Origin: Cohaesibacter marisflavi
GTDB lineage: Bacteria; Pseudomonadota; Alphaproteobacteria; Rhizobiales; Cohaesibacteraceae
Direction of reading: 5' to 3'
DNA: 64,000 bases
Assembly (NCBI RefSeq): GCF_900115225.1
Contig: NZ_FOVR01000001.1
Coordinates: 186,001-250,000, forward strand
This document shows, piece by piece, positions 1 through 64,000 of the stretch. Positions within the stretch are counted from its first letter, which is position 1. The number at the start of each line of letters is the position of its first letter. A program made the position numbers and the translations under genes. The notes beneath the pieces are model-generated. The model did no database searches. It was given only the letters and a program-made list of their open reading frames with translations, and was not told the origin of the DNA.

Positions 1-258
1 AGCCAGACAGTCTCGTCTTGATTGTCGCCGGCCGGTGCTCTGTAAGTCTTGATAAACAGGGCCGGAAAAGGTCCTCATGAGCCGAAGATGCGTGGAAGCC
101 TGGTCCGCTTGTATAGCATCATGTGTACTGCCTTTTTAAAGGAATATACGGATTACTGCTCATGTTATAATTCTCTATATTCGAATTATGTCATCTTATA
201 GACAATAGGGTTGCAAATAGAGCGCAATACCGCCTTTTCGATTGGAATGACGCGAATC
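1..258. other. Left-edge stretch with no supported gene
   Basis: No gene can be supported here. Two open stretches touch the edge: a plus-strand frame ending at a TGA at 78-80, and a minus-strand frame opening with ATG at 78 and running off base 1. Both are only about 25 codons and neither resembles a family I know. The part from about 120 to 200 is AT-rich. It lies downstream of the minus-strand TDT gene, but I see no clear hairpin plus T-run terminator. Confidence 0.4.
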
Positions 259-1215
259 TCAGTGATTGTTTGCTGGCTTTGCCTGTTTGGCCAGAAAGAA
301 TCGCGCATAACACCAGCAAACATAACCCACCACAAGCGTTGCTCCGATCAGCTCCAGTCTGGCCAGCCAGAGGAGTGTCGCCACTGTGCCATCGCTTGCG
401 CCCCACTGCGCCAGAAAGGGAACGGATTTGAAAAGTGCGGTGGCTCCGATCACCATGGGGAAGGTGAAGGAGGCATAGCCCGGAGAAAAGGGCAAACGAA
501 GCAGTCTGATAAAGCCCAGATAGGTGATCGCCGTCATCAGAATGGCGATGCCGAGCAACATCAAAACCAGCAGCCCGGAAGGGGCTGGGGAAATCGCCAG
601 ATAGCCCGCGAGCGAGAGGCTTGCAGGAGCCGCCAGAATGGCAATGGTCGGTTTGGCTGCATCGGGCACTTCCGGCTCGAAAATGAGCCGATAGATCATG
701 ACAGGGAGCATGATGGCATAGCTGATGAGCCCGAACCAGAAAAGCGCCATCGCCAATCCTGCCCAACTGCCTCCCGGACTTGTAAGATCTGCCACAATAA
801 TGCCGACAGGCGGAATATACCAACTGGGCACCAGTTGCGGCAATCGGAAGCTCTTTCCTCGCTCCCAAAAGAAAATCAGCAGCAGGATAATGTGGAGGCT
901 TACCGCCAGAAGCCACAGGCCGGTGCCAACCCGTCCACTAATAGCGGCAGACACAAGCATCAGAGCCATGCTGTAGGTCGGCAGGATGCTACCGATCACG
1001 GGATGCTTGAGCTCGTCTTTGAGAAGGTTCGGAGCCCTGAGGAACTTGACCAACAACAGGGCAAGAAGGATGCCGCTCAGAATGGCGCCTGTGGTTGCTG
1101 CCATGCCTGTAAACAGGCCGGTATTCTCAAGACACCAGCCCAGACTGCCAATGCCAAGCGCCAGGCCAGCCAAGGGAGTGGGTAGGGAAGTTGGGCGGAA
1201 ATAGCTGCTTGCCAT
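259..1215 (-). CDS. TDT-family (TehA/SLAC1-like) membrane transporter
   Basis: A 318-residue integral membrane protein with about ten hydrophobic helices and short loops, the layout of the tellurite-resistance/dicarboxylate transporter (TDT) family that includes TehA, Mae1 and plant SLAC1. Family members move anions such as dicarboxylates, sulfite or chloride across the inner membrane; the substrate cannot be read from sequence. An upstream ATG at 1257 would add 14 residues, but the ATG at 1215 has an AGGTG Shine-Dalgarno about 6 nt away and begins MASSYF just ahead of the first helix, so I prefer it. It is monocistronic and divergent from the Gfo/Idh/MocA gene. Family placement is good; specific function is open. 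Confidence 0.8.
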   Translation of the reverse strand: MASSYFRPTSLPTPLAGLALGIGSLGWCLENTGLFTGMAATTGAILSGILLALLLVKFLRAPNLLKDELKHPVIGSILPTYSMALMLVSAAISGRVGTGLWLLAVSLHIILLLIFFWERGKSFRLPQLVPSWYIPPVGIIVADLTSPGGSWAGLAMALFWFGLISYAIMLPVMIYRLIFEPEVPDAAKPTIAILAAPASLSLAGYLAISPAPSGLLVLMLLGIAILMTAITYLGFIRLLRLPFSPGYASFTFPMVIGATALFKSVPFLAQWGASDGTVATLLWLARLELIGATLVVGYVCWCYARFFLAKQAKPANNH

Positions 1216-1534
1216 GATACACCTACAGGGCTGAAGAAACGGGAGGGACGGCATCAAGACAGTCCTGCCGCTCGCTAAACAGATGATGAACGATATTTGA
1301 AGTATTTCCTATACTTGAATTTAGCCTTTGCGACAACAAAAGGTGCGGTAAGCAACCGGCCACGAAGACCGTTGTTTAAAAACGGCTGTTGCATCCGCAC
1401 ACTAGCCGCCATACCAGAACATGACTTGCCAAACAGGACTGTTTCGATCATCGTTACAGGAAGCAAGATGAATGCACCGGCAGACCAAAGTCTGGATCAA
1501 CCAGACAAAGAATAGGCCGGGTGATGGAGGGACC
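1216..1534. promoter_or_regulatory. Divergent intergenic region, TDT transporter / oxidoreductase
   Basis: About 320 bases separate the two divergently transcribed genes and must hold both promoters. I found no convincing sigma-70 pair, long inverted repeat or small gene. The only firm element is the GGAGGG Shine-Dalgarno at 1526-1531 that sets the start of the oxidoreductase at 1535. Confidence 0.4.
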
Positions 1535-2560
1535 ATGAAGCTTGCAGTAATTGGGTTGGGGATGGCCGCGCGTGCCCATGTTGCCGCGCTTGAGTCCTTA
1601 CATGAGCGTGTCGAGTTGACCGGGCTTTACATGCGAAACAAGAACCGGTTGGCATCCGCCGCCGAGGCGATGCAGGTCAAGGCGTTTCCGTCTCTGGAAG
1701 CCATTGCCGAGGACAGTGAAACAGACGCAGTCTTGCTGCTGACACCGCCCGATAGCCGGCTGGATATCGTAAAGCTGCTGTCCGAGGCTGGAAAACATGT
1801 GCTGATGGAAAAGCCGCTTGAGCGCACCCTTCCGGCAGCAACTGAGCTTGTCGAACTGTGTGAAAAGGCTGGGGTGCACTTGGGAACCGTACTCCAACAT
1901 CGCGTTCGTCCAGGGTCTTTTCGCCTGAAAAAACTGCTTGATGAAAAGCAGCTTGGCGAGATCGCTATGGTGCGCGTGGATGTGCCCTGGTGGCGCTCGC
2001 AAGACTATTACGACCAGCCCGGCAGAGGGACCTACGATCAGGATGGCGGGGGCGTGCTGATCACGCAGGCCATTCACGTCTTGGATTTGATGTTGCACCT
2101 GCTCGGGCCGGTTAAGTCTGCGCAGGCCATGTTGGCCACCACTCAGTTGCATGAAATGGAAGCGGAAGATTTTGCCAGCGCCGCCGTGTTGTTTGAATCC
2201 GGAGCCGTGGGTAATATCTGTGCGACAACCGCGAGTTTCCCCGGTTCATCGGAATCCATCCGCATCGATGGCACCAAGGGGTCAGTCATTCTCCAAGGGG
2301 GAAGTCTGCGGCTTATTTGGCGCGACGGAACCGAAGAGAATTTCGCAGAGAAGGGTAATTCCGGAGCCGGAGCCGATCCAATGGCCTTCCCCTCCGACTG
2401 GCATATGAAGATCATCGAGAACTTCGCCGACGTCGTAGAAGGCAAGGCGGACAGCTTGGTCGCGCCGGGGCGCGATGCGCTGGCGGTTCAGCGTTTGATT
2501 GAGGCCATGGAACGCTCAAGCGCGGAAGCTGGCTTGCGGGTTGAACTCGACGCCTTTTAA
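1535..2560 (+). CDS. Gfo/Idh/MocA family NAD(P)-dependent oxidoreductase
   Basis: A 341-residue protein with an N-terminal Rossmann fold (VIGLGMAARAHVAAL, residues about 4-18) and the family motif MEKPLERT near residue 100, where the EKP lysine is normally catalytic. The C-terminal half is the usual alpha/beta substrate domain (about residues 120-335). Family members oxidise or reduce sugars, inositols or related polyols with NAD(P). The frame opens at 1472, but the ATG at 1535 preceded by GGAGGG gives a start directly at the nucleotide-binding strand. It stands alone and is followed by a bidirectional terminator, so context does not reveal the substrate. Confidence 0.85.
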   Translation: MKLAVIGLGMAARAHVAALESLHERVELTGLYMRNKNRLASAAEAMQVKAFPSLEAIAEDSETDAVLLLTPPDSRLDIVKLLSEAGKHVLMEKPLERTLPAATELVELCEKAGVHLGTVLQHRVRPGSFRLKKLLDEKQLGEIAMVRVDVPWWRSQDYYDQPGRGTYDQDGGGVLITQAIHVLDLMLHLLGPVKSAQAMLATTQLHEMEAEDFASAAVLFESGAVGNICATTASFPGSSESIRIDGTKGSVILQGGSLRLIWRDGTEENFAEKGNSGAGADPMAFPSDWHMKIIENFADVVEGKADSLVAPGRDALAVQRLIEAMERSSAEAGLRVELDAF

Positions 2561-2623
2561 GCCATCTCGTCCGGAGGGGGGGATCGACAGGTTTGCCTCC
2601 TCCAAAAAAGCCAAACGCAAAAT

Positions 2624-2670
2624 AAAGGCCCCTTTCCATATGAGCCATGGAAAGGGGCCTTTTGAGTTTT
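2624..2670. terminator. Bidirectional rho-independent terminator
   Basis: A perfect 15-bp inverted repeat (arms 2624-2638 and 2648-2662, core GGCCCCTTTCC) with a 9-nt loop. The plus strand continues into TTTTGAGTTTTT. The left arm starts with AAA, so the minus-strand copy also ends in a T-run. It lies between the convergent oxidoreductase and pflA and serves both. Confidence 0.85.
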
Positions 2671-2687
2671 TGTATCGATAGCGCAAA

Positions 2688-3467
2688 TCAGGTCGCGGTC
2701 AACCCGCGTGCACGGAAGATATCGCGAGCCGCTTCTGCTTCTTCCGGTGTCGGCGTCCTAAGATCCTTGAGCTTATATTCCAGCCCCAGTTTTTCCCATT
2801 TGGATGTCCCCAGCTGATGGAAGGGCAGAACCTCGACCAGCTCAACCAGATCACCGAGGCTCGCGACATAATCGGCCATCTTTTCAACGTCTTCCTTGGC
2901 GTCCGTCCAATCAGGAACCAGCACATAGCGTATGCGCATTTCCTTCTTCAGGCGCACCATGCGCTGGGCAAAATCAAGCGTTGGCTGCAGCGGCTGAGAC
3001 GTCAGTTCCAGATAGGTGTCCGGATTGATATGCTTGATGTCGAGCATGATCAGATCGAAGGCATCAAACCAGTCGTCCTCCACATTGCCATGCAGAAAGC
3101 CCTGCGTATCGAGCGCAATATGAAGGTCATATTTCTCTTTGATGGCGCGTGCCGCAGCGCCTACGAAAGGCGCCTGCATCATCGGCTCACCGCCCGAGAA
3201 GGTTACCCCGCCAGCGAATTTGAGAAAGCGGGCATACCCCTTGATTTCCTTGAGCACGCTGTCGATGTCGAGATAGGTGCCATTGTGAAGCTTCCAAGTA
3301 TCCGGATTATGGCAATAGAGGCATTTGAACTGACACCCAGACATGAAAAAGACAAAGCGCATGCCCGGCCCATCAACGGCTGCGCCGGATTCCATGGAAT
3401 GCAGGAAGCCATATTCGGACGGATCTTTGCGTTCATGTACGTGGGATTGGTTTTCGGCTGTGCTCAA
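2688..3467 (-). CDS. pflA: Pyruvate formate-lyase-activating enzyme
   Basis: A 259-residue radical SAM enzyme that installs the glycyl radical on PflB using S-adenosylmethionine and a 4Fe-4S cluster. The cluster motif CX3CX2C is present as CQFKCLYC (Cys45, Cys49, Cys52), followed by HNPDTW and the glycine-rich TFSGGEP motif near residues 93-99. Length matches the family (about 250). The start codon is TTG at 3467 behind a strong AGGAGGG Shine-Dalgarno; the next in-frame ATG would remove conserved N-terminal sequence. It follows pflB on the same strand after 285 bases that contain a terminator, so its level is probably kept below PflB by read-through or a separate promoter. Confidence 0.95.
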   Translation of the reverse strand: MSTAENQSHVHERKDPSEYGFLHSMESGAAVDGPGMRFVFFMSGCQFKCLYCHNPDTWKLHNGTYLDIDSVLKEIKGYARFLKFAGGVTFSGGEPMMQAPFVGAAARAIKEKYDLHIALDTQGFLHGNVEDDWFDAFDLIMLDIKHINPDTYLELTSQPLQPTLDFAQRMVRLKKEMRIRYVLVPDWTDAKEDVEKMADYVASLGDLVELVEVLPFHQLGTSKWEKLGLEYKLKDLRTPTPEEAEAARDIFRARGLTAT

Positions 3468-3682
3468 GGCCGGCCCTCCTTTGGGGAACGTTTGGTCTGG
3501 TGACAGTGCCTATCGCTTGCTTTCCGGCGCGTGCGGAAGGGCAGCAAGGCGCTTTGCAGGATGTTCGGCCTGCGGGTCCGCAGTCGATGCTGTCGCTTCT
3601 CATTAGCATCATTGCTAGAACCATACCAGATATATGGTGATTGGAACACAGATGCACAGAGGGGTGCGAACAGATTAGCGGC

Positions 3683-3716
3683 AAAAAGAGAGCCGAAAAG
3701 CGGTGCTTTCCGGCTC
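3683..3716 (-). terminator. Terminator between pflB and pflA
   Basis: On the minus strand a hairpin with outer arms CGGCTC/GAGCCG and inner arms AAAGC/GCTTT, separated by one A-C mismatch, is followed directly by TCTTTTTG. It starts about 35 bases after the pflB stop codon and ends well before pflA. This is a classic intrinsic terminator shape and may be partial. Confidence 0.75.
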
Positions 3717-3752
3717 GTCTCATTTCAGGTCAGATGAGCTTTGAGCTCAACC

Positions 3753-6008
3753 TTACATGTGGTCATGGAAGGTGCGGCTCAGAACGTCAAGCTGCTGTTC
3801 GCGGGTCAGCTTGATGAAGTTCACAGCGTAACCGGAAACACGGACGGTCAGCTGAGGATAATTCTCAGGATGTTCCATTGCGTCTTCCAGAGTTTCGCGG
3901 CGAAGCATGTTGACGTTCACATGGAAGCCACCGGCATCGCAGAAACCGTCAAGGCAGTTTGCCAGGTTGCGGATCTGTTCGTTGTCGTTGTGGCCCATGG
4001 AGCTTGGGGTTGCCGAAGCGGTCCAGCTGATGCCGTCCTGTGCGAAGTCATATGGCAGTTTGGCAACCGATGCGCCAGCAGCAACAAAGCCTTTTTTGTC
4101 GCGGCCGTTCATTGGGTTGGCACCCGGTGCAAATGGTTCGCCAGAGCGACGTCCGTCAGGGGTGTTACCGGTTTTCTTGCCATAGACCACGTTGGAGGTG
4201 ATGGTCAGGATGGACTGGGTTGGCATTGCATCACGATAGAAGTAAGGCTGACCAGCAACTTTCTTCATGAAGGTTTCGGTCAGGTAGCATGCAATTTCGT
4301 CAACACGATCATCGTTGTTACCGAATGCAGGATAGTCGCCTTCAATCTTGTAGTCGACAGCCAGACCTTCGTCGTTACGGATCACATGAACCTTGGCATA
4401 TTTCATTGCAGACAGGGAGTCGGCTGCGATGGACAGGCCAGCGATGCCGCAAGCCATGGTGCGCAGGATGTCACGGTCATGCAGAGCCATTTCGATGCGT
4501 TCGTAGGCATATTTATCGTGCATGTAATGGATAGCGTTCAGAGCCTTCACGTAGGTCTTGGCCAGCCATTCCATGGCGATATCGTATTTTGCCATGACTT
4601 CATCATAGTCAAGAATGTCGCCCTTGATTGGTTCCAGACCTTCAGCAACCTTCTTGCCGGATTTTTCGTCAACGCCGCCGTTGATTGCATAGAGCATGCA
4701 TTTTGCGAGGTTGGCGCGAGCACCGAAGAACTGCATCTGTTTGCCGATGGCCATAGCGGACACGCAGCATGCGATGCCATAGTCGTCGCCCCATTTCGGA
4801 CGCATCAGGTCATCGTTTTCATACTGGATGGCAGAGGTTTCCTTGGAAACTTTTGCGCAGAAATCCTTAAAGCCGCGCGGCAGTTTGGAAGACCACAGAA
4901 CAGTCAGGTTTGGTTCCGGAGCAGGGCCCAGGTTGAACAGTGTGTTCAGAACGCGGAAGGAGTTCTTGGTAACCAGGGAACGACCGTCAAGGCCGATACC
5001 GCCGATGGATTCGGTAACCCAAGTTGGATCGCCAGAGAACAGCTCATCATATTCCGGCGTACGCAGGAAGCGAACGATGCGGAGCTTGATGACCATGTCG
5101 TCGATCATTTCCTGTGCCTGTTCTTCGGTCAGCAGGCCAGCTTCCATATCGCGTTTGATATAGATGTCAAGGAAGGTAGAGGTACGACCGAAGGACATTG
5201 CCGCGCCGTTCTGTTCTTTAACAGCAGCGAGGTAGCCCATATAGGTGAACTGGATGGCTTCGCGAGCGTTGGTCGCAGGCTTGGACATGTCCACGCCGTA
5301 TTTCAGGCCCATTTCACGCAGTTCTTCAAGAGCGCGGAACTGTTCGGAAAGCTCTTCACGAAGACGGATGGTGTCCATGTCGAATACAGCATCGTTCAGT
5401 TCGTCGAACTCGGCTTTCTTCTGGGTCTTCAGGAAGTCGATGCCATAAAGAGCGATACGGCGATAGTCGCCGATGATGCGGCCACGGCCATAAGCATCAG
5501 GCAGGCCAGTGATTACGCCGGACTTACGGCAAGCCAGAATGTCAGGGCTGTATACGTCGAAAACGCCCTGGTTATGGTCTTTGCGGTATTTGGTCCAAAT
5601 TTCATGAACGGTTTCGTCAGGCTTGAAGCCGAATGCTTCCATGCCGCCTTCAACCATACGCAGGCCACCGTTTGGCATGATGGCGCGTTTGAGAGGCGCA
5701 TCGGTCTGCAGACCAACAATGACTTCCAGGTCCTTGTTGATGTAACCAGCATCATGAGCAGCGATAGATGTCGGGATCGCGGAAACGTCGAGGACACCAG
5801 CTTCGCGTTCTTTCTTCAGCAGCACGCCCAGTTCTTCCCAGAGCTGTTTGGTGCGGTCGGTAGCGTCTGCGAGGAAGCTGTCGTCACCATCATATGGAGT
5901 GTAGTTCTCCTGGATGAAGCCGCGCGTATCGATCTTGTTGCGCCATTCACCATCAGAGAAACCCTGCCAAGGATCGGCGACAACGGGTTTATCACTCATA
6001 TAATTCAT
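3753..6008 (-). CDS. pflB: Formate C-acetyltransferase (pyruvate formate-lyase)
   Basis: A 751-residue glycyl-radical enzyme converting pyruvate and CoA to acetyl-CoA and formate without oxygen. Both catalytic signatures are visible: the adjacent cysteines in GIACCVSAM (Cys414/Cys415) and the glycyl-radical loop RVSGYAV with Gly726, 25 residues from the C-terminus. Length is close to the E. coli enzyme (760). The frame can be read from a GTG at 6023, but an ATG at 6008 preceded by GAGGAT is the better start. pflA lies downstream on the same strand. A long upstream region probably carries oxygen-dependent control, although I found no perfect FNR box. Confidence 0.97.
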
Positions 6009-6745
6009 AGTTGGTATCCTCACTGTTAAACGAGTAAATTCGCTTCGGTCTCGTGTGATGGCTCAACAACCATCATTTGGGCATAGCTCACCCGTTGCAA
6101 GCAGAACGTGCCGCTCGCCTAAATCGGGGAAGTAGCCTGGGTTTTTAGCAAGAAAGAAGTATTTTGAGATTTGCAGCCTTGTTCTAGTAAGAACTCCCTC
6201 CTTGACTTTCGAGTACAGTATATATCAAAGCCCTAGGGGGACGCAAACTGAATGGTTCCAAATTTGTGATAAAAAAACGTTTAAAATCAATATGATAATA
6301 GCTGTAATGAGCGATTTGCAGTAAATGCATAGCTCACGCGGTACAGTCGGCGAAAAAAGATGTACCCAAAAATCATCGATTCAGGGGAAATAATTCCGTA
6401 TAAACACTTATGCTGATGAGGTTTTTGCACTGCAACGCAAATGTTGTTAAGGGGGGACTGTTTAATATTTAGAACTAATCCTTTGGTTTTAGGCAATTTT
6501 TCAAACGAGCGGCTCTGCCATGCGCTCAAAGCATGGGTCAGGTGAGAGTCGATGGCGCCAATTGAAGGGAACCTGAACAAAAAATTCAATAAAATTAGAT
6601 GTTTATACGTATGTTTTATGGTGCGCTGCAATGTGTTCCGATGCGCGGCGCATGCAGGTCTTGTCTTGACGTGCAAGGCTATGGGGCTTTTGATGTTAGA
6701 AGCGTTCTTTCATAGCTCGGCCATTTACATTTCTCGGAGCATTCA
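6009..6745. promoter_or_regulatory. Long divergent intergenic region, pflB / iron alcohol dehydrogenase
   Basis: About 740 bases without a convincing gene, AT-rich in its middle (roughly 6170-6480). It must contain the promoters of pflB (minus) and of the dehydrogenase (plus). I looked for the FNR consensus TTGAT-N4-ATCAA; only separate half-like elements occur (TTGAC near 6203, ATCAA near 6226, TTGTGAT and ATCAA near 6264-6290). A CGGAG Shine-Dalgarno precedes the plus-strand gene. Small open frames here have no Shine-Dalgarno and look random. Confidence 0.45.
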
Positions 6746-7927
6746 ATGTCACTCTCTTCTACCTCCTTTCAGTTCATGACGGCCTCGGCCATTCACTTCG
6801 GGCGCGGCAAAGCTGAACAGGCCATATCAGAGATAGCAAAGCTGGGATCGCCCCTGCTTCTGGTGCATGGGCGTGACGGCAGGCGCGTGCAATGGCTATC
6901 AGACACTCTGGTAGAGCAGGGTGTGGAGGTGGTTGGTTTCTCCGTTCCAAAGGAGCCAGACATTGCTCTTATAGAAGACGGTGTCGCTCATGCGCGCGCA
7001 ACGCGGGTACGCGCTGTTGTTGCGATCGGAGGGGGGGCGGTGATCGATGCGGGCAAGGCTTTGGCTGCCTTGGTGCCTGCATTGCGTCCGGCGATGGACC
7101 ATCTGGAAGTCGTGGGCAAGGGATTGCCACTGGAACAAGAGCCTTTGCCCTTTGCCGCGTTTCCAACGACGGCAGGCACAGGTGCCGAGGTGACGAAGAA
7201 TGCTGTGCTCACTGTGCCTGAGGCTGCGCGCAAGGTTTCGCTCAGAGATCCGCGCATGCTGCCGAACATGGCCATTGTCGATCCGGCGCTGACGGACAAT
7301 CTACCGCGCGCCATTACGTTGGCCAGCGGGCTGGATGCTGTGACTCAGGTCATCGAACCCTATCTTTCCTGTAAGGCCAATATGCTAACAGACCTCATCT
7401 GTTACGATGCGATCCCCAAGGGGATGAAAGCCTTGACCAGGCTGATGGAAGCCGAAGACAAAGCAGCCAGAGATGCTCTGGCTTGGACCAGCCTGTGTGG
7501 CGGCCTTGCGTTGGCCAATGCCGGGCTCGGCGCTGTACATGGTCTGGCTGGTGTGCTGGGAGGCGTTACAGGGGGCGCGCACGGTGCACTATGCGGTGCT
7601 CTGTTGCCATATGTATTAAGTGCGAATGAAGAGGCTGTGCAGACAAGCGAAGATCTGAGCGAGACAGTGCGTTCCGATTTGAACGAGCGCTTTGCCTTTG
7701 TCAAAAACTGTATCGGCGGAGCCTTGGGATGCTCCGCCGATCAGGCGTTTGATCAATTGGCAAGCTGGTCTCGCGCCAACGCTTTGCCCGGTCTGGGAGA
7801 TCTGGGGCTGGAGGCGGCCCAGATCCCTTCTGTCGCCGAAGCGTCCGCTATGTCGTCATCCATGAAGGGCAATCCGCTTCCCCTGCCCAGGGAAACGTTG
7901 GAAACCATCCTTCATGTCGCCAGCTGA
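6746..7927 (+). CDS. Iron-containing (group III) alcohol dehydrogenase
   Basis: A 393-residue member of the Fe-ADH family, which interconverts alcohols and aldehydes with NAD(P)H. The nucleotide-binding motif AIGGGAVIDAGKA (about residues 94-106) and the FPTTAGTGAEVTKNAV segment are clear. Metal ligands by alignment to FucO-like enzymes: Asp in SGLDAVTQ, His in AVHGLAG and His in GGAHGALCG. The second ligand position, usually His in DAxTHAxE, is Gln here (DAVTQVIEP). It lies upstream of pflB in the opposite direction, suggesting a fermentative role such as reduction of a short aldehyde; substrate unknown. Confidence 0.88.
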   Translation: MSLSSTSFQFMTASAIHFGRGKAEQAISEIAKLGSPLLLVHGRDGRRVQWLSDTLVEQGVEVVGFSVPKEPDIALIEDGVAHARATRVRAVVAIGGGAVIDAGKALAALVPALRPAMDHLEVVGKGLPLEQEPLPFAAFPTTAGTGAEVTKNAVLTVPEAARKVSLRDPRMLPNMAIVDPALTDNLPRAITLASGLDAVTQVIEPYLSCKANMLTDLICYDAIPKGMKALTRLMEAEDKAARDALAWTSLCGGLALANAGLGAVHGLAGVLGGVTGGAHGALCGALLPYVLSANEEAVQTSEDLSETVRSDLNERFAFVKNCIGGALGCSADQAFDQLASWSRANALPGLGDLGLEAAQIPSVAEASAMSSSMKGNPLPLPRETLETILHVAS

Positions 7928-8010
7928 ACGCTTCGTGGGTCAATAGGTGCAAGTTTCTTATTGATCCCGACTGACGCACTTACCACTATCAAACGTCCCG
8001 TCTCTGGCCT

Positions 8011-8841
8011 TCAGTGGGCCATGAAGACCGGTACTTTTACACTCTGCAGCATTTCGGTGGTCACGCCGCCGAAAATGTCTTGCGAAAATTTCGAGTGTTC
8101 ATAAGCCCCCATGATAATCAGATCGGAGCCCATCTCGTCTGCTGTTTGAGTAATGGTTTCGGCGACCGAGCGCCCTGTGCCGCGGTCATGGATGTGGGAT
8201 GCTTCCACATTATGTCGCTCCAACAGCCCCATAATCCCATGGTCTGGATGTTGGTCCACCGTATGGGAGGCGCCCACAGTCAATAGGGTGACCTGAGTGC
8301 CCTGTTCCAGCATTGGCATGGCGTCGCCAACCGCGCGGGCGATGGTGCGTTTGCCATCCCAGGCAATGAGTACCTTGCGTGCTGGTCCTTTGGCTTTGAA
8401 ACCATCCGGAACGACGACAACCGGCCGACCGCTTTGCAGTGCAATCCTATCGGGATAGGCGGCTAGAAACTCATATTGCTCGTCTTCGGGGTGGTTGCCA
8501 GTAATCACCATGTCATAGCAGCGGGCGATCTCGGAGACCGAGGTCATCATTTGCGGTTCGACATCAATGAAGCTGGTACGGCCTTCAAGGCTGGCTGCCT
8601 TGACTGTGTCCTGAAACCGCTGCGTTATATCGGCAATCCGCTTTTTCTCGGCGTTCTGCACGGCCAGATGCACCTCGTCAGACACAATCGTTGCGATGCG
8701 CCGTTCCATCTTGGAATAGCCATGTCTCACGATTCCAGTGAGCCATGCGTCATAATGATGAGCGAGCTTGATCGCGAAGTCGAGACCGCTCCCTTCATCC
8801 TGTTCTCCGCTATAAGCATAGAGAATGCTCTTGATGGTCAT
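8011..8841 (-). CDS. Universal stress protein, tandem UspA domains
   Basis: A 276-residue protein, the length of two fused Usp domains. The second domain ends with the Usp nucleotide-binding pattern (LIIMGAYEHSKFSQ ... GGVTTEML), while the first domain (MTIKSILYAYSG onward) is more diverged. Tandem Usp proteins bind ATP and are induced by growth arrest or low oxygen; the molecular role is rarely known. The frame extends to 8961, but ATG at 8841 has a textbook GAAGGAGGAA Shine-Dalgarno, so the 40 upstream codons are probably not translated. It is convergent with the Fe-ADH. Confidence 0.88.
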   Translation of the reverse strand: MTIKSILYAYSGEQDEGSGLDFAIKLAHHYDAWLTGIVRHGYSKMERRIATIVSDEVHLAVQNAEKKRIADITQRFQDTVKAASLEGRTSFIDVEPQMMTSVSEIARCYDMVITGNHPEDEQYEFLAAYPDRIALQSGRPVVVVPDGFKAKGPARKVLIAWDGKRTIARAVGDAMPMLEQGTQVTLLTVGASHTVDQHPDHGIMGLLERHNVEASHIHDRGTGRSVAETITQTADEMGSDLIIMGAYEHSKFSQDIFGGVTTEMLQSVKVPVFMAH

Positions 8842-9321
8842 GATGCTTCCTCCTTCTCGCTCTGCCGCGTTCGGAGAGATAAAAGCCTGTGACACACTGT
8901 GGTCGACGGCAAAGATCTGCCGAACATGGCAATCTGGAAAGGGAACATGCGGGGGACGCACACATTTTGCCGGAACACTGCAAGAAGCGTCCGTGTCGAC
9001 TTCAAGGCCCCTTTAGCGCTTCTGCGCGGCCAATTATTCTATATTGGGCCTTTTCGCCGATGCGAACGGGTCGTTTGCGATATTCGATATCGAAATAACG
9101 CGACGGTATGACCATCATGCAATGCCAATCCACCATTGAACCCTTCTCTATATTCTAGAAAAGGGAAGGATATCTAACAATATGGAATATAGTCATAATT
9201 CGGAAGCAAGGGGCCCCAGTCGCTTGTTCGGTCCGTCTTATGCAGAAGCCTATAGACCTTAGATCTAGGAACAGGGCGGTGTTCTAAGCGGTTCTAAAGC
9301 TGCCGGTCTGCGCATTCATCA
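8842..9321. other. Intergenic region upstream of the stress-protein gene
   Basis: About 480 bases, upstream of the Usp gene and downstream of the DMT exporter, both on the minus strand. It holds a 12-bp palindrome TTCGATATCGAA (9083-9094) and an 8-bp inverted repeat CTATATTC/GAATATAG (arms 9148-9155 and 9185-9192). Either could be regulatory, but palindromes of this size also occur by chance. No coding sequence or terminator is evident. Confidence 0.35.
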
Positions 9322-10188
9322 TCAGCGATTGCTGCGATGAATGGCATAAAGCCCGGCTCCAACAATCATGATGGCGCCCAGAATGGTGGACCAGATCGGT
9401 AGATCGCCAAACACCAGAAAACCGATGGGAATGGACCAGACGATCTGCATATAGGTGAAGGGCTGAATGGCGCTTGCCTCTGTCAGAGACAGGGCCTTCA
9501 TGACGCTGAAATGGGCCGCCGTGCTGAAGATGCATGCGCCTGCCAGCAAGGGAAAGTTCATCTCGGACAGGGCAGGAGCCATTTGCAGCCCCGGCCATGT
9601 GGTCGCGATAACACCAATGAGACCAGCATAGAAAAAAGACGTCAGAGTAGTGTCATGGCGGCTCGCCAGGCGCGTAAACAGCTGGTAGAGCGCAAAGGAA
9701 GAGGTCGCCGCCAAAGCCACGAACCCGCCATAGCCCCAGATATTGCCGCTTGGCTGCATGGCGATCGCCAAACCCAACAGTCCCACAACCAAAGCTCCGA
9801 TGCGATGCCATCCAACCACTTCCCCCAGAAAGACCGCGGCAAGACCGGTTACGATAAGCGGATGCACCATGATGATGGTTGTTACTTCCGCAAGGCCGAG
9901 CATGCTGTAGGAGTAGATAATGAGAGCGATTTCTGTGACCAGCAAAACACCGCGCAAGATCTGCAAAAACGGGCGCGGAGTTCTCACTGCTCCCGCGAGG
10001 CCCTCTTTGCTCATCAATGCCCAGATGATGGCGACAATCAGATGAAACCAGTAGCGCACCATCATGATGAACCAGACGGAATGATCCATCACGAGCAATT
10101 TGGAAATTGCGTCATGCATCGAGAAAATGATCGTGGCTAGAATGGCAAAGAAGATGCCCAGATTTCTTGGAGAACTGATCGCTGACAT
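9322..10188 (-). CDS. EamA/DMT-family inner-membrane exporter
   Basis: A 288-residue protein with ten predicted transmembrane helices in two repeated EamA halves (about residues 8-140 and 150-282), typical of the drug/metabolite transporter superfamily. Family members export amino acids, nucleobases, S-adenosylmethionine or riboflavin; the cargo cannot be assigned. The start MSAISS has an AAAGG Shine-Dalgarno. It is divergent from the LacI regulator, with a long inverted repeat between them, so that regulator may control it. Confidence 0.85.
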   Translation of the reverse strand: MSAISSPRNLGIFFAILATIIFSMHDAISKLLVMDHSVWFIMMVRYWFHLIVAIIWALMSKEGLAGAVRTPRPFLQILRGVLLVTEIALIIYSYSMLGLAEVTTIIMVHPLIVTGLAAVFLGEVVGWHRIGALVVGLLGLAIAMQPSGNIWGYGGFVALAATSSFALYQLFTRLASRHDTTLTSFFYAGLIGVIATTWPGLQMAPALSEMNFPLLAGACIFSTAAHFSVMKALSLTEASAIQPFTYMQIVWSIPIGFLVFGDLPIWSTILGAIMIVGAGLYAIHRSNR

Positions 10189-10759
10189 GAAAGGGAGCCT
10201 TTACTTGAGCTGGGGACTTTTCAGGCAAGAAAATAGATCAAACAAAGTGAAATCTTGAAGAGCTCGCAGATCCGTAACAGATCTTTGCTGCTTCAATATG
10301 CATAGACGACTGGTCTATGCATAACAAGCTTGTTTTCCCGCGTTGCAGGCCGGACGCGAGAATTTGTAAAATCTGTAAATTTCAAACTTTATGAAAATTT
10401 TATCTTTCATGAAATATTCAAATAGACGAATTGGTTATTGTGACAAATTGGAGAAATCTAACCAATAGATTGAAAAAATAGATTTTGTACAACTGTGTCC
10501 GTGACAATATATCCGATTTAAAACAAGGGCTAATGGAAATTTCTATTTGCAAACAAAGAGCAATTTTGACAATAAAAGGTGGGTTCAACCATTGCGCGTT
10601 GATTCTTTTCTGGGGTCAGCGTATCTGCTTATATCCTCCTGTCTTTTGCTTAAAAATGCGCGTGTGATTTAACAGATATGCTGGAATTACGACCACGCTC
10701 TCTTGTTTGTATTTGGGGTCTGTACATGAGAGCGTTTTATTATTTCCGTGGGGTGGGCA
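10189..10759. promoter_or_regulatory. Divergent region between DMT exporter and LacI regulator
   Basis: About 570 bases, strongly AT-rich from 10370 to 10700, with no supported gene. It contains the 27-base inverted repeat annotated separately at 10297-10323. It should carry the promoter of both flanking genes. Confidence 0.5.
10297..10323. promoter_or_regulatory. Perfect 11-bp inverted repeat, candidate operator
   Basis: Arms TATGCATAGAC and GTCTATGCATA are exactly complementary, separated by 5 bases (GACTG). The site lies 109 bases upstream of the exporter start and far upstream of the LacI gene. No T-run follows on either strand, so an operator is more likely than a terminator. Which protein binds is unknown. 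Confidence 0.55.
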
Positions 10760-11770
10760 ATGGCAACTTTAGCAGATATTGCTAGAGAAGTTGGCGTCTC
10801 TAATAAGACTGTTTCTCTTACGTTGCGCGGTAAGAGATGCTCAAGTGAAGAGACAGCCAAGCGCATTTACGAGGTAGCGGAACGAACCGGATACCTTGAA
10901 AAATACACAACAAGAACCAACAATCTGGAGCAGTTCTCCTTTATTGGTTTTATAGCAGACAATGTTGCCACTTCGCCTTATTCGGTCGAGTTGTTGCGCG
11001 GGGCACAAGCCGAAGCGCTCTCGCATGGCCGGATTTTGCTTGTGGGGTCGCTTGAAAGCGAAATGCAGAATCTCGCAGGAATCTGCCGAATGTTTCGCAC
11101 ATACAAGGCGGCTGGCTTTATTTATGCTTCCCAGCATCGACAATATGTCAACCATGCCGACTGCTTTGGTGACGAAAGTGTGGTTTACATGAATTGCACG
11201 CCTGTCAATAGCAATGGCAAGATCATATTGCCTGATGACGAAACGGGTGGTTATTTGCAGGCATCGCATCTATTGGAACTGGGGCATCGAAATATCGCGA
11301 TTATCTCGCTGCCCCATGAAGATCCGGCCACCTCATTGCGCCTGAAAGGGATCTCCAAGGCGATGGCAAAGCAGGGGCTCTCGCTCAATTCGGACATGTG
11401 CCATCTGGGCGTTTCGGGTTATTTCGATGTCGGCGAAACTTACATCGCCTATGAAAAGGCCCGTGAAGTGCTGGCTGCACCCAATCGACCTTCGGCCATC
11501 ATTTGTGGCAATGACCGCATAGCGCTCATGGTTATGAATGCTGCTGGGGATCTGGGGATCAAAGTGCCTTCCGAGCTGTCTGTCATGGGTTTTGATGATT
11601 TCAAAACCATCTCGGAACATGTTCGGCCTCAGTTGACGACCGTGAGCCTGCCTTATTTTGAAATGGGGCAGCGTGCAGTCTCTGAAATCGTCAAGGGGAG
11701 CGAACACTCGAACTTTGTCAATCTGATCTCTTGCGAGCTCATCGAAAGACAATCCTGTGCACCTATCTGA
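10760..11770 (+). CDS. LacI-family transcriptional regulator
   Basis: A 336-residue repressor-type protein. The N-terminal LacI helix-turn-helix is clear (MATLADIAREVGVSNKTVS, then SLTLRGK and the hinge region to about residue 60), followed by a periplasmic-binding-protein-like effector domain (about 65-335) that usually binds a sugar or nucleoside. ATG at 10760 follows a purine-rich GTGGGGTGGG; the GTG at 10748 is less likely. No sugar operon is attached. The divergent DMT exporter and the inverted repeat between them are the nearest candidate target. Effector unknown. Confidence 0.88.
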   Translation: MATLADIAREVGVSNKTVSLTLRGKRCSSEETAKRIYEVAERTGYLEKYTTRTNNLEQFSFIGFIADNVATSPYSVELLRGAQAEALSHGRILLVGSLESEMQNLAGICRMFRTYKAAGFIYASQHRQYVNHADCFGDESVVYMNCTPVNSNGKIILPDDETGGYLQASHLLELGHRNIAIISLPHEDPATSLRLKGISKAMAKQGLSLNSDMCHLGVSGYFDVGETYIAYEKAREVLAAPNRPSAIICGNDRIALMVMNAAGDLGIKVPSELSVMGFDDFKTISEHVRPQLTTVSLPYFEMGQRAVSEIVKGSEHSNFVNLISCELIERQSCAPI

Positions 11771-11789
11771 ATGAGTGCACTGATTACTT

Positions 11790-11828
11790 AAAAAAGCAAA
11801 AGCAAGAGTGATGACATCACTCTTGCTT
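11790..11828 (-). terminator. Hairpin terminator between LacI and yqjG-type genes
   Basis: A 14-bp perfect inverted repeat (arms AAGCAAGAGTGATG and its complement, 11800-11828) with a one-base centre, so the real loop is a few bases. On the minus strand it is followed by TTGCTTTTTT, fitting termination of the glutathionyl-hydroquinone reductase gene. The plus strand lacks a good T-run. A second hairpin (11853-11874, arms CTAAATGCT/AGCATTTAG) overlaps the stop codon of that gene. Confidence 0.65.
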
Positions 11829-11870
11829 CACATCTATTCGTTGCTGAATTTTCTAAATGCTTTTCAGCAT

Positions 11871-12857
11871 TTAGGCCGCCTTCAATTGCACCCTGTTATG
11901 TGGCCGGCCATAGTCGATTTGAGGGCCCATGGGCACGATCCGTGTCGGATTGATCATGTCATGGCTGGCGTAATAATGGTTCTTGATGTGATCCATCCGT
12001 ACTGTCTTGGCTACGCCTGACTGCTGATAAAGGTCGCGCACATAGTTGGACAGGTTCGGATAGGATTCAATCGAACGCAGATTGCATTTGAAATGGCCGT
12101 AATAGACCGAGTCAAAGCGAATAAGGGTCGTGAACAGGCGCCAATCAGCTTCCGTCTGGCCGTAATCCAGCAGAAAACGCGATTTTGAAAGCCGCTCTTC
12201 CAGCCAGTCCAGCGTCTCGAACAGAGGAACAAGCGCTTCCTCATAGGCCGCTTGCGTTGTAGCAAAGCCGGCCTTGTAGACGCCGTTGTTGACGGTGTTA
12301 TAAATCCGCTCATTCAGCTCTTCGATTTCTGCGCGATGGGCTTCCGGCCAGTAGTCACCCGCTGTTGCGCCGATGCCGTCAAAAGCGGAATTCAGCATGC
12401 GGATAATTTCGGATGACTCGTTGGAAACGATCGTGCCGGTTTTCTTGTCCCACAACACCGGCACTGTCACGCGTCCACTATAGGTCGCATCGGCCTTGGT
12501 GTAGATTTCATGCAGATAGCGAGCGCCGAAGAGAGGATCGGGAATGACGCCATCGGCGTCCTCGAAGGTCCAGCCATTTTCGCCCATGAAGCTGTTGACC
12601 ACGGAAACCGAAATCATGTCCTCAAGCCCTTTGAGGGCGCGGAAAATAAGGGTGCGGTGTGCCCATGGGCATGCATAGGAAACATAAAGATGATAGCGCC
12701 CGGCTTCTGCCTTGAAACCGGCTTCACCTGTGGGGCCTGCGGAGCCATCGGCCGTCACCCAGTTGCGAAAAGCGGAATCCTTGCGCACGAAGCGCCCGCC
12801 GGTGGATTTGGTGTCATACCACTGATCATGCCATTTGCCATCAACGAGCAGTCCCAT
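11871..12857 (-). CDS. yqjG: Glutathionyl-hydroquinone reductase (GST xi/omega-like)
   Basis: A 328-residue glutathione S-transferase of the Ecm4/YqjG/PcpF type, which reduces glutathionyl-hydroquinones back to hydroquinones using glutathione. The catalytic cysteine sits in the signature YACPWAHR (about residues 61-68). An N-terminal thioredoxin-like domain (about 45-155) is followed by an all-helical C-terminal domain with the family's RLFTTLIRFD segment. Length matches E. coli YqjG (328). It is the last of three minus-strand genes after a pirin and wrbA, a grouping that points to quinone or electrophile stress. Confidence 0.92.
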   Translation of the reverse strand: MGLLVDGKWHDQWYDTKSTGGRFVRKDSAFRNWVTADGSAGPTGEAGFKAEAGRYHLYVSYACPWAHRTLIFRALKGLEDMISVSVVNSFMGENGWTFEDADGVIPDPLFGARYLHEIYTKADATYSGRVTVPVLWDKKTGTIVSNESSEIIRMLNSAFDGIGATAGDYWPEAHRAEIEELNERIYNTVNNGVYKAGFATTQAAYEEALVPLFETLDWLEERLSKSRFLLDYGQTEADWRLFTTLIRFDSVYYGHFKCNLRSIESYPNLSNYVRDLYQQSGVAKTVRMDHIKNHYYASHDMINPTRIVPMGPQIDYGRPHNRVQLKAA

Positions 12858-12900
12858 AATGTTTCCTTCCTTCTTGTCGGTGCTTTTGTTTTAAGTCTTG

Positions 12901-12935
12901 TCTGGTCTGGAGGCTGGTTTTTTCTCCAGACCAGA
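12901..12935. other. Strong 12-bp hairpin downstream of wrbA
   Basis: Arms TCTGGTCTGGAG and CTCCAGACCAGA are exactly complementary with an 11-nt loop containing six T residues. It lies between the wrbA stop and the start of yqjG, all on the minus strand. No T-run follows on the minus strand, so it may stabilise or separate the transcripts rather than terminate them. On the plus strand it is followed by GATGTTGTTTTTATTG. Confidence 0.5.
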
Positions 12936-13014
12936 GATGTTGTTTTTATTGTTCTTGTTGGCCTTGGTTGCGGTTTTCACCGCTTATACGCGTTCTTCTC
13001 GCAACAAACAGAGG

Positions 13015-13614
13015 TTAGTCAGCAAGCTTGGAAGCAAGCTTGGCGACGTAAGAGCCTTGATAGCGAGCGCCTTCCAGCTCGATCTGGGAAGGCTGACGGG
13101 AGCCGTCACCATCGGTGATGGTGGTTGCACCATAAGGGGAGCCACCCTTCATTTCCTCAATACCCATCTGGCCCTGGAATGCATAAGGCAGACCTGCAAC
13201 CACCATGCCATGATGCAGCAAGGTCGGAATGAAGCCCATGAGTGTGGTTTCCTGACCGCCATGCTGGGTCGCAGAGGAGGTGAAGACCGAGCCGACCTTG
13301 CCGGTCAGCTTGCCAGCAGCCCAGAGGCCACCGGTCTGATCCCAGAAATTGCGCATCTGGGAAGCAACTGTACCGAAGCGAGTGCCTGCGCCAACGACGA
13401 TGGCATCATACTGATCAAGCTCATTAGGATCTGCGATAGGGGCTTCTTGATCCATCTTGTAGTAAGAGGCCTTTGCCACGTCTTCGGGAACAAGTTCCGG
13501 AACCCGTTTGATGGTGACGTCAGCGCCTTCGGCCTTTGCGCCTTCAGCAACAGCGTTGGCCATGGTTTCGATGTGGCCATATGCGGAATAATAAAGAACG
13601 AGTACTTTTGCCAT
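13015..13614 (-). CDS. wrbA: NAD(P)H:quinone oxidoreductase, WrbA type
   Basis: A 199-residue flavodoxin-like protein. The FMN phosphate loop is [12 protein letters not shown] (about residues 8-19), and the family motifs [24 protein letters not shown] and [12 protein letters not shown] are intact. WrbA tetramers reduce quinones by two electrons, avoiding semiquinones and limiting oxidative damage. Length fits (E. coli 198). It sits between the pirin gene (52 bases upstream) and yqjG (157 bases downstream) on the same strand. Confidence 0.95.
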
Positions 13615-13666
13615 TGGTTTTGTCTCTGCCTGTTTTTGTATTTAAAAGTTTTCCCGGCCTACTGAC

Positions 13667-14578
13667 TTAATGAGCCGGCTTGATAAAGGTTCCATTACGC
13701 AATTCGTGAATGGCCTGATGGATTTCCTGCTTGGTATTCATCACGATCGGACCATGCCAGGCGACGGGTTCCTGAAGAGGCGCGCCCGAGACCAGCAAAA
13801 AGCGGACCCCTTGCGGACCGGCCAGAACTTCCACTTCGTCTCCGGTGCCGAAATTGATCAGCGTGCGGTTGCCGGACATGTCACGAATATTGACCTCTTC
13901 ACCCATGACTTCCTTTTCAAGCAGGATGCCGCGTGGCTTGGAGGAATTGTCAAACTTGCCTGCGCCTTCGAAGACATAGGCAAAGGCGTTGCGATAGGTG
14001 TCGATCTTGAAGCGTTTGCGCACGCCAGCCGGAACGAAAATATCCAGATAAAGCGGATCAGCTGCAATGCCGTCGACTGGGCCACGTTTGCCCCAGAACT
14101 CACCGACAACGACCTTGACGCTGGTGCCATCGTCATCAATGACCTGCGGAATTTCCTTGGCTTCAACATCCTGATAGCGCGGCGCCGTCATTTTGAGGCT
14201 TGCCGGCAGGTTGGCCCAGAGCTGGAAGCCATGCATCTGGCCCTTCTCGTTTCCCTTGGGCATTTCCTGATGCATGATGCCAGAGCCGGCCGTCATCCAC
14301 TGGATGTCGCCAGCGCCGAGGCTGCCATGGTTGCCCAGGCTATCGCCATGCTCTACCGACCCATTCAGCACATAGGTAATGGTTTCGATGCCGCGATGCG
14401 GATGCCAGGGGAAGCCACGAATGAAATCTTCCGGGTCGTCGCCGCGGAAATCATCGAACAGCAGGAACGGGTCGCACTGCTTGGGATCATGAAAGCCGAA
14501 GGCACGGTGCAGGCGCACGCCAGCCCCTTCCATGGTTTCCTGAGCTTGGGTGGTGGAAAGAATTGGTCTGATCGACAT
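13667..14578 (-). CDS. Pirin-family bicupin protein
   Basis: A 303-residue bicupin with the pirin hallmark FDDFRG and metal-ligand segment GFPWHPHRGIETITYVLNG (about residues 55-73), a further HG in SVEHGDS, and the C-terminal pirin domain with LLVSGAPLQEPVAWHGPIVMNT. Bacterial pirins bind iron; some show quercetin dioxygenase activity and others act as redox-sensitive partners of enzymes or regulators. First gene of the minus-strand set leading to wrbA and yqjG, and divergent from a GntR regulator. The biochemical role here is not determined. Confidence 0.9.
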   Translation of the reverse strand: MSIRPILSTTQAQETMEGAGVRLHRAFGFHDPKQCDPFLLFDDFRGDDPEDFIRGFPWHPHRGIETITYVLNGSVEHGDSLGNHGSLGAGDIQWMTAGSGIMHQEMPKGNEKGQMHGFQLWANLPASLKMTAPRYQDVEAKEIPQVIDDDGTSVKVVVGEFWGKRGPVDGIAADPLYLDIFVPAGVRKRFKIDTYRNAFAYVFEGAGKFDNSSKPRGILLEKEVMGEEVNIRDMSGNRTLINFGTGDEVEVLAGPQGVRFLLVSGAPLQEPVAWHGPIVMNTKQEIHQAIHELRNGTFIKPAH

Positions 14579-14939
14579 TTCTTTTCTCCATCACGGGCAG
14601 CAAAGCGCTCCCGGAAATCTGTTGACTGTTTAGACACCCGCCGGAAGCCTGTGCGCTTCGTCTCGTTGGGGTGCCCTTGCTTGACTTCTTAGGTAATAGT
14701 CCATAGGCCATTTGAGAAGCGCAAAGAATTCATGTGACCCATGAGTGTTGCAACATTGATTAAGTCTTTTGTATGCAATTTGGGCATACTTAAGCATAAG
14801 CTGCCAAGATTGATCGCCTTGGCAATCGGTGATACCGTCTGCCGCAAATCGAAGTATCATCCGATTCAAAAAGACCGTAATTCAAGTCAAGCGGCGTCGC
14901 TGGACAGCCCGCACGCCTGCTCAATTGGTAAAAAGACCC
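14579..14939. promoter_or_regulatory. Divergent region, pirin operon / GntR regulator
   Basis: About 360 bases between the pirin start and the preferred start of the GntR gene. It contains the inverted repeat at 14771-14789, placed to affect both directions. A GTG-initiated extension of the GntR frame begins at 14829 but has no Shine-Dalgarno and encodes an unusually basic tail. Confidence 0.5.
14771..14789. promoter_or_regulatory. Inverted repeat, candidate GntR operator
   Basis: Arms GTATGC and GCATAC are exact complements around a 7-base spacer, flanked by T-rich and A-rich bases. FadR-type GntR proteins bind short palindromes of similar span, and this one lies between the regulator and the divergent pirin operon. 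The assignment is positional only. Confidence 0.4.
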
Positions 14940-15653
14940 GTGACGCAATCTAGCCCGACCAACCAGAAAGCCCCCAGCCTTGCCGACGCCGTTTATGAGG
15001 CGCTTCTGAGCCGCATTGTGACCGGCGTTTATCCTGAAAACAGCAAGCTGCCGACCGAAGCCGAGTTGGCTGAAGACCTCGGAGCGTCCCGCCCCACGGT
15101 ACGCGCTGCCATTGCGCGCTTGCGTGAAAGCGGCCTTGTGGCTTCTCGCCGCGGTTCAGGCAGCTTCGTGCTGAAGAGGCCAGACGACAGCTTTTTGCAA
15201 TTTGCGCCCATTGAATCGATTGCCGACATTCAGCGCTCTTATGAATATCGTATCATGCTGGAAGGCGAAGCTGCCTATTTTGCGGCCGAGCGGGCCGGTG
15301 TCGAGCATCTGGACAAGATGTCCATCGAGCTGAAGCGCATGGATGATGCCATTGAAACCGGCGACATGGGAACCGGGGAAGACTACCGCTTTCATCTTGC
15401 AATCTGCGAGGCGGCGGACAACCACTTCTTCGTCAGTTCCTTTCAGGCGCTGACCGAGGTATCCCTGCAAGCGATGGATATTTCGCGTAATCTCTCATCC
15501 CGCAGCAAGCAGGCCCGCCGCGTCATCGTGCAGGAAGAGCATCACCGTATCTTCAACGCCATTCGCGCGCGCGACATGGATGCCGCCCGTATGCGGATGC
15601 AGGAGCATATCCGCAACGCCCGTCGTCGCATCTTTGAAGGGCCGCTTTCCTGA
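14940..15653 (+). CDS. GntR/FadR-family transcriptional regulator
   Basis: A 237-residue regulator from the GTG at 14940; a GTG at 14829 would give 274 residues. The winged helix-turn-helix begins SLADAVYEALL and includes LPTEAELAEDLGASRPTVRAAIARL and SRRGSGSFV (about residues 15-75). The C-terminal FCD domain (about 95-225) carries the helical pattern and likely metal/ligand positions around EDYRFHLAICEAADNHFF and EEHHRIFNAI. FCD regulators usually sense carboxylates or sugar acids. It overlaps nothing and ends 13 bases from the convergent selO. A plausible target is the divergent pirin operon; not proven. Confidence 0.85.
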   Translation: MTQSSPTNQKAPSLADAVYEALLSRIVTGVYPENSKLPTEAELAEDLGASRPTVRAAIARLRESGLVASRRGSGSFVLKRPDDSFLQFAPIESIADIQRSYEYRIMLEGEAAYFAAERAGVEHLDKMSIELKRMDDAIETGDMGTGEDYRFHLAICEAADNHFFVSSFQALTEVSLQAMDISRNLSSRSKQARRVIVQEEHHRIFNAIRARDMDAARMRMQEHIRNARRRIFEGPLS

Positions 15654-15671
15654 CGGCATTAGCCGGTCAGG
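15649..15671. terminator. Hairpin between convergent GntR and selO genes
   Basis: Arms CCTGAC/GTCAGG continue into GGC/GCC with one bulged G and a 4-nt loop. The hairpin spans both stop codons. There is no T-run, so it is a possible block to convergent transcription rather than a standard terminator. Confidence 0.4.
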
Positions 15672-17166
15672 TTCCGCAATAGCTGACAAAGGGGCCAAAA
15701 TCGCTCGGGGCAGGGCGGGCATAGTCTTCCAACCCCTTGCGCTCTTCATAGGGATTGGAGAGCACATCAAGCAATTGCCGTACTTCGCTGAGGTCGGCAA
15801 AGTCCTCCGCCTTTTGCAAGGCCGCCTCGACCAGATGGTTGCGCGGAATATAGATCGGATTCACCTTGGCCATCGCTTCGGCAGTTGCGTCCGCCGGGCG
15901 ACCTTCCTCTTCCAGCCTTGCCTGCCAGTCCTTCAACCATCCGGCGATGGCTTCCGGATCATCAAACAATGCCAGAAGAGCCACTTTGCCTTCCGTGCTC
16001 ACCAGGCTGTCGCCAAGGCGGCGGAAAAAGAGCGTGAAGTCGACATGCTCACCTTGCAGCGTGCCCATCAGAATCTGGATAAGGGCCGTGTCCTTGCCTT
16101 CTGCTGACGCAAGGCCGATTTTGCGGCCCATGCCTGTGAGCCACGCCTGTTTGTAGCTGGCCATATACTCCGTGAGCGCATCAGTGAGCAGTTCGGCGGC
16201 GAGATTCTCGTCATCTGGCGCGATCAGAGGCACCAGCGTTTCGGCAAAGCGGGCCAGATTCCACTGCCCGATCTGGGGCTGACTGCCATAGGCATAGCGC
16301 CCGTTGCGGTCAATCGAGCTGAAGACCGTGGCGGAATCATACTGATCCATAAAGGCGCAGGGGCCGTAATCAATGGTTTCGCCGGAAAGGGCAACATTGT
16401 CGGTATTCATCACCCCGTGAATGAAACCGACCTGCATCCATTGCGCGATCAACTGTGCTTGCCGTCGAGCCACAGCTTCAAACAGAGCCAGATAGCGGTT
16501 CTCCTTGTCTATCAGCTCTGGATAATGACGCATGATGGTGTAATCGGCCAGCTTGCTCACGCCGTCCCATGCCCCTCGCGCTGCGAAAAACTGGAACGTT
16601 CCGACGCGAATATGGCTCGATGCCACGCGCGCCAGAACGGCGCCGGGCTTAAGGCCCTGCCGTCGGATCTGTTCACCCGTTGTTACGGCAGCAAGGGCGC
16701 GCGTGGTCGGGATGCCGAGCGCATGCATGGCTTCCCCCATGATATATTCCCGCAAAACCGGCCCGAGCACCGCCTTGCCATCGCCGCCACGGGAAAAGGG
16801 CGTGCGGCCCGAGCCCTTCAGCTGAAGATCAAAACGCTGTCCTTCGGTATCAAGCAATTCGCCAAGCAACAGCGCACGGCCATCTCCCAACTGGGGTGAG
16901 AAACCGCCAAATTGATGCCCCGCATAGGCCTGTGCAATCGGTTCGGAGCCTTCGGCTGTCTCACTGCCAGCAAGGATCGCGGCCAATGTCTCGTCAGAAG
17001 CATCCAGTGACAAGCCAAGCTGTTCTGCAAGGGCTTCGTTGAGGTGGGCAATCCGGGGCTTTGGCGCCTGTTCGCCCTGCCATGGCACATAGAACCCTTC
17101 GAGCGAGCGTGCAAAGCTGTTGTCAAAGGCAAATGTTGTGGCTGGGCGTGTGTTTGGCTGGGCCAT
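15667..17166 (-). CDS. selO: Protein adenylyltransferase SelO (YdiU)
   Basis: A 499-residue pseudokinase-fold enzyme that transfers AMP to Ser/Thr/Tyr residues of proteins in redox control. Family signatures present: AGHQFGGFSPQLGDGRA (about residues 84-100), QLKGSGRTPFSR, the VASSHIRVGTFQ segment, and HGVMNTDNV with the metal-binding Asn and following DYGPCAFMDQY. The C-terminus ends FVSYCGT, the position of selenocysteine in eukaryotic SelO and Cys in bacteria. Length is slightly above E. coli YdiU (478). Divergent from the bisC-type gene. Confidence 0.95.
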   Translation of the reverse strand: MAQPNTRPATTFAFDNSFARSLEGFYVPWQGEQAPKPRIAHLNEALAEQLGLSLDASDETLAAILAGSETAEGSEPIAQAYAGHQFGGFSPQLGDGRALLLGELLDTEGQRFDLQLKGSGRTPFSRGGDGKAVLGPVLREYIMGEAMHALGIPTTRALAAVTTGEQIRRQGLKPGAVLARVASSHIRVGTFQFFAARGAWDGVSKLADYTIMRHYPELIDKENRYLALFEAVARRQAQLIAQWMQVGFIHGVMNTDNVALSGETIDYGPCAFMDQYDSATVFSSIDRNGRYAYGSQPQIGQWNLARFAETLVPLIAPDDENLAAELLTDALTEYMASYKQAWLTGMGRKIGLASAEGKDTALIQILMGTLQGEHVDFTLFFRRLGDSLVSTEGKVALLALFDDPEAIAGWLKDWQARLEEEGRPADATAEAMAKVNPIYIPRNHLVEAALQKAEDFADLSEVRQLLDVLSNPYEERKGLEDYARPAPSDFGPFVSYCGT

Positions 17167-17340
17167 AAAACTATCCGGTCTCTTCCTGTGGCGTTGGCTA
17201 AGGGTTTTCCGTTATCTTTCTTATATAAGGTGTTCAGACCGGCTTTTACAATCGCTTGCCTAGCAGGCCCGCAAAATGCTAGCGATGAAAGCAACATACT
17301 TTCGCTGTATAAACCAATCCTGCCGCAAGAGATGATCACA

Positions 17341-19599
17341 ATGAAATACACCGCTGCGCACTGGGGTGCCTATGAAGTCCACGACAACGCACTCAAACCT
17401 GTCGCGGATGATCCCGCACCCTCGCGCATCGGCAAGGGCTGGCTCAGTGCTTCGCGCAATCTTGATAGCCGCATTCTAAAGCCTGCGATCCGCAAGGGCT
17501 GGCTGGAAGGCGATGGCGGGGCCAAGCGTTGCGATGATGATGCCTTTGTTGAAGTCAGTTGGGACGAGGCCGCTGCCCGCGTGGCTGAAGAGCTGACCCG
17601 CATCAGTAAGACCCATGGCAACAGCGCAATCTATGGCGGTTCTTATGGTTGGGCGAGCGCCGGGCGCTTCCATCATGCGCAAAGCCAGTTAAAGCGCTTT
17701 CTCAATCTGGCGGGCGGTTTCGTGCGGGCGCGGGAAACCTATTCCCATGCGGCAGGCGAGGTGCTCATTCCCCATATTCTTGGAATGCTTCAAGGACAGT
17801 TTCAGGACCAGATGACCAGTTGGGCCCATATCAACGAGCATTGCACCATGCTTGTTGCTTTTGGCGGAATTTCAGGGCGTCCGGCGCAGGTTGCTTCTTC
17901 TGGCACCGCGCGGCACCAGACTGAGCAGTGGCTTAGCCAGATGAAAGGCCGCATGGTCAATGTCTCGCCACAAAAGAGCGACATGCCCAACGCAGAATGG
18001 TTTTCCATCCGCCCAGGCACGGACGCTGCGCTCATGCTGGCGCTTTGCCACACGCTGCTGGTGGAAGGCCTGCATGACGAAGCCTTCCTACAAAAATACA
18101 CCTCTGGTTGGCCAAAGTTGCGCGCCTATCTGCTCGGAGAGACGGGCGAGGAAGCCAAAAGCGCCGACTGGGCCGCCCCCATCTGTGATGTGGCGCCTGA
18201 GGCGATCCGCCAATTGGCCCGCGATATGGCCGCTAGCCGCACCATGATCAATGTGGCGTGGGGTGTTCAGCGTACGGATCATGGTGAACAGCCGATCTGG
18301 GCCGGCCTGGCGCTCGCTTGCATGTTGGGACAAATCGGACAGAAGGGCACCGGTTATGGTTTCGGCTATGGCTGCGTGGCCTCCATCGGGCGTTCCACCA
18401 AGAATATGGCATGGCCGTCCATTCCGCAGGGCACAAACCCGATTGATGAATTCATCCCCGTTGCCCGCATCACCGACATGTTGCTGCATCCGGGTGAAAG
18501 CTATCAGTATGATGGTATAGTGCGCACCTATCCCGATATTCGCATGGTGCTCTGGTCTGGCGGTAACCCCTTCCACCATCATCAGGATTTGCTGCGTCTC
18601 GAGAAGGGCTGGCAGAAGCCTGAAACCGTCGTGGTGTTCGAGCAGGGCTGGACAGCCACCGCTCGCCGCGCCGATATCGTGCTTCCCGCCACCACGCCGC
18701 TGGAACGCACGGACATCATGCTCAGCAAGACCGAACCATCTCTTATCTCCATGTCGCCGGTGCATGAGCCGGTTGGCGAGGCTAGAGACGACCATGAAAT
18801 CCTGCGCCTCATCGCGGGAAAAATGGGACTGGAAGAGGCGTTCACTCAAGGGCGTTCGCAGGAAGAGTGGCTGCGCTGGCTTTGGGAGGGCTCCCGCACG
18901 CTCGCTCAGGAGCAGGGCATGGAGCTACCCGAGTTTGACCAGTTCAAACAGCAAGGGCATGTCCGACTCGAAGGCGATGAAGAGACCCGCATTGCGCTTG
19001 CCGATTATATTGCGGACCCGGAAAAGCACCCACTTGGATCGGAAAGTGGCAAGATCACGCTGTTCAACGAGACCATTGCCTCATTCGGACTGGATGATTG
19101 TCCCGGTCACCCAGCTTGGCTGATGCCGGTAGAAAGCACGCTAAACGCGCCGCAAGGTGGGTTGCATATGATTTCAGCCCAGTCAGACACGCGCCTGCAC
19201 AGCCAGAATGATCAGGGCTCTGAATCTCTGCAAAGCAAGATAGAGGGGCGGGAGGTCTGCCGCTTGCATCCGGACACGGCCGCAGAAAGAGGCATCAAGG
19301 CGGGGAGCATCGTCAGGCTTCATAATGCACGCGGGGCAACCTTTGCTGGTGTTCACTTTGACCCGGATTTGCGGCGCGATTGCATCGCCTTGCAGACGGG
19401 GGCCTGGTTTGATGCGGCAGAGGTGGAAGGGGCGCGTATGGATATCCATGGCAACCCCAATGCCCTCACCATTGATAAGGGTACATCCCGATTGGCGCAG
19501 GGCAATATCGGCCACACTGCCATTGTTTTCGTTGAACCATGGGAGAAGCCGTTGCCGCTTCTGTCTGTGTCTAGGCAGCCCGAATTCCAGTCAAGATAG
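17341..19599 (+). CDS. bisC: Molybdopterin oxidoreductase, biotin/methionine sulfoxide reductase type
   Basis: A 752-residue enzyme of the DMSO/TMAO reductase family carrying bis-MGD molybdenum. The probable Mo-ligand serine lies in IYGGSYGWASAGRFHHAQSQ (about residues 98-117), and the Trp-Ser-Gly-Gly-Asn-Pro-Phe-His-His-His segment and C-terminal dinucleotide-binding domain are conserved. No Tat signal is present from the ATG at 17341 (AAGAG upstream), so it should be cytoplasmic like E. coli BisC rather than periplasmic like TorA. BisC-type enzymes reduce biotin-d-sulfoxide and free methionine-S-sulfoxide. The open frame extends back to 17044 through selO sequence, which is not credible. 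Confidence 0.85.
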   Translation: MKYTAAHWGAYEVHDNALKPVADDPAPSRIGKGWLSASRNLDSRILKPAIRKGWLEGDGGAKRCDDDAFVEVSWDEAAARVAEELTRISKTHGNSAIYGGSYGWASAGRFHHAQSQLKRFLNLAGGFVRARETYSHAAGEVLIPHILGMLQGQFQDQMTSWAHINEHCTMLVAFGGISGRPAQVASSGTARHQTEQWLSQMKGRMVNVSPQKSDMPNAEWFSIRPGTDAALMLALCHTLLVEGLHDEAFLQKYTSGWPKLRAYLLGETGEEAKSADWAAPICDVAPEAIRQLARDMAASRTMINVAWGVQRTDHGEQPIWAGLALACMLGQIGQKGTGYGFGYGCVASIGRSTKNMAWPSIPQGTNPIDEFIPVARITDMLLHPGESYQYDGIVRTYPDIRMVLWSGGNPFHHHQDLLRLEKGWQKPETVVVFEQGWTATARRADIVLPATTPLERTDIMLSKTEPSLISMSPVHEPVGEARDDHEILRLIAGKMGLEEAFTQGRSQEEWLRWLWEGSRTLAQEQGMELPEFDQFKQQGHVRLEGDEETRIALADYIADPEKHPLGSESGKITLFNETIASFGLDDCPGHPAWLMPVESTLNAPQGGLHMISAQSDTRLHSQNDQGSESLQSKIEGREVCRLHPDTAAERGIKAGSIVRLHNARGATFAGVHFDPDLRRDCIALQTGAWFDAAEVEGARMDIHGNPNALTIDKGTSRLAQGNIGHTAIVFVEPWEKPLPLLSVSRQPEFQSR

Positions 19600-19781
19600 C
19601 GGTGAAATGCCTTGCTTGGCGGTATGACTGATCGCGTAACTATAAGAGAAATAAAGAAAAAACGAATGCTATGCATTTTGTGCAAGGCAGGATTTGCAGA
19701 TAAGCTCTTTTTGCTTATCGGATTTGGCGCTATTGTGTCCTCAGTTGAAATGCTTAGAAAAACACGAAAGAGGATTACAAA

Positions 19782-19937
19782 ATGTTTGATAGCATCAAAG
19801 GTGTTGCAGGAGCAGTTGGTAGTGTATTGATGTCAGTTCCCGCTGCATCCCGTATTTCCAGCGATATTCAGAGTGGCCGTCAGCCAAACGAACAGGATCT
19901 GTTCATTCTCGGCATCAGAGACAATTTCGACCACTAA
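19782..19937 (+). CDS. Small uncharacterised protein (51 residues)
   Basis: A 51-codon frame starting MFDSIKGVAGAVGSVLMS and ending GIRDNFDH, with an AGAGGAT Shine-Dalgarno 6 nt from the ATG. The N-terminal 22 residues could form an amphipathic or weakly hydrophobic helix; the rest (SRISSDIQSGRQPNEQDLFILGI) looks like a soluble helical tail. I do not recognise a family. A 72-codon frame at 19612-19830 overlaps it in another phase but lacks a Shine-Dalgarno. It is in neither neighbour's operon by spacing. Confidence 0.5.
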   Translation: MFDSIKGVAGAVGSVLMSVPAASRISSDIQSGRQPNEQDLFILGIRDNFDH

Positions 19938-20380
19938 GTTGTCCGCCTGCAAACAGGCATACCAATCTTTCCTGCCCGGTTATATGGATCGGACAGTCGA
20001 TACAGAGATGCACTTTCCAGCCTCATGGCTGGCTCAAAAGCCTCTCTAACCCGGATGACCAATCACAAAGCCCGCTCAGGGCAAAGCCTGACACAAAGTC
20101 AGTGCTGAAATTGCGCCAAGTCTGGCTCAGTTCGGTCATACTCCAAGCCTCCCACGAAAAAAAACCTGCCTCTCTTATGAGGCGTAAAGGCTGGTTTTCC
20201 GGTCTGTCTTTGCACGCAGAAGCTTGCCCGTCCGGCGAACATGCCGTTAGAAGTCCGTTGTTTCCATTCAATTTTCGTCGCTGATACATCAAGCATTGTG
20301 GTCAAGCGTGGCGTTCCGTCCTATTCTGATGTCAAGCCTAGCGCATATGGTGAATATCAGAGCCGGAAGGACAGCCCCCG
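19938..20380. other. Intergenic region upstream of beta-mannosidase
   Basis: About 440 bases with no supported gene or hairpin. It should hold the promoter of the beta-mannosidase gene, whose Shine-Dalgarno GGAAGGA lies at about 20366-20372. No sigma-70 pair was convincing. Confidence 0.4.
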
Positions 20381-22873
20381 ATGCCGCAGCATTTTTCTTC
20401 GCTTACCACCGAGCAGCCCCTTCATGAAGGATGGACCATCCGATGCCTGAGCAAGGGCATCGCGGATGGAGGTCCTGTGCCCTTTGCTGTGCCCGGTGAT
20501 GTGCATTCGGCTCTTTTGGCCGAAGAGCTGATACCCGATCCTTACTGGCGCGACACCGAAGAGAGCCTTGACTGGATTCACGAAAGCGATTGGCAGGCCG
20601 AAACGGTATTCCTGTTTGAGGGAGATCCGGCAGATCGCTATGCGTTGAGCTTTTTCAACGTGGATTGTCATGCAATCATCACGCTCAATCATGTCGAAAT
20701 CGGGCGCTGTGAAAGCCAGTTCCTGCGCTCTGATTTCAGGCTCGGGGCGGCGCTCAAAAAGGGTGAAAATCTGCTATCCATACGGTTCCTCTCTAACAGC
20801 AAAGTGGCGCAGGCTGCCAAGGATGCCTTTCCTTTTCCCGTTCCCTACATCTTCTGGAACTGCCGACTGCCGCATTATAATTTCCTGCGCAAGACGCAAT
20901 GTCATGCTGGCTGGGACTGGAACATCGCCCTATCGCCGCTTGGCATTTATGGTGGCGTGACCCTCAAACGCATCGACAAACTGCGCCTTGATGATGTGCT
21001 GGTGCGCCAGCACCACGAGCAAGGAAAGGTACGCTTGGAACTGACTGCCTTTTACGAGGCATTCGAGCCTGCAGAATTGACGCTCGCCGCCAATTTCGAC
21101 GGGCGAGTCATAAGTGACCTTGTCACCATTTGGCCCGGCGAGGGCAAGGCAACCCTTGAGATAGAGGTCAAAGAGCCTCAGCTCTGGTGGCCTGTCGGGC
21201 AGGGAAGCCAGCCCCTATATGACCTAACCGTCATGCTGGACGGTCAGAGCATAAACCGGCGGGTCGGCCTGCGCACTGTGGAGTTGGTGACCGACAAGGA
21301 CGATATCGGATCGCGCTTTGCCTTCCGCATTAATGGTCGAGAGATCTTTGCTCGTGGTGCAAACTGGATACCCGGCGACGCATTGCCAGCGCGTGCAACG
21401 CCAGAGCAGGCCCGCGATCTGCTGACCTCGGCTGTTGAGGCCAACATGAATATGATCCGTGTCTGGGGCGGGGGTCAATATGAGCAGGACTGGTTCTATG
21501 AGCTTTGCTCGGAACTGGGCATCATGGTCTGGCATGATTTTATGTTCGCCTGCAATCTCTACCCCGCAGCCAATCATCATTGGCTCGGTCTGGTGCGCGA
21601 AGAGGCGCGACAGCAGGTGCGGCGGCTTTCTGGACATCCGTGTATGACCCTTTGGTGTGGTGACAATGAGCTGGTTGGCGCGATCAGTTGGTTCGACGAG
21701 AGCAAGAAGGATCGCGACCGTTATCTGGCTATGTATGAGCGGCTGAACTTCGCCCTTGAAGAATGCCTCGCTCAGGAAGATCCGGGGATTCCCTTCTGGC
21801 CCTCTTCGCCCTCCATCGGGCCGCTCAATTTCGGTGATAGCTGGCATGATGACACAGCTGGTGACATGCATTTCTGGGATGTATGGCACTCGGCTAAGGA
21901 TTTCGAGCATTACCGCTCAGTGCGCCCGCGATTCTGCTCCGAATTTGGTTTCCAGTCTTTCCCCTCCATGCGCGTGATCGAGAGCTTTACCGAGCCGCAG
22001 GATCGCAATGTTTCATCTCCGATCATGGACGTGCATCAACGCAATGAGGGTGGGAACAGTCGAATCGTTGAGACAATCGCTCGCTATTTCCGTTTTCCCG
22101 ATGGCTTCCGGGATATGACCTATCTCAGTCAGATCGGGCAGGGACTGGCCATGAAGACGGCGATTGAATTCTGGCGCAGCAACAAACCACGCACCATGGG
22201 CACGCTCTATTGGCAATTGAATGACACATGGCCGGTGGCCAGCTGGTCGAGCCTTGAATATGGTGGTGGCTGGAAGCTGTTGCACTATATGGCAAGGCGC
22301 TTCTATGCGCCGGTGCTTGTTACTGCCCAACCAGCCCCCCAACAAGACACCCAACCGGGCACCCAGAGAGGAAAGGTAAGCATCTTTGCGGTGAATGACA
22401 GCCCGCTGCCCGTTACCCTTTCTATTCGGCTGGAAGTTGTGTCCATGACGGGAGCTGTGCGTGCCTTGGGCGATTGCGTTATCGATGTGCCGACTGATTG
22501 CAGCATCGAGGCGATGGCCCTGTCGCATGAGGAGATCGGCGAGGATGCTATCCTGCACATCATCTGGAGCAGTGAAGACGGGGCCATTCAGGGCGAGAAT
22601 GACTATTGGCCCAAGCGTCCCAAAGACTATCACATCGAGCGGCCAACCATCACAGCCAAAGAGTTGACAACGCCGACCGGTGATAGCGAGATCGAGTTGC
22701 AAACGGACAAGCCTGCTTTCTTCGTCTCCTACCATCATGGCGGGGATCGTCTTTATTCGGACAATTGTTTCACCTTGCTGCCAGGTCGACCCAAGCGCCT
22801 GACCATTTTGCGGCAGCGTCGGTCCGGCTTGCCGCCGATTGAAGCTGAGGTGGACTTTTTGGAAGGATTATAG
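20381..22873 (+). CDS. Beta-mannosidase, glycoside hydrolase family 2
   Basis: An 830-residue GH2 enzyme of the beta-mannosidase branch, releasing mannose from non-reducing ends of beta-mannosides. Order: N-terminal sugar-binding domain with the WLYRxxF-like [14 protein letters not shown] stretch, immunoglobulin-like domain, then the TIM barrel. The acid/base Glu is in [11 protein letters not shown] (about residue 430) and the nucleophile Glu in [14 protein letters not shown] (about residue 524). No signal peptide, so a cytoplasmic enzyme acting on imported mannosides. It is monocistronic, with no transporter or regulator attached; adhE follows after 490 bases. Confidence 0.93.
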
Positions 22874-23365
22874 GCTTGTTGACACCCAAATTGTCTATCT
22901 GATATGCAAAAAATGCATAACAGGCATGTATAATGAAAAGTTCAGGGTAGGGAAAAGAAGGAAAATTCAGGCAATTCACCGTTTGGAAAAATTAGTCACA
23001 GAATTTTTGAATTAGGAAAAATTTGTTTTTCTCTAGGATTGCTGCCGGTTGCAGCGGGCCGGTATGAAGCGGGAAGCGCTGATTTCCGCGCAAAACGGCA
23101 GGTTACGTAAAGCTCCGTAATTCGTCTTTGTCCTCAATACTATAAACTGTGTTTATTGCTAAGGCGGCCAGTATCGTTACACGCAAAGGGTAATGAAGAG
23201 AAACTGGCAGAGGAGGGCCCGCCTGTATGGCATGCAGGCAGCTTTTTCGCTGGAGCGGGGCGCGTGGCACCCGTCAGGGCACGCGATAATCAACATGTGA
23301 CGCAGATCCAACCGGGTGCAGAAAGCCTCGGAACGGGTTGGTGCGTCTGAAATACGGAGTAACAA
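22874..23365. promoter_or_regulatory. adhE upstream region
   Basis: About 490 bases, AT-rich in the first 170. It includes a TTGACA hexamer (22879-22884), a perfect inverted repeat TATGCA-N5-TGCATA (22903-22919) and a TATAAT hexamer (22929-22934), but these do not have standard promoter spacing to each other. No coding sequence. The repeat may be an operator for adhE. Confidence 0.4.
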
Positions 23366-26071
23366 ATGTCTGTTACCAATGCCGCCGAGCTTGATCTTAA
23401 GATTGCCCGTGTGAAAGACGCGCAGGCAAAATTTGCAAGCTTCTCCCAGGAACAAGTTGATCGCATTTTTCGTCAGGCCGCTTTTGCTGCCGCTAACGCA
23501 CGCATTCCGCTTGCGATGATGGCTGCTGAGGAAACCGGCATGGGCGTTGTCGAAGACAAGGTGATCAAGAACCACTTTGCCTCCGAGTATATCTATAACA
23601 AATACAAGGATACCCCCACCTGCGGCATCCTTGAAGAGGATGAGGCTGGTGGCACGATGACCATCGCCGAGCCCGTTGGCGTCATATGTGGCATCGTGCC
23701 GACGACCAACCCAACCTCTACCGCCATTTTCAAGGCGTTGATTTCGCTTAAAACCCGCAACGGCATTATCTTTAGCCCGCATCCACGCGCCAAAAAGGCG
23801 ACCTGCGAAGCGGCGCGACTGGTGCTTGAAGCGGCTGTTGCTGCTGGTGCTCCAAAGGATATTATCGGCTGGATTGATGAACCGACACTGGATCTCTCCA
23901 ACGCCCTGATGCGCCATTCCGATATCAATCTCATTCTGGCCACCGGCGGCCCGGGCATGGTGAAGGCAGCCTATTCTTCCGGCAAACCGGCTATTGGTGT
24001 GGGCGCAGGGAATGCCCCCGTCGTGATTGATGAACATGCCGACATCAAGCGTGCGGTTTCCTCGATCCTGATGTCCAAGACCTTCGATAACGGCATGATT
24101 TGTGCTTCAGAGCAGGCGGTGGTTATCGTCGATGCAGTTTATGAGGCCGTGCTGGATCGCTTTGCCAAATATGGCGGCTGTATCCTTTCGCCAAAACAGA
24201 CCGACGCACTGCGCCGTACTGTGTTCCCGGATGGCCGTCTCAACAGTGAAATCGTTGGCCAGTCCGCTTACAAGATTGCCGAACTCGCCGGTTTCAGCGT
24301 GCCACAGGAAACCAAAGTGCTCATGGCCGAGGTGGATGGCGTGGAAGATGAAGCCTTCGCGCATGAGAAGCTTTCGCCAACCATCGCCCTTTATCGCCGC
24401 AAGGATTACAAGGACGCCGCCGATACTGCAGCCCGGCTGGTCGCCCTTGGTGGCATTGGGCACACCTCCGTTCTCTACACCGATCAGGACCGATGCTCCG
24501 ACCGTGTCGAGGACTTTGGCAAGAAGATGAAAACCGCCCGTATTCTGGTCAATATGCCTTCCTCGCAAGGCGGCATCGGTGATCTTTATAACTTCAATGT
24601 GGCCCCATCGCTTACGCTCGGATGTGGCTCATGGGGTGGCAACTCGATCTCTGAAAATGTCGGGCCGAAGCATCTGATCAACAAGAAGATCGTGGCGAAA
24701 CGCGAGGAAAACATGCTTTGGCACAAGGTTCCAAAATCCATTTATTTCCGTCGCGGCTGTCTGGTTGAAGCCTTCAAGGATCTCAAGGGCAAACAGCGCG
24801 CGTTGATCGTGACCGACCGGTTCCTCTTTGCCAATGGCTATGTCGATGAGGCTGTTCGCCTGCTCAAGGCGCAGGGCATTGATGTCGACATCTTTGCCGA
24901 TGTGGAGGCCGATCCGACGCTTTCCATCGTCCGCAAGGGCACCGAGAAATGCCATGCCTTCAATCCTGATCTGATCATCGCCATCGGTGGTGGCTCGCCC
25001 ATGGATGCAGCCAAGATCATGTGGGTGATGTATGAGCATCCAGATGTCAGCTTCAAGGATCTGGCCTTGCGCTTCATGGATATTCGCAAACGCATCTACA
25101 AATTCCCGAAAATGGGCGAGAAGGCGATGATGATCGCCATCCCGACCACCTCGGGTACCGGCTCGGAAGCCACCCCATTTGCCGTGGTGACGGATGATGT
25201 CAGCGGTCAGAAATATCCTCTTGCCGATTATGAACTGACACCGGATATGGCTATCGTGGATGCCAACCTCGTCATGAATATGCCCAAGTCCCTTACGGCC
25301 TTTGGCGGCATCGATGCGGTGACCCATGCGCTGGAAGCCTATGTTTCTGTCATGGCCAACGAATTTTCCGATGGGCAGGCGCTGATGGCGCTGAAATTGC
25401 TCAAGGAAAATCTGCCGTCAGCCTATCAGAACGGGGCGAATGATCCGGTTGCTCGCGAACATGTGCATAGCGGCGCCACCATCGCTGGGATCGCCTTTGC
25501 CAACGCCTTCCTTGGCGTGTGTCACTCCATGGCGCATAAGCTCGGGGCAGCCTTCCATCTGCCACATGGTCTGGCCAACGCATTGCTGATTTCCAACGTC
25601 ATCCGCTACAACGCCACCAACAACCCAACCAAGCAGACGGCATTCTCGCAGTATGACCGGCCGAAGGCACGGGCTCGCTATGCCGAGGTTGCCCATCATC
25701 TGGGGCTGGGCGGTGAGCGTACGCAGAACAAGGTTGAAAATCTGATCGCTTGGATCGAAGAGCTGAAATCAGATCTGGAAATCCCCGCTTCCATCAAGGA
25801 TGCAGGGGTTGCCGAAGCCGACTTCCTTGCCAAGATTGATGAAGTGGCCGTGGCTGCTTTTGATGATCAGTGCACCGGCGCCAACCCGCGCTTCCCGCTC
25901 ATCTCCGAGCTCAAGCAGATCATGATGGACAGCTATTACGGCCGCCCCTTCATCGAAGCCTACGAGCGCGAAGAAGCCAAACGGCAGGAAGCCAAGGCGC
26001 TGCAAGAAAGCGCGAAAGAACAAAGTGCGAGCGTTGTAACCCTCAAGACGGAGAAGAAAAAGCCCGCATAG
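23366..26071 (+). CDS. adhE: Bifunctional acetaldehyde-CoA/alcohol dehydrogenase
   Basis: A 901-residue fusion that reduces acetyl-CoA to acetaldehyde and then ethanol with two NADH. The N-terminal aldehyde dehydrogenase domain (about 1-440) has the catalytic cysteine at position 246 in NGMICASEQ. The C-terminal Fe-ADH domain (about 455-875) has GGGSPMDAAK and metal ligands in GGIDAVTHALEAY and CHSMAHKLGAAFHLPHG. The tail after residue 870 is Lys/Glu/Ala-rich. AdhE forms filaments called spirosomes in other bacteria. A GGAG Shine-Dalgarno precedes the ATG. With pflB and the Fe-ADH it supplies the ethanol branch of mixed-acid fermentation. Confidence 0.97.
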   Translation: MSVTNAAELDLKIARVKDAQAKFASFSQEQVDRIFRQAAFAAANARIPLAMMAAEETGMGVVEDKVIKNHFASEYIYNKYKDTPTCGILEEDEAGGTMTIAEPVGVICGIVPTTNPTSTAIFKALISLKTRNGIIFSPHPRAKKATCEAARLVLEAAVAAGAPKDIIGWIDEPTLDLSNALMRHSDINLILATGGPGMVKAAYSSGKPAIGVGAGNAPVVIDEHADIKRAVSSILMSKTFDNGMICASEQAVVIVDAVYEAVLDRFAKYGGCILSPKQTDALRRTVFPDGRLNSEIVGQSAYKIAELAGFSVPQETKVLMAEVDGVEDEAFAHEKLSPTIALYRRKDYKDAADTAARLVALGGIGHTSVLYTDQDRCSDRVEDFGKKMKTARILVNMPSSQGGIGDLYNFNVAPSLTLGCGSWGGNSISENVGPKHLINKKIVAKREENMLWHKVPKSIYFRRGCLVEAFKDLKGKQRALIVTDRFLFANGYVDEAVRLLKAQGIDVDIFADVEADPTLSIVRKGTEKCHAFNPDLIIAIGGGSPMDAAKIMWVMYEHPDVSFKDLALRFMDIRKRIYKFPKMGEKAMMIAIPTTSGTGSEATPFAVVTDDVSGQKYPLADYELTPDMAIVDANLVMNMPKSLTAFGGIDAVTHALEAYVSVMANEFSDGQALMALKLLKENLPSAYQNGANDPVAREHVHSGATIAGIAFANAFLGVCHSMAHKLGAAFHLPHGLANALLISNVIRYNATNNPTKQTAFSQYDRPKARARYAEVAHHLGLGGERTQNKVENLIAWIEELKSDLEIPASIKDAGVAEADFLAKIDEVAVAAFDDQCTGANPRFPLISELKQIMMDSYYGRPFIEAYEREEAKRQEAKALQESAKEQSASVVTLKTEKKKPA

Positions 26072-26099
26072 AAATAAGAATAAGAAAAAGGCGTAGGCC

Positions 26100-26302
26100 G
26101 TATGCCCCTCCCGTTTCTTGTCACTTCCACCCGCATGGGCGAGGGGGACATCCGGTCCGCCAGGTTCCAATTAGCCTGCTCCAAGTAGCTCACCGACAGG
26201 TCATGGTCGGTAGATGGTCAGAGCAAAAAGAGCAGGCGTTGGGCCACAAGTAAAAACTGTAAGCAAACTAAAAGCCCCGTAGGTCATGACGGGGCTTTTT
26301 TT
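26100..26302 (+). ncRNA. Candidate structured 3' RNA downstream of adhE
   Basis: Three hairpins occur in a row: a long one pairing ATGCCCCTC (26102-26110) with GAGGGGGACAT (26141-26151), a 6-bp hairpin at 26192-26211 (ACCGAC/GTCGGT), and the intrinsic terminator at 26270-26302. The last two have the same 8-base loop, AGGTCATG. This may be only the adhE 3' untranslated region or a small RNA processed from it. No promoter for a separate RNA was identified and no known family recognised. Confidence 0.3.
26270..26302 (+). terminator. Rho-independent terminator of adhE
   Basis: An 11-bp perfect stem AAAAGCCCCGT/ACGGGGCTTTT with an 8-nt loop, continuing into a run of eight T residues. The left arm begins with A residues, so it may also work on the minus strand against read-through from the GH105 gene. 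Confidence 0.9.
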
Positions 26303-26323
26303 TGCCTCTTTGGCAAGAAGCAA

Positions 26324-26355
26324 AAAAGAAACCCGGGCGTCTGTCCGGGCTTTCA
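26324..26355 (-). terminator. Terminator of the pectin operon (minus strand)
   Basis: On the minus strand the sequence AAGCCCGG-loop-CCGGGTTT is followed by CTTTTTTGC. It lies 60 bases after the GH105 stop codon. The stem has a bulge, so it is weaker than the opposite adhE terminator. Confidence 0.6.
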
Positions 26356-26414
26356 AGGCGACTGACATCTAAGTCAGTGTCTATTGCTGCGAAGGCAAAT
26401 GCGCAGCTATTTTG

Positions 26415-27485
26415 TCATTTCTCAAGCAACAGCTTTTCCGCTGACGCCATCATGAAAGGCCCGACGCCTTTGACGTCGTCTGCCCGGATGGTCTCAGTTA
26501 CATAATATTCGGCCGTCCCATCGCGATAGTTGCCATCAAAGCCGCCAAGACCGGCAACACAGACGATGTTTGGCAATAGCTGCGGATCACTATCGGCAAC
26601 CAACTGCTCCAGATAGGCGTGCCCTTTGAGGCCCGGTGCAACAAACTCCGCACCGAGCCCTAGACGGGCGCCTTTCAAAAGCGCGTAGCTGAACATGGCC
26701 GTTGCGGAACTTTCCAGATAATTGCCTTCAAGGTCTGGCTGATCGATCACCTGAAGCCAGGCGCCTTGTTCTCTTTGCAGTTTGACGATCTCGCCAAGCA
26801 GATCAACGGAACGTTCAAAGACCGGCCCCATTTTCTCTTTGCCGACAAGGTCGCAGATATCGACGAGCGCAACGGTCAACCAACCAATGGCGCGGCTCCA
26901 ATGAGCGGGAGAAAGACCCGTTTCCTTGTCTGCCCAAGATTGTGCGCGGGATTCATCATAGCCATGGGCATAAAGACCATTCTGCCCCACACCCATGATC
27001 TCAAGTGCATGGGAGAGCTGGCTTATGGCGTTGTCGATCAGCGCCTCATCGCCAGTCATCTGGCCATATTCGATCTGGAACGGCAGGCCCATATAGAGGC
27101 CATCAAGCCACACCTGATAGGGGTAGCGCTTTTTGTGCCAATAGTTGCCACCGTCTGTTTTGGGGTGGGATTCCAACTGCTTAGCCAGAGTCTGGCAAGC
27201 CTTCAAATAACGCTCGTCTTTCGTGTTCTTGTAGAGATAGAGGAAAGCCCGGCCTGAAAGAATATTGTCGATATTATACTCTTCCAGCTCATAGCCCGTC
27301 ATGCTTCCGTCAGGTGCGACCTGCTTCTGGGCAAAGGCAATGAGGGTATCGAGCCAGTTTTGCTCCCCTGTCGCTTCATAAAGGGTGATCAGCCCGCGAT
27401 ATAGGCAGCCATCTTCATAACATATCGGACCGCTCTTGTAGGCGCTGTAGGTCTCTGCGTAATGGCGGAAATAAGAAGTCAACAT
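26415..27485 (-). CDS. Unsaturated rhamnogalacturonyl/galacturonyl hydrolase, GH105
   Basis: A 356-residue (alpha/alpha)6-barrel enzyme of the GH88/GH105 group that hydrates the 4,5-unsaturated uronic acid at the non-reducing end of pectin-derived oligosaccharides. The catalytic Asp is expected in QVWLDGLYMGLPF (about residues 126-138), and the conserved SPAHWSRAIGW segment is near residues 200-210. No signal peptide; cytoplasmic like B. subtilis YteR. Last gene of the six-gene tog/pectin operon, 8 bases after the GH28 gene. Confidence 0.92.
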   Translation of the reverse strand: MLTSYFRHYAETYSAYKSGPICYEDGCLYRGLITLYEATGEQNWLDTLIAFAQKQVAPDGSMTGYELEEYNIDNILSGRAFLYLYKNTKDERYLKACQTLAKQLESHPKTDGGNYWHKKRYPYQVWLDGLYMGLPFQIEYGQMTGDEALIDNAISQLSHALEIMGVGQNGLYAHGYDESRAQSWADKETGLSPAHWSRAIGWLTVALVDICDLVGKEKMGPVFERSVDLLGEIVKLQREQGAWLQVIDQPDLEGNYLESSATAMFSYALLKGARLGLGAEFVAPGLKGHAYLEQLVADSDPQLLPNIVCVAGLGGFDGNYRDGTAEYYVTETIRADDVKGVGPFMMASAEKLLLEK

Positions 27486-27493
27486 GTGTCTGC

Positions 27494-29011
27494 CTATTCT
27501 TTTTCAATGGAAAGAGGGAAATACTCATGCTCGTTCTGGAAATTCAATTCGGCAAATTCCGTAGAGAAACCAACATGATGACAGGTCGGGACTTGGAGAG
27601 CCATCACGGGCACATCCCCCTCGGTGCTGTTATCGAAGCTTGCATGGATATTGTTGATTGAGACGGAGCGAATGGGCATTTCCGGAAGGCCATAAAAGGC
27701 GCCAATCACAACGCGGACGTCACGGATTACAAGATCGCTGATCTCTATGTCGTGGATGGAAGGGGTCGAGGCGTCGACCGGGTAGGGCGCACGGGATTGG
27801 ACCCATTCAGAGCGGCCATCATGGTCGCAGAAATAGAAGCAGTTGGCCACGATGGCCGAGTGGACTTCCTGCATAATGATGTTGCGGCATCGGACATGAG
27901 CGATTTCACCGCCACGGCCGCGTCGCGTCTTGAGACGCAAGCCACGATCCGTGCCCAGAAATTCGCAATGCTCAACCGTCACATGGCGCACAGAGCCGCT
28001 CATCTCAGAGCCAATGACCACCGCGCCATGGCCGCGCTCCATATAGCAATGGCGCACGGTGATATGCTCGCACGGCCGGATGTGATCGTCCGAGCCATCG
28101 TCACCGCGTTTGCAGGCTTTGATGGCAATGCAGTCGTCACCCACGGTGAAATGAATGCCTTCAAGCAACACATCGCTGCAGCATTCCGGATCGAGCCCGT
28201 CCGTATTGGGAGAGTCGGCCGGGTTTTTAATGGCCAGAGCAACAAATTCGATGTCGTGGCAATAGAGCGGGTGCACAGTCCATGAAGGAGAATTCTGCAC
28301 GGTGATGCCCGAAACGGTCACCGCCTCGCAATTGTTGAGGAACAGGGTGCGGGCGCGGCGCGCGCCATTGCGGCGTTCCTTGGGCCAGCTCCACCAGTCG
28401 CCTTCGGCGCCAGCGCCATCCAGCGTGCCCGAGCCGGTGATTTCCAGATTGGTGCAGCCGATGGCCGTGACGATGGAGGCATAACAGGCATCGGGCAGCC
28501 CTTCCCACGAGCCGAGCATGTCGCCCTGAGCCGTGTGGGCGGGCAAAATGGGGATCTGATCACGGTCGGTGATGAAAACGAGTGTTGCACCCGGCTCCAG
28601 ATGGAGCGTCATGTCGCTTTTAAGAAACAGGGGCCCCGTTTGCCAGCGTCCTTCCGGGATGGCAAGCGCTCCGCCCACGGGAACCGAAGCGAGTGCAGCC
28701 GCAATCGCCGCGCCGTTATTGGCCGCTTCCGTGCGGGCTCCGAAATCCCTGATATCAACCCGGCCAGCGCATTCTGCCGTGGTGAAGGTGAAGCTCTCAC
28801 CAGTGTCTACCTCAAAGACATACTGCGTTGCAGGGTCAAGGCAATCGATGAAGGTGATCACGCGATCCGTTTCACCCGACCGCACGATTTCTCCAGTCTT
28901 GTAAAGCGTCCAGTGGCTCTTTTGCGGCAGGAAAAAGCGTGCTTTTCCATCCGGGTTCAGACAAAGGGCAACTGTTCGCGCGGTGATTGCCGACGCGGTG
29001 ATAGTCATCAT
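27494..29011 (-). CDS. Polygalacturonase / exo-galacturonosidase, GH28
   Basis: A 505-residue right-handed beta-helix enzyme that hydrolyses alpha-1,4-galacturonan. All four GH28 signatures are visible: SPNTDGLD, VGDDCIAIK, RGHGAVIG and LRLKTRRG, giving the catalytic aspartates and the substrate-binding His, Arg and Lys. An N-terminal fibronectin-like segment of about 80 residues precedes the helix, as in exo-acting PehX-type enzymes. No signal peptide is present from MMTITAS, so it most likely trims imported oligogalacturonides in the cytoplasm. Encoded between togB and the GH105 gene. Confidence 0.93.
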   Translation of the reverse strand: MMTITASAITARTVALCLNPDGKARFFLPQKSHWTLYKTGEIVRSGETDRVITFIDCLDPATQYVFEVDTGESFTFTTAECAGRVDIRDFGARTEAANNGAAIAAALASVPVGGALAIPEGRWQTGPLFLKSDMTLHLEPGATLVFITDRDQIPILPAHTAQGDMLGSWEGLPDACYASIVTAIGCTNLEITGSGTLDGAGAEGDWWSWPKERRNGARRARTLFLNNCEAVTVSGITVQNSPSWTVHPLYCHDIEFVALAIKNPADSPNTDGLDPECCSDVLLEGIHFTVGDDCIAIKACKRGDDGSDDHIRPCEHITVRHCYMERGHGAVVIGSEMSGSVRHVTVEHCEFLGTDRGLRLKTRRGRGGEIAHVRCRNIIMQEVHSAIVANCFYFCDHDGRSEWVQSRAPYPVDASTPSIHDIEISDLVIRDVRVVIGAFYGLPEMPIRSVSINNIHASFDNSTEGDVPVMALQVPTCHHVGFSTEFAELNFQNEHEYFPLSIEKE

Positions 29012-29037
29012 GGTTTCTCGCTCATCTTGGGTCGGGA

Positions 29038-29065
29038 CGCCGGGCAGGGTGTGCCCCGCCCGGCG
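29038..29065 (-). other. GC-rich hairpin after togB
   Basis: Arms CGCCGGGC/GCCCGGCG with an inner GGG/CCC pair and one mismatch, loop TGTG. It lies 14 bases beyond the togB stop and before the GH28 start. No T-run follows, so it is better suited to protect the togB 3' end or attenuate transcription into the hydrolases. Confidence 0.6.
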
Positions 29066-29079
29066 CTAACTTGCTTGCT

Positions 29080-30348
29080 TTACTGGTCGTATTTTTCCAG
29101 AATGTCATTGACGTTGTAGATGATCTCATCAGCGGCTTCTTCCGCGCTGAACTCGCCATAGGCATACATCTCGATGGCATCCTTGAAGCTCTCACGAATG
29201 CGAGGATGCTCGTTGAATGGCGAAACGGTTGGTCCTGTGCCTGCCATGACGATCTTGTTGGCGGAGACCAGTTCGGGGCGCACAACGCCTGCATCCATCA
29301 GCGTCTGGGCTGCAATCTTGGAGGCGGGGAGGCCACGGGTCGCGCCCAGTGCCTCGATGCCTTCCTTCTCGGTCAGCAGACAGTTGAGAATTTCCGCTGC
29401 GGCCTTCTGGTTTTCACTGCGTTTGGAAATGGAAAAGACCATAGATGGCTTGCGATAGACACCTTCAGTGACAGCGCCATCCACCTTCAGCATGGAAACG
29501 GGAACCAGCTCGCCCTTGCCTTCAAGAGGATCGGCATATTTGAAATAGGTGGAATCCCATTCATAAGAGCCAGCGATCTTGCCATCGGACCATTTCGGGC
29601 TTTCATAAAGCTTGATATTGCCTTCCGAGGCCCAGGACTTCCAGCTGCGGGTGACGTTCTTGTCAACCAGATTGCCGTAGAATTTGACCGCATCGGTCAG
29701 CTCTTCCAGTGACCATGCCATGCGGTTGGTTGCCGGATCGATCATGTCCTTGCCGGTTCTCTGGGTGGCAATCAGCATGATGATGAGCACCGGATTGTCT
29801 TCGGTCACTTCCAGCGGGTAAGAATCCTCACCCAGCTTTTCCTGAATGACAGCAGCATCGGCGATCAGCTCGCTCCAGTCCTTGGGCAGATCAAGGCCAG
29901 CTTTGTCAAATACGGTCTTGTTGAACATGAAGACCCGCCCGGTGGTCGCCAGCGGCAGGCCATTGAGCTTGCCATTCATGGTGGCGGCATCAAGCTGGGC
30001 ATCTGTCCATTGGCTGAGGTCGATGGTGTCCTTGAAGCTATTGAGATCTGCAAAGCCATCACCCTTGAAGGAGAAGAGCGGCAGCCATGGCCAGTTGACC
30101 TGCATGATATCGGCTTCTGTGCCACCAGCCAGCTGTGTGGTCAGTTTTTCCAGGTACCCTTTCCAACCGGTGAATTCCGGATTGATCGTGTGGCCATATT
30201 TCTCGCCACAGATTTTCAGCGCGGCCTGGGTTGCTTCATGGCGGCTTCCGCCACCCCACCAGGACATGCGCAGCTCGGCGGCGTTGACTGATGCGCTAAG
30301 AGCCGTCGCGGCAGCCAGAATCGTCAGGAAAGTCGCAGTAGATTTCAA
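29080..30348 (-). CDS. togB: Oligogalacturonide ABC transporter, solute-binding protein
   Basis: A 422-residue periplasmic binding protein (family 1) with an N-terminal signal (KSTATFLTILAAATALSASVNAAE). It resembles Dickeya TogB, with ELRMSWWGGGSRHE at the mature N-terminus, and sits with two permeases, an ATPase and two pectin hydrolases. It would capture oligogalacturonides for TogMN. The frame can start at GTG 30357, but a TTG at 30348 is placed 8 nt after AGGAG and is the likelier start. Flanked on both sides by strong hairpins. The match to TogB is from context plus sequence character. Confidence 0.88.
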   Translation of the reverse strand: MKSTATFLTILAAATALSASVNAAELRMSWWGGGSRHEATQAALKICGEKYGHTINPEFTGWKGYLEKLTTQLAGGTEADIMQVNWPWLPLFSFKGDGFADLNSFKDTIDLSQWTDAQLDAATMNGKLNGLPLATTGRVFMFNKTVFDKAGLDLPKDWSELIADAAVIQEKLGEDSYPLEVTEDNPVLIIMLIATQRTGKDMIDPATNRMAWSLEELTDAVKFYGNLVDKNVTRSWKSWASEGNIKLYESPKWSDGKIAGSYEWDSTYFKYADPLEGKGELVPVSMLKVDGAVTEGVYRKPSMVFSISKRSENQKAAAEILNCLLTEKEGIEALGATRGLPASKIAAQTLMDAGVVRPELVSANKIVMAGTGPTVSPFNEHPRIRESFKDAIEMYAYGEFSAEEAADEIIYNVNDILEKYDQ

Positions 30349-30386
30349 GAGTTTCACTCCTGTCAGTGAATGTGGCTCGAGGGGGC

Positions 30387-30463
30387 GTCTGCGCTCAGCA
30401 GAAGAGAAGGAGGAGGAACTGAGCGCAGACAGGTGACAACTGCTGGCGGTCGAGCCACCGCCA
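30387..30463 (-). other. Two hairpins between togA and togB
   Basis: A 12-bp perfect repeat GTCTGCGCTCAG/CTGAGCGCAGAC (30387-30430) encloses a 20-base purine-rich loop. A second 7-bp hairpin TGGCGGT/ACCGCCA lies at 30444-30463, just after the togA stop. There is no T-run. The pair could mark an RNA processing point that raises togB mRNA relative to togMNA. Confidence 0.55.
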
Positions 30464-30479
30464 ACAGGTGCTGGAGGAC

Positions 30480-31601
30480 TTAGGTAAGCGAAATATTCTT
30501 GCCGCTTGCCTGATCGAAGATATGGGCGCGGGCCTCATTGACCTTGAGAGTCACCTTGGAACCACGCACCTTGGAGGGGTCATATTCTTCACCCGGAACA
30601 ACCACGATGAGCGAATGGCCTTCTACATTCACATGCAGATAGACTTCATGGCCCATGAATTCGAGCGCTGAAACTTCGCCCGTCAGTGAATCCGGCGTGC
30701 CATCGTCGACCAGATGGAAATGCTGCGGACGAATGCCCAGCGTCACTTCGCTATTGTCGGCAGATGCCTGAATGCGAGAGGCGAGGGTATCCTGCAAACC
30801 AATGGTCTGGGTGCCGATCTTGAGGCTGTGAGACCCTGCAATCGACAGGTCTGCCGGGATCAGGTTCATTTCGGGCGTGCCGATAAAACCTGCCACAAAG
30901 GCATTTTCCGGCTTGTCATAGAGCGTCACCGGATCGGCAACCTGCATGATGTGGCCGTCCTTCATGACACAGATGCGATCACCCATGGTCATGGCTTCCG
31001 TCTGGTCGTGGGTCACATAAATGACCGTAGCCGGACGCCCTTCTTCCTTGAGACGGCGATGCAGATCCGTGATGCGGACACGCATGGACGCGCGCAGCTT
31101 GGCATCAAGGTTGGAAAGCGGTTCGTCAAACAGGAAAACTTCCGGTTTCTTGATCAGGGCACGTCCAAGCGCCACACGCTGGGCCTGACCGCCAGAAAGC
31201 TCTTTTGGCAAGCGTTCCAGCAGGGACTCAATCTCCAGAATTTCAGCAACCTCGGCGGTTGCCGCTGTGATCTCATCCTTGGGGCGGCCAGCAAGACGCA
31301 GGCCAAATGAAAGGTTGTTCTTCACTTTCATATGCGGATAAAGCGCGTAGTTTTGGAACACCATGGCGATGCCGCGACGTCCCGGAGCGAGGGTGTTGAC
31401 CACCCGTTCTCCGATGCGGACTTCACCGCCGGTGATGGTTTCCAGACCGGCAACCATGCGCAGCGTGGTGGATTTTGCGCAGCCCGACGGGCCGACCAGC
31501 ACCATGAACTCACCATCCTGAACATCCAGATCGATGCCGTGGACAGCCTCGAAGCCGTTGGGATAGCGTTTTACGAGTTTCTTAAGTTGAAGGTGTGCCA
31601 T
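30480..31601 (-). CDS. togA: Oligogalacturonide ABC transporter, ATP-binding protein
   Basis: A 373-residue ATPase of the UgpC/MalK/MsmX class with a C-terminal TOBE/OB regulatory domain (about 240-370). Walker A is GPSGCAKSTT, where the usual Gly before Lys is Ala; the signature is LSGGQAQRVALGRA, with Ala in place of the usual Arg of GGQRQR; Walker B is VFLFDEPLSNLD and the switch His is in YVTHDQTEAM. It powers import through TogMN. Starts 3 bases after the togN stop. Whether the two substitutions affect activity is not known; both occur in a fully conserved framework. Confidence 0.92.
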   Translation of the reverse strand: MAHLQLKKLVKRYPNGFEAVHGIDLDVQDGEFMVLVGPSGCAKSTTLRMVAGLETITGGEVRIGERVVNTLAPGRRGIAMVFQNYALYPHMKVKNNLSFGLRLAGRPKDEITAATAEVAEILEIESLLERLPKELSGGQAQRVALGRALIKKPEVFLFDEPLSNLDAKLRASMRVRITDLHRRLKEEGRPATVIYVTHDQTEAMTMGDRICVMKDGHIMQVADPVTLYDKPENAFVAGFIGTPEMNLIPADLSIAGSHSLKIGTQTIGLQDTLASRIQASADNSEVTLGIRPQHFHLVDDGTPDSLTGEVSALEFMGHEVYLHVNVEGHSLIVVVPGEEYDPSKVRGSKVTLKVNEARAHIFDQASGKNISLT

Positions 31602-31604
31602 GAT

Positions 31605-32507
31605 TTACCCTTTAACTCCGCCTGTTGAGATGCCTTCGATGAAGTATTTCTGCGCCATGAAGAAGACGATCAGCGCAGGCGTGATTGCGAGCACGGACAT
31701 TGCCAGGATCTGGTTCCAGTCGAAGGCTTCCGTCGTGTCGATGGATAGTTTGAGAGCCAGGGAGACAGGGAATTTGTCTACCGAGGACAGATAGATGAGA
31801 GGACCAAGGAAGTCGTTCATGGTCCACATGAACTGGAACAGGGCGACCGAGATCAGCGCAGGCGCCAGTAGCGGCGTTACGATGTACCAGAGGGTCTGCA
31901 GACTGTTCGCGCCGTCCACACGAGCCGCTTCTTCCATATCGCGTGGAATACCGCGCAGGAACTGCACCAGCATGAAGGTGAAGAACGCATCCCCCGCGAG
32001 TGCCGAAGGCACCCAGAGCGGCAGGAAGGTATCAAGCCAGCCCATGTCGCGGAACAGGAGATACTGCGGAATACGGGTCACCACGTTTGGCAGCAGCAAC
32101 GTTGCGATCAGCAGCGAGAAGAACACGCGCTTGAACGGAAATTCGAAGCGGGCAAAGCCATAGGCCACCAGCGACGCGCTGATGCATGTTCCGATCGTTT
32201 TGGGCAGAATGATCAGGAAGGTGTTCCAGAAGAAATGCCCGAAGGTGTAGGGCGTGGATGTCTGCCAGCCTTTCACATAGCCGCTGATGGTTGGTTCTTT
32301 GGGCCAGAAGCCCGGGTTGGTGAAGATCTCGGAGTTGGTCTTGAAGGATGCGCCTACCAGCCAGATCAACGGATAGAGCATCACAAATCCAACTGCGATC
32401 AACAGGACATAGCGGACCATTGAGTTGATCTTCTGACGGCGGGCAATCTGTCGATTGACCCGATCCATATCTTCGGCAATCGAGGAATTAGCTACTTCTA
32501 CGGTCAT
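31605..32507 (-). CDS. togN: Oligogalacturonide ABC transporter, permease 2
   Basis: A 300-residue inner-membrane protein of the MalG/carbohydrate uptake type with six predicted helices and the cytoplasmic EAA loop MEEAARVDGANSLQTLWYIVTPLLAP (about residues 185-210) that contacts the ATPase. The frame extends to 32570, but ATG at 32507 (MTVEVANSS) has AGGAGC 7 nt upstream and lies just after the togM stop, indicating coupled translation. The C-terminus ends GISTGGVKG, typical for this permease class. Confidence 0.9.
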   Translation of the reverse strand: MTVEVANSSIAEDMDRVNRQIARRQKINSMVRYVLLIAVGFVMLYPLIWLVGASFKTNSEIFTNPGFWPKEPTISGYVKGWQTSTPYTFGHFFWNTFLIILPKTIGTCISASLVAYGFARFEFPFKRVFFSLLIATLLLPNVVTRIPQYLLFRDMGWLDTFLPLWVPSALAGDAFFTFMLVQFLRGIPRDMEEAARVDGANSLQTLWYIVTPLLAPALISVALFQFMWTMNDFLGPLIYLSSVDKFPVSLALKLSIDTTEAFDWNQILAMSVLAITPALIVFFMAQKYFIEGISTGGVKG

Positions 32508-32511
32508 GGGA

Positions 32512-33396
32512 TCAGCTCCTTTTGTCGCCAGCGTAATAGACCCACTTTTTGGAAGACCAGAAAGCGACAACGGTCAGAACCATGATCATGGTGAACAGGA
32601 TCCAGGCAATCGCCGAGGCGTAGCCCATTTCGAAGTTCCTGAAGGCCTTGTCATAGATGTAAAGCGGCAACAGATAGGTTGATTTCAGCGGGCCACCATT
32701 GGTGATGATGTAAGGGCCGTTGAATTCCTGGAAAGCCTGCACGCTCTGCATGATCAGGTTGAAGAAGATCACCGGTGTGATCAGCGGTAACGTGATGTGG
32801 CGGAAGACTTGCCATTGGTTGGCGTCATCCACGGCGGCAGCCTCATAGAGTGATTTGTCGACCCCCTGCAGGGCAGCAAGGAAGATCACCATGGCCGAAC
32901 CAAACTGCCAGCAGCGCAACAGCGTGATGGTGAACAGCGCGTTGGTCGGATCGCCAAACCAGTTGATACCCTCAATACCAACAGCTCCCAGAACCATGTT
33001 GACCAGACCTGTGTCAGCAAAAACATAGCGCCACAGCACGGCGATCGCGATCGATCCGCCAAGAATGGAAGGGACATAATAGGCTGTGCGGAAAAAGTTG
33101 ATGGCCTTCAGCTTGTAGTTCAGGATGACTGCAATAAACAGTGCAAAGACCAGTTTGAGCGGAACCGTTGAGAACACATAGATCAAGGTCACTTTGAGTG
33201 ACTTGTCAAAGGTGCGGTCCCGGGTGAACAGCTTGGTATAGTTGTCCAGGCCAACCCATTCCGGCGAGCTCATCAGGGAATAATCCGTGAAGCTCAGATA
33301 GAATGAGTAAGCAAAGGGAAAAGCCGTAAAGACCAGTAACCCCACAATGTAGGGTGACAGGTAGGCAAGACCGAGATAGCGATTTTCGCCGCCCAA
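32512..33396 (-). CDS. togM: Oligogalacturonide ABC transporter, permease 1
   Basis: A 294-residue MalF-like sugar permease with six helices and an EAA motif YEAAAVDDANQWQVFRHITLPLITP (about residues 190-215). First gene of the minus-strand pectin operon togM-togN-togA-togB-GH28-GH105. The start is TTG at 33396 with a strong GGGAGGA Shine-Dalgarno 7-8 nt upstream. The divergent AraC gene and an inverted repeat at 33446-33472 lie upstream and probably control the operon. Confidence 0.9.
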   Translation of the reverse strand: MGGENRYLGLAYLSPYIVGLLVFTAFPFAYSFYLSFTDYSLMSSPEWVGLDNYTKLFTRDRTFDKSLKVTLIYVFSTVPLKLVFALFIAVILNYKLKAINFFRTAYYVPSILGGSIAIAVLWRYVFADTGLVNMVLGAVGIEGINWFGDPTNALFTITLLRCWQFGSAMVIFLAALQGVDKSLYEAAAVDDANQWQVFRHITLPLITPVIFFNLIMQSVQAFQEFNGPYIITNGGPLKSTYLLPLYIYDKAFRNFEMGYASAIAWILFTMIMVLTVVAFWSSKKWVYYAGDKRS

Positions 33397-33764
33397 GGCT
33401 CTATCCTCCCGTTAGGTGTTTAACACAAGGATGATGGCTGCAAACGCGGCTCATCACCGTGAAATGAGCTGCCTATGGCAAGGGCTCCAATCCCCACCCG
33501 ACAGTCAAACAATCCGGACCCTTGGCAAACAGCCGAGGAATCCGCGGGAAATCGAGTTGCATTCCTAAAGGTTGATGCACGAAACGACGTCTACATATTG
33601 ACATGGATATGCGAGATGTTCATTTTAGTGCACATCATGAGAGTGAATTTCCGAGGTCACCCTCTTGATAATACCAACAGAAGCAAGGGACGTCTTCTGA
33701 TTTCCTCCAGTATTCTTGTTTCGCGCATATCAACACGGTGCTGATGCGAATGGAATGAAGGATT
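33397..33764. promoter_or_regulatory. Divergent region, tog operon / AraC regulator
   Basis: About 370 bases containing the promoters of togM (minus) and the AraC gene (plus). The imperfect inverted repeat at 33446-33472 is the clearest element. A second weaker relation, TGATGCAC near 33573 and GTGCACATCA near 33630, could be distant half-sites. No small gene seen. Confidence 0.5.
33446..33472. promoter_or_regulatory. Inverted repeat in the togM leader, candidate operator
   Basis: Arms GCGGCTCAT and ATGAGCTGC pair over 9 positions with one G-T mismatch, around a 9-base spacer. It starts 50 bases before the togM start codon, so it could be a repressor operator or a leader hairpin. AraC proteins usually bind direct repeats, so the binder may be another regulator. 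Confidence 0.4.
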
Positions 33765-34664
33765 ATGAACAAAATCATGGATAAAACCGAACATTCGATT
33801 TTGGAGGGAATTCCGGCCACCTCGTTGAACCTGAATCTTTCAAGATCAACGATTAAGATGCGCCATTCCTCAACCTGGAGTGTGCATAAGTCAAACGATG
33901 TGCATGACCTGGTTGTCTGTCTGACGGGGGGCGCGCAGTATTTTCTCGACGGTGTTGAAGTGCGTCAGCAGCGTGGCGAAGCGATGCTGATTCCTGCCGG
34001 ATCGCATTTTGAAGGCCGTCTTGATCATGGCGACCAATATACTGGAGTTGCTCAACATTTCACGCTGACACTGTTTGATAATGTGGACCTGATCCAGCAG
34101 ATGGAACTCAAGCCGGTGGTGCAGTTGCCCAACTGGGAACAGCTGGAATCGCTGGTGCGCTATTACCGCTCAATCGCGCCATCTTCGTCTACAACTCTGC
34201 AGCAAGTGCATCTCTTCATGGTGATCCTGCTGGCCTATCTCGATTGTGCCTTTGTGCGCTGGAGCGAGGACTCTTTGCAGAACCTGGGAGGGCAGGATGC
34301 TTTGTCGCTGCATGTCATGCTGATTGCCGCCCAGATCTCGCGCGACCCTCTGGATAAGGATGAAGCCGAACGCCTGATTGCCTCAGTGCCCTATAATGAC
34401 GATTACTTCCGTCGGGCATTTAAGGCCAAGATTGGCTACACGCCGAGAAAGTTCATGGAATTCAAGAGGATGGAGAAGGCAATGAACATCCTGTTGACCG
34501 GTAAAAGCGTCAACGCAACGGCGCTCGCGGTGGGCTATAATGACGTTTATTTCTTCTCGCGCATGTTCAAGCAATATATGGGTGTGAGCCCGTCCTACTA
34601 TCGCATTTCTGCAGATCGGCGCAAATTTCTCACCACCGGGGATATCTATCATTACACCGAGTGA
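33765..34664 (+). CDS. AraC-family transcriptional regulator
   Basis: A 299-residue protein with an N-terminal cupin-like sensing domain (about 40-130, including GDQYTGVAQHFTL) and a C-terminal AraC double helix-turn-helix (about 195-290: DDYFRRAFKAKIGYTPRKFMEFKRM ... ALAVGYNDVYFFSRMFKQYMGVSPSYYR). An AAGGA Shine-Dalgarno lies 5-6 nt from the ATG. Its divergent placement to togM makes it the likely activator of pectin uptake and breakdown, perhaps responding to oligogalacturonides or a breakdown product. The target is inferred from position. Confidence 0.88.
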   Translation: MNKIMDKTEHSILEGIPATSLNLNLSRSTIKMRHSSTWSVHKSNDVHDLVVCLTGGAQYFLDGVEVRQQRGEAMLIPAGSHFEGRLDHGDQYTGVAQHFTLTLFDNVDLIQQMELKPVVQLPNWEQLESLVRYYRSIAPSSSTTLQQVHLFMVILLAYLDCAFVRWSEDSLQNLGGQDALSLHVMLIAAQISRDPLDKDEAERLIASVPYNDDYFRRAFKAKIGYTPRKFMEFKRMEKAMNILLTGKSVNATALAVGYNDVYFFSRMFKQYMGVSPSYYRISADRRKFLTTGDIYHYTE

Positions 34665-34977
34665 GGCTAGTGTGTTTTTCTTCAGACAACCGGCATGAAT
34701 ACTGATTCACAGGTCGGTGAGAGGTGCTTTTCAACAGTTTTTCTTTATGACAAAAGAATAGTGATAATAATTGCGCAAATATGGATGATTTCGCTATTGA
34801 CGCGTTTTGAAGCGATCGGGAGCGGAGCTAACCATCAAACCATCCGTTTCTTTACGGGCAGACAGAGGAACGCAGCGGTTGTAGACTGGCATATAGCGGA
34901 AGGTTGATCTTGGTTCGCTGGTTGTCGAACCGGCGAGGGACCAGACCTGGAGCGGTTCACGATGAAAGGAGACCGCT
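34665..34977. other. Intergenic region after the AraC gene
   Basis: About 310 bases with no clear terminator, repeat or gene other than the AAAGGAG Shine-Dalgarno (34963-34969) of the next small gene. A 70-codon open frame at 34695 has no Shine-Dalgarno and no family likeness. Confidence 0.4.
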
Positions 34978-35193
34978 ATGGAAACGCAAGCAATGCAATC
35001 GGCGACAGAGGCTGCATCAGCCTTGCAAGGTGTTTGGGACTCACTGGGCCTCGGGCTCGTGATTGCCGCAGCGATCGGCTATCTCTATATCCGGCTTTGG
35101 AAAGGGCGCAAGAGTTGCCATGCCTGCCCAAGCAGCGGTGCGGGATGCACCAGCTGTCATGTCTCCACTGACTTCATCGGCGACAAAGACTAA
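34978..35193 (+). CDS. Small Cys-rich single-pass membrane protein (FeoB-associated type)
   Basis: A 71-residue protein with one transmembrane helix (about residues 22-42, LGLGLVIAAAIGYLYIRLW) followed by a short cytoplasmic tail with two cysteine pairs, SCHAC and CTSCH. This architecture matches the FeoB-associated Cys-rich membrane proteins usually encoded next to feoB. Here no feoA or feoB is nearby. AAAGGAG lies 8 nt from the ATG. The tail could bind iron or another metal. It appears monocistronic between the tog and ugp regions. Confidence 0.7.
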   Translation: METQAMQSATEAASALQGVWDSLGLGLVIAAAIGYLYIRLWKGRKSCHACPSSGAGCTSCHVSTDFIGDKD

Positions 35194-35448
35194 GCTCGCC
35201 CTTGTCCTAAAAGTGTCAGACGAGCGTGCTAGACCTGTCTGCAACGCTCCTTATGCAGAATTGTCGGCTGAGGAGTTTTGTCTTATATCTCTTTCAAGTT
35301 ATTGAATTTTAGAAAAAATAGAGGAATTTAGCGGGTTTGCGCATTGCTGCCTGTCATCAAATTTTCATTCTGGCGTACAAAAGCTGTTATATTGCTATTG
35401 TAATTGCTCCTTGTAATTTACTGCAATTTTAGTTGCAAGGAGAGTCCT
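35194..35448. promoter_or_regulatory. Promoter and leader of the ugpB-like operon
   Basis: About 255 bases, AT-rich, with a TATATT-like -10 near 35391-35397 but no well-spaced -35. The end of the region forms a hairpin that includes the Shine-Dalgarno of the next gene (annotated separately). Confidence 0.45.
35407..35442 (+). promoter_or_regulatory. Leader hairpin masking the ugpB-like ribosome-binding site
   Basis: CTCCTTGTAA (35407-35416) pairs with TTGCAAGGAG (35433-35442) over 10 positions with one G-U pair and a 16-nt loop. The right arm contains the AGGAG Shine-Dalgarno used by the TTG start at 35449, so the folded leader would block ribosome entry. Confidence 0.5.
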
Positions 35449-36717
35449 TTGACCCGCAATTTCATTAAACTGGCCGGAGCAAGTCTGATCGCTCTCGTCG
35501 GTTCAGCCCATATTTCCATGGCCGCCACCACCGTTACTTTCTGGCACAGTTTCAACCCGGAAAAACCAAACGGTCAGGCCCTTGAAAAGATCATTGATAA
35601 TTTCGAAGCTGCCAATCCCGGCGTCGAAATCAAGCCCGAATTCATCGGCAACTATAACGACATCGTGGCCAAACTACAGGCTGCCATTCCTGCCCACCGC
35701 GAGCCTGATGCTGTAATCATGGAAGTGACGCGCTATGGTCTTTTCGCTGATCGTGGTGTGCTGACGGACCTAACTGATTATGTGAACAATGATCCGCTCA
35801 AAGAGGATCTGTTCGGCTTTGCCCGCGAGGTTGGTGTATTTGAAGGCAAGAATTATATCGTGCCCTTCAACTCCTCCACGCCAGTGCTTTATTACAACAA
35901 AGGCATTTTCGAGCGCGCAGGCTTTACTGAAGAGCCTGCTCTGAAAACCTATGATGATCTGCTCAAGGTTTCCAAACAGATCACCGAGAAGCTCGGCGAT
36001 GATGGCATCACCGGCATTGTTGCCCCGGGGCAGTTTGCCCGTTGGGGTCTGGTGATGGACAATGACAGCGACCTCATCGATTCCAAAACCGGCGAAATCC
36101 TGCTTGATTCTGACAATACCATCGAAGCCTATCAGTGGATGGCCTCTCTGGTGCATGAGCATCATGTTGCCTCGCCAGATGGTGTGACCGACGAGAAAAA
36201 AGGCGGCCGCGACGCTTTTCTGTCCGGCAAGGTCGGCATCATGATGAATTCCACCGGCAACTATGTGCGGTCCAAAAAGGCCCTTGGAGATGATCTGGGC
36301 GTGCTTCCGATGCCATGCAACAAGGTCTGCTCTGTACCAATCGGCGGTGCCGGTATTGGCATTCTTTCCACCGCAGAACAGGACGTCAAGGACGCGGCCT
36401 ACAAGTTCATCAGCTTTGCTGCGTCTGCTGAATCCAACGCGATCTGGTTCTCTGGCACCGGCTATATGCCGATCAACAAGCACACGGCAGAGCAGGATCT
36501 TGCCAAAGACGCACTGGCTGGCAAGCCGGGCATCGACGTGGCCATCAACCAGCTCGACTTCGCCCGTGGTCGCCCGCGTCCGCCGGTGGTTACCTGGATG
36601 CGTGCCAGCGAATATGGCCTCTGGGAAGCCATGGCTCTTGGTCAGCGCGACGTCAAGGACGTCCTCTCTGAATTCGCAACCAAGACCCGCGAAGAAGCGG
36701 CCCGTCTGGCCAAGTAA
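35449..36717 (+). CDS. ugpB: Glycerol-3-phosphate-type ABC transporter, solute-binding protein
   Basis: A 422-residue periplasmic binding protein with signal peptide (RNFIKLAGASLIALVGSAHISMA, then ATTVTFWHSF). It has UgpB-like features: VTFWHSFNPEKPNGQALEKI at the mature start, YNDIVAKLQAAIPAHREPD, and the MMNSTGNYVRS and WFSGTGYMPI segments. Proposed ligand: glycerol-3-phosphate or glycerophosphodiesters, supported by the ugpQ in the operon. The only start with a Shine-Dalgarno is TTG at 35449; the frame opens upstream at 35404 without one. A strong hairpin follows the gene. An alternative is a related polyol-phosphate or sugar ligand. Confidence 0.85.
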   Translation: MTRNFIKLAGASLIALVGSAHISMAATTVTFWHSFNPEKPNGQALEKIIDNFEAANPGVEIKPEFIGNYNDIVAKLQAAIPAHREPDAVIMEVTRYGLFADRGVLTDLTDYVNNDPLKEDLFGFAREVGVFEGKNYIVPFNSSTPVLYYNKGIFERAGFTEEPALKTYDDLLKVSKQITEKLGDDGITGIVAPGQFARWGLVMDNDSDLIDSKTGEILLDSDNTIEAYQWMASLVHEHHVASPDGVTDEKKGGRDAFLSGKVGIMMNSTGNYVRSKKALGDDLGVLPMPCNKVCSVPIGGAGIGILSTAEQDVKDAAYKFISFAASAESNAIWFSGTGYMPINKHTAEQDLAKDALAGKPGIDVAINQLDFARGRPRPPVVTWMRASEYGLWEAMALGQRDVKDVLSEFATKTREEAARLAK

Positions 36718-36745
36718 GGTTTCATAGTCTCTGAGTGTCTTACAG

Positions 36746-36771
36746 GGCGGGGGCTGCATGCAGTCCCCGCC
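36746..36771 (+). other. GC-rich palindromic hairpin after the ugpB-like gene
   Basis: GGCGGGG and CCCCGCC frame a further CTGCATGCAG palindrome, giving a nearly continuous 26-base inverted repeat with one G-T pair. It lies 28 bases beyond the stop and 30 bases before the permease start, without a T-run. It may protect the ugpB message and reduce read-through to the permeases. Confidence 0.65.
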
Positions 36772-36800
36772 GCAAGACCCATCTGCAACAGGTTGCCTCC

Positions 36801-37670
36801 ATGGCCCGCAAGTTCTTGCCCTATTTCTACATTCTGCCGCTTTTGGCCTTCATTGCGGTCTTTACCTATATCCCGATTGCCACGAGCATCAATCTTAGCT
36901 TTCGTGAATGGGACTTCATGTCTGCCACCAAGCCCTTTGTCGGGCTTGAGAATTATCAGCTGCTGCTCACCTCGACCGAGTTCTGGAACTCGGTGAAGAT
37001 AACGGCGATTTTTGCCATCATCTCCGTGCCTTTGCGTCTGGCGTTGGCATTGATGGCCGCCAGTTTCCTGACATCGGAGAAATTCGCTCCGCGTATGTTG
37101 CGTGGCGCATTCTTTTTGCCTTCGGTCACGTCCACCGTTTCCATCGCCGTCGTCTTTTCGTGGGTTTTCTCCACCGACTATGGGGTCGCCAACGCTCTGC
37201 TCAAGCATATCGGCGTGGGCAAAATCCCGTGGATGCAAGACCCGCAGTTGGCGCTGTTGGTGCTGATTTTGGTCAATACCTGGAAGCAGATTGGCTATGA
37301 CATCGTCATCTATATCGCCGGTCTACAGGCGATCCCGCAGGAACTTTACGATGCCGCTGCCGTCGATGGCGGGCGCCGTTTTCATGTCTTTCGCCGCGTT
37401 ACCATGCCTCTGGTGATGCCAACCACCTACTTTCTGCTGGTTATCTCCGTTATCGAGGCGTTTCAGGTCTTTACCATTGTCAATGTGATGACTCACGGCG
37501 GCCCTGCAAGCGCCACGGACATGTTGGTCAATATGCTTTATCGCGTCGGCTTTACCCTGTTTGATATCGGAACGGGCTCTGCGCTGGCCGTGTTGCTGTT
37601 TATTCTGCTGATCGCTCTGTCTCTCATCAAATCTCGCGTGATTGGCCGGAAGGTGCATTATGAAGCTTGA
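36801..37670 (+). CDS. ugpA: Glycerol-3-phosphate-type ABC transporter, permease 1
   Basis: A 289-residue MalF/UgpA-like permease with six helices and an EAA loop YDAAAVDGGRRFHVFRRVTMPLVMP (about residues 182-206). The ATG at 36801 (MARKFLPYFY) starts just before the first helix; upstream in-frame codons have no ribosome-binding site. It overlaps the next permease by 11 bases, implying coupled translation. Together with UgpE-like and UgpC-like subunits it forms the importer served by the preceding binding protein. Confidence 0.88.
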   Translation: MARKFLPYFYILPLLAFIAVFTYIPIATSINLSFREWDFMSATKPFVGLENYQLLLTSTEFWNSVKITAIFAIISVPLRLALALMAASFLTSEKFAPRMLRGAFFLPSVTSTVSIAVVFSWVFSTDYGVANALLKHIGVGKIPWMQDPQLALLVLILVNTWKQIGYDIVIYIAGLQAIPQELYDAAAVDGGRRFHVFRRVTMPLVMPTTYFLLVISVIEAFQVFTIVNVMTHGGPASATDMLVNMLYRVGFTLFDIGTGSALAVLLFILLIALSLIKSRVIGRKVHYEA

Positions 37671-38469
37671 AAATCCCGTTCAGTCCCTATTTGCGCTTCT
37701 TTTCGGATTGCTGTTTCTTTCGCCAGCGCTCTATTCCATCTGGCTGTCTTTCCAGACGGCCGATGCCTACTATGCCGGCGGGCTGGAATTCACCGTCGAT
37801 AATTATGGGCGCGCCGTGGGGCAGTATCATTTTGCCCGCTATCTGCTCAACAGCGTCATCGTGTCGGGCATCGTCACTGTGGGCGGTATTTCCATTGCCA
37901 CGCTGGCTGCTTATGCCTTTGCGCGCTTTCGGTTTCGCGGTGGCGATCTGCTGTTCGGAGCTGTGGTGGCCACCCTGATGATCCCCAGTCATATCAGCCT
38001 CATCCCCAATTACCTGACATTGGCCAAGGTGGGGCTGCTGGATAGCTATGCCGGTCTTATTCTGCCAGCCATGGCGAGCGCCTTTGCGACCTTCTTTCTG
38101 CGGCAATATATTCGCGGCATTCCCCGTTCGCTCGATGAAGCTGCCTATATGGATGGCGCGACATCCCTGCAGGTGCTCTGGCGTGTGATTGTTCCCTTGT
38201 CCAGACCAGCCATCCTGTCCATGGCGCTCTTTATCTTTATCGGCGAATGGAACAGCTATATCTGGCCATTGGTCGCTATCGGCAAGGATGATCTCTACAC
38301 GCTGCAGGTGGGGTTGGCCCGGCTCTATCGCATCAATCCTGGCGAAGGGGTGATCGACTGGCCCCTCGTTATGGCCGCTTCCACCATTTCCATTCTGCCG
38401 GTTCTGCTCGGCTTTGCCCTTGTTGAACGCCATCTGGTCCGCGGGATCACGATGGGGGCCGTAAAATGA
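37660..38469 (+). CDS. ugpE: Glycerol-3-phosphate-type ABC transporter, permease 2
   Basis: A 269-residue MalG/UgpE-like permease with six helices and the EAA loop DEAAYMDGATSLQVLWRVIVPLSRP (about residues 160-184). GGAAGG lies upstream of the ATG at 37660, inside the end of the previous gene. The C-terminus VERHLVRGITMGAVK is typical for the class. Its stop overlaps a possible ATG of the following phosphodiesterase frame. Confidence 0.88.
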   Translation: MKLENPVQSLFALLFGLLFLSPALYSIWLSFQTADAYYAGGLEFTVDNYGRAVGQYHFARYLLNSVIVSGIVTVGGISIATLAAYAFARFRFRGGDLLFGAVVATLMIPSHISLIPNYLTLAKVGLLDSYAGLILPAMASAFATFFLRQYIRGIPRSLDEAAYMDGATSLQVLWRVIVPLSRPAILSMALFIFIGEWNSYIWPLVAIGKDDLYTLQVGLARLYRINPGEGVIDWPLVMAASTISILPVLLGFALVERHLVRGITMGAVK

Positions 38470-38519
38470 CGAACCCGATCAGCCGGGCTCACGCTACATT
38501 ATTTGAAGGAACGAAAGAC

Positions 38520-39269
38520 ATGACGCGTATTGCATCCCATCGTGGCGGCACGCTTGAATATGGCGACAGCACTCTGGCTGGCTTCACGGCCACTGCGGCC
38601 ATGGCCGTGGAAGAGGTGGAGTTTGACGTCCACCCCACAAAGGATGGCGACATCATCGTGCATCATGATGCCACGCTGGACCGCACGACCGATACGGCAG
38701 GGGCCATAGCCGACTTGCCCACGCGCGAGGTTCTCTCGGCGGTCATCAATTTCAGCCATAACAGTCGTCCGATTCTGTTGCAGGAGCTGTGTGAAATCTT
38801 TGACGACAGTTCGGTGGTCTTCCGCTGTGAATTCAAGCCCGGCGCTGACGGGAAGCCTTATCAGGGTTTTGTGCCCCGCGTAATGGAGCTGCTTGCTAAG
38901 GAAGACATGCTGCGCACGGCCAATTTCTCATCCTTTCTGCTGGACTATCTGGACGAGATCGCCAAGCACACCGACCGGCCTCGTCTTTGGCTCGTGAGCC
39001 CGGCTGTTCTGACCCAACTGGGAGAGAAGGGCGTGCTGGACATTGCCCGCGCGCGGGGCATTCCTGAGATTGGAGTGCATATCGATAAGGCGAGCCCCGA
39101 ATTGATGGCTGCCACGCAGGACGCCGGTTTGGCCTTTGGCTGCTGGGCTGCACATACGACACCACAAATCAGCAAGGCTTTGACAATGGGAGTGAAGATT
39201 TTCACCACAGATCGCCCAAGCCTTGCGGTCGCCATTCGCAACCAGATGCGGGAAGGAACAAGCCAATGA
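38520..39269 (+). CDS. ugpQ: Glycerophosphodiester phosphodiesterase
   Basis: A 249-residue GDPD-family TIM-barrel enzyme that splits glycerophosphodiesters into glycerol-3-phosphate and an alcohol. Catalytic and metal-binding motifs are visible: SHRGG near the N-terminus, VEFDVHPTKDGDIIVHHD (about residues 34-51), and RCEFKPGADG. The start at 38520 has GAAGGA 9 nt upstream; an ATG at 38466 overlapping the permease stop would add 18 residues. No signal peptide, so it acts in the cytoplasm on imported diesters like E. coli UgpQ. Its stop overlaps the ugpC-like ATG. Confidence 0.92.
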   Translation: MTRIASHRGGTLEYGDSTLAGFTATAAMAVEEVEFDVHPTKDGDIIVHHDATLDRTTDTAGAIADLPTREVLSAVINFSHNSRPILLQELCEIFDDSSVVFRCEFKPGADGKPYQGFVPRVMELLAKEDMLRTANFSSFLLDYLDEIAKHTDRPRLWLVSPAVLTQLGEKGVLDIARARGIPEIGVHIDKASPELMAATQDAGLAFGCWAAHTTPQISKALTMGVKIFTTDRPSLAVAIRNQMREGTSQ

Positions 39270-40294
39270 GCTCTATTTCCCTAAGGGCCATAAACAAGTC
39301 TTATGATGGCACCACCCCTGTTCTCCATGACGTATCCATGGACATCGAGGATGGGGAGTTCATCGTCATCGTCGGTCCGTCCGGCTGTGGCAAGTCCACA
39401 TTACTGCGGCTGATCGCCGGACTGGAACAGTGTCAGGACGGGGAAATCCTGATAGCGGGGGAGCGGGCCAACGAGCAATTGCCCCAGCATCGCGACATCG
39501 CCATGATTTTCCAGAACTACGCGCTCTATCCGCATCTGACCGTGCGAGAGAATATCGCCTTCGGGCTGGAACTGCGCAAAGTGCCCAAAAAGGAGCGTAA
39601 CGCCCGCGCTCTTGAAGTGGCCCGCACCCTTCAGTTGGAGCGGTATCTGGATCGTAAGCCGGGCGCCTTGTCCGGCGGTCAGCGCCAGCGTGTCGCCATG
39701 GGGCGTGCCATTGCACGCAATACCTCCACCTTCCTCATGGATGAGCCGCTTTCAAACCTGGATAACGCCCTGCGCGTGGCCATGCGCACCGAGATCAAGG
39801 CTTTGCACCGCCAGCTCGGTGCGACGATCATCTATGTGACCCATGACCAGACCGAAGCGTTATCTCTAGCTGATCGGATCGCAGTGATGAAGGATGGTTA
39901 TTTGCAGCAGTTCGACACCCCTGAGGCCATCTATGACCAGCCTGCAAACCAGTTTGTTGCAAGCTTTCTGGGTATGCCGCCAATGAACTTCCTACCTGCT
40001 GACAAGGTGCCATTTTGGAAGGGTGACGCCGATATTGAAATCGGGCTACGGCCAGAGGCTCTTTCCATCAACCCCGCCGGGGCAGGGGACTTTTGCTTGC
40101 CGGGCAGGATAGCGATCTCTGAAATGACCGGCTCGGATGTGATCCTTCATTGCGATACTGATGCAGGGCGTCTGACCTTGATTGAAGAACGCACGAGCCT
40201 GACCAAGGGCGGCGGCGATGTGCTGATCAATGTGGATCTTGATCGTGCCCATTATTTCTCCAAGGCTGACGGAGGGCGGGTCAATCCCGCTTAA
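39266..40294 (+). CDS. ugpC: Glycerol-3-phosphate-type ABC transporter, ATP-binding protein
   Basis: A 342-residue ATPase with intact Walker A (GPSGCGKSTLL), signature (LSGGQRQRVAMGRA), Walker B (TFLMDEPLSNLD) and switch His (YVTHDQTEAL), plus a C-terminal TOBE domain (about 235-335) that in UgpC homologues takes part in regulation. It overlaps the ugpQ stop by 4 bases. Last transport gene of the operon; the RpiR regulator follows 115 bases downstream. Confidence 0.92.
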   Translation: MSSISLRAINKSYDGTTPVLHDVSMDIEDGEFIVIVGPSGCGKSTLLRLIAGLEQCQDGEILIAGERANEQLPQHRDIAMIFQNYALYPHLTVRENIAFGLELRKVPKKERNARALEVARTLQLERYLDRKPGALSGGQRQRVAMGRAIARNTSTFLMDEPLSNLDNALRVAMRTEIKALHRQLGATIIYVTHDQTEALSLADRIAVMKDGYLQQFDTPEAIYDQPANQFVASFLGMPPMNFLPADKVPFWKGDADIEIGLRPEALSINPAGAGDFCLPGRIAISEMTGSDVILHCDTDAGRLTLIEERTSLTKGGGDVLINVDLDRAHYFSKADGGRVNPA

Positions 40295-40340
40295 CGGGCT
40301 TGCGCTTACCAATGGCGATGGGGCATGAAGAAAGAAGGCG

Positions 40341-40382
40341 TTATCGCGCCAGCGACATGGGGTGGTGGCTAGGGCGCGATAA
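40341..40382. promoter_or_regulatory. Inverted repeat upstream of the RpiR gene
   Basis: TTATCGCGCC and GGCGCGATAA are exact complements over 10 bp with a 22-base spacer. The site lies between ugpC and rpiR, 27 bases before the rpiR start. It may be an autoregulatory operator or a hairpin ending the ugp message; no T-run follows. Confidence 0.45.
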
Positions 40383-40409
40383 TACAGACTGAGATGGTTT
40401 GGATCTTCA

Positions 40410-41291
40410 ATGAGCAATAACACGGCAATGTCAATCTTTCTGGGCGATCTCATAAAGCAGAATTCAGCCAAGCTGACTGAAGCTGATACACGTATTCTGG
40501 ACGTGCTTATGGGGGATCCAGTTCGCGCCGCCATGGAAAATGGCAAGGAAGTTTCCTCGCGGGCCGGAGTGCACCCCACCTCGGCGGTGCGTCTAGCGCG
40601 TCGGCTAGGTTTCAAGGGCTATCCTGAGTTCCGCGCCTTTTTGCAAACAAATCTGATCGAGCGGGGCGATGATTTCCAGCATGCTTCAGCGCGTATGGCG
40701 GCTCGTCTGGTCAAGGCCGAAGAAACAGGCCTGCTGGCGTCTATGCTGGATGGAGAAATTGCCGCGCTGGAGCAGGTTCGCAACAGTGTGACTGATGCGG
40801 AAGTCCGTGCCTTTTCGCTTAGTTTGAGTAAAGCAAGACGCATCTATATTTTCGGCACGGGCCACGCCGAAGCCCTGTCGCATCTGATCGCCCGGCGCCT
40901 GGTGCGCTCAGGCTATGCGGCAGAAGACCTCTCAAGTCAGTTGCATTTGCTGCCGGAAAAACTGGCAGCTCTGACGGAGAGGGACGTGGTCTGGCTCAAT
41001 TGTTTCCGCAAACCCTCCGGCGTGTTGCTGGATATCCGGCGGATCGCGGAAAGCTGCGGCGCACGGGTGCTGGCTTTGACGGATCTTTCGGGCGCGCGGA
41101 TTGATCCCGCTCCCCATGTGCATATAGCCGCCTCACGCGGCGAGGCCGGTCAGCCGCAATCCCTCGTCGTGCCGATGACCATAGCCAATGCCGTCATTCT
41201 GGATTTGGCTGCGATTGATGAAGACAAGACCATGCGCTCTCTGGAAGACTTCAAGAGCCTGCGGTCCGATCTCGGCAATAGTTTTCAATAA
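40410..41291 (+). CDS. RpiR-family transcriptional regulator with SIS domain
   Basis: A 293-residue regulator with an N-terminal RpiR helix-turn-helix (about 10-85, SSRAGVHPTSAVRLARRLGFKGYPEF) and a C-terminal SIS domain (about 125-265, IYIFGTGHAEALSHLIARRL) that binds phosphosugars. Following the ugp-like operon, it is a reasonable candidate to control it in response to a sugar or polyol phosphate, unlike E. coli where ugp is under PhoB. This is inferred from position. Confidence 0.88.
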   Translation: MSNNTAMSIFLGDLIKQNSAKLTEADTRILDVLMGDPVRAAMENGKEVSSRAGVHPTSAVRLARRLGFKGYPEFRAFLQTNLIERGDDFQHASARMAARLVKAEETGLLASMLDGEIAALEQVRNSVTDAEVRAFSLSLSKARRIYIFGTGHAEALSHLIARRLVRSGYAAEDLSSQLHLLPEKLAALTERDVVWLNCFRKPSGVLLDIRRIAESCGARVLALTDLSGARIDPAPHVHIAASRGEAGQPQSLVVPMTIANAVILDLAAIDEDKTMRSLEDFKSLRSDLGNSFQ

Positions 41292-41452
41292 ATCGATGTG
41301 AATTACCTCCATCAAGTCCGATGGAAGGCTATTTTACCCATTGAAATGGCATCAGTTGGCCGTGGGGTGGACGGCAAATGGGGGATTCTATCCGGTTTTG
41401 CTTGGAAAAAATCAAGAAATCAGATATATATCGAAAAAGTGAGGTGAGTGGG

Positions 41453-42373
41453 ATGAGTAAACGATATATGCTGATTACGCCGGAAAACGGAATAGACATT
41501 CTCAAAAGTCTGGCCGCTCCTGCGCGGCTGTCCATTCTGACCCTGCTCAACAAGCAGGGCCCGATGAATGTTAATGACATAGCCGATGTGCTTGGGTTGC
41601 CCCAATCGTCCACTTCTACTCACGTGAACTCCCTTGAAAAAGCAGGGCTCATCGAGACCGAGAGTCAGAAGGCCAAAAAGGGGAGCCAGAAAATCTGTCG
41701 CACCGCCTATGATGAGGTGGTGCTCTCCTTCAAGGAGCCCAAACAGACCGATCAGGATCTGATCGAGGTGGCTATGCCGGTCGGGCTTTATTCCGGCTGC
41801 AATACGACGGCTCCCTGTGGCCTTTGCTCCAGTGAGGGCATCATTGGCTTCCTTGACAGCCCCGATACCTTTCATTCGCCAGAGCGGATGAAAGCTGGTT
41901 TGCTATGGTTTACAAAGGGATATGTCCGATATCAGTTCCCCAACAATGCTCGCATTGCCGGCAAGGAGATCAAGGAGCTGGAACTGGTTCTTGAGCTCTC
42001 ATCTGAAGTGCCGGGGACATCGGATGACTGGCCATCGGATATCAATATTTCTATCAATGACAAGCTGATAGCTGTCTGGACGGCACCAGGGGATTATGGC
42101 GATCAGCGCGGCAAATATACGCCTGACTGGTGGAAACTGGCGGGCTCTCAATATGGTCATTTGAAAAGTTTCCGCGTCACGGCTGACGGCACCTATGTCG
42201 ATGGCATGCGCGTGTCCGACATCACGTTGGCTGATCTGGAGCTTGATGATCATCGTTCGATCCGGGTGCGGATTGCTGTGCCGGATGAGGCCAAAAATCC
42301 TGGAGGGCTCAATATTTTTGGTCGCGGCTTTGGCAATTATGATCAGGATATTGTGCTTAGACTAAGGACTTAG
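41453..42373 (+). CDS. ArsR-type transcriptional regulator with C-terminal sensory domain
   Basis: A 306-residue protein. The N-terminal ArsR winged helix (about 10-90: ILKSLAAPARLSILTLLNKQGPMNVNDIADVLGLPQSSTSTHVNSLEKAGLI) is clear. A long C-terminal region (about 110-305) looks beta-rich and includes a CX5CX2C cluster (GCNTTAPCGLC) that may hold a metal or stabilise the fold. The start at 41453 (MSKRYM) follows GAGGTGAG; the frame opens at 41378. It is followed by the GH51-ABC operon, whose promoter carries a palindrome, so it probably represses that operon. The C-terminal domain may bind an arabinoside; that is speculation. Confidence 0.8.
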   Translation: MSKRYMLITPENGIDILKSLAAPARLSILTLLNKQGPMNVNDIADVLGLPQSSTSTHVNSLEKAGLIETESQKAKKGSQKICRTAYDEVVLSFKEPKQTDQDLIEVAMPVGLYSGCNTTAPCGLCSSEGIIGFLDSPDTFHSPERMKAGLLWFTKGYVRYQFPNNARIAGKEIKELELVLELSSEVPGTSDDWPSDINISINDKLIAVWTAPGDYGDQRGKYTPDWWKLAGSQYGHLKSFRVTADGTYVDGMRVSDITLADLELDDHRSIRVRIAVPDEAKNPGGLNIFGRGFGNYDQDIVLRLRT

Positions 42374-42518
42374 CTGCCGTTTGTGAATGGGAAGTTAATC
42401 AAGAATGCGGATAAACGAGGCGCAAGATCAAGATGATAAGCCATTAAGTGGTTTATGAAATCTCGAAATTGCGTAATATATCAGAAAATTGGGTTTTAAT
42501 TCTCTTCCCAACAACCTG

Positions 42519-42582
42519 TTGACGGTATGTTGCCCCCTCTGTTAGTATCATAATTACTGAATAATATCATAAATCATGATAT
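42519..42582 (+). promoter_or_regulatory. abfA promoter and operator
   Basis: A sigma-70-like pair TTGACG (42519-42524) and TAGTAT (42543-42548) with 18-base spacing (TTAGTA would give 17) is followed by a perfect 7-bp inverted repeat ATATCAT-N5-ATGATAT (42564-42582). The repeat would cover the transcription start or first transcribed bases, a normal repressor position. GGGAGGAG follows at 42586-42593 as the Shine-Dalgarno of the GH51 gene. Confidence 0.55.
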
Positions 42583-42599
42583 AATTGGGAGGAGCCAAC

Positions 42600-44105
42600 A
42601 TGCGTGCATCAGTCACTGCGCACAAAGAATTTACCGTCGCCAAAATTGATCCTCGCTTGTATGGCTCGTTTGTCGAGCATCTCGGCCGTGCTGTTTACAG
42701 CGGCATTTATGAGCCCGGCCACGCCAGTGCTGATGAACAGGGCTTCCGACAGGATGTGCTGGATCTAGTGAAAGAACTGGATGTGCCTGTCGTGCGCTAT
42801 CCCGGTGGCAACTTCGTTTCAGCTTATAACTGGGAAGATGGTATTGGCCCCAAGGAAGAGCGCCCCGTAAGACTCGATCTGGCCTGGCACACCGCCGAGA
42901 GCAATCAGGTCGGCATTCATGAATTCGCCGATTGGGCTGCCAAGGCTGAAACCGAGATGATGCTGGCGGTCAATCTGGGTTCGCGTGGTCTGGATGAAGC
43001 CCGGGCCTTCCTTGAATATGTGAACCATCCCGGCGGGTCCTACTGGTCAGACCTGCGGCGCCAGAATGGCCGCGAAGAACCTTGGGGCGTCAAGCTCTGG
43101 TGCCTTGGCAACGAAATGGACGGCCCATGGCAGATAGGCCAGAAAACTGCCGCCGAATATGGCCGCACCGCGTTTGAAACCGCCAAGGCCATGCGCGCTT
43201 TCGACAAGGATATCGAGCTGGTCGTTTGCGGCTCTTCGACGCCCAACATGCCCACCTATCCCGAATGGGAATATACCGTGCTCGATTACACCTATGACAG
43301 CGTCGACTATATCTCGCTGCATATGTATTTCGAAAATCATGAGCAGAATACCAAGAATTTCCTCGCCCGCTCCATGGAGCTGGAAACCTATATCGAGACG
43401 ATCTCGAGCGTTATCAAAACCATCAAGGCCAAGAAACGCTCCAACAAGGACGTCTATATTTCCTTTGATGAGTGGAATGTCTGGTATCATTCCGCAGAGC
43501 AGGACAAGCCGGTTCTAGAAGGCAAACATGGCTGGCCGCATGCCCCGGCGCTGTTGGAAGACATCTATGACTTTGCCGACGTTCTCGTCGTTGGCTGCAT
43601 TCTCAACACCTTCATTCGGCGCTCGGATGTGGTCAAGGTCGGTTGTCTTGCCCAGTTGGTCAATGTAATCGCCCCGATCATGACCGTCGAAGATGGCCCG
43701 GCATGGCGCCAGACAACCTTCTATCCTTATCTCTATGCCTCCAAATATGGCCGCGGCACTGCGCTGGATCTGGCGGTCGACGTGGAAGGGTATGAAACGG
43801 ACTTTGCCAACAATGTGCCATATCTGGATGTAGCTGGCGTACTGACAGAGGCCGATGGCGGCCTCAGCTTCTTCCTTGTCAACCGTCATGAAAGCGAAGC
43901 ACTCGATGTGGAACTATCTCTTGAAGGCTTCGCCCATTCGTCCGTGACCATGGACAAGGTGATCGGCGGTTACGCGCTGGACAAGACCAACGGACCGGAT
44001 GAAGAGCCGGTCGCCCCTGCCGATGGAAACGATGCCAGCATTGTTGATGGCAAGCTGTCGGTAAAGCTGGCCCCGCTCAGCTATCGCATGATCCGGTTGA
44101 AATAG
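42600..44105 (+). CDS. abfA: Alpha-L-arabinofuranosidase, GH51
   Basis: A 501-residue GH51 enzyme releasing L-arabinose from arabinans and arabinoxylan oligosaccharides. TIM barrel (about 20-380) followed by a beta-sandwich domain. Acid/base Glu is in WCLGNEMDGPW (about residue 173) and nucleophile Glu in ISFDEWNVWYH (about residue 292). Intracellular: no signal peptide from the ATG at 42600. An alternative in-frame TTG at 42585 is inside the Shine-Dalgarno region. First gene of an operon with an ABC importer that presumably brings in arabino-oligosaccharides. Confidence 0.95.
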   Translation: MRASVTAHKEFTVAKIDPRLYGSFVEHLGRAVYSGIYEPGHASADEQGFRQDVLDLVKELDVPVVRYPGGNFVSAYNWEDGIGPKEERPVRLDLAWHTAESNQVGIHEFADWAAKAETEMMLAVNLGSRGLDEARAFLEYVNHPGGSYWSDLRRQNGREEPWGVKLWCLGNEMDGPWQIGQKTAAEYGRTAFETAKAMRAFDKDIELVVCGSSTPNMPTYPEWEYTVLDYTYDSVDYISLHMYFENHEQNTKNFLARSMELETYIETISSVIKTIKAKKRSNKDVYISFDEWNVWYHSAEQDKPVLEGKHGWPHAPALLEDIYDFADVLVVGCILNTFIRRSDVVKVGCLAQLVNVIAPIMTVEDGPAWRQTTFYPYLYASKYGRGTALDLAVDVEGYETDFANNVPYLDVAGVLTEADGGLSFFLVNRHESEALDVELSLEGFAHSSVTMDKVIGGYALDKTNGPDEEPVAPADGNDASIVDGKLSVKLAPLSYRMIRLK

Positions 44106-44178
44106 AGGAGGCGTTTGGCTCCGGCTGCCTGCAAGCCACCCTGTGATCCATCGAAGTGTTTCTAGAAAAGAGAGACCC

Positions 44179-45291
44179 ATGTCTGCGACCATCGACATCA
44201 ATAGCGTAACCAAGGCTTACGGAGCCCTGACAGTGCTCGATGATATTTCCCTGAGCATAGAGGCCGGTGAGTTTGTTGTTTTCCTCGGCCCTTCTGGCTG
44301 TGGCAAGTCAACGTTACTGCGGATGATCGCGGGGCTGGAATCGGTCGACAAGGGTACGATCCATATCGGAGGCGAGCGGATCGATACATTGCCTCCGGGC
44401 AAGCGCGGGGTGGCCATGGTGTTTCAGACCTATGCCCTCTATCCGCATATGACCGTGGCGCAGAATATGGCCTTTGGTCTGGAAAATCTCAAGGTTGACA
44501 AGGCCGAGATCGACAGCCGCGTCCAGTCCGCCGCCGAAACGCTGGAGATGGCCCATCTGCTTGATCGCAGGCCTACCAAACTCTCTGGCGGTCAACGTCA
44601 GCGCGTGGCTATCGGGCGGGCTATCGTCAAGGAGCCCAAAGCGTTCCTGTTTGATGAACCGCTATCCAACCTTGATGCAGCGTTGAGAAGCCGCACTCGT
44701 CTCGAATTGGCTCAGCTGCACCAGCGGCTTGGATCGACCATGATCTTCGTGACACACGATCAGGTGGAAGCCATGACGCTGGCTCACCGGATCGTTGTCA
44801 TGCATGACAAGAAGATCGAGCAGATCGGCACGCCGATGGAAATCTATCAGCGACCCGCTACCCGTTTTGTTGCTGAATTTGTCGGCTCGCCCGCTATGTC
44901 GATGATGCCGATCACAGGCATTGTCAGCGCGCAAAGCTCTGATCAAAAAGGCGCAACGCTGGAGGTGGAAGGGGCTGGCATGGTCGCAACTCAAGTGCCG
45001 CTGCCCGCAAGCTTTGCTCTGGATGGCGCAACCATGGGCGTTCGGTCCGAAGACACACATGTAGTCCAACCCGGTGCGGATGGGCTGAACCTGACGGTTA
45101 CCGTTGTTGAGCGGCTTGGAGAACGCACACTGCTCTATGGCAAGCTCGATACGGGCTTTGAAATGATTGTCGAGGACAGCGGCCGCTCGACGGTCAGGGC
45201 TGGGGAAACGGTGAAATTCGACTTTGATCGTTCCGCCCTGCATGTCTTCGATGGCACAGGGCGCGCCTATCATATGGCAGAGGAGGCGTAA
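44179..45291 (+). CDS. Sugar ABC transporter, ATP-binding protein (GH51 operon)
   Basis: A 370-residue MalK/UgpC-class ATPase with Walker A GPSGCGKSTLL, signature LSGGQRQRVAIGRA, Walker B AFLFDEPLSNLD and switch His in FVTHDQVEAM, then a TOBE domain (about 240-365). AAGAGAGAC lies upstream of the ATG at 44179. It ends one base before the next permease. Its placement with abfA indicates import of arabinose-containing oligosaccharides. Confidence 0.9.
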   Translation: MSATIDINSVTKAYGALTVLDDISLSIEAGEFVVFLGPSGCGKSTLLRMIAGLESVDKGTIHIGGERIDTLPPGKRGVAMVFQTYALYPHMTVAQNMAFGLENLKVDKAEIDSRVQSAAETLEMAHLLDRRPTKLSGGQRQRVAIGRAIVKEPKAFLFDEPLSNLDAALRSRTRLELAQLHQRLGSTMIFVTHDQVEAMTLAHRIVVMHDKKIEQIGTPMEIYQRPATRFVAEFVGSPAMSMMPITGIVSAQSSDQKGATLEVEGAGMVATQVPLPASFALDGATMGVRSEDTHVVQPGADGLNLTVTVVERLGERTLLYGKLDTGFEMIVEDSGRSTVRAGETVKFDFDRSALHVFDGTGRAYHMAEEA

Positions 45292-45292
45292 G

Positions 45293-46168
45293 ATGGCTGA
45301 GTCCTATCGTCGCTCCCGCTGGTCAAACGCTCTGTTCATTCTGCCCTATATGACGGTCTTTCTTAGTCTGCTTGTTTTTCCGCTCTTCTGGGGCATGTGG
45401 CTTTCGCTCAACAAGAGCGACCTTTTCGGTGGTGCCCGCTTCATTGGCCTGAAAAACTATTATCGCGTCTTCAGTGATCCTGTTTTTGGACAGGCAGTCT
45501 GGAATACGGTCATTTTCGTTCTTGTTTCTGTGCCCACCCTCGTGGCGCTGGGGTTGTTCCTGTCTTTGGCACTCAACAAGACCACGCGCGCCTCGTCGCT
45601 GCTGCGCGGGTTGTTCTTTTCTTCCACTGTCTTGTCGGTCACCATCGTTACGCTGATCTGGCGCTTTGTCTTCATTCCCGGCGATGGCCTGCTGGCCTTG
45701 TTGTTTGACAAAATGGGCTGGGAGCAGATTGGCTTTCTTTCCACCGAGGGCTGGTCGCTCTTTTCGGTTGGCGTGGCAACCGTATGGTGGTGTCTGGGCT
45801 TGCCTATGATGCTGTTTCTTGCTGCGCTTCAGCAGATACCATCTGATCTTTATGAAGCCGCAGCGCTCGACAATGCGAGCCGCTGGCGGGTGTTGACGCG
45901 GATTACGCTGCCTTCGATCAAATCCACCATCGTGCTTGTGGCCATCGTGCAGATCGTCATGCAGTTCCAGCTGTTCGGGCAGGCCCAGTTGATGACCAAC
46001 GGCGGACCGGCAGGCTCTTCGCGTCCGATCGTTCTTTATATCTTCGATACCAGCTTCATCCGCTGGGATGTCGGCATGGGCACGGCGGCTTCCGAAGTGC
46101 TGTTCCTCATCATTCTGCTGGCGGCAATGGTGCAATATTGGGTGACATCTCGAAAAGGGGAAGCTTGA
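45293..46168 (+). CDS. Sugar ABC transporter, permease 1 (GH51 operon)
   Basis: A 291-residue MalF-like permease with six helices and EAA loop YEAAALDNASRWRVLTRITLPSIKS (about residues 187-211). The ATG at 45293 is preceded by GAGGAGG and follows the ATPase stop by one base. It pairs with the following MalG-like permease. Confidence 0.9.
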   Translation: MAESYRRSRWSNALFILPYMTVFLSLLVFPLFWGMWLSLNKSDLFGGARFIGLKNYYRVFSDPVFGQAVWNTVIFVLVSVPTLVALGLFLSLALNKTTRASSLLRGLFFSSTVLSVTIVTLIWRFVFIPGDGLLALLFDKMGWEQIGFLSTEGWSLFSVGVATVWWCLGLPMMLFLAALQQIPSDLYEAAALDNASRWRVLTRITLPSIKSTIVLVAIVQIVMQFQLFGQAQLMTNGGPAGSSRPIVLYIFDTSFIRWDVGMGTAASEVLFLIILLAAMVQYWVTSRKGEA

Positions 46169-46171
46169 GCC

Positions 46172-47032
46172 ATGGCTGTTCTGAGCAAGAAAAACAGAAG
46201 CTTTTCGCCTGACAAACTGACATCCAACCGAGCCCTTTTCTGGATCGCTGCCGTCTTCGCGATTGTCATGATCGCGCCAGCGCTTTGGGTGCTGGGGCTG
46301 TCTTTCAAGGATAACACGCTTTTGATGCGTGGGTCCGAAGCGGTGTTCTCTGCGCCATATACCCTGAAGAACTATACCGATCTGTTCCATTCCAGTCTGG
46401 TCTTTCGCTGGTTTCTCAATTCCATGGTGGTTGCGGTAGGGCAGACTGTGGGCGTGCTCACCCTATCGTCGCTGGCAGGCTATGCCTTTGCGCGGCTGGA
46501 ATTCCCATTCCGCAAGACGATCTTTGTTATCGTGCTGTTTGGTCTTGCTGTGCCGGAGCAGGCGGTCATCATCGCGCGTCACCAGATGTTCAGCTGGCTC
46601 AACATGCATAATAGCTATCTTGGCCTGATGTTGCCGGGCATGTCCTCGGCCTTTGGTGTGTTCCTGATGACGCAGTTTTTCCGCGCCATCCCCAAGGAGA
46701 TCGACGAAGCTGCCCTGCTCGACAACACACCGCGCTTCCGCATTTTCTGGAAGGTGCTGTTACCGCTGACCATGCCAGCACAGGCAACGCTTGGTATTTT
46801 CACCTTCCTGCTGGCGTGGAACGATTATTGGTGGCCGCTGATTTCAGCCACCAAAAAGGACATGTATACGCTAACCATAGGCATCGCATCCTCACAGCGC
46901 AATTTCGCCCAGACCGAGGGGCTTGGCTTTCTCGCCGCGCAGGCTGTGTTCGCCTCATTGCCGGTCATCATTGTCTATATCTTTTTCCAGCGGAATATCG
47001 TGACCGCTGTTTCGGGAGGAGCCGTCAAATAG
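46172..47032 (+). CDS. Sugar ABC transporter, permease 2 (GH51 operon)
   Basis: A 286-residue MalG-like permease with six helices and EAA loop DEAALLDNTPRFRIFWKVLLPLTMP (about residues 177-201), ending NIVTAVSGGAVK. It starts 3 bases after the previous stop. A 100-base gap then separates it from the binding-protein gene, which is last in the operon. Confidence 0.9.
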   Translation: MAVLSKKNRSFSPDKLTSNRALFWIAAVFAIVMIAPALWVLGLSFKDNTLLMRGSEAVFSAPYTLKNYTDLFHSSLVFRWFLNSMVVAVGQTVGVLTLSSLAGYAFARLEFPFRKTIFVIVLFGLAVPEQAVIIARHQMFSWLNMHNSYLGLMLPGMSSAFGVFLMTQFFRAIPKEIDEAALLDNTPRFRIFWKVLLPLTMPAQATLGIFTFLLAWNDYWWPLISATKKDMYTLTIGIASSQRNFAQTEGLGFLAAQAVFASLPVIIVYIFFQRNIVTAVSGGAVK

Positions 47033-47134
47033 CTATGGGCGGCTAACATTATCGGCAGCCTTCTGGAAGAGGGAAGAAATAGGAGGGCAGGCCGGTCATT
47101 TTAGGGGCGAAGGCCCCAACATAGGGAGAGAAAA

Positions 47135-48445
47135 ATGAAATCCATTCTATTGGCAACGGCCTCTGCCGCCTTGCTCGGCATGGCCACAATGGCACAGGCC
47201 GACACGACGATTGAACTGCAACGCTTCTTCGGCGCATGCGAAGCGGACTATGGCACTGTTACCGACGTCTCCAAGGCGGTTGGCGAATGCGGCATTATCA
47301 CGTCTCTGGTCAACAAGTTCGAAGCGGAAAATCCGGACATCAAGGTCAACGTGACCACAGTGGAATGGCCCGGCTATAATCAGCTCAACGCCCAGCTCGC
47401 TTCCAACGCAGCGCCCGATGTGGTCTCGGTTCACTATTCAGCGATTTCCGATTACTCCACCCGTGGCCTCTTCATGCCGCTTGATGATCTGTTTGCATCG
47501 GCTGGCATTGATCCGGCAGACTTTTCCGACGCTGCCCGTGGCGGCGCCACCAAGGACGGCAAGATGTATGCCCTGCCGTTTGACAACTGGACCATGCTGT
47601 TCCATGTCAACCTCAACCTGATGAAAGAAGCGGGGCTCGTCAATGCCGATGGCACACCGATTCTGCCAACCTCGGTTGATGAATTCTTCGAACAGGGCAA
47701 ACAGTTCAAGGAAAAAACCGGCAAGCCATATCTAGTCCAGATCTATGCCAACGAAACCGCTGCCTATATGCGCATTTTCTACACGCTGATGATGCAGCAG
47801 GATTATGACTTCTTCAAAGATCCGTCCAAGATCGATCTTTCTGGACCTGAAGCCAAGAAGGCGCTGGAATTCATGAAGAAGATCCACGACGAAGGCCTTT
47901 CCACGCTCGATATGGACTATTCGGCAGCTGTCTCCGGTTTCTCCTCTGGTGAAGGTGGTATTGAGGTTAACGGTACCTGGTTGATCGGCGATCTGGATGC
48001 CCAGTCCAAGGAAGAGGGCAATGCGCTCTCCGGTGGCTACACCGTTTATCCTGTGCCGCAATTCTATCCGGCCAAGAACGCCACCTATGTGGACGGGCAT
48101 GGCTGGGCTGTTCCGCGTGGAGATCGCGATGAAGACAAGATGGCGGCCATCGGCAAGCTCTTCAAATTCCTCGAAGACAATGACTATGAATGGGCTCGCA
48201 CCGGCCATCTGCCATCTGTGAAAGCCGTGTTCGACATGCCTGAATTCAAGGCTCTGCCGCACCGCGACAAGATCGTCGAGATAGCCAAGATCGGGCAGAC
48301 CCTGCCGGAAGGCGTGATGCGCCAGTTTGCGCTTCAGGATATTGTCGGTGAAGAACTGGCTGCCGCCATCAATGGCAACAAGTCCGTTGATGACGCGCTG
48401 GCTCGTATAGAAGAACGCGTCAACGATCTGCTTGGCAACCTTTAG
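47135..48445 (+). CDS. Sugar ABC transporter, solute-binding protein (GH51 operon)
   Basis: A 436-residue family 1 binding protein with a clear signal peptide (KSILLATASAALLGMATMAQA, then DTTIELQRFFG). The mature N-terminus contains a cysteine pair (FGACEADYG ... VGECG), not a lipobox. It should deliver arabino-oligosaccharides to the two preceding permeases. Gene order (hydrolase, ATPase, permeases, binding protein last) differs from the tog and ugp operons here. A textbook terminator follows. Confidence 0.9.
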   Translation: MKSILLATASAALLGMATMAQADTTIELQRFFGACEADYGTVTDVSKAVGECGIITSLVNKFEAENPDIKVNVTTVEWPGYNQLNAQLASNAAPDVVSVHYSAISDYSTRGLFMPLDDLFASAGIDPADFSDAARGGATKDGKMYALPFDNWTMLFHVNLNLMKEAGLVNADGTPILPTSVDEFFEQGKQFKEKTGKPYLVQIYANETAAYMRIFYTLMMQQDYDFFKDPSKIDLSGPEAKKALEFMKKIHDEGLSTLDMDYSAAVSGFSSGEGGIEVNGTWLIGDLDAQSKEEGNALSGGYTVYPVPQFYPAKNATYVDGHGWAVPRGDRDEDKMAAIGKLFKFLEDNDYEWARTGHLPSVKAVFDMPEFKALPHRDKIVEIAKIGQTLPEGVMRQFALQDIVGEELAAAINGNKSVDDALARIEERVNDLLGNL

Positions 48446-48495
48446 CTACTGCGCAAGAACGTAGACTAAGCGCTTTCAGACAATGAAGATTAGGG

Positions 48496-48521
48496 GAGCG
48501 GCAGAGTATGCCGCTCTTTTT
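48496..48521 (+). terminator. Rho-independent terminator of the GH51-ABC operon
   Basis: Arms GAGCGGCA and TGCCGCTC pair perfectly around a 5-nt loop and are followed by TTTTTG. It lies 50 bases after the stop of the binding-protein gene. Confidence 0.9.
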
Positions 48522-48937
48522 GTCTCTTGCCTGCTTGTCTCTCTGCTGTGCTTTTGGCTACGCGCGATTCGGAGGTTGGTCGGGTTAGTAAAAATGCCGG
48601 AACAGGCGAGAAATATCAGACTTCTATTCCTGACAGATAAAGCAGTTCTGTCATATCAGGTAAAATTCCAAGCTATTTATTACCTTGGTCAGAATTAATT
48701 GGTCCGCTCCCGAAGACCGACTTAACCCTTTTTGAAATAAAAGAAAAAGAAAAGGTGAAGGCAAGGTATCGCAACGAGCGAGACTGTCTTTTCAGGCTTT
48801 TTATATTATCAATTAGGATAATACTGAAACCACAATATTCATTCCACTGTGACAGCTTCCTGTCAGACAAGCAGACTACTATCCCCGCGATGGCCCGCCA
48901 AATAAAATAAGGCTGGCTTAATTGTGGAGGAGAAATC
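48522..48937. promoter_or_regulatory. tctC upstream region with TGACAG inverted repeats
   Basis: About 415 bases, AT-rich from 48700 to 48830. Two inverted repeats share the half-site TGACAG: TGACAGA-N9-TCTGTCA (48631-48653) and TGACAG-N4-CTGTCA (48850-48865). No coding sequence. GTGGAGGAG upstream of the ATG at 48938 is the Shine-Dalgarno. Confidence 0.5.
48850..48865. promoter_or_regulatory. TGACAG-N4-CTGTCA inverted repeat near tctC
   Basis: A perfect 6-bp inverted repeat with a 4-base centre, 72 bases before the tctC start. The same half-site pair occurs at wider spacing at 48631-48653. It is a candidate binding site for the regulator of citrate uptake, possibly the response regulator at 61237-61908. 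Confidence 0.45.
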
Positions 48938-49921
48938 ATGATTTCCAAAGTGGTCCGCGCAGCACTCGCTGTCGCAGCAATGTCTCTCGTACCTGCCGCA
49001 GCGCAAGCGTTCGAACCTGAAAATCCGGAATGTATCGCTCCTGCCAACCCTGGTGGTGGCTGGGACTTCACCTGCCGTCAGGTTGGCAAATCCTTGCAGG
49101 ATCTCGGCCTGATCGATTCCACCATGCAGGTGGTAAACCTTGCTGGCGGTGGCGGTGGCGTTGCCTATGCAGCCGTGGTCAACAAGCGTGGTGACGATAG
49201 CAACCTCATCGTGGCTGCCTCTTCGGCAACAGCAACCCGTCTGGCACAGGGTGCCTATCCGGGCAACACCATGGATCAGGTCCGCTGGGTTGGTGCTATT
49301 GGCGCAGACTATGGCGTGATTGCAGTGGCAGCCGATAGCCCGATCAAAGACCTAACCCAACTGATGACGCAGCTTAAAGACAAACCAAGCTCTATTGCTG
49401 TTGCTGGTGGGTCCGCTGTTGGTGGCTGGGACCATCTCAAGGTTCTGATCGCAGCCAACGCCGCAGGTATCAGTGATGTGCGCAAAGTCAAATATATCGC
49501 CTTCAATGGTGGTGGCGAAGCGGTAACCCAGTTGCTGGCTGGTTCTGTTCAGGCATTCTCCGGCGATATTTCCGAAGCAAAAGGCTTCGTGGATTCAGGT
49601 GATATCCGCGTGATTGCCGTTCTGTCTCCGGAACGCCTTGATGGCGACTATGCCGCATTCCCAACCGCGAAAGAGCAGGGCATTGACGCCATTGGTGCCA
49701 ACTGGCGCGGTTTCTATGCTCCAAAGGGCATGAGCGATGACGCTTATGACTTCTGGGTTTCCAAGATCGACGAACTTTATGATACCCCGCAGTGGAAGAC
49801 TGTCATGAAGAACAACGGTCTGGCTCCGCTTGATCTGCAGGGCGCAGAATTCGAGCAGTTCGTTGGTGAATCTGTTGCCAAGATCCAGCAGATTTCCCGC
49901 GATATCGGCATCATCAAATAA
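48938..49921 (+). CDS. tctC: Tripartite tricarboxylate transporter, substrate-binding protein
   Basis: A 327-residue periplasmic protein of the TctC/Bug family with signal peptide (SKVVRAALAVAAMSLVPAAAQA). It has the family features APANPGGGWDFTCR at the mature start, VVNLAGGGGGVAYA, and FNGGGEAVTQLLAGSVQA. Bug proteins bind carboxylates by two water-bridged loops; citrate is likely here because citCDEFGX follows. A strong hairpin separates it from tctB. Confidence 0.92.
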   Translation: MISKVVRAALAVAAMSLVPAAAQAFEPENPECIAPANPGGGWDFTCRQVGKSLQDLGLIDSTMQVVNLAGGGGGVAYAAVVNKRGDDSNLIVAASSATATRLAQGAYPGNTMDQVRWVGAIGADYGVIAVAADSPIKDLTQLMTQLKDKPSSIAVAGGSAVGGWDHLKVLIAANAAGISDVRKVKYIAFNGGGEAVTQLLAGSVQAFSGDISEAKGFVDSGDIRVIAVLSPERLDGDYAAFPTAKEQGIDAIGANWRGFYAPKGMSDDAYDFWVSKIDELYDTPQWKTVMKNNGLAPLDLQGAEFEQFVGESVAKIQQISRDIGIIK

Positions 49922-49937
49922 TAATAAGCTATCCCGG

Positions 49938-49965
49938 TTGCGGCGGCTGAGACCGGCCGCCGCAA
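49938..49965 (+). other. GC-rich hairpin after tctC
   Basis: Arms TTGCGGCGGC and GCCGCCGCAA pair over 10 bp with an 8-nt loop, starting 16 bases after the tctC stop. The right arm continues only into ATTTCC, not a real T-run. It probably stabilises tctC mRNA and allows limited read-through into tctBA. Confidence 0.65.
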
Positions 49966-49983
49966 TTTCCGTCTAACGAGGGA

Positions 49984-50421
49984 ATGATCATGAGTGATCG
50001 TATCTTCGGAGCTGTTGGGCTCCTGCTGGCCGCGCTCTTTGCCTATTCATCCATGATAATCGAGGAGAGCTTTCTCTCCGATGCGGTCGGCCCCAAGGCC
50101 TTCCCATTGATTATCGCCGCCATTCTGGCAATCTCGTCCCTGACAATCATTCTGAAACCGGACGCCGCGCCCAAATGGCCGACGCTTCCGCGGTTCGTCG
50201 AGCTTGTCGCCTCCATCGTCGTGATGGTGCTGTATGCCGAGTTTCTGCCAATTGTTGGTTTTGTGATCGCAACGGCTGTCGCGTCCACCTATCTCACCTG
50301 GCGTTTGGGGACATCCGCCATCCAGTCTGTGGTGGTCGGTATATCCATCTCCGTCGGCATCTATGTCATTTTTCACCTTCTCTTTGGCCTGTCGCTGGCC
50401 AAGGGCCCGCTTGGTTTCTAA
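49984..50421 (+). CDS. tctB: Tripartite tricarboxylate transporter, small membrane subunit
   Basis: A 145-residue protein with four predicted helices (about 6-26, 38-55, 78-105, 113-140), the size and layout of TctB. It forms the membrane part of the importer with TctA. Start could be ATG 49984 or 49990; GAGGGA precedes both. It ends 12 bases before tctA. Confidence 0.88.
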   Translation: MIMSDRIFGAVGLLLAALFAYSSMIIEESFLSDAVGPKAFPLIIAAILAISSLTIILKPDAAPKWPTLPRFVELVASIVVMVLYAEFLPIVGFVIATAVASTYLTWRLGTSAIQSVVVGISISVGIYVIFHLLFGLSLAKGPLGF

Positions 50422-50433
50422 GGAGATCGGATT

Positions 50434-51975
50434 ATGGAAACTTTTTCGTCTCTTGCAGACGGTTTTGTGATTGCGATGACCTTTCAGAACCTCATTCTGG
50501 CACTGCTGGGGTGTTTTCTGGGAACCATCATGGGCGCGCTGCCCGGTCTTGGCCCGTCAAACGGGGTCGCGATCCTCATTCCTCTGGCCTTCTCGCTGGG
50601 CCTTGGCGCTACGCCGTCTCTCATTCTGCTGACGTCCGTTTATTACGGCGCCATGTATGGCGGTCGTATTTCTTCCATCCTGCTCAACATCCCCGGTGAT
50701 GCGCCTGCCTTGATGACCTGCCTTGATGGCTACCCCATGGCGCGCAATGGCCGAGGCGGGGAGGCGCTGGCGCTTTCCGGTTTTGCGTCCTTCATCGGTT
50801 CGTTTCTGGCAACCTGGGGGCTAGTGCTACTGGCGCCGCAGTTGGTCAAGATTGCGCTCGCCTTCGGGCCTGCTGAATATTTCGCTCTGTTCGCGTTGGC
50901 CTTCGCCACGCTGGGTGGTGTTTCTTCCACCAATCAGGCGAAATCGGCTTTCGCAGCGATGGTCGGACTTGGTCTTGCCATGGTCGGGGTGGATACCCAG
51001 ACCGGTGTGCCACGCTTCACCTTTGGTCTCGTGCATTTCTATGATGGCATTGACTTCCTCGTTGCCATCGTCGGCCTGTTTGCGATCTCGGAAGTCTTCA
51101 TCTTCATCGAAAATCGCCACGGCGATGCAGATGCAGAAGGCAAAAAGGTCGAGCTCGGTCGTCTGACGCCAACCATGAAGACATTCTGGGGCAGTTTCCC
51201 TTCGATTATCCGCACCAGTATTGTCGGCTTCATTGCCGGTGTTCTGCCCGGTGCCGGAGCCTCTTTGGGGTCCTTCATTTCCTATTCCATGGAAAAGCGT
51301 CTGCTCGACAAGAATGGCACCTTCGGTAAGGGTGATCCGCGCGGTGTGGCTGCGCCTGAAGCGGGCAACAATGCCGCCGCCGGTGGTGCACTGGTGCCAA
51401 TGCTGGCACTCGGTGTTCCCGGCTCTGGCACGACCGCTGTTCTTCTGGCCGTTCTGCTGGCGCTCAACATCACGCCGGGGCCGTTGCTCTTTGCCAACAA
51501 TCCTGATGTGGTCTGGGGCCTGATTGCTGCGCTCTTCATCGGCAACTTCATCCTGCTGCTGCTCAACATTCCGTTCGTGGGTATCTTCATCCGCGTGCTG
51601 CTTGTGCCACCGCGCATCCTGATGCCGATCGTCGCAATGGTCAGCTTTGTCGGGATCTACGGCATTGCCGGGTCTAGCTTCGATCTTCTGATCATGGTGG
51701 CCTTCGGTGTTGTTGGTTGGCTGTTCCGCAAGCTTGATGTGCCGCTGGTTCCGGTCATTCTCGGGGTGCTGCTGGGCAACAATATGGAAAGCAACCTGCG
51801 CCGCGCCATTACCATTTCTGATGGTGACTGGACGGTTCTGTTCGCAAGCCCGCTCGCGATCACCCTGTGGTCGATCTCGATCATCGGCTTTGTGCTCCCC
51901 ATCTTCGTCAGCCGCTTCATGCCCAAGAAACCAAAACCGGTTTCTGCTGAAGCAGAAGAGGAAGTATCCAATTAA
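50434..51975 (+). CDS. tctA: Tripartite tricarboxylate transporter, large membrane subunit
   Basis: A 513-residue membrane protein with about 12 helices and family signatures GALPGLGPSNGVAILIPLAF (about residues 33-52) and the related repeat GFIAGVLPGAGASLGSF (about 263-279), plus PEAGNNAAAGGALVPMLALGVPGSGTTAVL. Uses an ion gradient, not ATP, to import the carboxylate delivered by TctC. The C-terminal tail is short and acidic (AEAEEEVSN). It is the last transport gene before the citrate lyase genes. Confidence 0.95.
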   Translation: METFSSLADGFVIAMTFQNLILALLGCFLGTIMGALPGLGPSNGVAILIPLAFSLGLGATPSLILLTSVYYGAMYGGRISSILLNIPGDAPALMTCLDGYPMARNGRGGEALALSGFASFIGSFLATWGLVLLAPQLVKIALAFGPAEYFALFALAFATLGGVSSTNQAKSAFAAMVGLGLAMVGVDTQTGVPRFTFGLVHFYDGIDFLVAIVGLFAISEVFIFIENRHGDADAEGKKVELGRLTPTMKTFWGSFPSIIRTSIVGFIAGVLPGAGASLGSFISYSMEKRLLDKNGTFGKGDPRGVAAPEAGNNAAAGGALVPMLALGVPGSGTTAVLLAVLLALNITPGPLLFANNPDVVWGLIAALFIGNFILLLLNIPFVGIFIRVLLVPPRILMPIVAMVSFVGIYGIAGSSFDLLIMVAFGVVGWLFRKLDVPLVPVILGVLLGNNMESNLRRAITISDGDWTVLFASPLAITLWSISIIGFVLPIFVSRFMPKKPKPVSAEAEEEVSN

Positions 51976-52434
51976 GACGCATCTCCCGGTCCGACATAAT
52001 AAACCAGTCCCCCAACGATAACGGATCGGGAGTTGCATCAGAAACAAGGGGAGTGCCAGCCTTGGGTGGCACTCTCTTAAAAGCCCTCAAAGGAAAGCAA
52101 TCCGATTTCTTCGACAAAATCACAGTTTTTTAGGCTAATTTGCTGCGATTATGACCTCGGTCAGAGACTTGACAGAAATATCGGATAAAAAGGGCGATTA
52201 ATATGATTGCGACTGTGGCTGCAAAAGCGGCGATCAGTAAAAAACCGGCAATCAATGAGGGTGGATGAAACCGCAATCAACAAGGAATGAGAATATCCAT
52301 TGTCACTGTCCGCAATCCTGCGACGATCTTTCTTTTAGCCCATTAATATCAGGGTGCCATGGTGCCACTGAGAGGCTTTTAGACGGTGTGACAATGTAAA
52401 TTCTGATTGCTCAAACGGCTAAAGGAATGTGCTA
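51976..52434. promoter_or_regulatory. Intergenic region tctA / citC
   Basis: About 460 bases. A hairpin GAGTGCCA/TGGCACTC (52051-52074, 8-nt loop, followed by TCTTAA) may be a weak terminator of tctCBA. A single TGACAG half-site occurs at 52170-52175. A minus-strand frame at 52130-52276 would encode a hydrophobic peptide but has no Shine-Dalgarno (discussed in findings). The citC promoter presumably lies in the last 200 bases. Confidence 0.45.
52051..52080 (+). terminator. Possible terminator of tctCBA
   Basis: An 8-bp perfect stem (GAGTGCCA/TGGCACTC) with an 8-nt loop, 75 bases after the tctA stop, followed by the short pyrimidine stretch TCTT. The weak T-run makes it uncertain. Confidence 0.45.
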
Positions 52435-53463
52435 GTGAGCGACGGATTGGAATTCTTGACGGTTGAACCGGCCTCTGACCCTGTGGCCCGAAGGGAAATC
52501 GTCGACCTGCTGGCCAGTTGCGGCCTTGATTACGAGAAGCAAATCGAGTTTTTCGTAACGGCGCGGCAGGAAGGGCGGCTCGTAGCCTGTGCAGGCTTCG
52601 AAAAGGGCATCATCAAGGATGTTGCCATTTGCCAGACTCTGCGAGGCAGCGCGATCAGTCTGCGGCTCGTCAGTGAGGTAACCTATCTCGCCCATAGCCA
52701 GGGATATCAAATTCTTTTCGTCTATACCGAGCCGCATAATGCGGATTTCTTTTTGGGCTGCGGCTTCTATCCGCTGGTCGAAGTGCCCGGACAGACGGCC
52801 CTGCTAGAGAATACGCCGGTCGGTATCAAGAATTATTGTGCCTCTCTGGCCCACTACAAGGTGGAGGCGGACAAGATTGGCTGCGTGGTGGCCAACGCCA
52901 ATCCCTTCACGCTCGGTCACCTCTATCTGATCACCGAAGCAGCGAAATCCTGTGATTGGCTCCATCTGTTCATCGTCAAGGAAGATGCCTCGCTCTTCTC
53001 CTATCATGATCGCTTCATGCTGGCCAAGGAGATGACCAAGGACATTCCCAATCTCACCTTGCATGGCGGTTCAAAATATATGGTCTCGCGGGCCACGTTC
53101 CCGGCCTATTTCTTCAAGGACAAGGGCATGGTCGGCCAATGCCGCACCGCGGTCGATCTGTTGCTTTTCCGCAAATATATTGCCCCGGCCCTTGGCGTGA
53201 CCCACCGCTTTGTCGGCACCGAGCCATTCTGCGATACCACGCGCAAATACAACAATGACATGAAATTCTGGCTCCAGGAGCCAAGCTCCATAGCCCATTC
53301 CATCGAGGTGGTTGAGCTGGAGCGCACCAAGCGCAGCGGCATCGCCGTTTCCGCTTCAGAAGTGCGCCGCCTGTTGGCGGGAGGAAACTTTGAAAAGATC
53401 AAGGAGTTCGTACCCAAACCGACCTTTGATCTGATCATGAATAAATATGCCACATCAGTTTGA
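52435..53463 (+). CDS. citC: [Citrate (pro-3S)-lyase] ligase
   Basis: A 342-residue enzyme that acetylates the thiol of the citrate lyase prosthetic group using acetate and ATP, switching the lyase on. An N-terminal GNAT-like domain (about 1-130) precedes a nucleotidyltransferase domain with the HxGH-type motif NANPFTLGHLYLI (about residues 149-161) and the C-terminal SASEVRRLL (ISxSxVR-like) motif. GTG at 52435 is 7 nt from AAAGGAA and is preferred to GTG 52429. First of the citCDEFGX genes. Confidence 0.93.
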   Translation: MSDGLEFLTVEPASDPVARREIVDLLASCGLDYEKQIEFFVTARQEGRLVACAGFEKGIIKDVAICQTLRGSAISLRLVSEVTYLAHSQGYQILFVYTEPHNADFFLGCGFYPLVEVPGQTALLENTPVGIKNYCASLAHYKVEADKIGCVVANANPFTLGHLYLITEAAKSCDWLHLFIVKEDASLFSYHDRFMLAKEMTKDIPNLTLHGGSKYMVSRATFPAYFFKDKGMVGQCRTAVDLLLFRKYIAPALGVTHRFVGTEPFCDTTRKYNNDMKFWLQEPSSIAHSIEVVELERTKRSGIAVSASEVRRLLAGGNFEKIKEFVPKPTFDLIMNKYATSV

Positions 53464-53524
53464 CAGCTGACGGCCTGTCGCCGCCATGCGTGCCATCGAT
53501 TTTAAAAATCTAAAGGAGCGAAAC

Positions 53525-53821
53525 ATGCAGATCATACAGGAGGCGTTGGCGGGGACACTCGAATCGAGCGATCTCTTTGTCAGGGTCTCACCGTCAGAAG
53601 GACCGCTTGAGTTGATCCTGAACAGCGAAGTTCAGCACCAGTTCGGCGACCAGATCCGAAAGGTCGCGCAAGAGACCTTTGCAAAGCTCGGCGTGTCCGA
53701 AGGGGCCACCGTTATCATCGAAGACAAGGGAGCGCTGGATTGCGTGATCGAAGCCCGCCTGGAAGCCGCTCTTCTGCGCGCCGCGGGTGACAAATCGGTA
53801 GAGTGGGAGACCCTGTCATGA
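53525..53821 (+). CDS. citD: Citrate lyase acyl carrier protein (gamma subunit)
   Basis: A 98-residue protein, the standard CitD length. Ser14 in [13 protein letters not shown] is the site that carries the 2'-(5''-triphosphoribosyl)-3'-dephospho-CoA group in characterised CitD proteins. AGGAGCG lies upstream of the ATG at 53525; the open frame from 53486 adds 13 unlikely residues. Overlaps citE by 4 bases. Confidence 0.95.
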
Positions 53822-54690
53822 CTTTGCGTCGTTCCATGTTGTTCATCCCCGGTTCCAATGCCGCGATGATCTCGACCGCCTTCGTCTTCAAGCCGGACTC
53901 GGTCATGTTCGACCTTGAAGATGCTGTATCCCTGCGCGAAAAGGATGCTGCCCGTCTGCTGGTCTATCACACCCTTAAATCATCGCTTTATGATGGCATT
54001 GAGCGTGTTGTCCGTATCAACCCTCTGTCGACACCTTATGGCAAGGATGATCTCGAGGCCGCCGTGCGCGGCGGCGCCGACGTCATCCGCCTGCCCAAGA
54101 CAGAAACGGCCGATGATGTGAAGGAACTGGAAACCTGCGTTGAGGAGCTTGAGCGCAAATGCGGCCGCGAAGTTGGCTCGACATTGCTCATGGCTGCCAT
54201 TGAATCCGCATCCGGTGTGATCAATTCGGTTGCCATTGCCACCGCTTCAAAACGCCTGATGGGCATTGCTGTTGCTGGCTTTGACTATGTGGTCGACATG
54301 CAGACCGAACGCGGCGATGGCTCTGAGCTATTCTATGCCCGCTGCGCCGTGTTGCACGCTGCCCGTGCCGCCAAGATCGATGCCTTCGATGTGGTCTATT
54401 CCGACATCAACAATGAGGAAGGCTTTCTCAAGGAAGTCGACGTCATCAAACGGCTTGGCTTCAACGGCAAATCATTGATCAATCCGCGTCAGATCGAACT
54501 CTTGCACAATGCCTACGCCCCAACGCAGGAAGATGTCGATTATGCCAACCGTGTCGTTGCCGCGGCCGAAAAGGCAGAGACCGAAGGGCTGGGGGTCATC
54601 GCGCTCAATGGCAAGATGATCGATGCGCCCATCGTGGATAGCGCCAAACGGGTTCTGAGCCGCGCTCAGGCTTCCGGCGTGAGACGATAG
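53818..54690 (+). CDS. citE: Citrate lyase beta subunit (citryl-ACP lyase)
   Basis: A 290-residue TIM-barrel of the HpcH/HpaI superfamily that splits citryl-ACP into acetyl-ACP and oxaloacetate. Motifs: [11 protein letters not shown] at the N-terminus, [19 protein letters not shown], and [11 protein letters not shown] near residue 225. Mg-binding acidic residues lie in FDLEDAV and the GFDYVVDM region. ATGA overlap with citD ensures coupled expression; 12 bases separate it from citF. Confidence 0.95.
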
Positions 54691-54702
54691 GGAGGGCTGA
54701 CA

Positions 54703-56223
54703 ATGGACAAGAACAATCATTCGGCTCCGGGGAGGAGCAAGACGGTGGCAGAACCAGAACTGTTTCAGGGCTTTGCAGCAAAAATTCCTTATCTGGCCGA
54801 TCCAGTCGCCAAGCTTGATCGCAAGCTGGTCGATACGGTGCAGGAAGCCGTACGCCGTGTGGGCCTCAAGGACGGAATGACCATTTCCTTCCACCATGCC
54901 TATCGCGAGGGCGACAAGGTCATCAATATGGTGGTGCAGATCCTTGCCGATATGGGCTTCAAGGATCTGACGCTGGCTTCTTCCTCGCTGGTCTCTGCCA
55001 ACGCGCCGCTCATTGAGCATATCAAGAATGGCGTGATCCGGAAGATCTACACCTCCGGCATGCGTGGCAAGTTGGCCGATGCCATCTCCCACGGGCTGAT
55101 GGACGAACCGATTACCGTGCATTCTCACGGGGGGCGTTGCGCTCTCATCGAAACCGGTGAAATCAACATCGACGTCGCCTTTATCGGCGTTTCGGCATGC
55201 GACGCCTATGGCAACGCCAACGGCTTTTCAGGGCGTTCGCGCTGTGGGTCTCTGGGCTATGCCATGGTCGATGCCTATTTCGCCAAGAATGTCATCATGC
55301 TGACCGAGGAAATCGTCGCCTATCCGAATGCTCCGGCCAGCATTCGTCAGGATCAGGTGGACTGGATCGTGCAGGTGGATGAGGTTGGTGATCCGGCCAA
55401 AATCTCTGTTGGGGCAGCCCGTGCCACGACCAACCCGCGCGAGCTGCTGATTGCGCGCCTGTCGGCGGAAGTCATGGAGCATGGGGGCTATTTCAAGGAT
55501 GGCTTTTCCATGCAGACCGGTACTGGCGGCTCGTCTACGGCAACGGTGCGCTTCCTGGAAGATCGCATGCGCCATCTGGACATCAAGGCCCAATGGGCGC
55601 TTGGCGGACAGACCGGTGGTATGGTCGATTTGCACAATAAGGGCCTGATCGGCACATTGCTCGACACCCAGAGCTTTGATGCGGTGGCCGCGCGTTCGCT
55701 GGAATCCTCGCCCAACCATGTCGAAATCTCGGCTCACTATTACGCAAGCCCCATGTCGAAAGGGGCTGTGGTGGATCGGCTGGATATGGTGATCCTGTCG
55801 GCACTGGAAATCGATCTTGATTTCAACGTCAATGTGTTGACCGGTTCTGATGGTGTCATGCGAGGCGCCTCTGGCGGCCATTGCGATACCGCAGCAGGGG
55901 CCAAATTGTCCATCGTGGCCGCGCCGCTTATCCGCTCGCGCATCCCGACCGTGGTCAAGAATGTCACCACGCGGGTTACGCCGGGCGAGACGGTCGGTGT
56001 ACTGGTCACAGACCACGGCATCGCCGTCAACCCGAACCGATCAGACGTGGAAGAGCGGCTGCGCGCTGCCAATCTGCCGGTTCGCACCATGGAAGAACTC
56101 TATCAGCGGGCGATCTCCATTACGGGTGAACCCAAGCCGATCGAGTTCCTCGACAAGGTGGTCGGCGTTGTCCGCTATCGTGATGGCACAGTGATCGACA
56201 CCGTGCGTCAGGTTGCCAAATGA
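54703..56223 (+). CDS. citF: Citrate lyase alpha subunit (citrate:acetyl-ACP transferase)
   Basis: A 506-residue subunit that exchanges acetate for citrate on the acyl carrier protein, giving citryl-ACP. It has the type II CoA-transferase fold; conserved stretches include FHHAYREGD, ITVHSHGGRC, MQTGTGGSSTATVRFLE and GVMRGASGGHCDTAAGAKL. Length matches K. pneumoniae CitF (508). GGGAGGG precedes the ATG. It overlaps citG by 4 bases. Confidence 0.96.
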   Translation: MDKNNHSAPGRSKTVAEPELFQGFAAKIPYLADPVAKLDRKLVDTVQEAVRRVGLKDGMTISFHHAYREGDKVINMVVQILADMGFKDLTLASSSLVSANAPLIEHIKNGVIRKIYTSGMRGKLADAISHGLMDEPITVHSHGGRCALIETGEINIDVAFIGVSACDAYGNANGFSGRSRCGSLGYAMVDAYFAKNVIMLTEEIVAYPNAPASIRQDQVDWIVQVDEVGDPAKISVGAARATTNPRELLIARLSAEVMEHGGYFKDGFSMQTGTGGSSTATVRFLEDRMRHLDIKAQWALGGQTGGMVDLHNKGLIGTLLDTQSFDAVAARSLESSPNHVEISAHYYASPMSKGAVVDRLDMVILSALEIDLDFNVNVLTGSDGVMRGASGGHCDTAAGAKLSIVAAPLIRSRIPTVVKNVTTRVTPGETVGVLVTDHGIAVNPNRSDVEERLRAANLPVRTMEELYQRAISITGEPKPIEFLDKVVGVVRYRDGTVIDTVRQVAK

Positions 56224-57251
56224 CAAGTGGGTCCTTCATGGATGAGGAGATAGGCGAGGGCGATCTTAAGGAAGTGATTAGTGATCCTTCTTTGGAGATC
56301 GCCACTGCGCCAACCTATGGGCTATTGAAACAGGAACAACTGGGGATATCAATTTCTCCTGTTGCCCCTGTGTGGTCGTCCCTGCCGGAGCGCCTTGCCG
56401 ACCTTGTCCATGAAGCCCTCGTTGCCGAAGCAACCCTCACGCCAAAGCCGGGGCTTGTGGATGCCCGCAACAACGGCTCGCACAAGGATATGACGCTGGC
56501 GACCTTTCTTGCCAGTGCCGACGCGTTGCGCCCTCTGATGGCGTCATTCGTCAAGGCAGGTGTGGAAACAGCGAGCGATCCTACTTCTGTTGCACTGCAG
56601 GCTCTGCGTGGACACGGTCTTATCTGCGAAGAGGCAATGAATGAGGCCACCGGCGGCATCAATACCCACAAGGGCGGCATCTTCGCCTTTGGCCTGTTGC
56701 TCGGCGCAGCGGGACGTTGCATCGGACGCGGGGAAGGGCTCTCGGTCTTGGCGCTTTGCGGCGAAGCCGCGCAGATGGTCAAGGGGCTGGTGAAGCGTGA
56801 GCTCGCCAACCGCGTAAAGACTGCCAATACTGCTGGGGAATATATCTATCGTCGCTATGGCCTCACCGGCGCTCGGGGCGAAGCGGAAAGCGGCTTTGAA
56901 TTGGTGCGGCTCTATGCTCTTCCAGCCTTTCTTTGCTCAAGAGAGGCAGGGCAGGACGAGGAAACCGCCTTGCTCGCCGCGCTGCTCGAATTACTCATCC
57001 GGAACAGGGATACCAATCTGGTTGCCCGTGGCGGCATGGAAGGTCTGTTTTTCGTGCGCCGTGAAGCGCAACGGCTCAAGCGCCTTGGCGGTGTCTTTGC
57101 CCCGGATTTCCATGCAAGACTGATGGCCATGGATGAAGCGCTGATCCACCGGAATTTGAGCCCCGGCGGGAGCGCTGACCTGCTAGGCGTTACCCTGTTT
57201 CTCGCGCGCATCGATGCGATGGGGTTGTCGGCAAGCACGGAGGTTTCATGA
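56220..57251 (+). CDS. citG: Triphosphoribosyl-dephospho-CoA synthase
   Basis: A 343-residue enzyme that joins dephospho-CoA to ATP to make the precursor of the citrate lyase prosthetic group. Family motifs: EATLTPKPGLVDARNNGSHKDM (about residues 70-91), GGINTHKGGIFAFGLLLGA (about 143-161) and DTNLVARGG (about 262-270). The first 50 residues are poorly conserved and may be a loose N-terminus. Overlaps citF and citX by 4 bases each, so all three are translationally coupled. Confidence 0.94.
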   Translation: MTSGSFMDEEIGEGDLKEVISDPSLEIATAPTYGLLKQEQLGISISPVAPVWSSLPERLADLVHEALVAEATLTPKPGLVDARNNGSHKDMTLATFLASADALRPLMASFVKAGVETASDPTSVALQALRGHGLICEEAMNEATGGINTHKGGIFAFGLLLGAAGRCIGRGEGLSVLALCGEAAQMVKGLVKRELANRVKTANTAGEYIYRRYGLTGARGEAESGFELVRLYALPAFLCSREAGQDEETALLAALLELLIRNRDTNLVARGGMEGLFFVRREAQRLKRLGGVFAPDFHARLMAMDEALIHRNLSPGGSADLLGVTLFLARIDAMGLSASTEVS

Positions 57252-57787
57252 AAGAACCCTGTTGGACCGATGGCCCGGAGGTCGCCCTCAAGGATATGCT
57301 GCTGGCCCGCGAACGGCGGGTGCGTCGGCGCGAAGATGGCCTGGCCCATTATCGCATGCCGACAATCACCTTTTCTGTCGTCATGCCCGGGCCGGTAAAA
57401 TTATGCCCCATGAGCGAATTACTCGCCAAGGAGGCAGAGCGGGCCGTGCATGAAAAGCTCTCGGCTAAGGGCTGGGAGAATCACATGCTCTGGTCTCAGA
57501 ACGCTTCCACTGGCCCGGAGGCGTTATTCGCTGTTGCCAGTGAGGCTGAAAAGCTCAAAAAGGCGATGGTCGAGCTGGAAGAAAGGCACCCGCTGGGGCG
57601 ACTATGGGATCTTGATGTCCATGGCGCAGACGGGCGAGCGGTTTCCCGTCGTGATATCGGCATGGCGCCGCGACGGTGTCTCATTTGCGATCAGCCAGCG
57701 CACGCCTGCGCCCGCTCGCGGACCCATGAAATAGGTGACATTATAAGGGCCATGGAAGAAAGAATGCGAAGCTATTTGGAAAAATAA
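57248..57787 (+). CDS. citX: Apo-citrate lyase phosphoribosyl-dephospho-CoA transferase
   Basis: A 179-residue protein that attaches the prosthetic group made by CitG to Ser14 of CitD. The start region has the family AREARRRRREDG-like stretch (LLARERRVRRREDG), and near the C-terminus the motif RRCLICDQPAHACARSRTH is characteristic. CitG and CitX are separate here, not fused. Last gene of the citrate lyase operon; a hairpin at 57892-57909 may end the message. Confidence 0.93.
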   Translation: MKEPCWTDGPEVALKDMLLARERRVRRREDGLAHYRMPTITFSVVMPGPVKLCPMSELLAKEAERAVHEKLSAKGWENHMLWSQNASTGPEALFAVASEAEKLKKAMVELEERHPLGRLWDLDVHGADGRAVSRRDIGMAPRRCLICDQPAHACARSRTHEIGDIIRAMEERMRSYLEK

Positions 57788-57891
57788 AGTCAACTTTGCC
57801 AAAAGTTGTCATGCATTTTGGACGAGAGCATGCGATAGATAGCAAATACTTTTCTGAAACACAGCGTATTCTCAAAAGAAAAATAAAAGAA

Positions 57892-57914
57892 ACAATGCGT
57901 TAGCATTGTGTTTC
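57892..57914 (+). terminator. Possible terminator after citX
   Basis: ACAATGC and GCATTGT pair around a GTTA loop and are followed by GTTTC. It lies about 105 bases after the citX stop. The stem is short and the T-run poor, so this is a tentative call. The rest of 57788-58047 shows no gene. Confidence 0.4.
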
Positions 57915-58047
57915 ATCCTGTCAGAGAGGTTCGTTGCGCTGGACTCTCAATGAGAATGGCCATCTCTCAAGCGGGAGTTGAAGATTAAACGCGTTGGTAC
58001 TAGATTATCGACGCATACTTTCAAACATTTTTTCATGGAGTCGCCTT

Positions 58048-58641
58048 TTGATTAGACAATTGACAGATCCTGAGGTTCTGGAGGCACTCGCAACACATGC
58101 AGAACAGTTTGATTTTGTGCTTGTTCCCGGCTTTAAAAATAGTGGACCTGAACATTGGCAGAGCTTTTGGGAGCGGGAAATCGATCTCTTCAGCCGCATT
58201 GATCAGAGCCGCTGGGATCAGCGCGATATTGTGCTATGGATTGATGCCGTGGGAAGGCTCCTGACCAAGCGCAATCGTCCCGCTATTCTCATCGGCCATT
58301 CGCTGGGGGCTCTTGCTTCTGCCTGCGTCATAGCCCGAGGTGAGTTGAATGTGGTTGGCGGTATGTTCGTCGCTCCAGCCGAGCCCATGCGCTTTGCCGT
58401 GGAAGAACGCATTCCGCACGAGAATCTGGGTATTCCAACGGTGGTGGTCGCCAGCCATAACGACAAGCTCATCTCCTTTGCACGCGCCAAGGGGCTGGCT
58501 GATGGCTGGGCATCCGACTTTATCGATGTCGGGGAAGCCGGACATATCAACTCCGAGGCTGGCTTCGGTCGCTGGCCTTATGGCTTGACCATTCTTCGCG
58601 ATCTCGCTGACCGCATTGTCGCCGACAAGAGCAAGGGGTGA
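58048..58641 (+). CDS. RBBP9/YdeN-type serine hydrolase
   Basis: A 197-residue alpha/beta hydrolase of the small RBBP9/DUF452-like group. The nucleophile elbow is IGHSLGAL (about residues 84-91); the expected Asp is in ASHNDKLIS (about 151) and His in EAGHINSEAGFG (about 174). PGFKNSGPEHWQSFWE near the N-terminus is the family's oxyanion-region motif. TTG at 58048 has GGAG 7 nt upstream; TTG at 57994 would add 18 residues. Substrate unknown. It lies between the citrate operon and the convergent SBP-kinase operon, belonging clearly to neither. Confidence 0.75.
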   Translation: MIRQLTDPEVLEALATHAEQFDFVLVPGFKNSGPEHWQSFWEREIDLFSRIDQSRWDQRDIVLWIDAVGRLLTKRNRPAILIGHSLGALASACVIARGELNVVGGMFVAPAEPMRFAVEERIPHENLGIPTVVVASHNDKLISFARAKGLADGWASDFIDVGEAGHINSEAGFGRWPYGLTILRDLADRIVADKSKG

Positions 58642-58651
58642 TCACGCCCGA

Positions 58652-59758
58652 TCACTGCTCTTCCGGCTTTTTGAAAATACTGTTCCAGACATCCAGAAAA
58701 TATCTGCGTTTTAGCGGGTCTTGATAGGTCAGCAAGCCGATGCCCATCTTGATTGGCAAATAGGCGTTGGTGGAATCCGCTGGCAATTTCAACCGCCGCA
58801 TGTCTGGCGAAATGGGTATCAAGGCCGAGTCTCGAGCCATTTTCTCTTGCCCGGTTTCAGATAGCAGAAACTCCAGAAAGCGCTCTGCTTCTCTCTTTTT
58901 CCTCGAATGTTTGTAGATGAAGGCCGTGCGCGACATGACAATGGTGTAATCCTTGAATTGGAAAATGCCGACATTCGGATCCTTGGAGGCGCGTTCCAGC
59001 GCATAGGTGCCGATGACGTTATAGCCAAGGATCAGATCGCCGGAGGCAACCGCATCCAGAATGGCCGATGTGTAGTCATAGGTTCGCATCTTTGCGCGGC
59101 TGAGTGCTTCGATCACACGGAAAATCTTGTCGCTTTGAATGGCATCTTGCGTGAAGAACAAGTAGCCCGCTCCCGACGAGGCCGCATCATAGGTGCCCAC
59201 TTTCTCTTCGAAGGTGGGCAGATTATTGATCAATAGATCCGCCAGATCGGAATGGGTTTTGGGCAGCGGATAACCCCGGAAGGCCTCCTTGTTATAGACC
59301 AACACAATCGGCTCATAGGTGAAGCCGTAAAGCTCGTTGCGCCATTCGGCCCAGCTTGGTGTAGCGCCTGCACGATCGGTGCTGAAGGGAGAGGCCAGTC
59401 CTTCATTGACCAGCTTTACCTGCAAGTCCATGGCTGAGCTAATGACCAGATCGATGGCGGTGTCCTTGCGGTCCCTTGCATAGAGCACATGCTCGAACAG
59501 GGCGTTGGTGGTGATTTCGTGATAGGCAATCTCGATATCCGGATTGGCCGTTTCAAAAGCCCTGATGACGCTTTCAAAGGCGGCGGTGTCCGTGGTGCTC
59601 CAGATATCGATCTCGGTTTTTTCTTGCGAGAAGGCAGCTGGTATGGCTGCCAGCATCGCTGTCAACAACACAGTGATCGCGAAAAGCATGTATTTGGCTG
59701 AGCGAGCCGAACAGGCTGAAAGAGGTGAAATAAGGGGGAAGAGGCTCTGTGCGCTCAT
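58652..59758 (-). CDS. Periplasmic binding protein linked to a two-component system
   Basis: A 368-residue extracellular solute-binding protein with an N-terminal membrane/signal segment (KYMLFAITVLLTAMLAAIPAAFSQ). The mature start TEIDIWSTTDTAAFESVIRAFETANPDIEIAYHE resembles the ferric/organophosphate-binding (FbpA/AfuA) branch rather than TctC. No permease or ATPase gene accompanies it. Its ATG overlaps the kinase stop by 4 bases, so it is made together with the sensor. Likely role: bind a periplasmic signal and present it to the kinase. The ligand is unknown; citrate, an iron complex or a phosphorylated compound are all possible. Confidence 0.82.
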   Translation of the reverse strand: MSAQSLFPLISPLSACSARSAKYMLFAITVLLTAMLAAIPAAFSQEKTEIDIWSTTDTAAFESVIRAFETANPDIEIAYHEITTNALFEHVLYARDRKDTAIDLVISSAMDLQVKLVNEGLASPFSTDRAGATPSWAEWRNELYGFTYEPIVLVYNKEAFRGYPLPKTHSDLADLLINNLPTFEEKVGTYDAASSGAGYLFFTQDAIQSDKIFRVIEALSRAKMRTYDYTSAILDAVASGDLILGYNVIGTYALERASKDPNVGIFQFKDYTIVMSRTAFIYKHSRKKREAERFLEFLLSETGQEKMARDSALIPISPDMRRLKLPADSTNAYLPIKMGIGLLTYQDPLKRRYFLDVWNSIFKKPEEQ

Positions 59759-61206
59759 GTGGGTATCCCCACTGTTTTACGGGTGAATATCATTCTCACG
59801 CTTAAGCCTCCCAAAGCCGAGTGGCCGAGCCTGAGCTGTGCCTTGTGGCTGCGCATGACCTCGTCAACGATGCTGAGGCCCAAACCTGACCCGTCGTTGC
59901 CTGTTCCCGTGGTGTAGAAACGTTCCAGCACCTTTGCGCGTCGCTCCTCCGGAATGCCCGGACCGGCGTCATCCACTTGCAGGATAAGCTGCTTTCTCTC
60001 TCTGCCGCGCAGTTTCAGGGTATGTTCAAAAAGAGAGATATCGATGCGGTTATTGGCTGGGCCATGTTTGATGGCATTGTCGATAACATTGCTGATGGCC
60101 TCGCGGATAGAGATGCTGTCGCCTGCAATCAGATCGGCAGTCTTGCCGCCATTCTCGATATCGGGCGCAATATTGACCGAAAAATCGATATCGGACTTCA
60201 CATGCTCACGCAGCAGCGTCTGCAAAACGGTTTTAAGCAAATCTGCCAGATGAATATCCGAGACAATCTTCTGGTCGGCCCGGTGAATGACCATGGCGTG
60301 GGCCAACAGCTGGTTGGTCAGGTGAATGGTCTGCCGGTTCTGCCGCTCCGCTTTTTCAATCCGGCCTTTCAAAAGCTCGGGCGACTGCTCCTTGCTGGCC
60401 AGCTCCAACTGGCCCTGAAGCGCCGAAAGGGCCGTTCTGATCTGGTGTGTCACATCGGCGATGAAGATTTGCGAGTGATCAAGATTATTCTTCAGCCGCG
60501 AGATGAAGCCGTTGATCGAGAGCACAAGGCTGGCCACTTCGCGCGGCGGTGTGACGGGCAGGGGCGTGAAATCGGAAATGTCACGCTGTCGCAAATTCTG
60601 CTCTACATCGATCAGGGGATGAAGGGCGCTATTGATCGCGATCCAGACAAACAGCAACCCTACCACGGTGATGAAAAGCGCCACTGCAAACCCGCGCCAG
60701 AACAGCTCTGCTATCATGTCATGACGCGCAATGCAGGTTTGGCCGAATTGCACGATAACCCAAAGTGAGCGGTTATCACCCGTGAGAAAGCGCGCCTGCT
60801 GCATGAAACGGACGGACTCGCCACTGAAAGCGTCATCCCAATAGACCGGGCTTTCGCTGGGCTTGTAGTTGGCTTTGGGGCGCAGATTGTGAGAGGCCGT
60901 GATGGTCTCGTCATCTTGCGTGAAAATGCGATAGAAAACGCGGTCTTCCTTTGCCAGTCCCAGAATCTCAAAGGCAGAATAGGGGATGTCGACCCGCACC
61001 TCACCCGAAGCCAGATTGGCCCGTTCCAGAATGGCAAGGGCCGCCCCATGCAACAGCCGATCATAGGATTCATTGGCAGCCTGCTGCGCATAGCCCCACA
61101 AGCCGATGCAGATCACCGTCAGAATGGCCAGAAAGCCTGCCCCCATGCTCAGTATGAGCCGGTGGCGCATGGATTTCTGTGTGAGGCGTTTGGAAGCGTG
61201 TTTCAT
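59755..61206 (-). CDS. TctE/QseC-type sensor histidine kinase
   Basis: A 483-residue membrane kinase. TM1 about 17-39, a periplasmic 2CSK_N-type sensor domain (about 45-165, YDRLLHGAALAILERA), TM2 about 172-192, HAMP-like segment, then HisKA with His254 in FIADVTHQIRTALSAL and a HATPase domain (N box REAISNVIDNAIKH, G1 VDDAGPGIP, G2 GSGLGLSIV). The H box has Gln after His, as often seen in TctE relatives, and Ala where RTPL usually has Pro. Encoded between the response regulator (30 bases upstream) and the binding protein. Confidence 0.92.
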   Translation of the reverse strand: MKHASKRLTQKSMRHRLILSMGAGFLAILTVICIGLWGYAQQAANESYDRLLHGAALAILERANLASGEVRVDIPYSAFEILGLAKEDRVFYRIFTQDDETITASHNLRPKANYKPSESPVYWDDAFSGESVRFMQQARFLTGDNRSLWVIVQFGQTCIARHDMIAELFWRGFAVALFITVVGLLFVWIAINSALHPLIDVEQNLRQRDISDFTPLPVTPPREVASLVLSINGFISRLKNNLDHSQIFIADVTHQIRTALSALQGQLELASKEQSPELLKGRIEKAERQNRQTIHLTNQLLAHAMVIHRADQKIVSDIHLADLLKTVLQTLLREHVKSDIDFSVNIAPDIENGGKTADLIAGDSISIREAISNVIDNAIKHGPANNRIDISLFEHTLKLRGRERKQLILQVDDAGPGIPEERRAKVLERFYTTGTGNDGSGLGLSIVDEVMRSHKAQLRLGHSALGGLSVRMIFTRKTVGIPT

Positions 61207-61236
61207 CGGTGCCCATGATCTCGCGCGAAGGGTGGA

Positions 61237-61908
61237 TCAAGTCTCATCCATATGCCCGATATAGCCAAGCCCTCGAATAGTCTTGATGAGGAAAGGGGAG
61301 CCATCCAGTTTCTTGCGCAGGCGCGTGATGGTCTGTTCAATCGCGTTGAAGCTGGGTGTTTCATCAAAATTGTAGATCTTGTCAGCGATTTCTTCCTTGG
61401 TCAAAACCCGATCGAGGCTGGTAAGGAACAGTTCGAGCAATTGTACTTCCTTGTTACGAAGCTCGATATCCTTGCCCGCGACATTGGCAAGCTTTGTGCC
61501 CCAGTCGAAGGTGAAATTGCCAGCGGTGAACAGGTTGCGCGCGAGACCGGATTTGCGCCGTGCCAGCGCCCGGCAGCGGGCAATCAACTCGCGAAAATCA
61601 AACGGCTTGGTCATATAGTCGTCTGCGCCAGCATCCAGCCCTACGACCCGGTCATCAATCTCCGAACGGGCAGAAAGCACCAGCACCGGCGTATCGAGAT
61701 TGCGCGCCCGAATGGCTCTGAGCAACTCGAACCCGTTCCTGCCGGGCAGGTTGATATCCAGCAGAATGAGATCAAACTGCTTCTGGCGCAAAATATAGTC
61801 CGCTTCATCCCCGTCACTTTCATGATCGATGACATGTCCTTCCTTGCGGAAGCGTTCAACGACGGTTTCGGCTAACGCCATGTTATCTTCAACAAATAAA
61901 ACACGCAT
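61237..61908 (-). CDS. TctD/OmpR-family response regulator
   Basis: A 223-residue regulator: receiver domain (1-115) with acidic pocket Glu7/Asp8, phospho-acceptor Asp51 in LLDINLPG and Lys in DDYMTKPFDF, then an OmpR winged helix (about 125-220, NKEVQLLELFL ... NAIEQTITRLRKKLDG ... IRGLGYI). First gene of the regulator-kinase-binding protein operon. The nearby tctCBA and cit genes are the obvious candidate targets, since TctD controls citrate uptake in Salmonella; the link here is inferred. Confidence 0.93.
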   Translation of the reverse strand: MRVLFVEDNMALAETVVERFRKEGHVIDHESDGDEADYILRQKQFDLILLDINLPGRNGFELLRAIRARNLDTPVLVLSARSEIDDRVVGLDAGADDYMTKPFDFRELIARCRALARRKSGLARNLFTAGNFTFDWGTKLANVAGKDIELRNKEVQLLELFLTSLDRVLTKEEIADKIYNFDETPSFNAIEQTITRLRKKLDGSPFLIKTIRGLGYIGHMDET

Positions 61909-62246
61909 GAAATCAGCTAGTTCAAACCCCTCCCAATCCGGACAGTGTGAATCCCCTCGTGTCTGCCCAGAATAGGTCGAGATTAGGTTTCTCGTTGGTC
62001 AGGGTCAATATGGCTAGTCTTAAAGACAGCATTGCAAACCAGAGCAATTCAGCAAGACAAGCCGATTAGCCCCGTGAAACAGGCCTCAGTCGAAATGATA
62101 GCCCTTGGTATTTCTTGCAAGGAAAACTAATGAGCATCACACTTTATGTCGCGATTTAAACCAAAGCTTGCAAAATAAAGCGAAATTTAACGCAGAGCGC
62201 ATAGGCTTGGGACTGGTTTTTCTTTGTCCAAATATGTTTTGCCAGT
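61909..62246. promoter_or_regulatory. Divergent region, response regulator / Amt-PAS gene
   Basis: About 340 bases holding the promoters of the two-component operon (minus) and the ammonium transporter fusion (plus). It is AT-rich near 62120-62240. I found no perfect palindrome, no convincing sigma-54 site and no small gene. Confidence 0.4.
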
Positions 62247-64000
62247 ATGCGTATATCATCCGTGTTCTATCTCTTGTTGTTTTCTACAGTCTGTTTGACC
62301 GGTGAGGCTCATGCATCGGAGTTATCCAGTCTGAAGGCAAATATTGACCTCACATGGGTCATGGCGGCCTCGGCGCTTGTCATGTTCATGCAGGCGGGCT
62401 TTCTTATGCTGGAAGCGGGGATGGTGCGCTCGAAAAACTCCATCAATGTCGCCCAGAAGAATTTGCTTGATTTTGTCTTCTCGGTGGCTGCCTTCACCAT
62501 TCTGGGCTTCATGCTGGCCTTTGGAAAGTCCTATGGCATCTTTGGGCTGGATTGGCGCTATCTTGGGCTTCAGGATCTCACCTCTCAGGAGGCTGGCTTC
62601 TTTGTTTTTCAGGTGATGTTCTGTGGAACGGCGGCGACGATTGTGTCCGGCGCCATCGCCGAGCGTATCAGATTGTCATCCTATGTGGTCGCCTCTGTCT
62701 TTCTCTCGGCCATCATCTTTCCTGTTTTCGCCCATTGGGCCTGGGGCAATGCCCTGATGCCCAATGAGGGCGCATTCCTTGCCAATATGGGCTTTATCGA
62801 TTTTGCCGGTTCATCGGTGGTGCATGGCACTGGCGGCTGGGTGGCTCTGGCAGGCTGCATTCTGCTTGGTGCGCGTGAGGGCCGTTTTGATCGGCAAGGC
62901 AATCCGATCCGGCTCGCAGGACATAGTCCTGTTCTTGCGACTACCGGGGGGCTTTTGCTCTTTATCGGTTGGCTGGGATTCAATGGCGGATCAACGCTCA
63001 AGGCCGACGAGAGTGTCGCTTTCATTATACTAAACACTGTGCTCGCTGGCGGGTTCGGCACTGTGACCGGTTTCATGTTCGGCTATCATCAAGATGGCCA
63101 CTATCTGCCGGAAAAGTCCCTTGCCGGCCTTATCGGTGGACTGGTCGCTGTCACGGCTGGCTGCGCAGTCTTGACGCCATTGGGTGCGATTGTCATTGGA
63201 GCCATTGGTGGTCTCGTGGCTGTCATTGCAAACAGCGTTCTGGAACATAAATGGAAAATCGACGACGCCGTCGGAGCTATCGGAGCACATGGCTTTGCGG
63301 GTGTTGTGGGAACCATCGGGCTGGCTCTATTGGCGCCTGCAGAGCATTTCGAAAATGGCCGCCAATATCAGATCATGATTCAGTCGCTCGGTGCAGGGCT
63401 CAATTTTCTTGTCAGTTTCGGCCTCGGCTTTATCTGCTTCTGGTTCCTGAAGCGCTTTCTGCGTCTGCGGGCAAGCCGCGAGGAAGAGTTGATCGGCCTC
63501 AATATCGCCGAGCATGCCACCCGTATTGGTGTGGGACATGTCGAAGATGCCATGGAGAAGCTGCTCTCCGGTCAGCGAAGCTTTTCACAGAGATTGCCTG
63601 CCGTTGCCGGAGATGAAGCAGAAAACCTCACCGGTTTGTTCAACAAACTCATGAGTAATCTTGAAGCCGAGCATAAAAAGCTGAGCGAGCTGGAGATCCT
63701 CAAGACCCAGTCCGAAGAAGCTGAACGCATATCTGCTCTTTCCAACGCCACCTTTGAAGGGATCGCCATTCACCAGAATGGCATGGTGATCGACGGCAAT
63801 CCTCAAATTGCCGAGCTGCTGGACTACAGTCTTGAGGAAGTGATCGGCAAATCGATCATGCAGTTCGCTGATGAACGTCATCGCGGCCGGATCGAGCGCT
63901 CTATCGCCGAGAATTGCAGCGAGCCATATGAAGCAGTGCTCGTATCTAAATCTGGCGAGCGGATACCAGTCGCCATTCGCGGGCGTATGATCAACTACAA
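62247..64000 (+). CDS. Ammonium transporter fused to a PAS signalling region (partial)
   Basis: A 584-codon open frame from ATG 62247, cut by the window end. A signal-like N-terminus (RISSVFYLLLFSTVCLTGEAHA) precedes a full Amt domain (about 30-420). Amt landmarks are intact: Phe gate residues in FQVMFCG, IDFAGSSVVHG with the conserved Asp and first pore His, WLGFNGGS with the second Phe gate and Ser, and GAHGFAG with the second pore His. After the cytoplasmic EEELIGLNIAEH tail come a helical linker (about 430-490) and a PAS domain (about 495-584). The output domain (kinase, GGDEF or other) lies beyond the edge. No good Shine-Dalgarno was seen. Confidence 0.88.
   Translation, partial: MRISSVFYLLLFSTVCLTGEAHASELSSLKANIDLTWVMAASALVMFMQAGFLMLEAGMVRSKNSINVAQKNLLDFVFSVAAFTILGFMLAFGKSYGIFGLDWRYLGLQDLTSQEAGFFVFQVMFCGTAATIVSGAIAERIRLSSYVVASVFLSAIIFPVFAHWAWGNALMPNEGAFLANMGFIDFAGSSVVHGTGGWVALAGCILLGAREGRFDRQGNPIRLAGHSPVLATTGGLLLFIGWLGFNGGSTLKADESVAFIILNTVLAGGFGTVTGFMFGYHQDGHYLPEKSLAGLIGGLVAVTAGCAVLTPLGAIVIGAIGGLVAVIANSVLEHKWKIDDAVGAIGAHGFAGVVGTIGLALLAPAEHFENGRQYQIMIQSLGAGLNFLVSFGLGFICFWFLKRFLRLRASREEELIGLNIAEHATRIGVGHVEDAMEKLLSGQRSFSQRLPAVAGDEAENLTGLFNKLMSNLEAEHKKLSELEILKTQSEEAERISALSNATFEGIAIHQNGMVIDGNPQIAELLDYSLEEVIGKSIMQFADERHRGRIERSIAENCSEPYEAVLVSKSGERIPVAIRGRMINY

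Follow-up and report, generated by a model that had tools for sequence, protein, structure and literature searches.

What does a periplasmic solute-binding protein (SBP) do when its gene closes an operon of a TctD-like regulator and a TctE-like kinase? TctE kinases are expected to detect their acid either directly or via the SBP of the transporter itself. BctC provides the worked example of the latter route (PMC5812351, PMC9602780). We addressed the question for a locus of Cohaesibacter marisflavi; the window is the whole analysed stretch of 64,000 nucleotides.

Gene layout around the trio

The features of the locus are as follows.

48850..48865, + strand: putative TctD operator TGACAGCTTCCTGTCA (TGWCAG-N5-TGWCA), ending 72 nt upstream of the tctC start
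48877..48882, + strand: possible -10 element TACTAT, 11 nt after the operator, found by eye
48938..49921, + strand: tctC, transporter binding protein (PF03401), probable target operon
49984..51975, + strand: tctB and tctA, membrane parts of the tripartite tricarboxylate transporter (TTT; PF07331, PF01970)
52429..57787, + strand: citrate lyase genes citC, citD, citE, citF, citG and citX; possible further target
58652..59758, - strand: SBP of the MctA/FbpA type, 368 aa, proposed ligand sensor and third component (Pfam, phmmer)
59755..59758, - strand: ATGA, kinase stop codon overlapping the SBP start codon (sequence)
59755..61206, - strand: TctE-like sensor histidine kinase, 483 aa (2CSK_N at 28-168, HisKA, HATPase_c)
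61237..61908, - strand: TctD-like OmpR-family response regulator, 223 aa (Response_reg and Trans_reg_C)
61980..62008, - strand: promoter-like elements of the tctD operon, TTGACC, 17 nt and TAATCT (alignment and sequence, by eye)

The trio is transcribed from the minus strand in the order regulator, kinase, SBP. There are 30 nt between the regulator and kinase genes, and the ATGA at 59758-59755 bears out the single operon with a 4-base overlap that had been proposed. As in other TctDE systems, Pfam assigns an OmpR-family regulator and a kinase with a 2CSK_N sensor domain, and the pair is linked to tctCBA (tctA ends at 51975, the trio at 58652). The kinase carries two hydrophobic segments (17-35 and 173-191) and is the sole PF08521 match of its genome at E 0.001. 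The SBP has one N-terminal hydrophobic segment (25-43).

The tctCBA genes (48938-51975) and the citrate lyase genes, which begin about 450 nt past tctA, share a cluster with the trio and are convergent to it. The preliminary description had called the operon one without a transporter. This is correct for the operon itself, which contains no permease or ATPase genes, but the wording misleads, because tctCBA in the same window is the probable target.

Upstream of tctD, TTGACC is invariant across 11 Cohaesibacter loci and TAATCT is variable (alignment, by eye). A simple promoter scan of 57700-62700 listed no trio promoter, this pair included. Rfam returned nothing in 40000-64000.

Recurrence of the trio and single-frame forms

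We surveyed 385 alphaproteobacterial genomes (class sample) and 398 Pseudomonadota genomes (phylum sample). At most five candidates were scored per genome in both, and copy numbers are lower bounds. Hand-picked plasmid loci were kept out of the frequencies, and L289 was left out of the analysis. A TctE-type kinase was called strong at a 2CSK_N match of E 1e-20 or better, a cut-off of our own. At 22 of 29 such places in the class sample a gene for this type of SBP lies within 6 kb, so that the genome survey proposed earlier reveals no local oddity. PF08521 matches 67 of the 385 class genomes at E 0.001, and the neighbourhood count covers the E 1e-20 places, not the weaker matches. Kinase and SBP occur together in 23 class-sample genomes against 1.8 expected, and in 57 phylum-sample genomes against 14.9 expected, with kinship ignored in both expectations. 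In the phylum sample, where TctE was counted per genome and not per place, 42 of 99 TctE genomes are without such an SBP.

The order regulator, kinase, SBP recurs in many Pseudomonadota genomes. The SBP gene directly follows the kinase gene for 15 of 30 classified SBP genes in the class sample (30 of 31 places, leaving out G147:C103) and for 37 of 59 in the phylum sample (65 places, six of them already in the window or class set). A start codon option giving the 4-nt overlap is present in 44 of 66 unfused trio loci. This overlap and the recurring gene order indicate that the trio is more than a chance arrangement; a dedicated SBP gene is tied to the kinase, as in SBP-dependent three-component sensors. 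In the trio loci tctC is often directly divergent from tctD (13 of 15 in the class sample, 26 of 37 in the phylum sample). This holds for one of 11 further Cohaesibacter loci and not for the window.

Kinase and SBP are joined in one reading frame in Sulfitobacter, Palleronia, Salipiger, three Azospirillum species, Peteryoungia and six further genomes; Azospirillum brasilense carries this single-frame form. The partner in these frames is the MctA-type SBP, not TctC. They are the most unusual part of the system, and among the matches listed in the open-licence literature there was no paper on kinase-SBP fusions of this kind. We lean towards the reading that the sensor of several alphaproteobacterial lineages is a single polypeptide, in which the cytoplasmic catalytic end of a complete histidine kinase leads, by way of a third, signal-peptide-like hydrophobic segment, to a periplasmic citrate-binding protein. 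The sensor would then stay tethered to the C-terminus of its kinase, or cleavage by signal peptidase would yield kinase and sensor at 1:1. The window trio would be the unfused form, and alphaproteobacterial TctE would as a rule have an MctA-type sensor dedicated to it.

Identity and co-divergence of the binding protein

The window SBP matches Pfam SBP_bac_8/1/11/6 and has no match to the TctC family (PF03401). By phmmer it matches 3c9h (E 3.9e-63) and MctA of Thermus thermophilus (7f6e, E 1.3e-37). Among SBPs whose ligand is stated, the latter is the nearest (29.6% identity over 87%). By homology, the protein is of the metal-citrate-binding MctA kind. It is not a TctC, in line with the preliminary description, which had seen in it the FbpA/AfuA branch. 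The PDB titles of 7f6e and its variants state that MctA is bound to Mg2+-citrate or citrate; our search found no literature on MctA or 3c9h. We took the residues mutated in the PDB entries as the probable ligand site. D28, S79, S164, T199 and Y221 are identical in the window SBP, and the sixth, S26, is conservatively replaced by T55. All five are identical in 36 of 75 trio SBP rows, with T199 changed to S in 26 rows and S79 to P in 8. An AlphaFold model of the SBP from two sequences was poor (mean pLDDT 47.7, pTM 0.40), and a scan of viral contigs for further, foldable relatives gave none.

The MctA homology and the neighbouring citrate genes point to citrate or a metal-citrate complex as the likely ligand, which lends weight to the signal guessed at earlier. 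It is rather unlikely that the same architecture serves another ligand, be it a different tricarboxylate (tricarballylate, isocitrate or aconitate, for example) or, in some members, another kind of acid. ABC-linked relatives do adjoin tcuAB or aconitase genes, and the S26 and T199 positions vary, but the window holds a citrate lyase and TTT cluster, as do 11 of 12 Cohaesibacter trio loci with the window included.

The MctA gene of T. thermophilus adjoins ABC permease and ATPase genes, whereas the window SBP gene does not. Relatives in Klebsiella, Thermus, Agrobacterium pusense and Paracoccus also adjoin such genes, and the SBP might in principle work with an ABC importer whose genes lie at another place in the genome. 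We regard this as highly improbable. The best MctA-type permease match of the own genome reaches 30% (136 bits) and sits beside its own SBP, which upholds the orphan status first proposed. Two other SBPs found in the genome are only 24-25% identical to the window SBP, and no permease and ATPase pair for it was found in the assembly (completeness 98.47%). Moreover, ABC-linked SBPs fall outside the trio group of our SBP tree. In this tree of 123 rows all 75 trio-type SBPs lie in one group of 76 (SH-aLRT 90), the remaining row being cut by a contig end. Left out were the duplicates L079 (of the window) and L171 (of L009) as well as L081, whose SBP gene lies in two frames, and from a second tree L243 (cut by a contig end) and the long branches L084 and L076. 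With no ABC genes in the operon and no close permease in the genome, the SBP is an MctA homologue that we do not class as an ABC-importer SBP.

The divergence of the SBP tracks kinase and regulator, not the tctCBA transporter. Among 43 representatives, SBP distances correlate with those of kinase and regulator at r 0.65-0.77 and with those of TctC and TctA at r 0.34-0.36. The partial correlation is higher for the kinase core (0.304) than for its sensor domain (0.148). In a rival reading, the signalling role falls to TctC, by analogy with BctC and BctE (PMC5812351, PMC9602780), and the MctA-type SBP does no more than tune the kinase (its affinity, its range, or keeping it off while the SBP is empty). 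There is precedent in that system, tctC is present in the window and adjoins many trios, and SBP-less TctE kinases exist (L248-L254). We nevertheless consider this unlikely: TctC divergence is not linked to that of the kinase sensor domain after control for the other genes (partial 0.062; 88 of 500 permutations as high), and the single frames described above join the kinase to the MctA-type SBP, not to TctC.

A putative operator and the proposed signalling route

The pattern TGWCAG-N5-TGWCA has a single match in the window, at 48850-48865. As a direct repeat of 11-bp period upstream of its probable target, it would suit an OmpR/PhoB-type operator. An inverted-repeat reading was dropped because the variation across loci fits a direct repeat. 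At trio loci the box precedes tctC in 40 of 62 upstream regions against 0.08 expected by shuffling, where the W positions were picked after data inspection; the exact box is missing in the other 22. It occurs before none of 62 kinase, 53 SBP and 64 TctA genes. The box is similar to the PhoB box and has 20 matches in its own genome. TGWCA-N6-TGWCA is absent at the tctD promoter-like elements (61980..62008).

Gene order bears on a further explanation, namely that the SBP is a second transport SBP feeding TctBA. This would suit 21 loci where SBP and regulator genes diverge and TTT genes are close by, the SBP gene in many of them standing immediately ahead of tctC ("divergent" here tolerates a distance of up to 5 kb to the regulator, and L063, L196 and L197 fit the term loosely). 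Sinorhizobium meliloti 1021 has the divergent form. Of 20 loci with the SBP gene divergent from tctD and followed by tctC, however, 13 carry the box in the interval from SBP to tctC, and none carries it ahead of the SBP. After control, SBP distances are unrelated to those of TctA and TctC (partial correlations 0.003 and 0.007, trio loci only), and in several lineages the SBP shares a frame with the kinase. At L187 the trio diverges from genes for a porin and a CitMHS transporter, and no TTT was found. CitMHS transporters are not known to use an SBP. We give this explanation little chance.

The recurrent operon, the kinase-SBP single frames, the co-divergence and the position of the box outside the SBP gene together argue for a three-component sensor with a dedicated SBP, the reading advanced at the outset. 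We consider it probable that the trio senses citrate and that its output is tctCBA, perhaps also citrate lyase. In the periplasm the SBP would bind citrate or its complex with a metal and dock on the 2CSK_N domain of the kinase, which would set the phosphorylation of the TctD-like regulator. The kinase-SBP single frames speak indirectly for such docking. TctD may then act at the direct repeat and so switch on tctCBA, perhaps along with the citrate lyase genes that follow, by activation or by an end of repression. We leave its sign as either because, according to PMC6403454, TctD-TctE of P. aeruginosa acts through derepression of opdH. Against the citrate-sensor model stand the common SBP-less TctE kinases, the imperfect pocket conservation, the presence of TctC, the closer fit of SBP distances to the kinase core than to its sensor domain, the 22 tctC regions with no exact box and the likeness of the box to a PhoB box. 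Elsewhere, for PA4985-AruS, an SBP encoded near a kinase reportedly showed no interaction with it (PMC11113362).

At these 22 of 29 sampled strong alphaproteobacterial TctE loci, the apparent sensor is the product of a third gene that is annotated as an ABC transporter or an extracellular solute-binding protein. If this is true, many orphan SBPs gain a testable function and the candidate operator becomes usable for target prediction. The single-frame forms of Azospirillum and marine relatives could offer a route to study SBP-kinase signalling at fixed stoichiometry.

The proposed trio-type citrate sensor would be a variant within a known kind that includes BctC-BctE, CuaDSR and HptRSA. CuaDSR differs from the window trio in host and protein families, and HptRSA in its regulator and kinase families. 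BctDE-BctC of Bordetella pertussis resembles the proposed sensor in that a TctD/TctE-type pair controls tctCBA-type genes and the kinase is informed of citrate by an SBP (PMC5812351, PMC9602780). BctC is, however, the transporter's own TctC-family SBP, while the window SBP is a separate MctA-type protein encoded in the kinase operon. CuaDSR of Ruminiclostridium cellulolyticum likewise has a second, dedicated SBP by the two-component system, distinct from the transport SBP, with cellobiose as ligand in place of the proposed citrate (PMC10384115). HptRSA of Staphylococcus aureus, with which the preliminary description had compared the locus, likewise unites the three genes, for binding protein, kinase and regulator, in what is predicted to be one operon, with a transporter gene as output; its ligand is a sugar phosphate, and the comparison holds for the logic and no further (PMC6291074). 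TctD-TctE of P. aeruginosa is tricarboxylate-responsive like the proposed sensor, and a TctD motif precedes both tctD and opdH-tctCBA there (PMC4513871, PMC6403454). The pairing of TctDE with a citrate transporter gene in Xanthomonas TctDE-citH is comparable to that of trio and CitMHS at L187. There, TctDE reportedly controls citH.

The gene trio and its binding protein

Three consecutive genes of the window form one operon, here called the trio:

61908-61237, minus strand: OmpR-family regulator (tctD-like)
61206-59755, minus strand: kinase with a 2CSK_N sensor domain (PF08521, TctE-type)
59758-58652, minus strand: periplasmic-type solute-binding protein (SBP)

The kinase and SBP genes overlap as ATGA, and gene coordinates and domain matches confirm the trio and its overlap as they had been read from the sequence. 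In a profile search, the kinase is the sole PF08521 match of its genome. The citrate lyase genes are convergent with the trio and are preceded by tctCBA, the genes of a tripartite tricarboxylate transporter (TTT). A divergent open frame (62256-64000, plus strand) continues past the window end and, by eye, resembles an ammonium transporter with a signalling domain behind it.

The SBP matches SBP_bac_8, _1, _11 and _6 and has no match to the TctC family in the Pfam search, which bears out its placement outside TctC in the preliminary description. It is 80% identical to the C. haloalkalitolerans SBP. The closest solved structure is 3c9h from Agrobacterium (E 3.9e-63), followed by the MctA series 7f6e-7f6u (E 1e-37 to 1e-36). 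According to the PDB titles, MctA is a metal-citrate-binding protein with Mg2+-citrate or citrate bound, and its variants include D28A, S79A, S164A, T199A, Y221F and Y221A; comparison of 7f6n with wild-type MctA places a further changed serine two residues ahead of D28, at S26. These residues were presumably chosen for mutation since they are in touch with the ligand. S26, D28, S79, S164, T199 and Y221 correspond to T55, D57, S108, S195, T230 and Y252 of the window SBP, with five of the six sites identical and one conservative.

Of the 12 Cohaesibacter trio loci, the window counted, 11 have citrate lyase and TTT genes beside the trio. In A. thermophilum, the trio lies ahead of malic enzyme and citC/citD genes, and ABC-linked SBP relatives adjoin tcuAB or aconitase genes. 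In locus L187, Porin_O_P and CitMHS transporter genes are divergent from the trio; besides L187, TTT genes were not found near 11 further trios of the Pseudomonadota (phylum) sample. Because of the MctA homology and the citrate-related neighbour genes, citrate or another tricarboxylate is the likely signal, in keeping with the earlier suggestion of citrate or metal-citrate. The architecture may serve other ligands, as in Ensifer sp. PDNC004 (L084 6895-10002) a trio that keeps this gene order and has a distant SBP is divergent from PhnD-type SBP and ABC transporter genes.

Distribution and membership in a signalling module

The SBP was searched in 385 alphaproteobacterial (class sample), 398 Pseudomonadota and 18 genus genomes and in two small families (14 and 17 genomes). 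It is present in 26, 60 and, for the families, 2 and 8 genomes, and 17 of the 18 Cohaesibacter genomes, own genome counted, hold a relative at E 1e-20. Classification of 30 SBP genes of the class sample puts 15 immediately downstream of a TctE-type kinase, 2 of them sharing its frame. Another 9 diverge from a tctD-type regulator (6 beside TTT, 3 heading an ABC operon), 5 are ABC-linked without either arrangement and 1 is other. The phylum sample (59 SBP genes) has 37 directly behind the kinase (0 fused), 17 divergent and 5 ABC-linked. Seen from the kinase, an SBP lies within 6 kb of 22 of 29 strong 2CSK_N places (E 1e-20 or better) of the class sample, and seven kinases (L248-L254) have none. 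Of 99 phylum-sample genomes with TctE, 57 carry the SBP, and TctE occurs in 57 of the 60 genomes that carry the SBP. AbrB family-annotated genes occur nearby in L044, L047, L048, L083, L178 (PF05145) and L285. On a Klebsiella pneumoniae plasmid (L081 8959-10054), an MctA-like SBP gene in two frames lies ahead of permease and ATPase genes, close to type I-E CRISPR-Cas genes.

In a tree of 123 SBPs, midpoint-rooted for drawing, all 75 trio-type rows fall inside one group of 76 (SH-aLRT 90), which adjoins SBPs of the divergent TTT type and excludes the ABC-linked ones. The 62 trio loci with TTT were compared through 43 representatives: SBP distances correlate at 0.65 with those of the kinase sensor, at 0.77 with the kinase core and at 0.74 with the regulator, compared with 0.34 for TctC and 0.36 for TctA; TctC and TctA reach 0.93 with each other. 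With the other genes controlled, the partial correlation is 0.148 for SBP and sensor (9 of 500 permutations as high), 0.007 for SBP and TctC (229 of 500) and 0.304 for SBP and kinase core (0 of 500). Since the core value exceeds the sensor value, this sequence co-divergence shows membership of the SBP in the signalling module rather than proving contact with the sensor domain. In L064 (8138-15269), a trio and an ABC operon lie back to back, each with an SBP of this family; perhaps one protein senses and the other transports.

Kinase and SBP share one open frame in Sulfitobacter, Palleronia, Salipiger, Peteryoungia, three Azospirillum species and six further genomes (799-1146 aa, the two longest, L244 and L245, with start codons called upstream of the kinase match). 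In a tblastn search with the Sulfitobacter protein, the Palleronia and Salipiger frames are each covered 100% by a single match (61.0% and 56.7% identity). A third hydrophobic stretch between HATPase_c and SBP is above cut-off in 10 of 13 forms and below it in L245, L247 and L286; with a looser cut-off, stretches within the L284 and L285 kinase cores are marked too. By eye, the stretches at the joint have signal-peptide-like ends and some forms retain a methionine nearby, so a separate SBP may also be produced. In a 126-row tree with plasmid cases added, the fused state takes 4 changes, each of them either a gain or a loss, and at least 2 are required by the branches with strong support.

An operator-like repeat and the proposed circuit

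Alignment of 11 Cohaesibacter loci reveals a conserved element ahead of tctC, which across all loci reads TGWCAG-N5-TGWCA. Of the 53 regions ahead of tctC in unfused trio loci with TTT, 17 contain the strict form TGACA-N6-TGTCA, and Cohaesibacter accounts for nine of these; the mean best mismatch is 1.19 vs 3.30 in shuffles. The relaxed form TGWCA-N6-TGWCA, picked after inspection of these results, precedes tctC in 40 of 62 regions of trio loci (expected 0.08) and in 13 of the 20 from divergent TTT loci (expected 0.05). It is found ahead of the regulator in 24 of 62 trio loci, largely in intergenic space shared with tctC, and in 5 of 12 trios without TTT; L187, L190, L191 and L195 carry the box there. 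It is absent ahead of kinase, SBP and TctA in trio loci (0/62, 0/53, 0/64 regions) and from TctE loci without SBP (0/7 regulator, 0/4 TctA regions). Where the SBP is divergent from tctD and followed by tctC (20 loci), 13 loci have the box in the gap from SBP to tctC and 0 have it ahead of the SBP. L080 (pSymB of the laboratory strain S. meliloti 1021) has this divergent form, with tctDE on one side and SBP, box, tctC and tctA on the other.

The single relaxed match in the window is at 48850-48865 (expected 0.17), with TACTAT 11 nt past it, and on the tctD side a TTGACC/TAATCT pair stands in its place. Expression of the sensor genes therefore looks constitutive and that of the transporter regulated, as is likewise reported for bctDE/bctCBA (PMC5812351). 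In P. aeruginosa, a TctD motif lies ahead of tctD and opdH-tctCBA, and a PhoB site consists of two (T)GTCAT boxes spaced 5 nt apart (PMC4513871). The tctC element fits an OmpR/PhoB-type regulator but might be mistaken for a PhoB box. In the window's genome, TGWCAGN5TGWCA has 20 matches, with 2 places entering the count on both strands, vs 1 for the reversed pattern; the others may be sites of the PhoB type or additional targets of TctD.

Most likely, ligand-loaded SBP would dock on the 2CSK_N domain and the kinase would alter TctD phosphorylation; TctD would then switch on tctCBA at 48850-48865, perhaps along with the citrate lyase genes. Derepression is reported for P. aeruginosa TctD-TctE (PMC6403454), so TctD may act here by either activation or derepression. 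Comparative evidence lends good support to the three-component sensor first proposed. SBP-driven kinases are already known from BctC-BctE, CuaDSR and HptRSA (PMC9602780, PMC10384115, PMC11113362, PMC6291074), and a dedicated MctA-type SBP with TctDE would be a variant of this kind. PMC11113362 also gives a caution: in one case, PA4985-AruS, no interaction was seen for an SBP whose gene is close to that of a kinase. Among the matches listed in open-licence literature, we found no description of this variant, in which TctDE has a dedicated MctA-type SBP that several lineages encode as a single frame with the kinase.

No Rfam family was found at 40000-64000, a range including the 40 nt ahead of citC (~52390-52429, ending in GTG), which look strongly conserved in the window, L009 and L172, not in L174.
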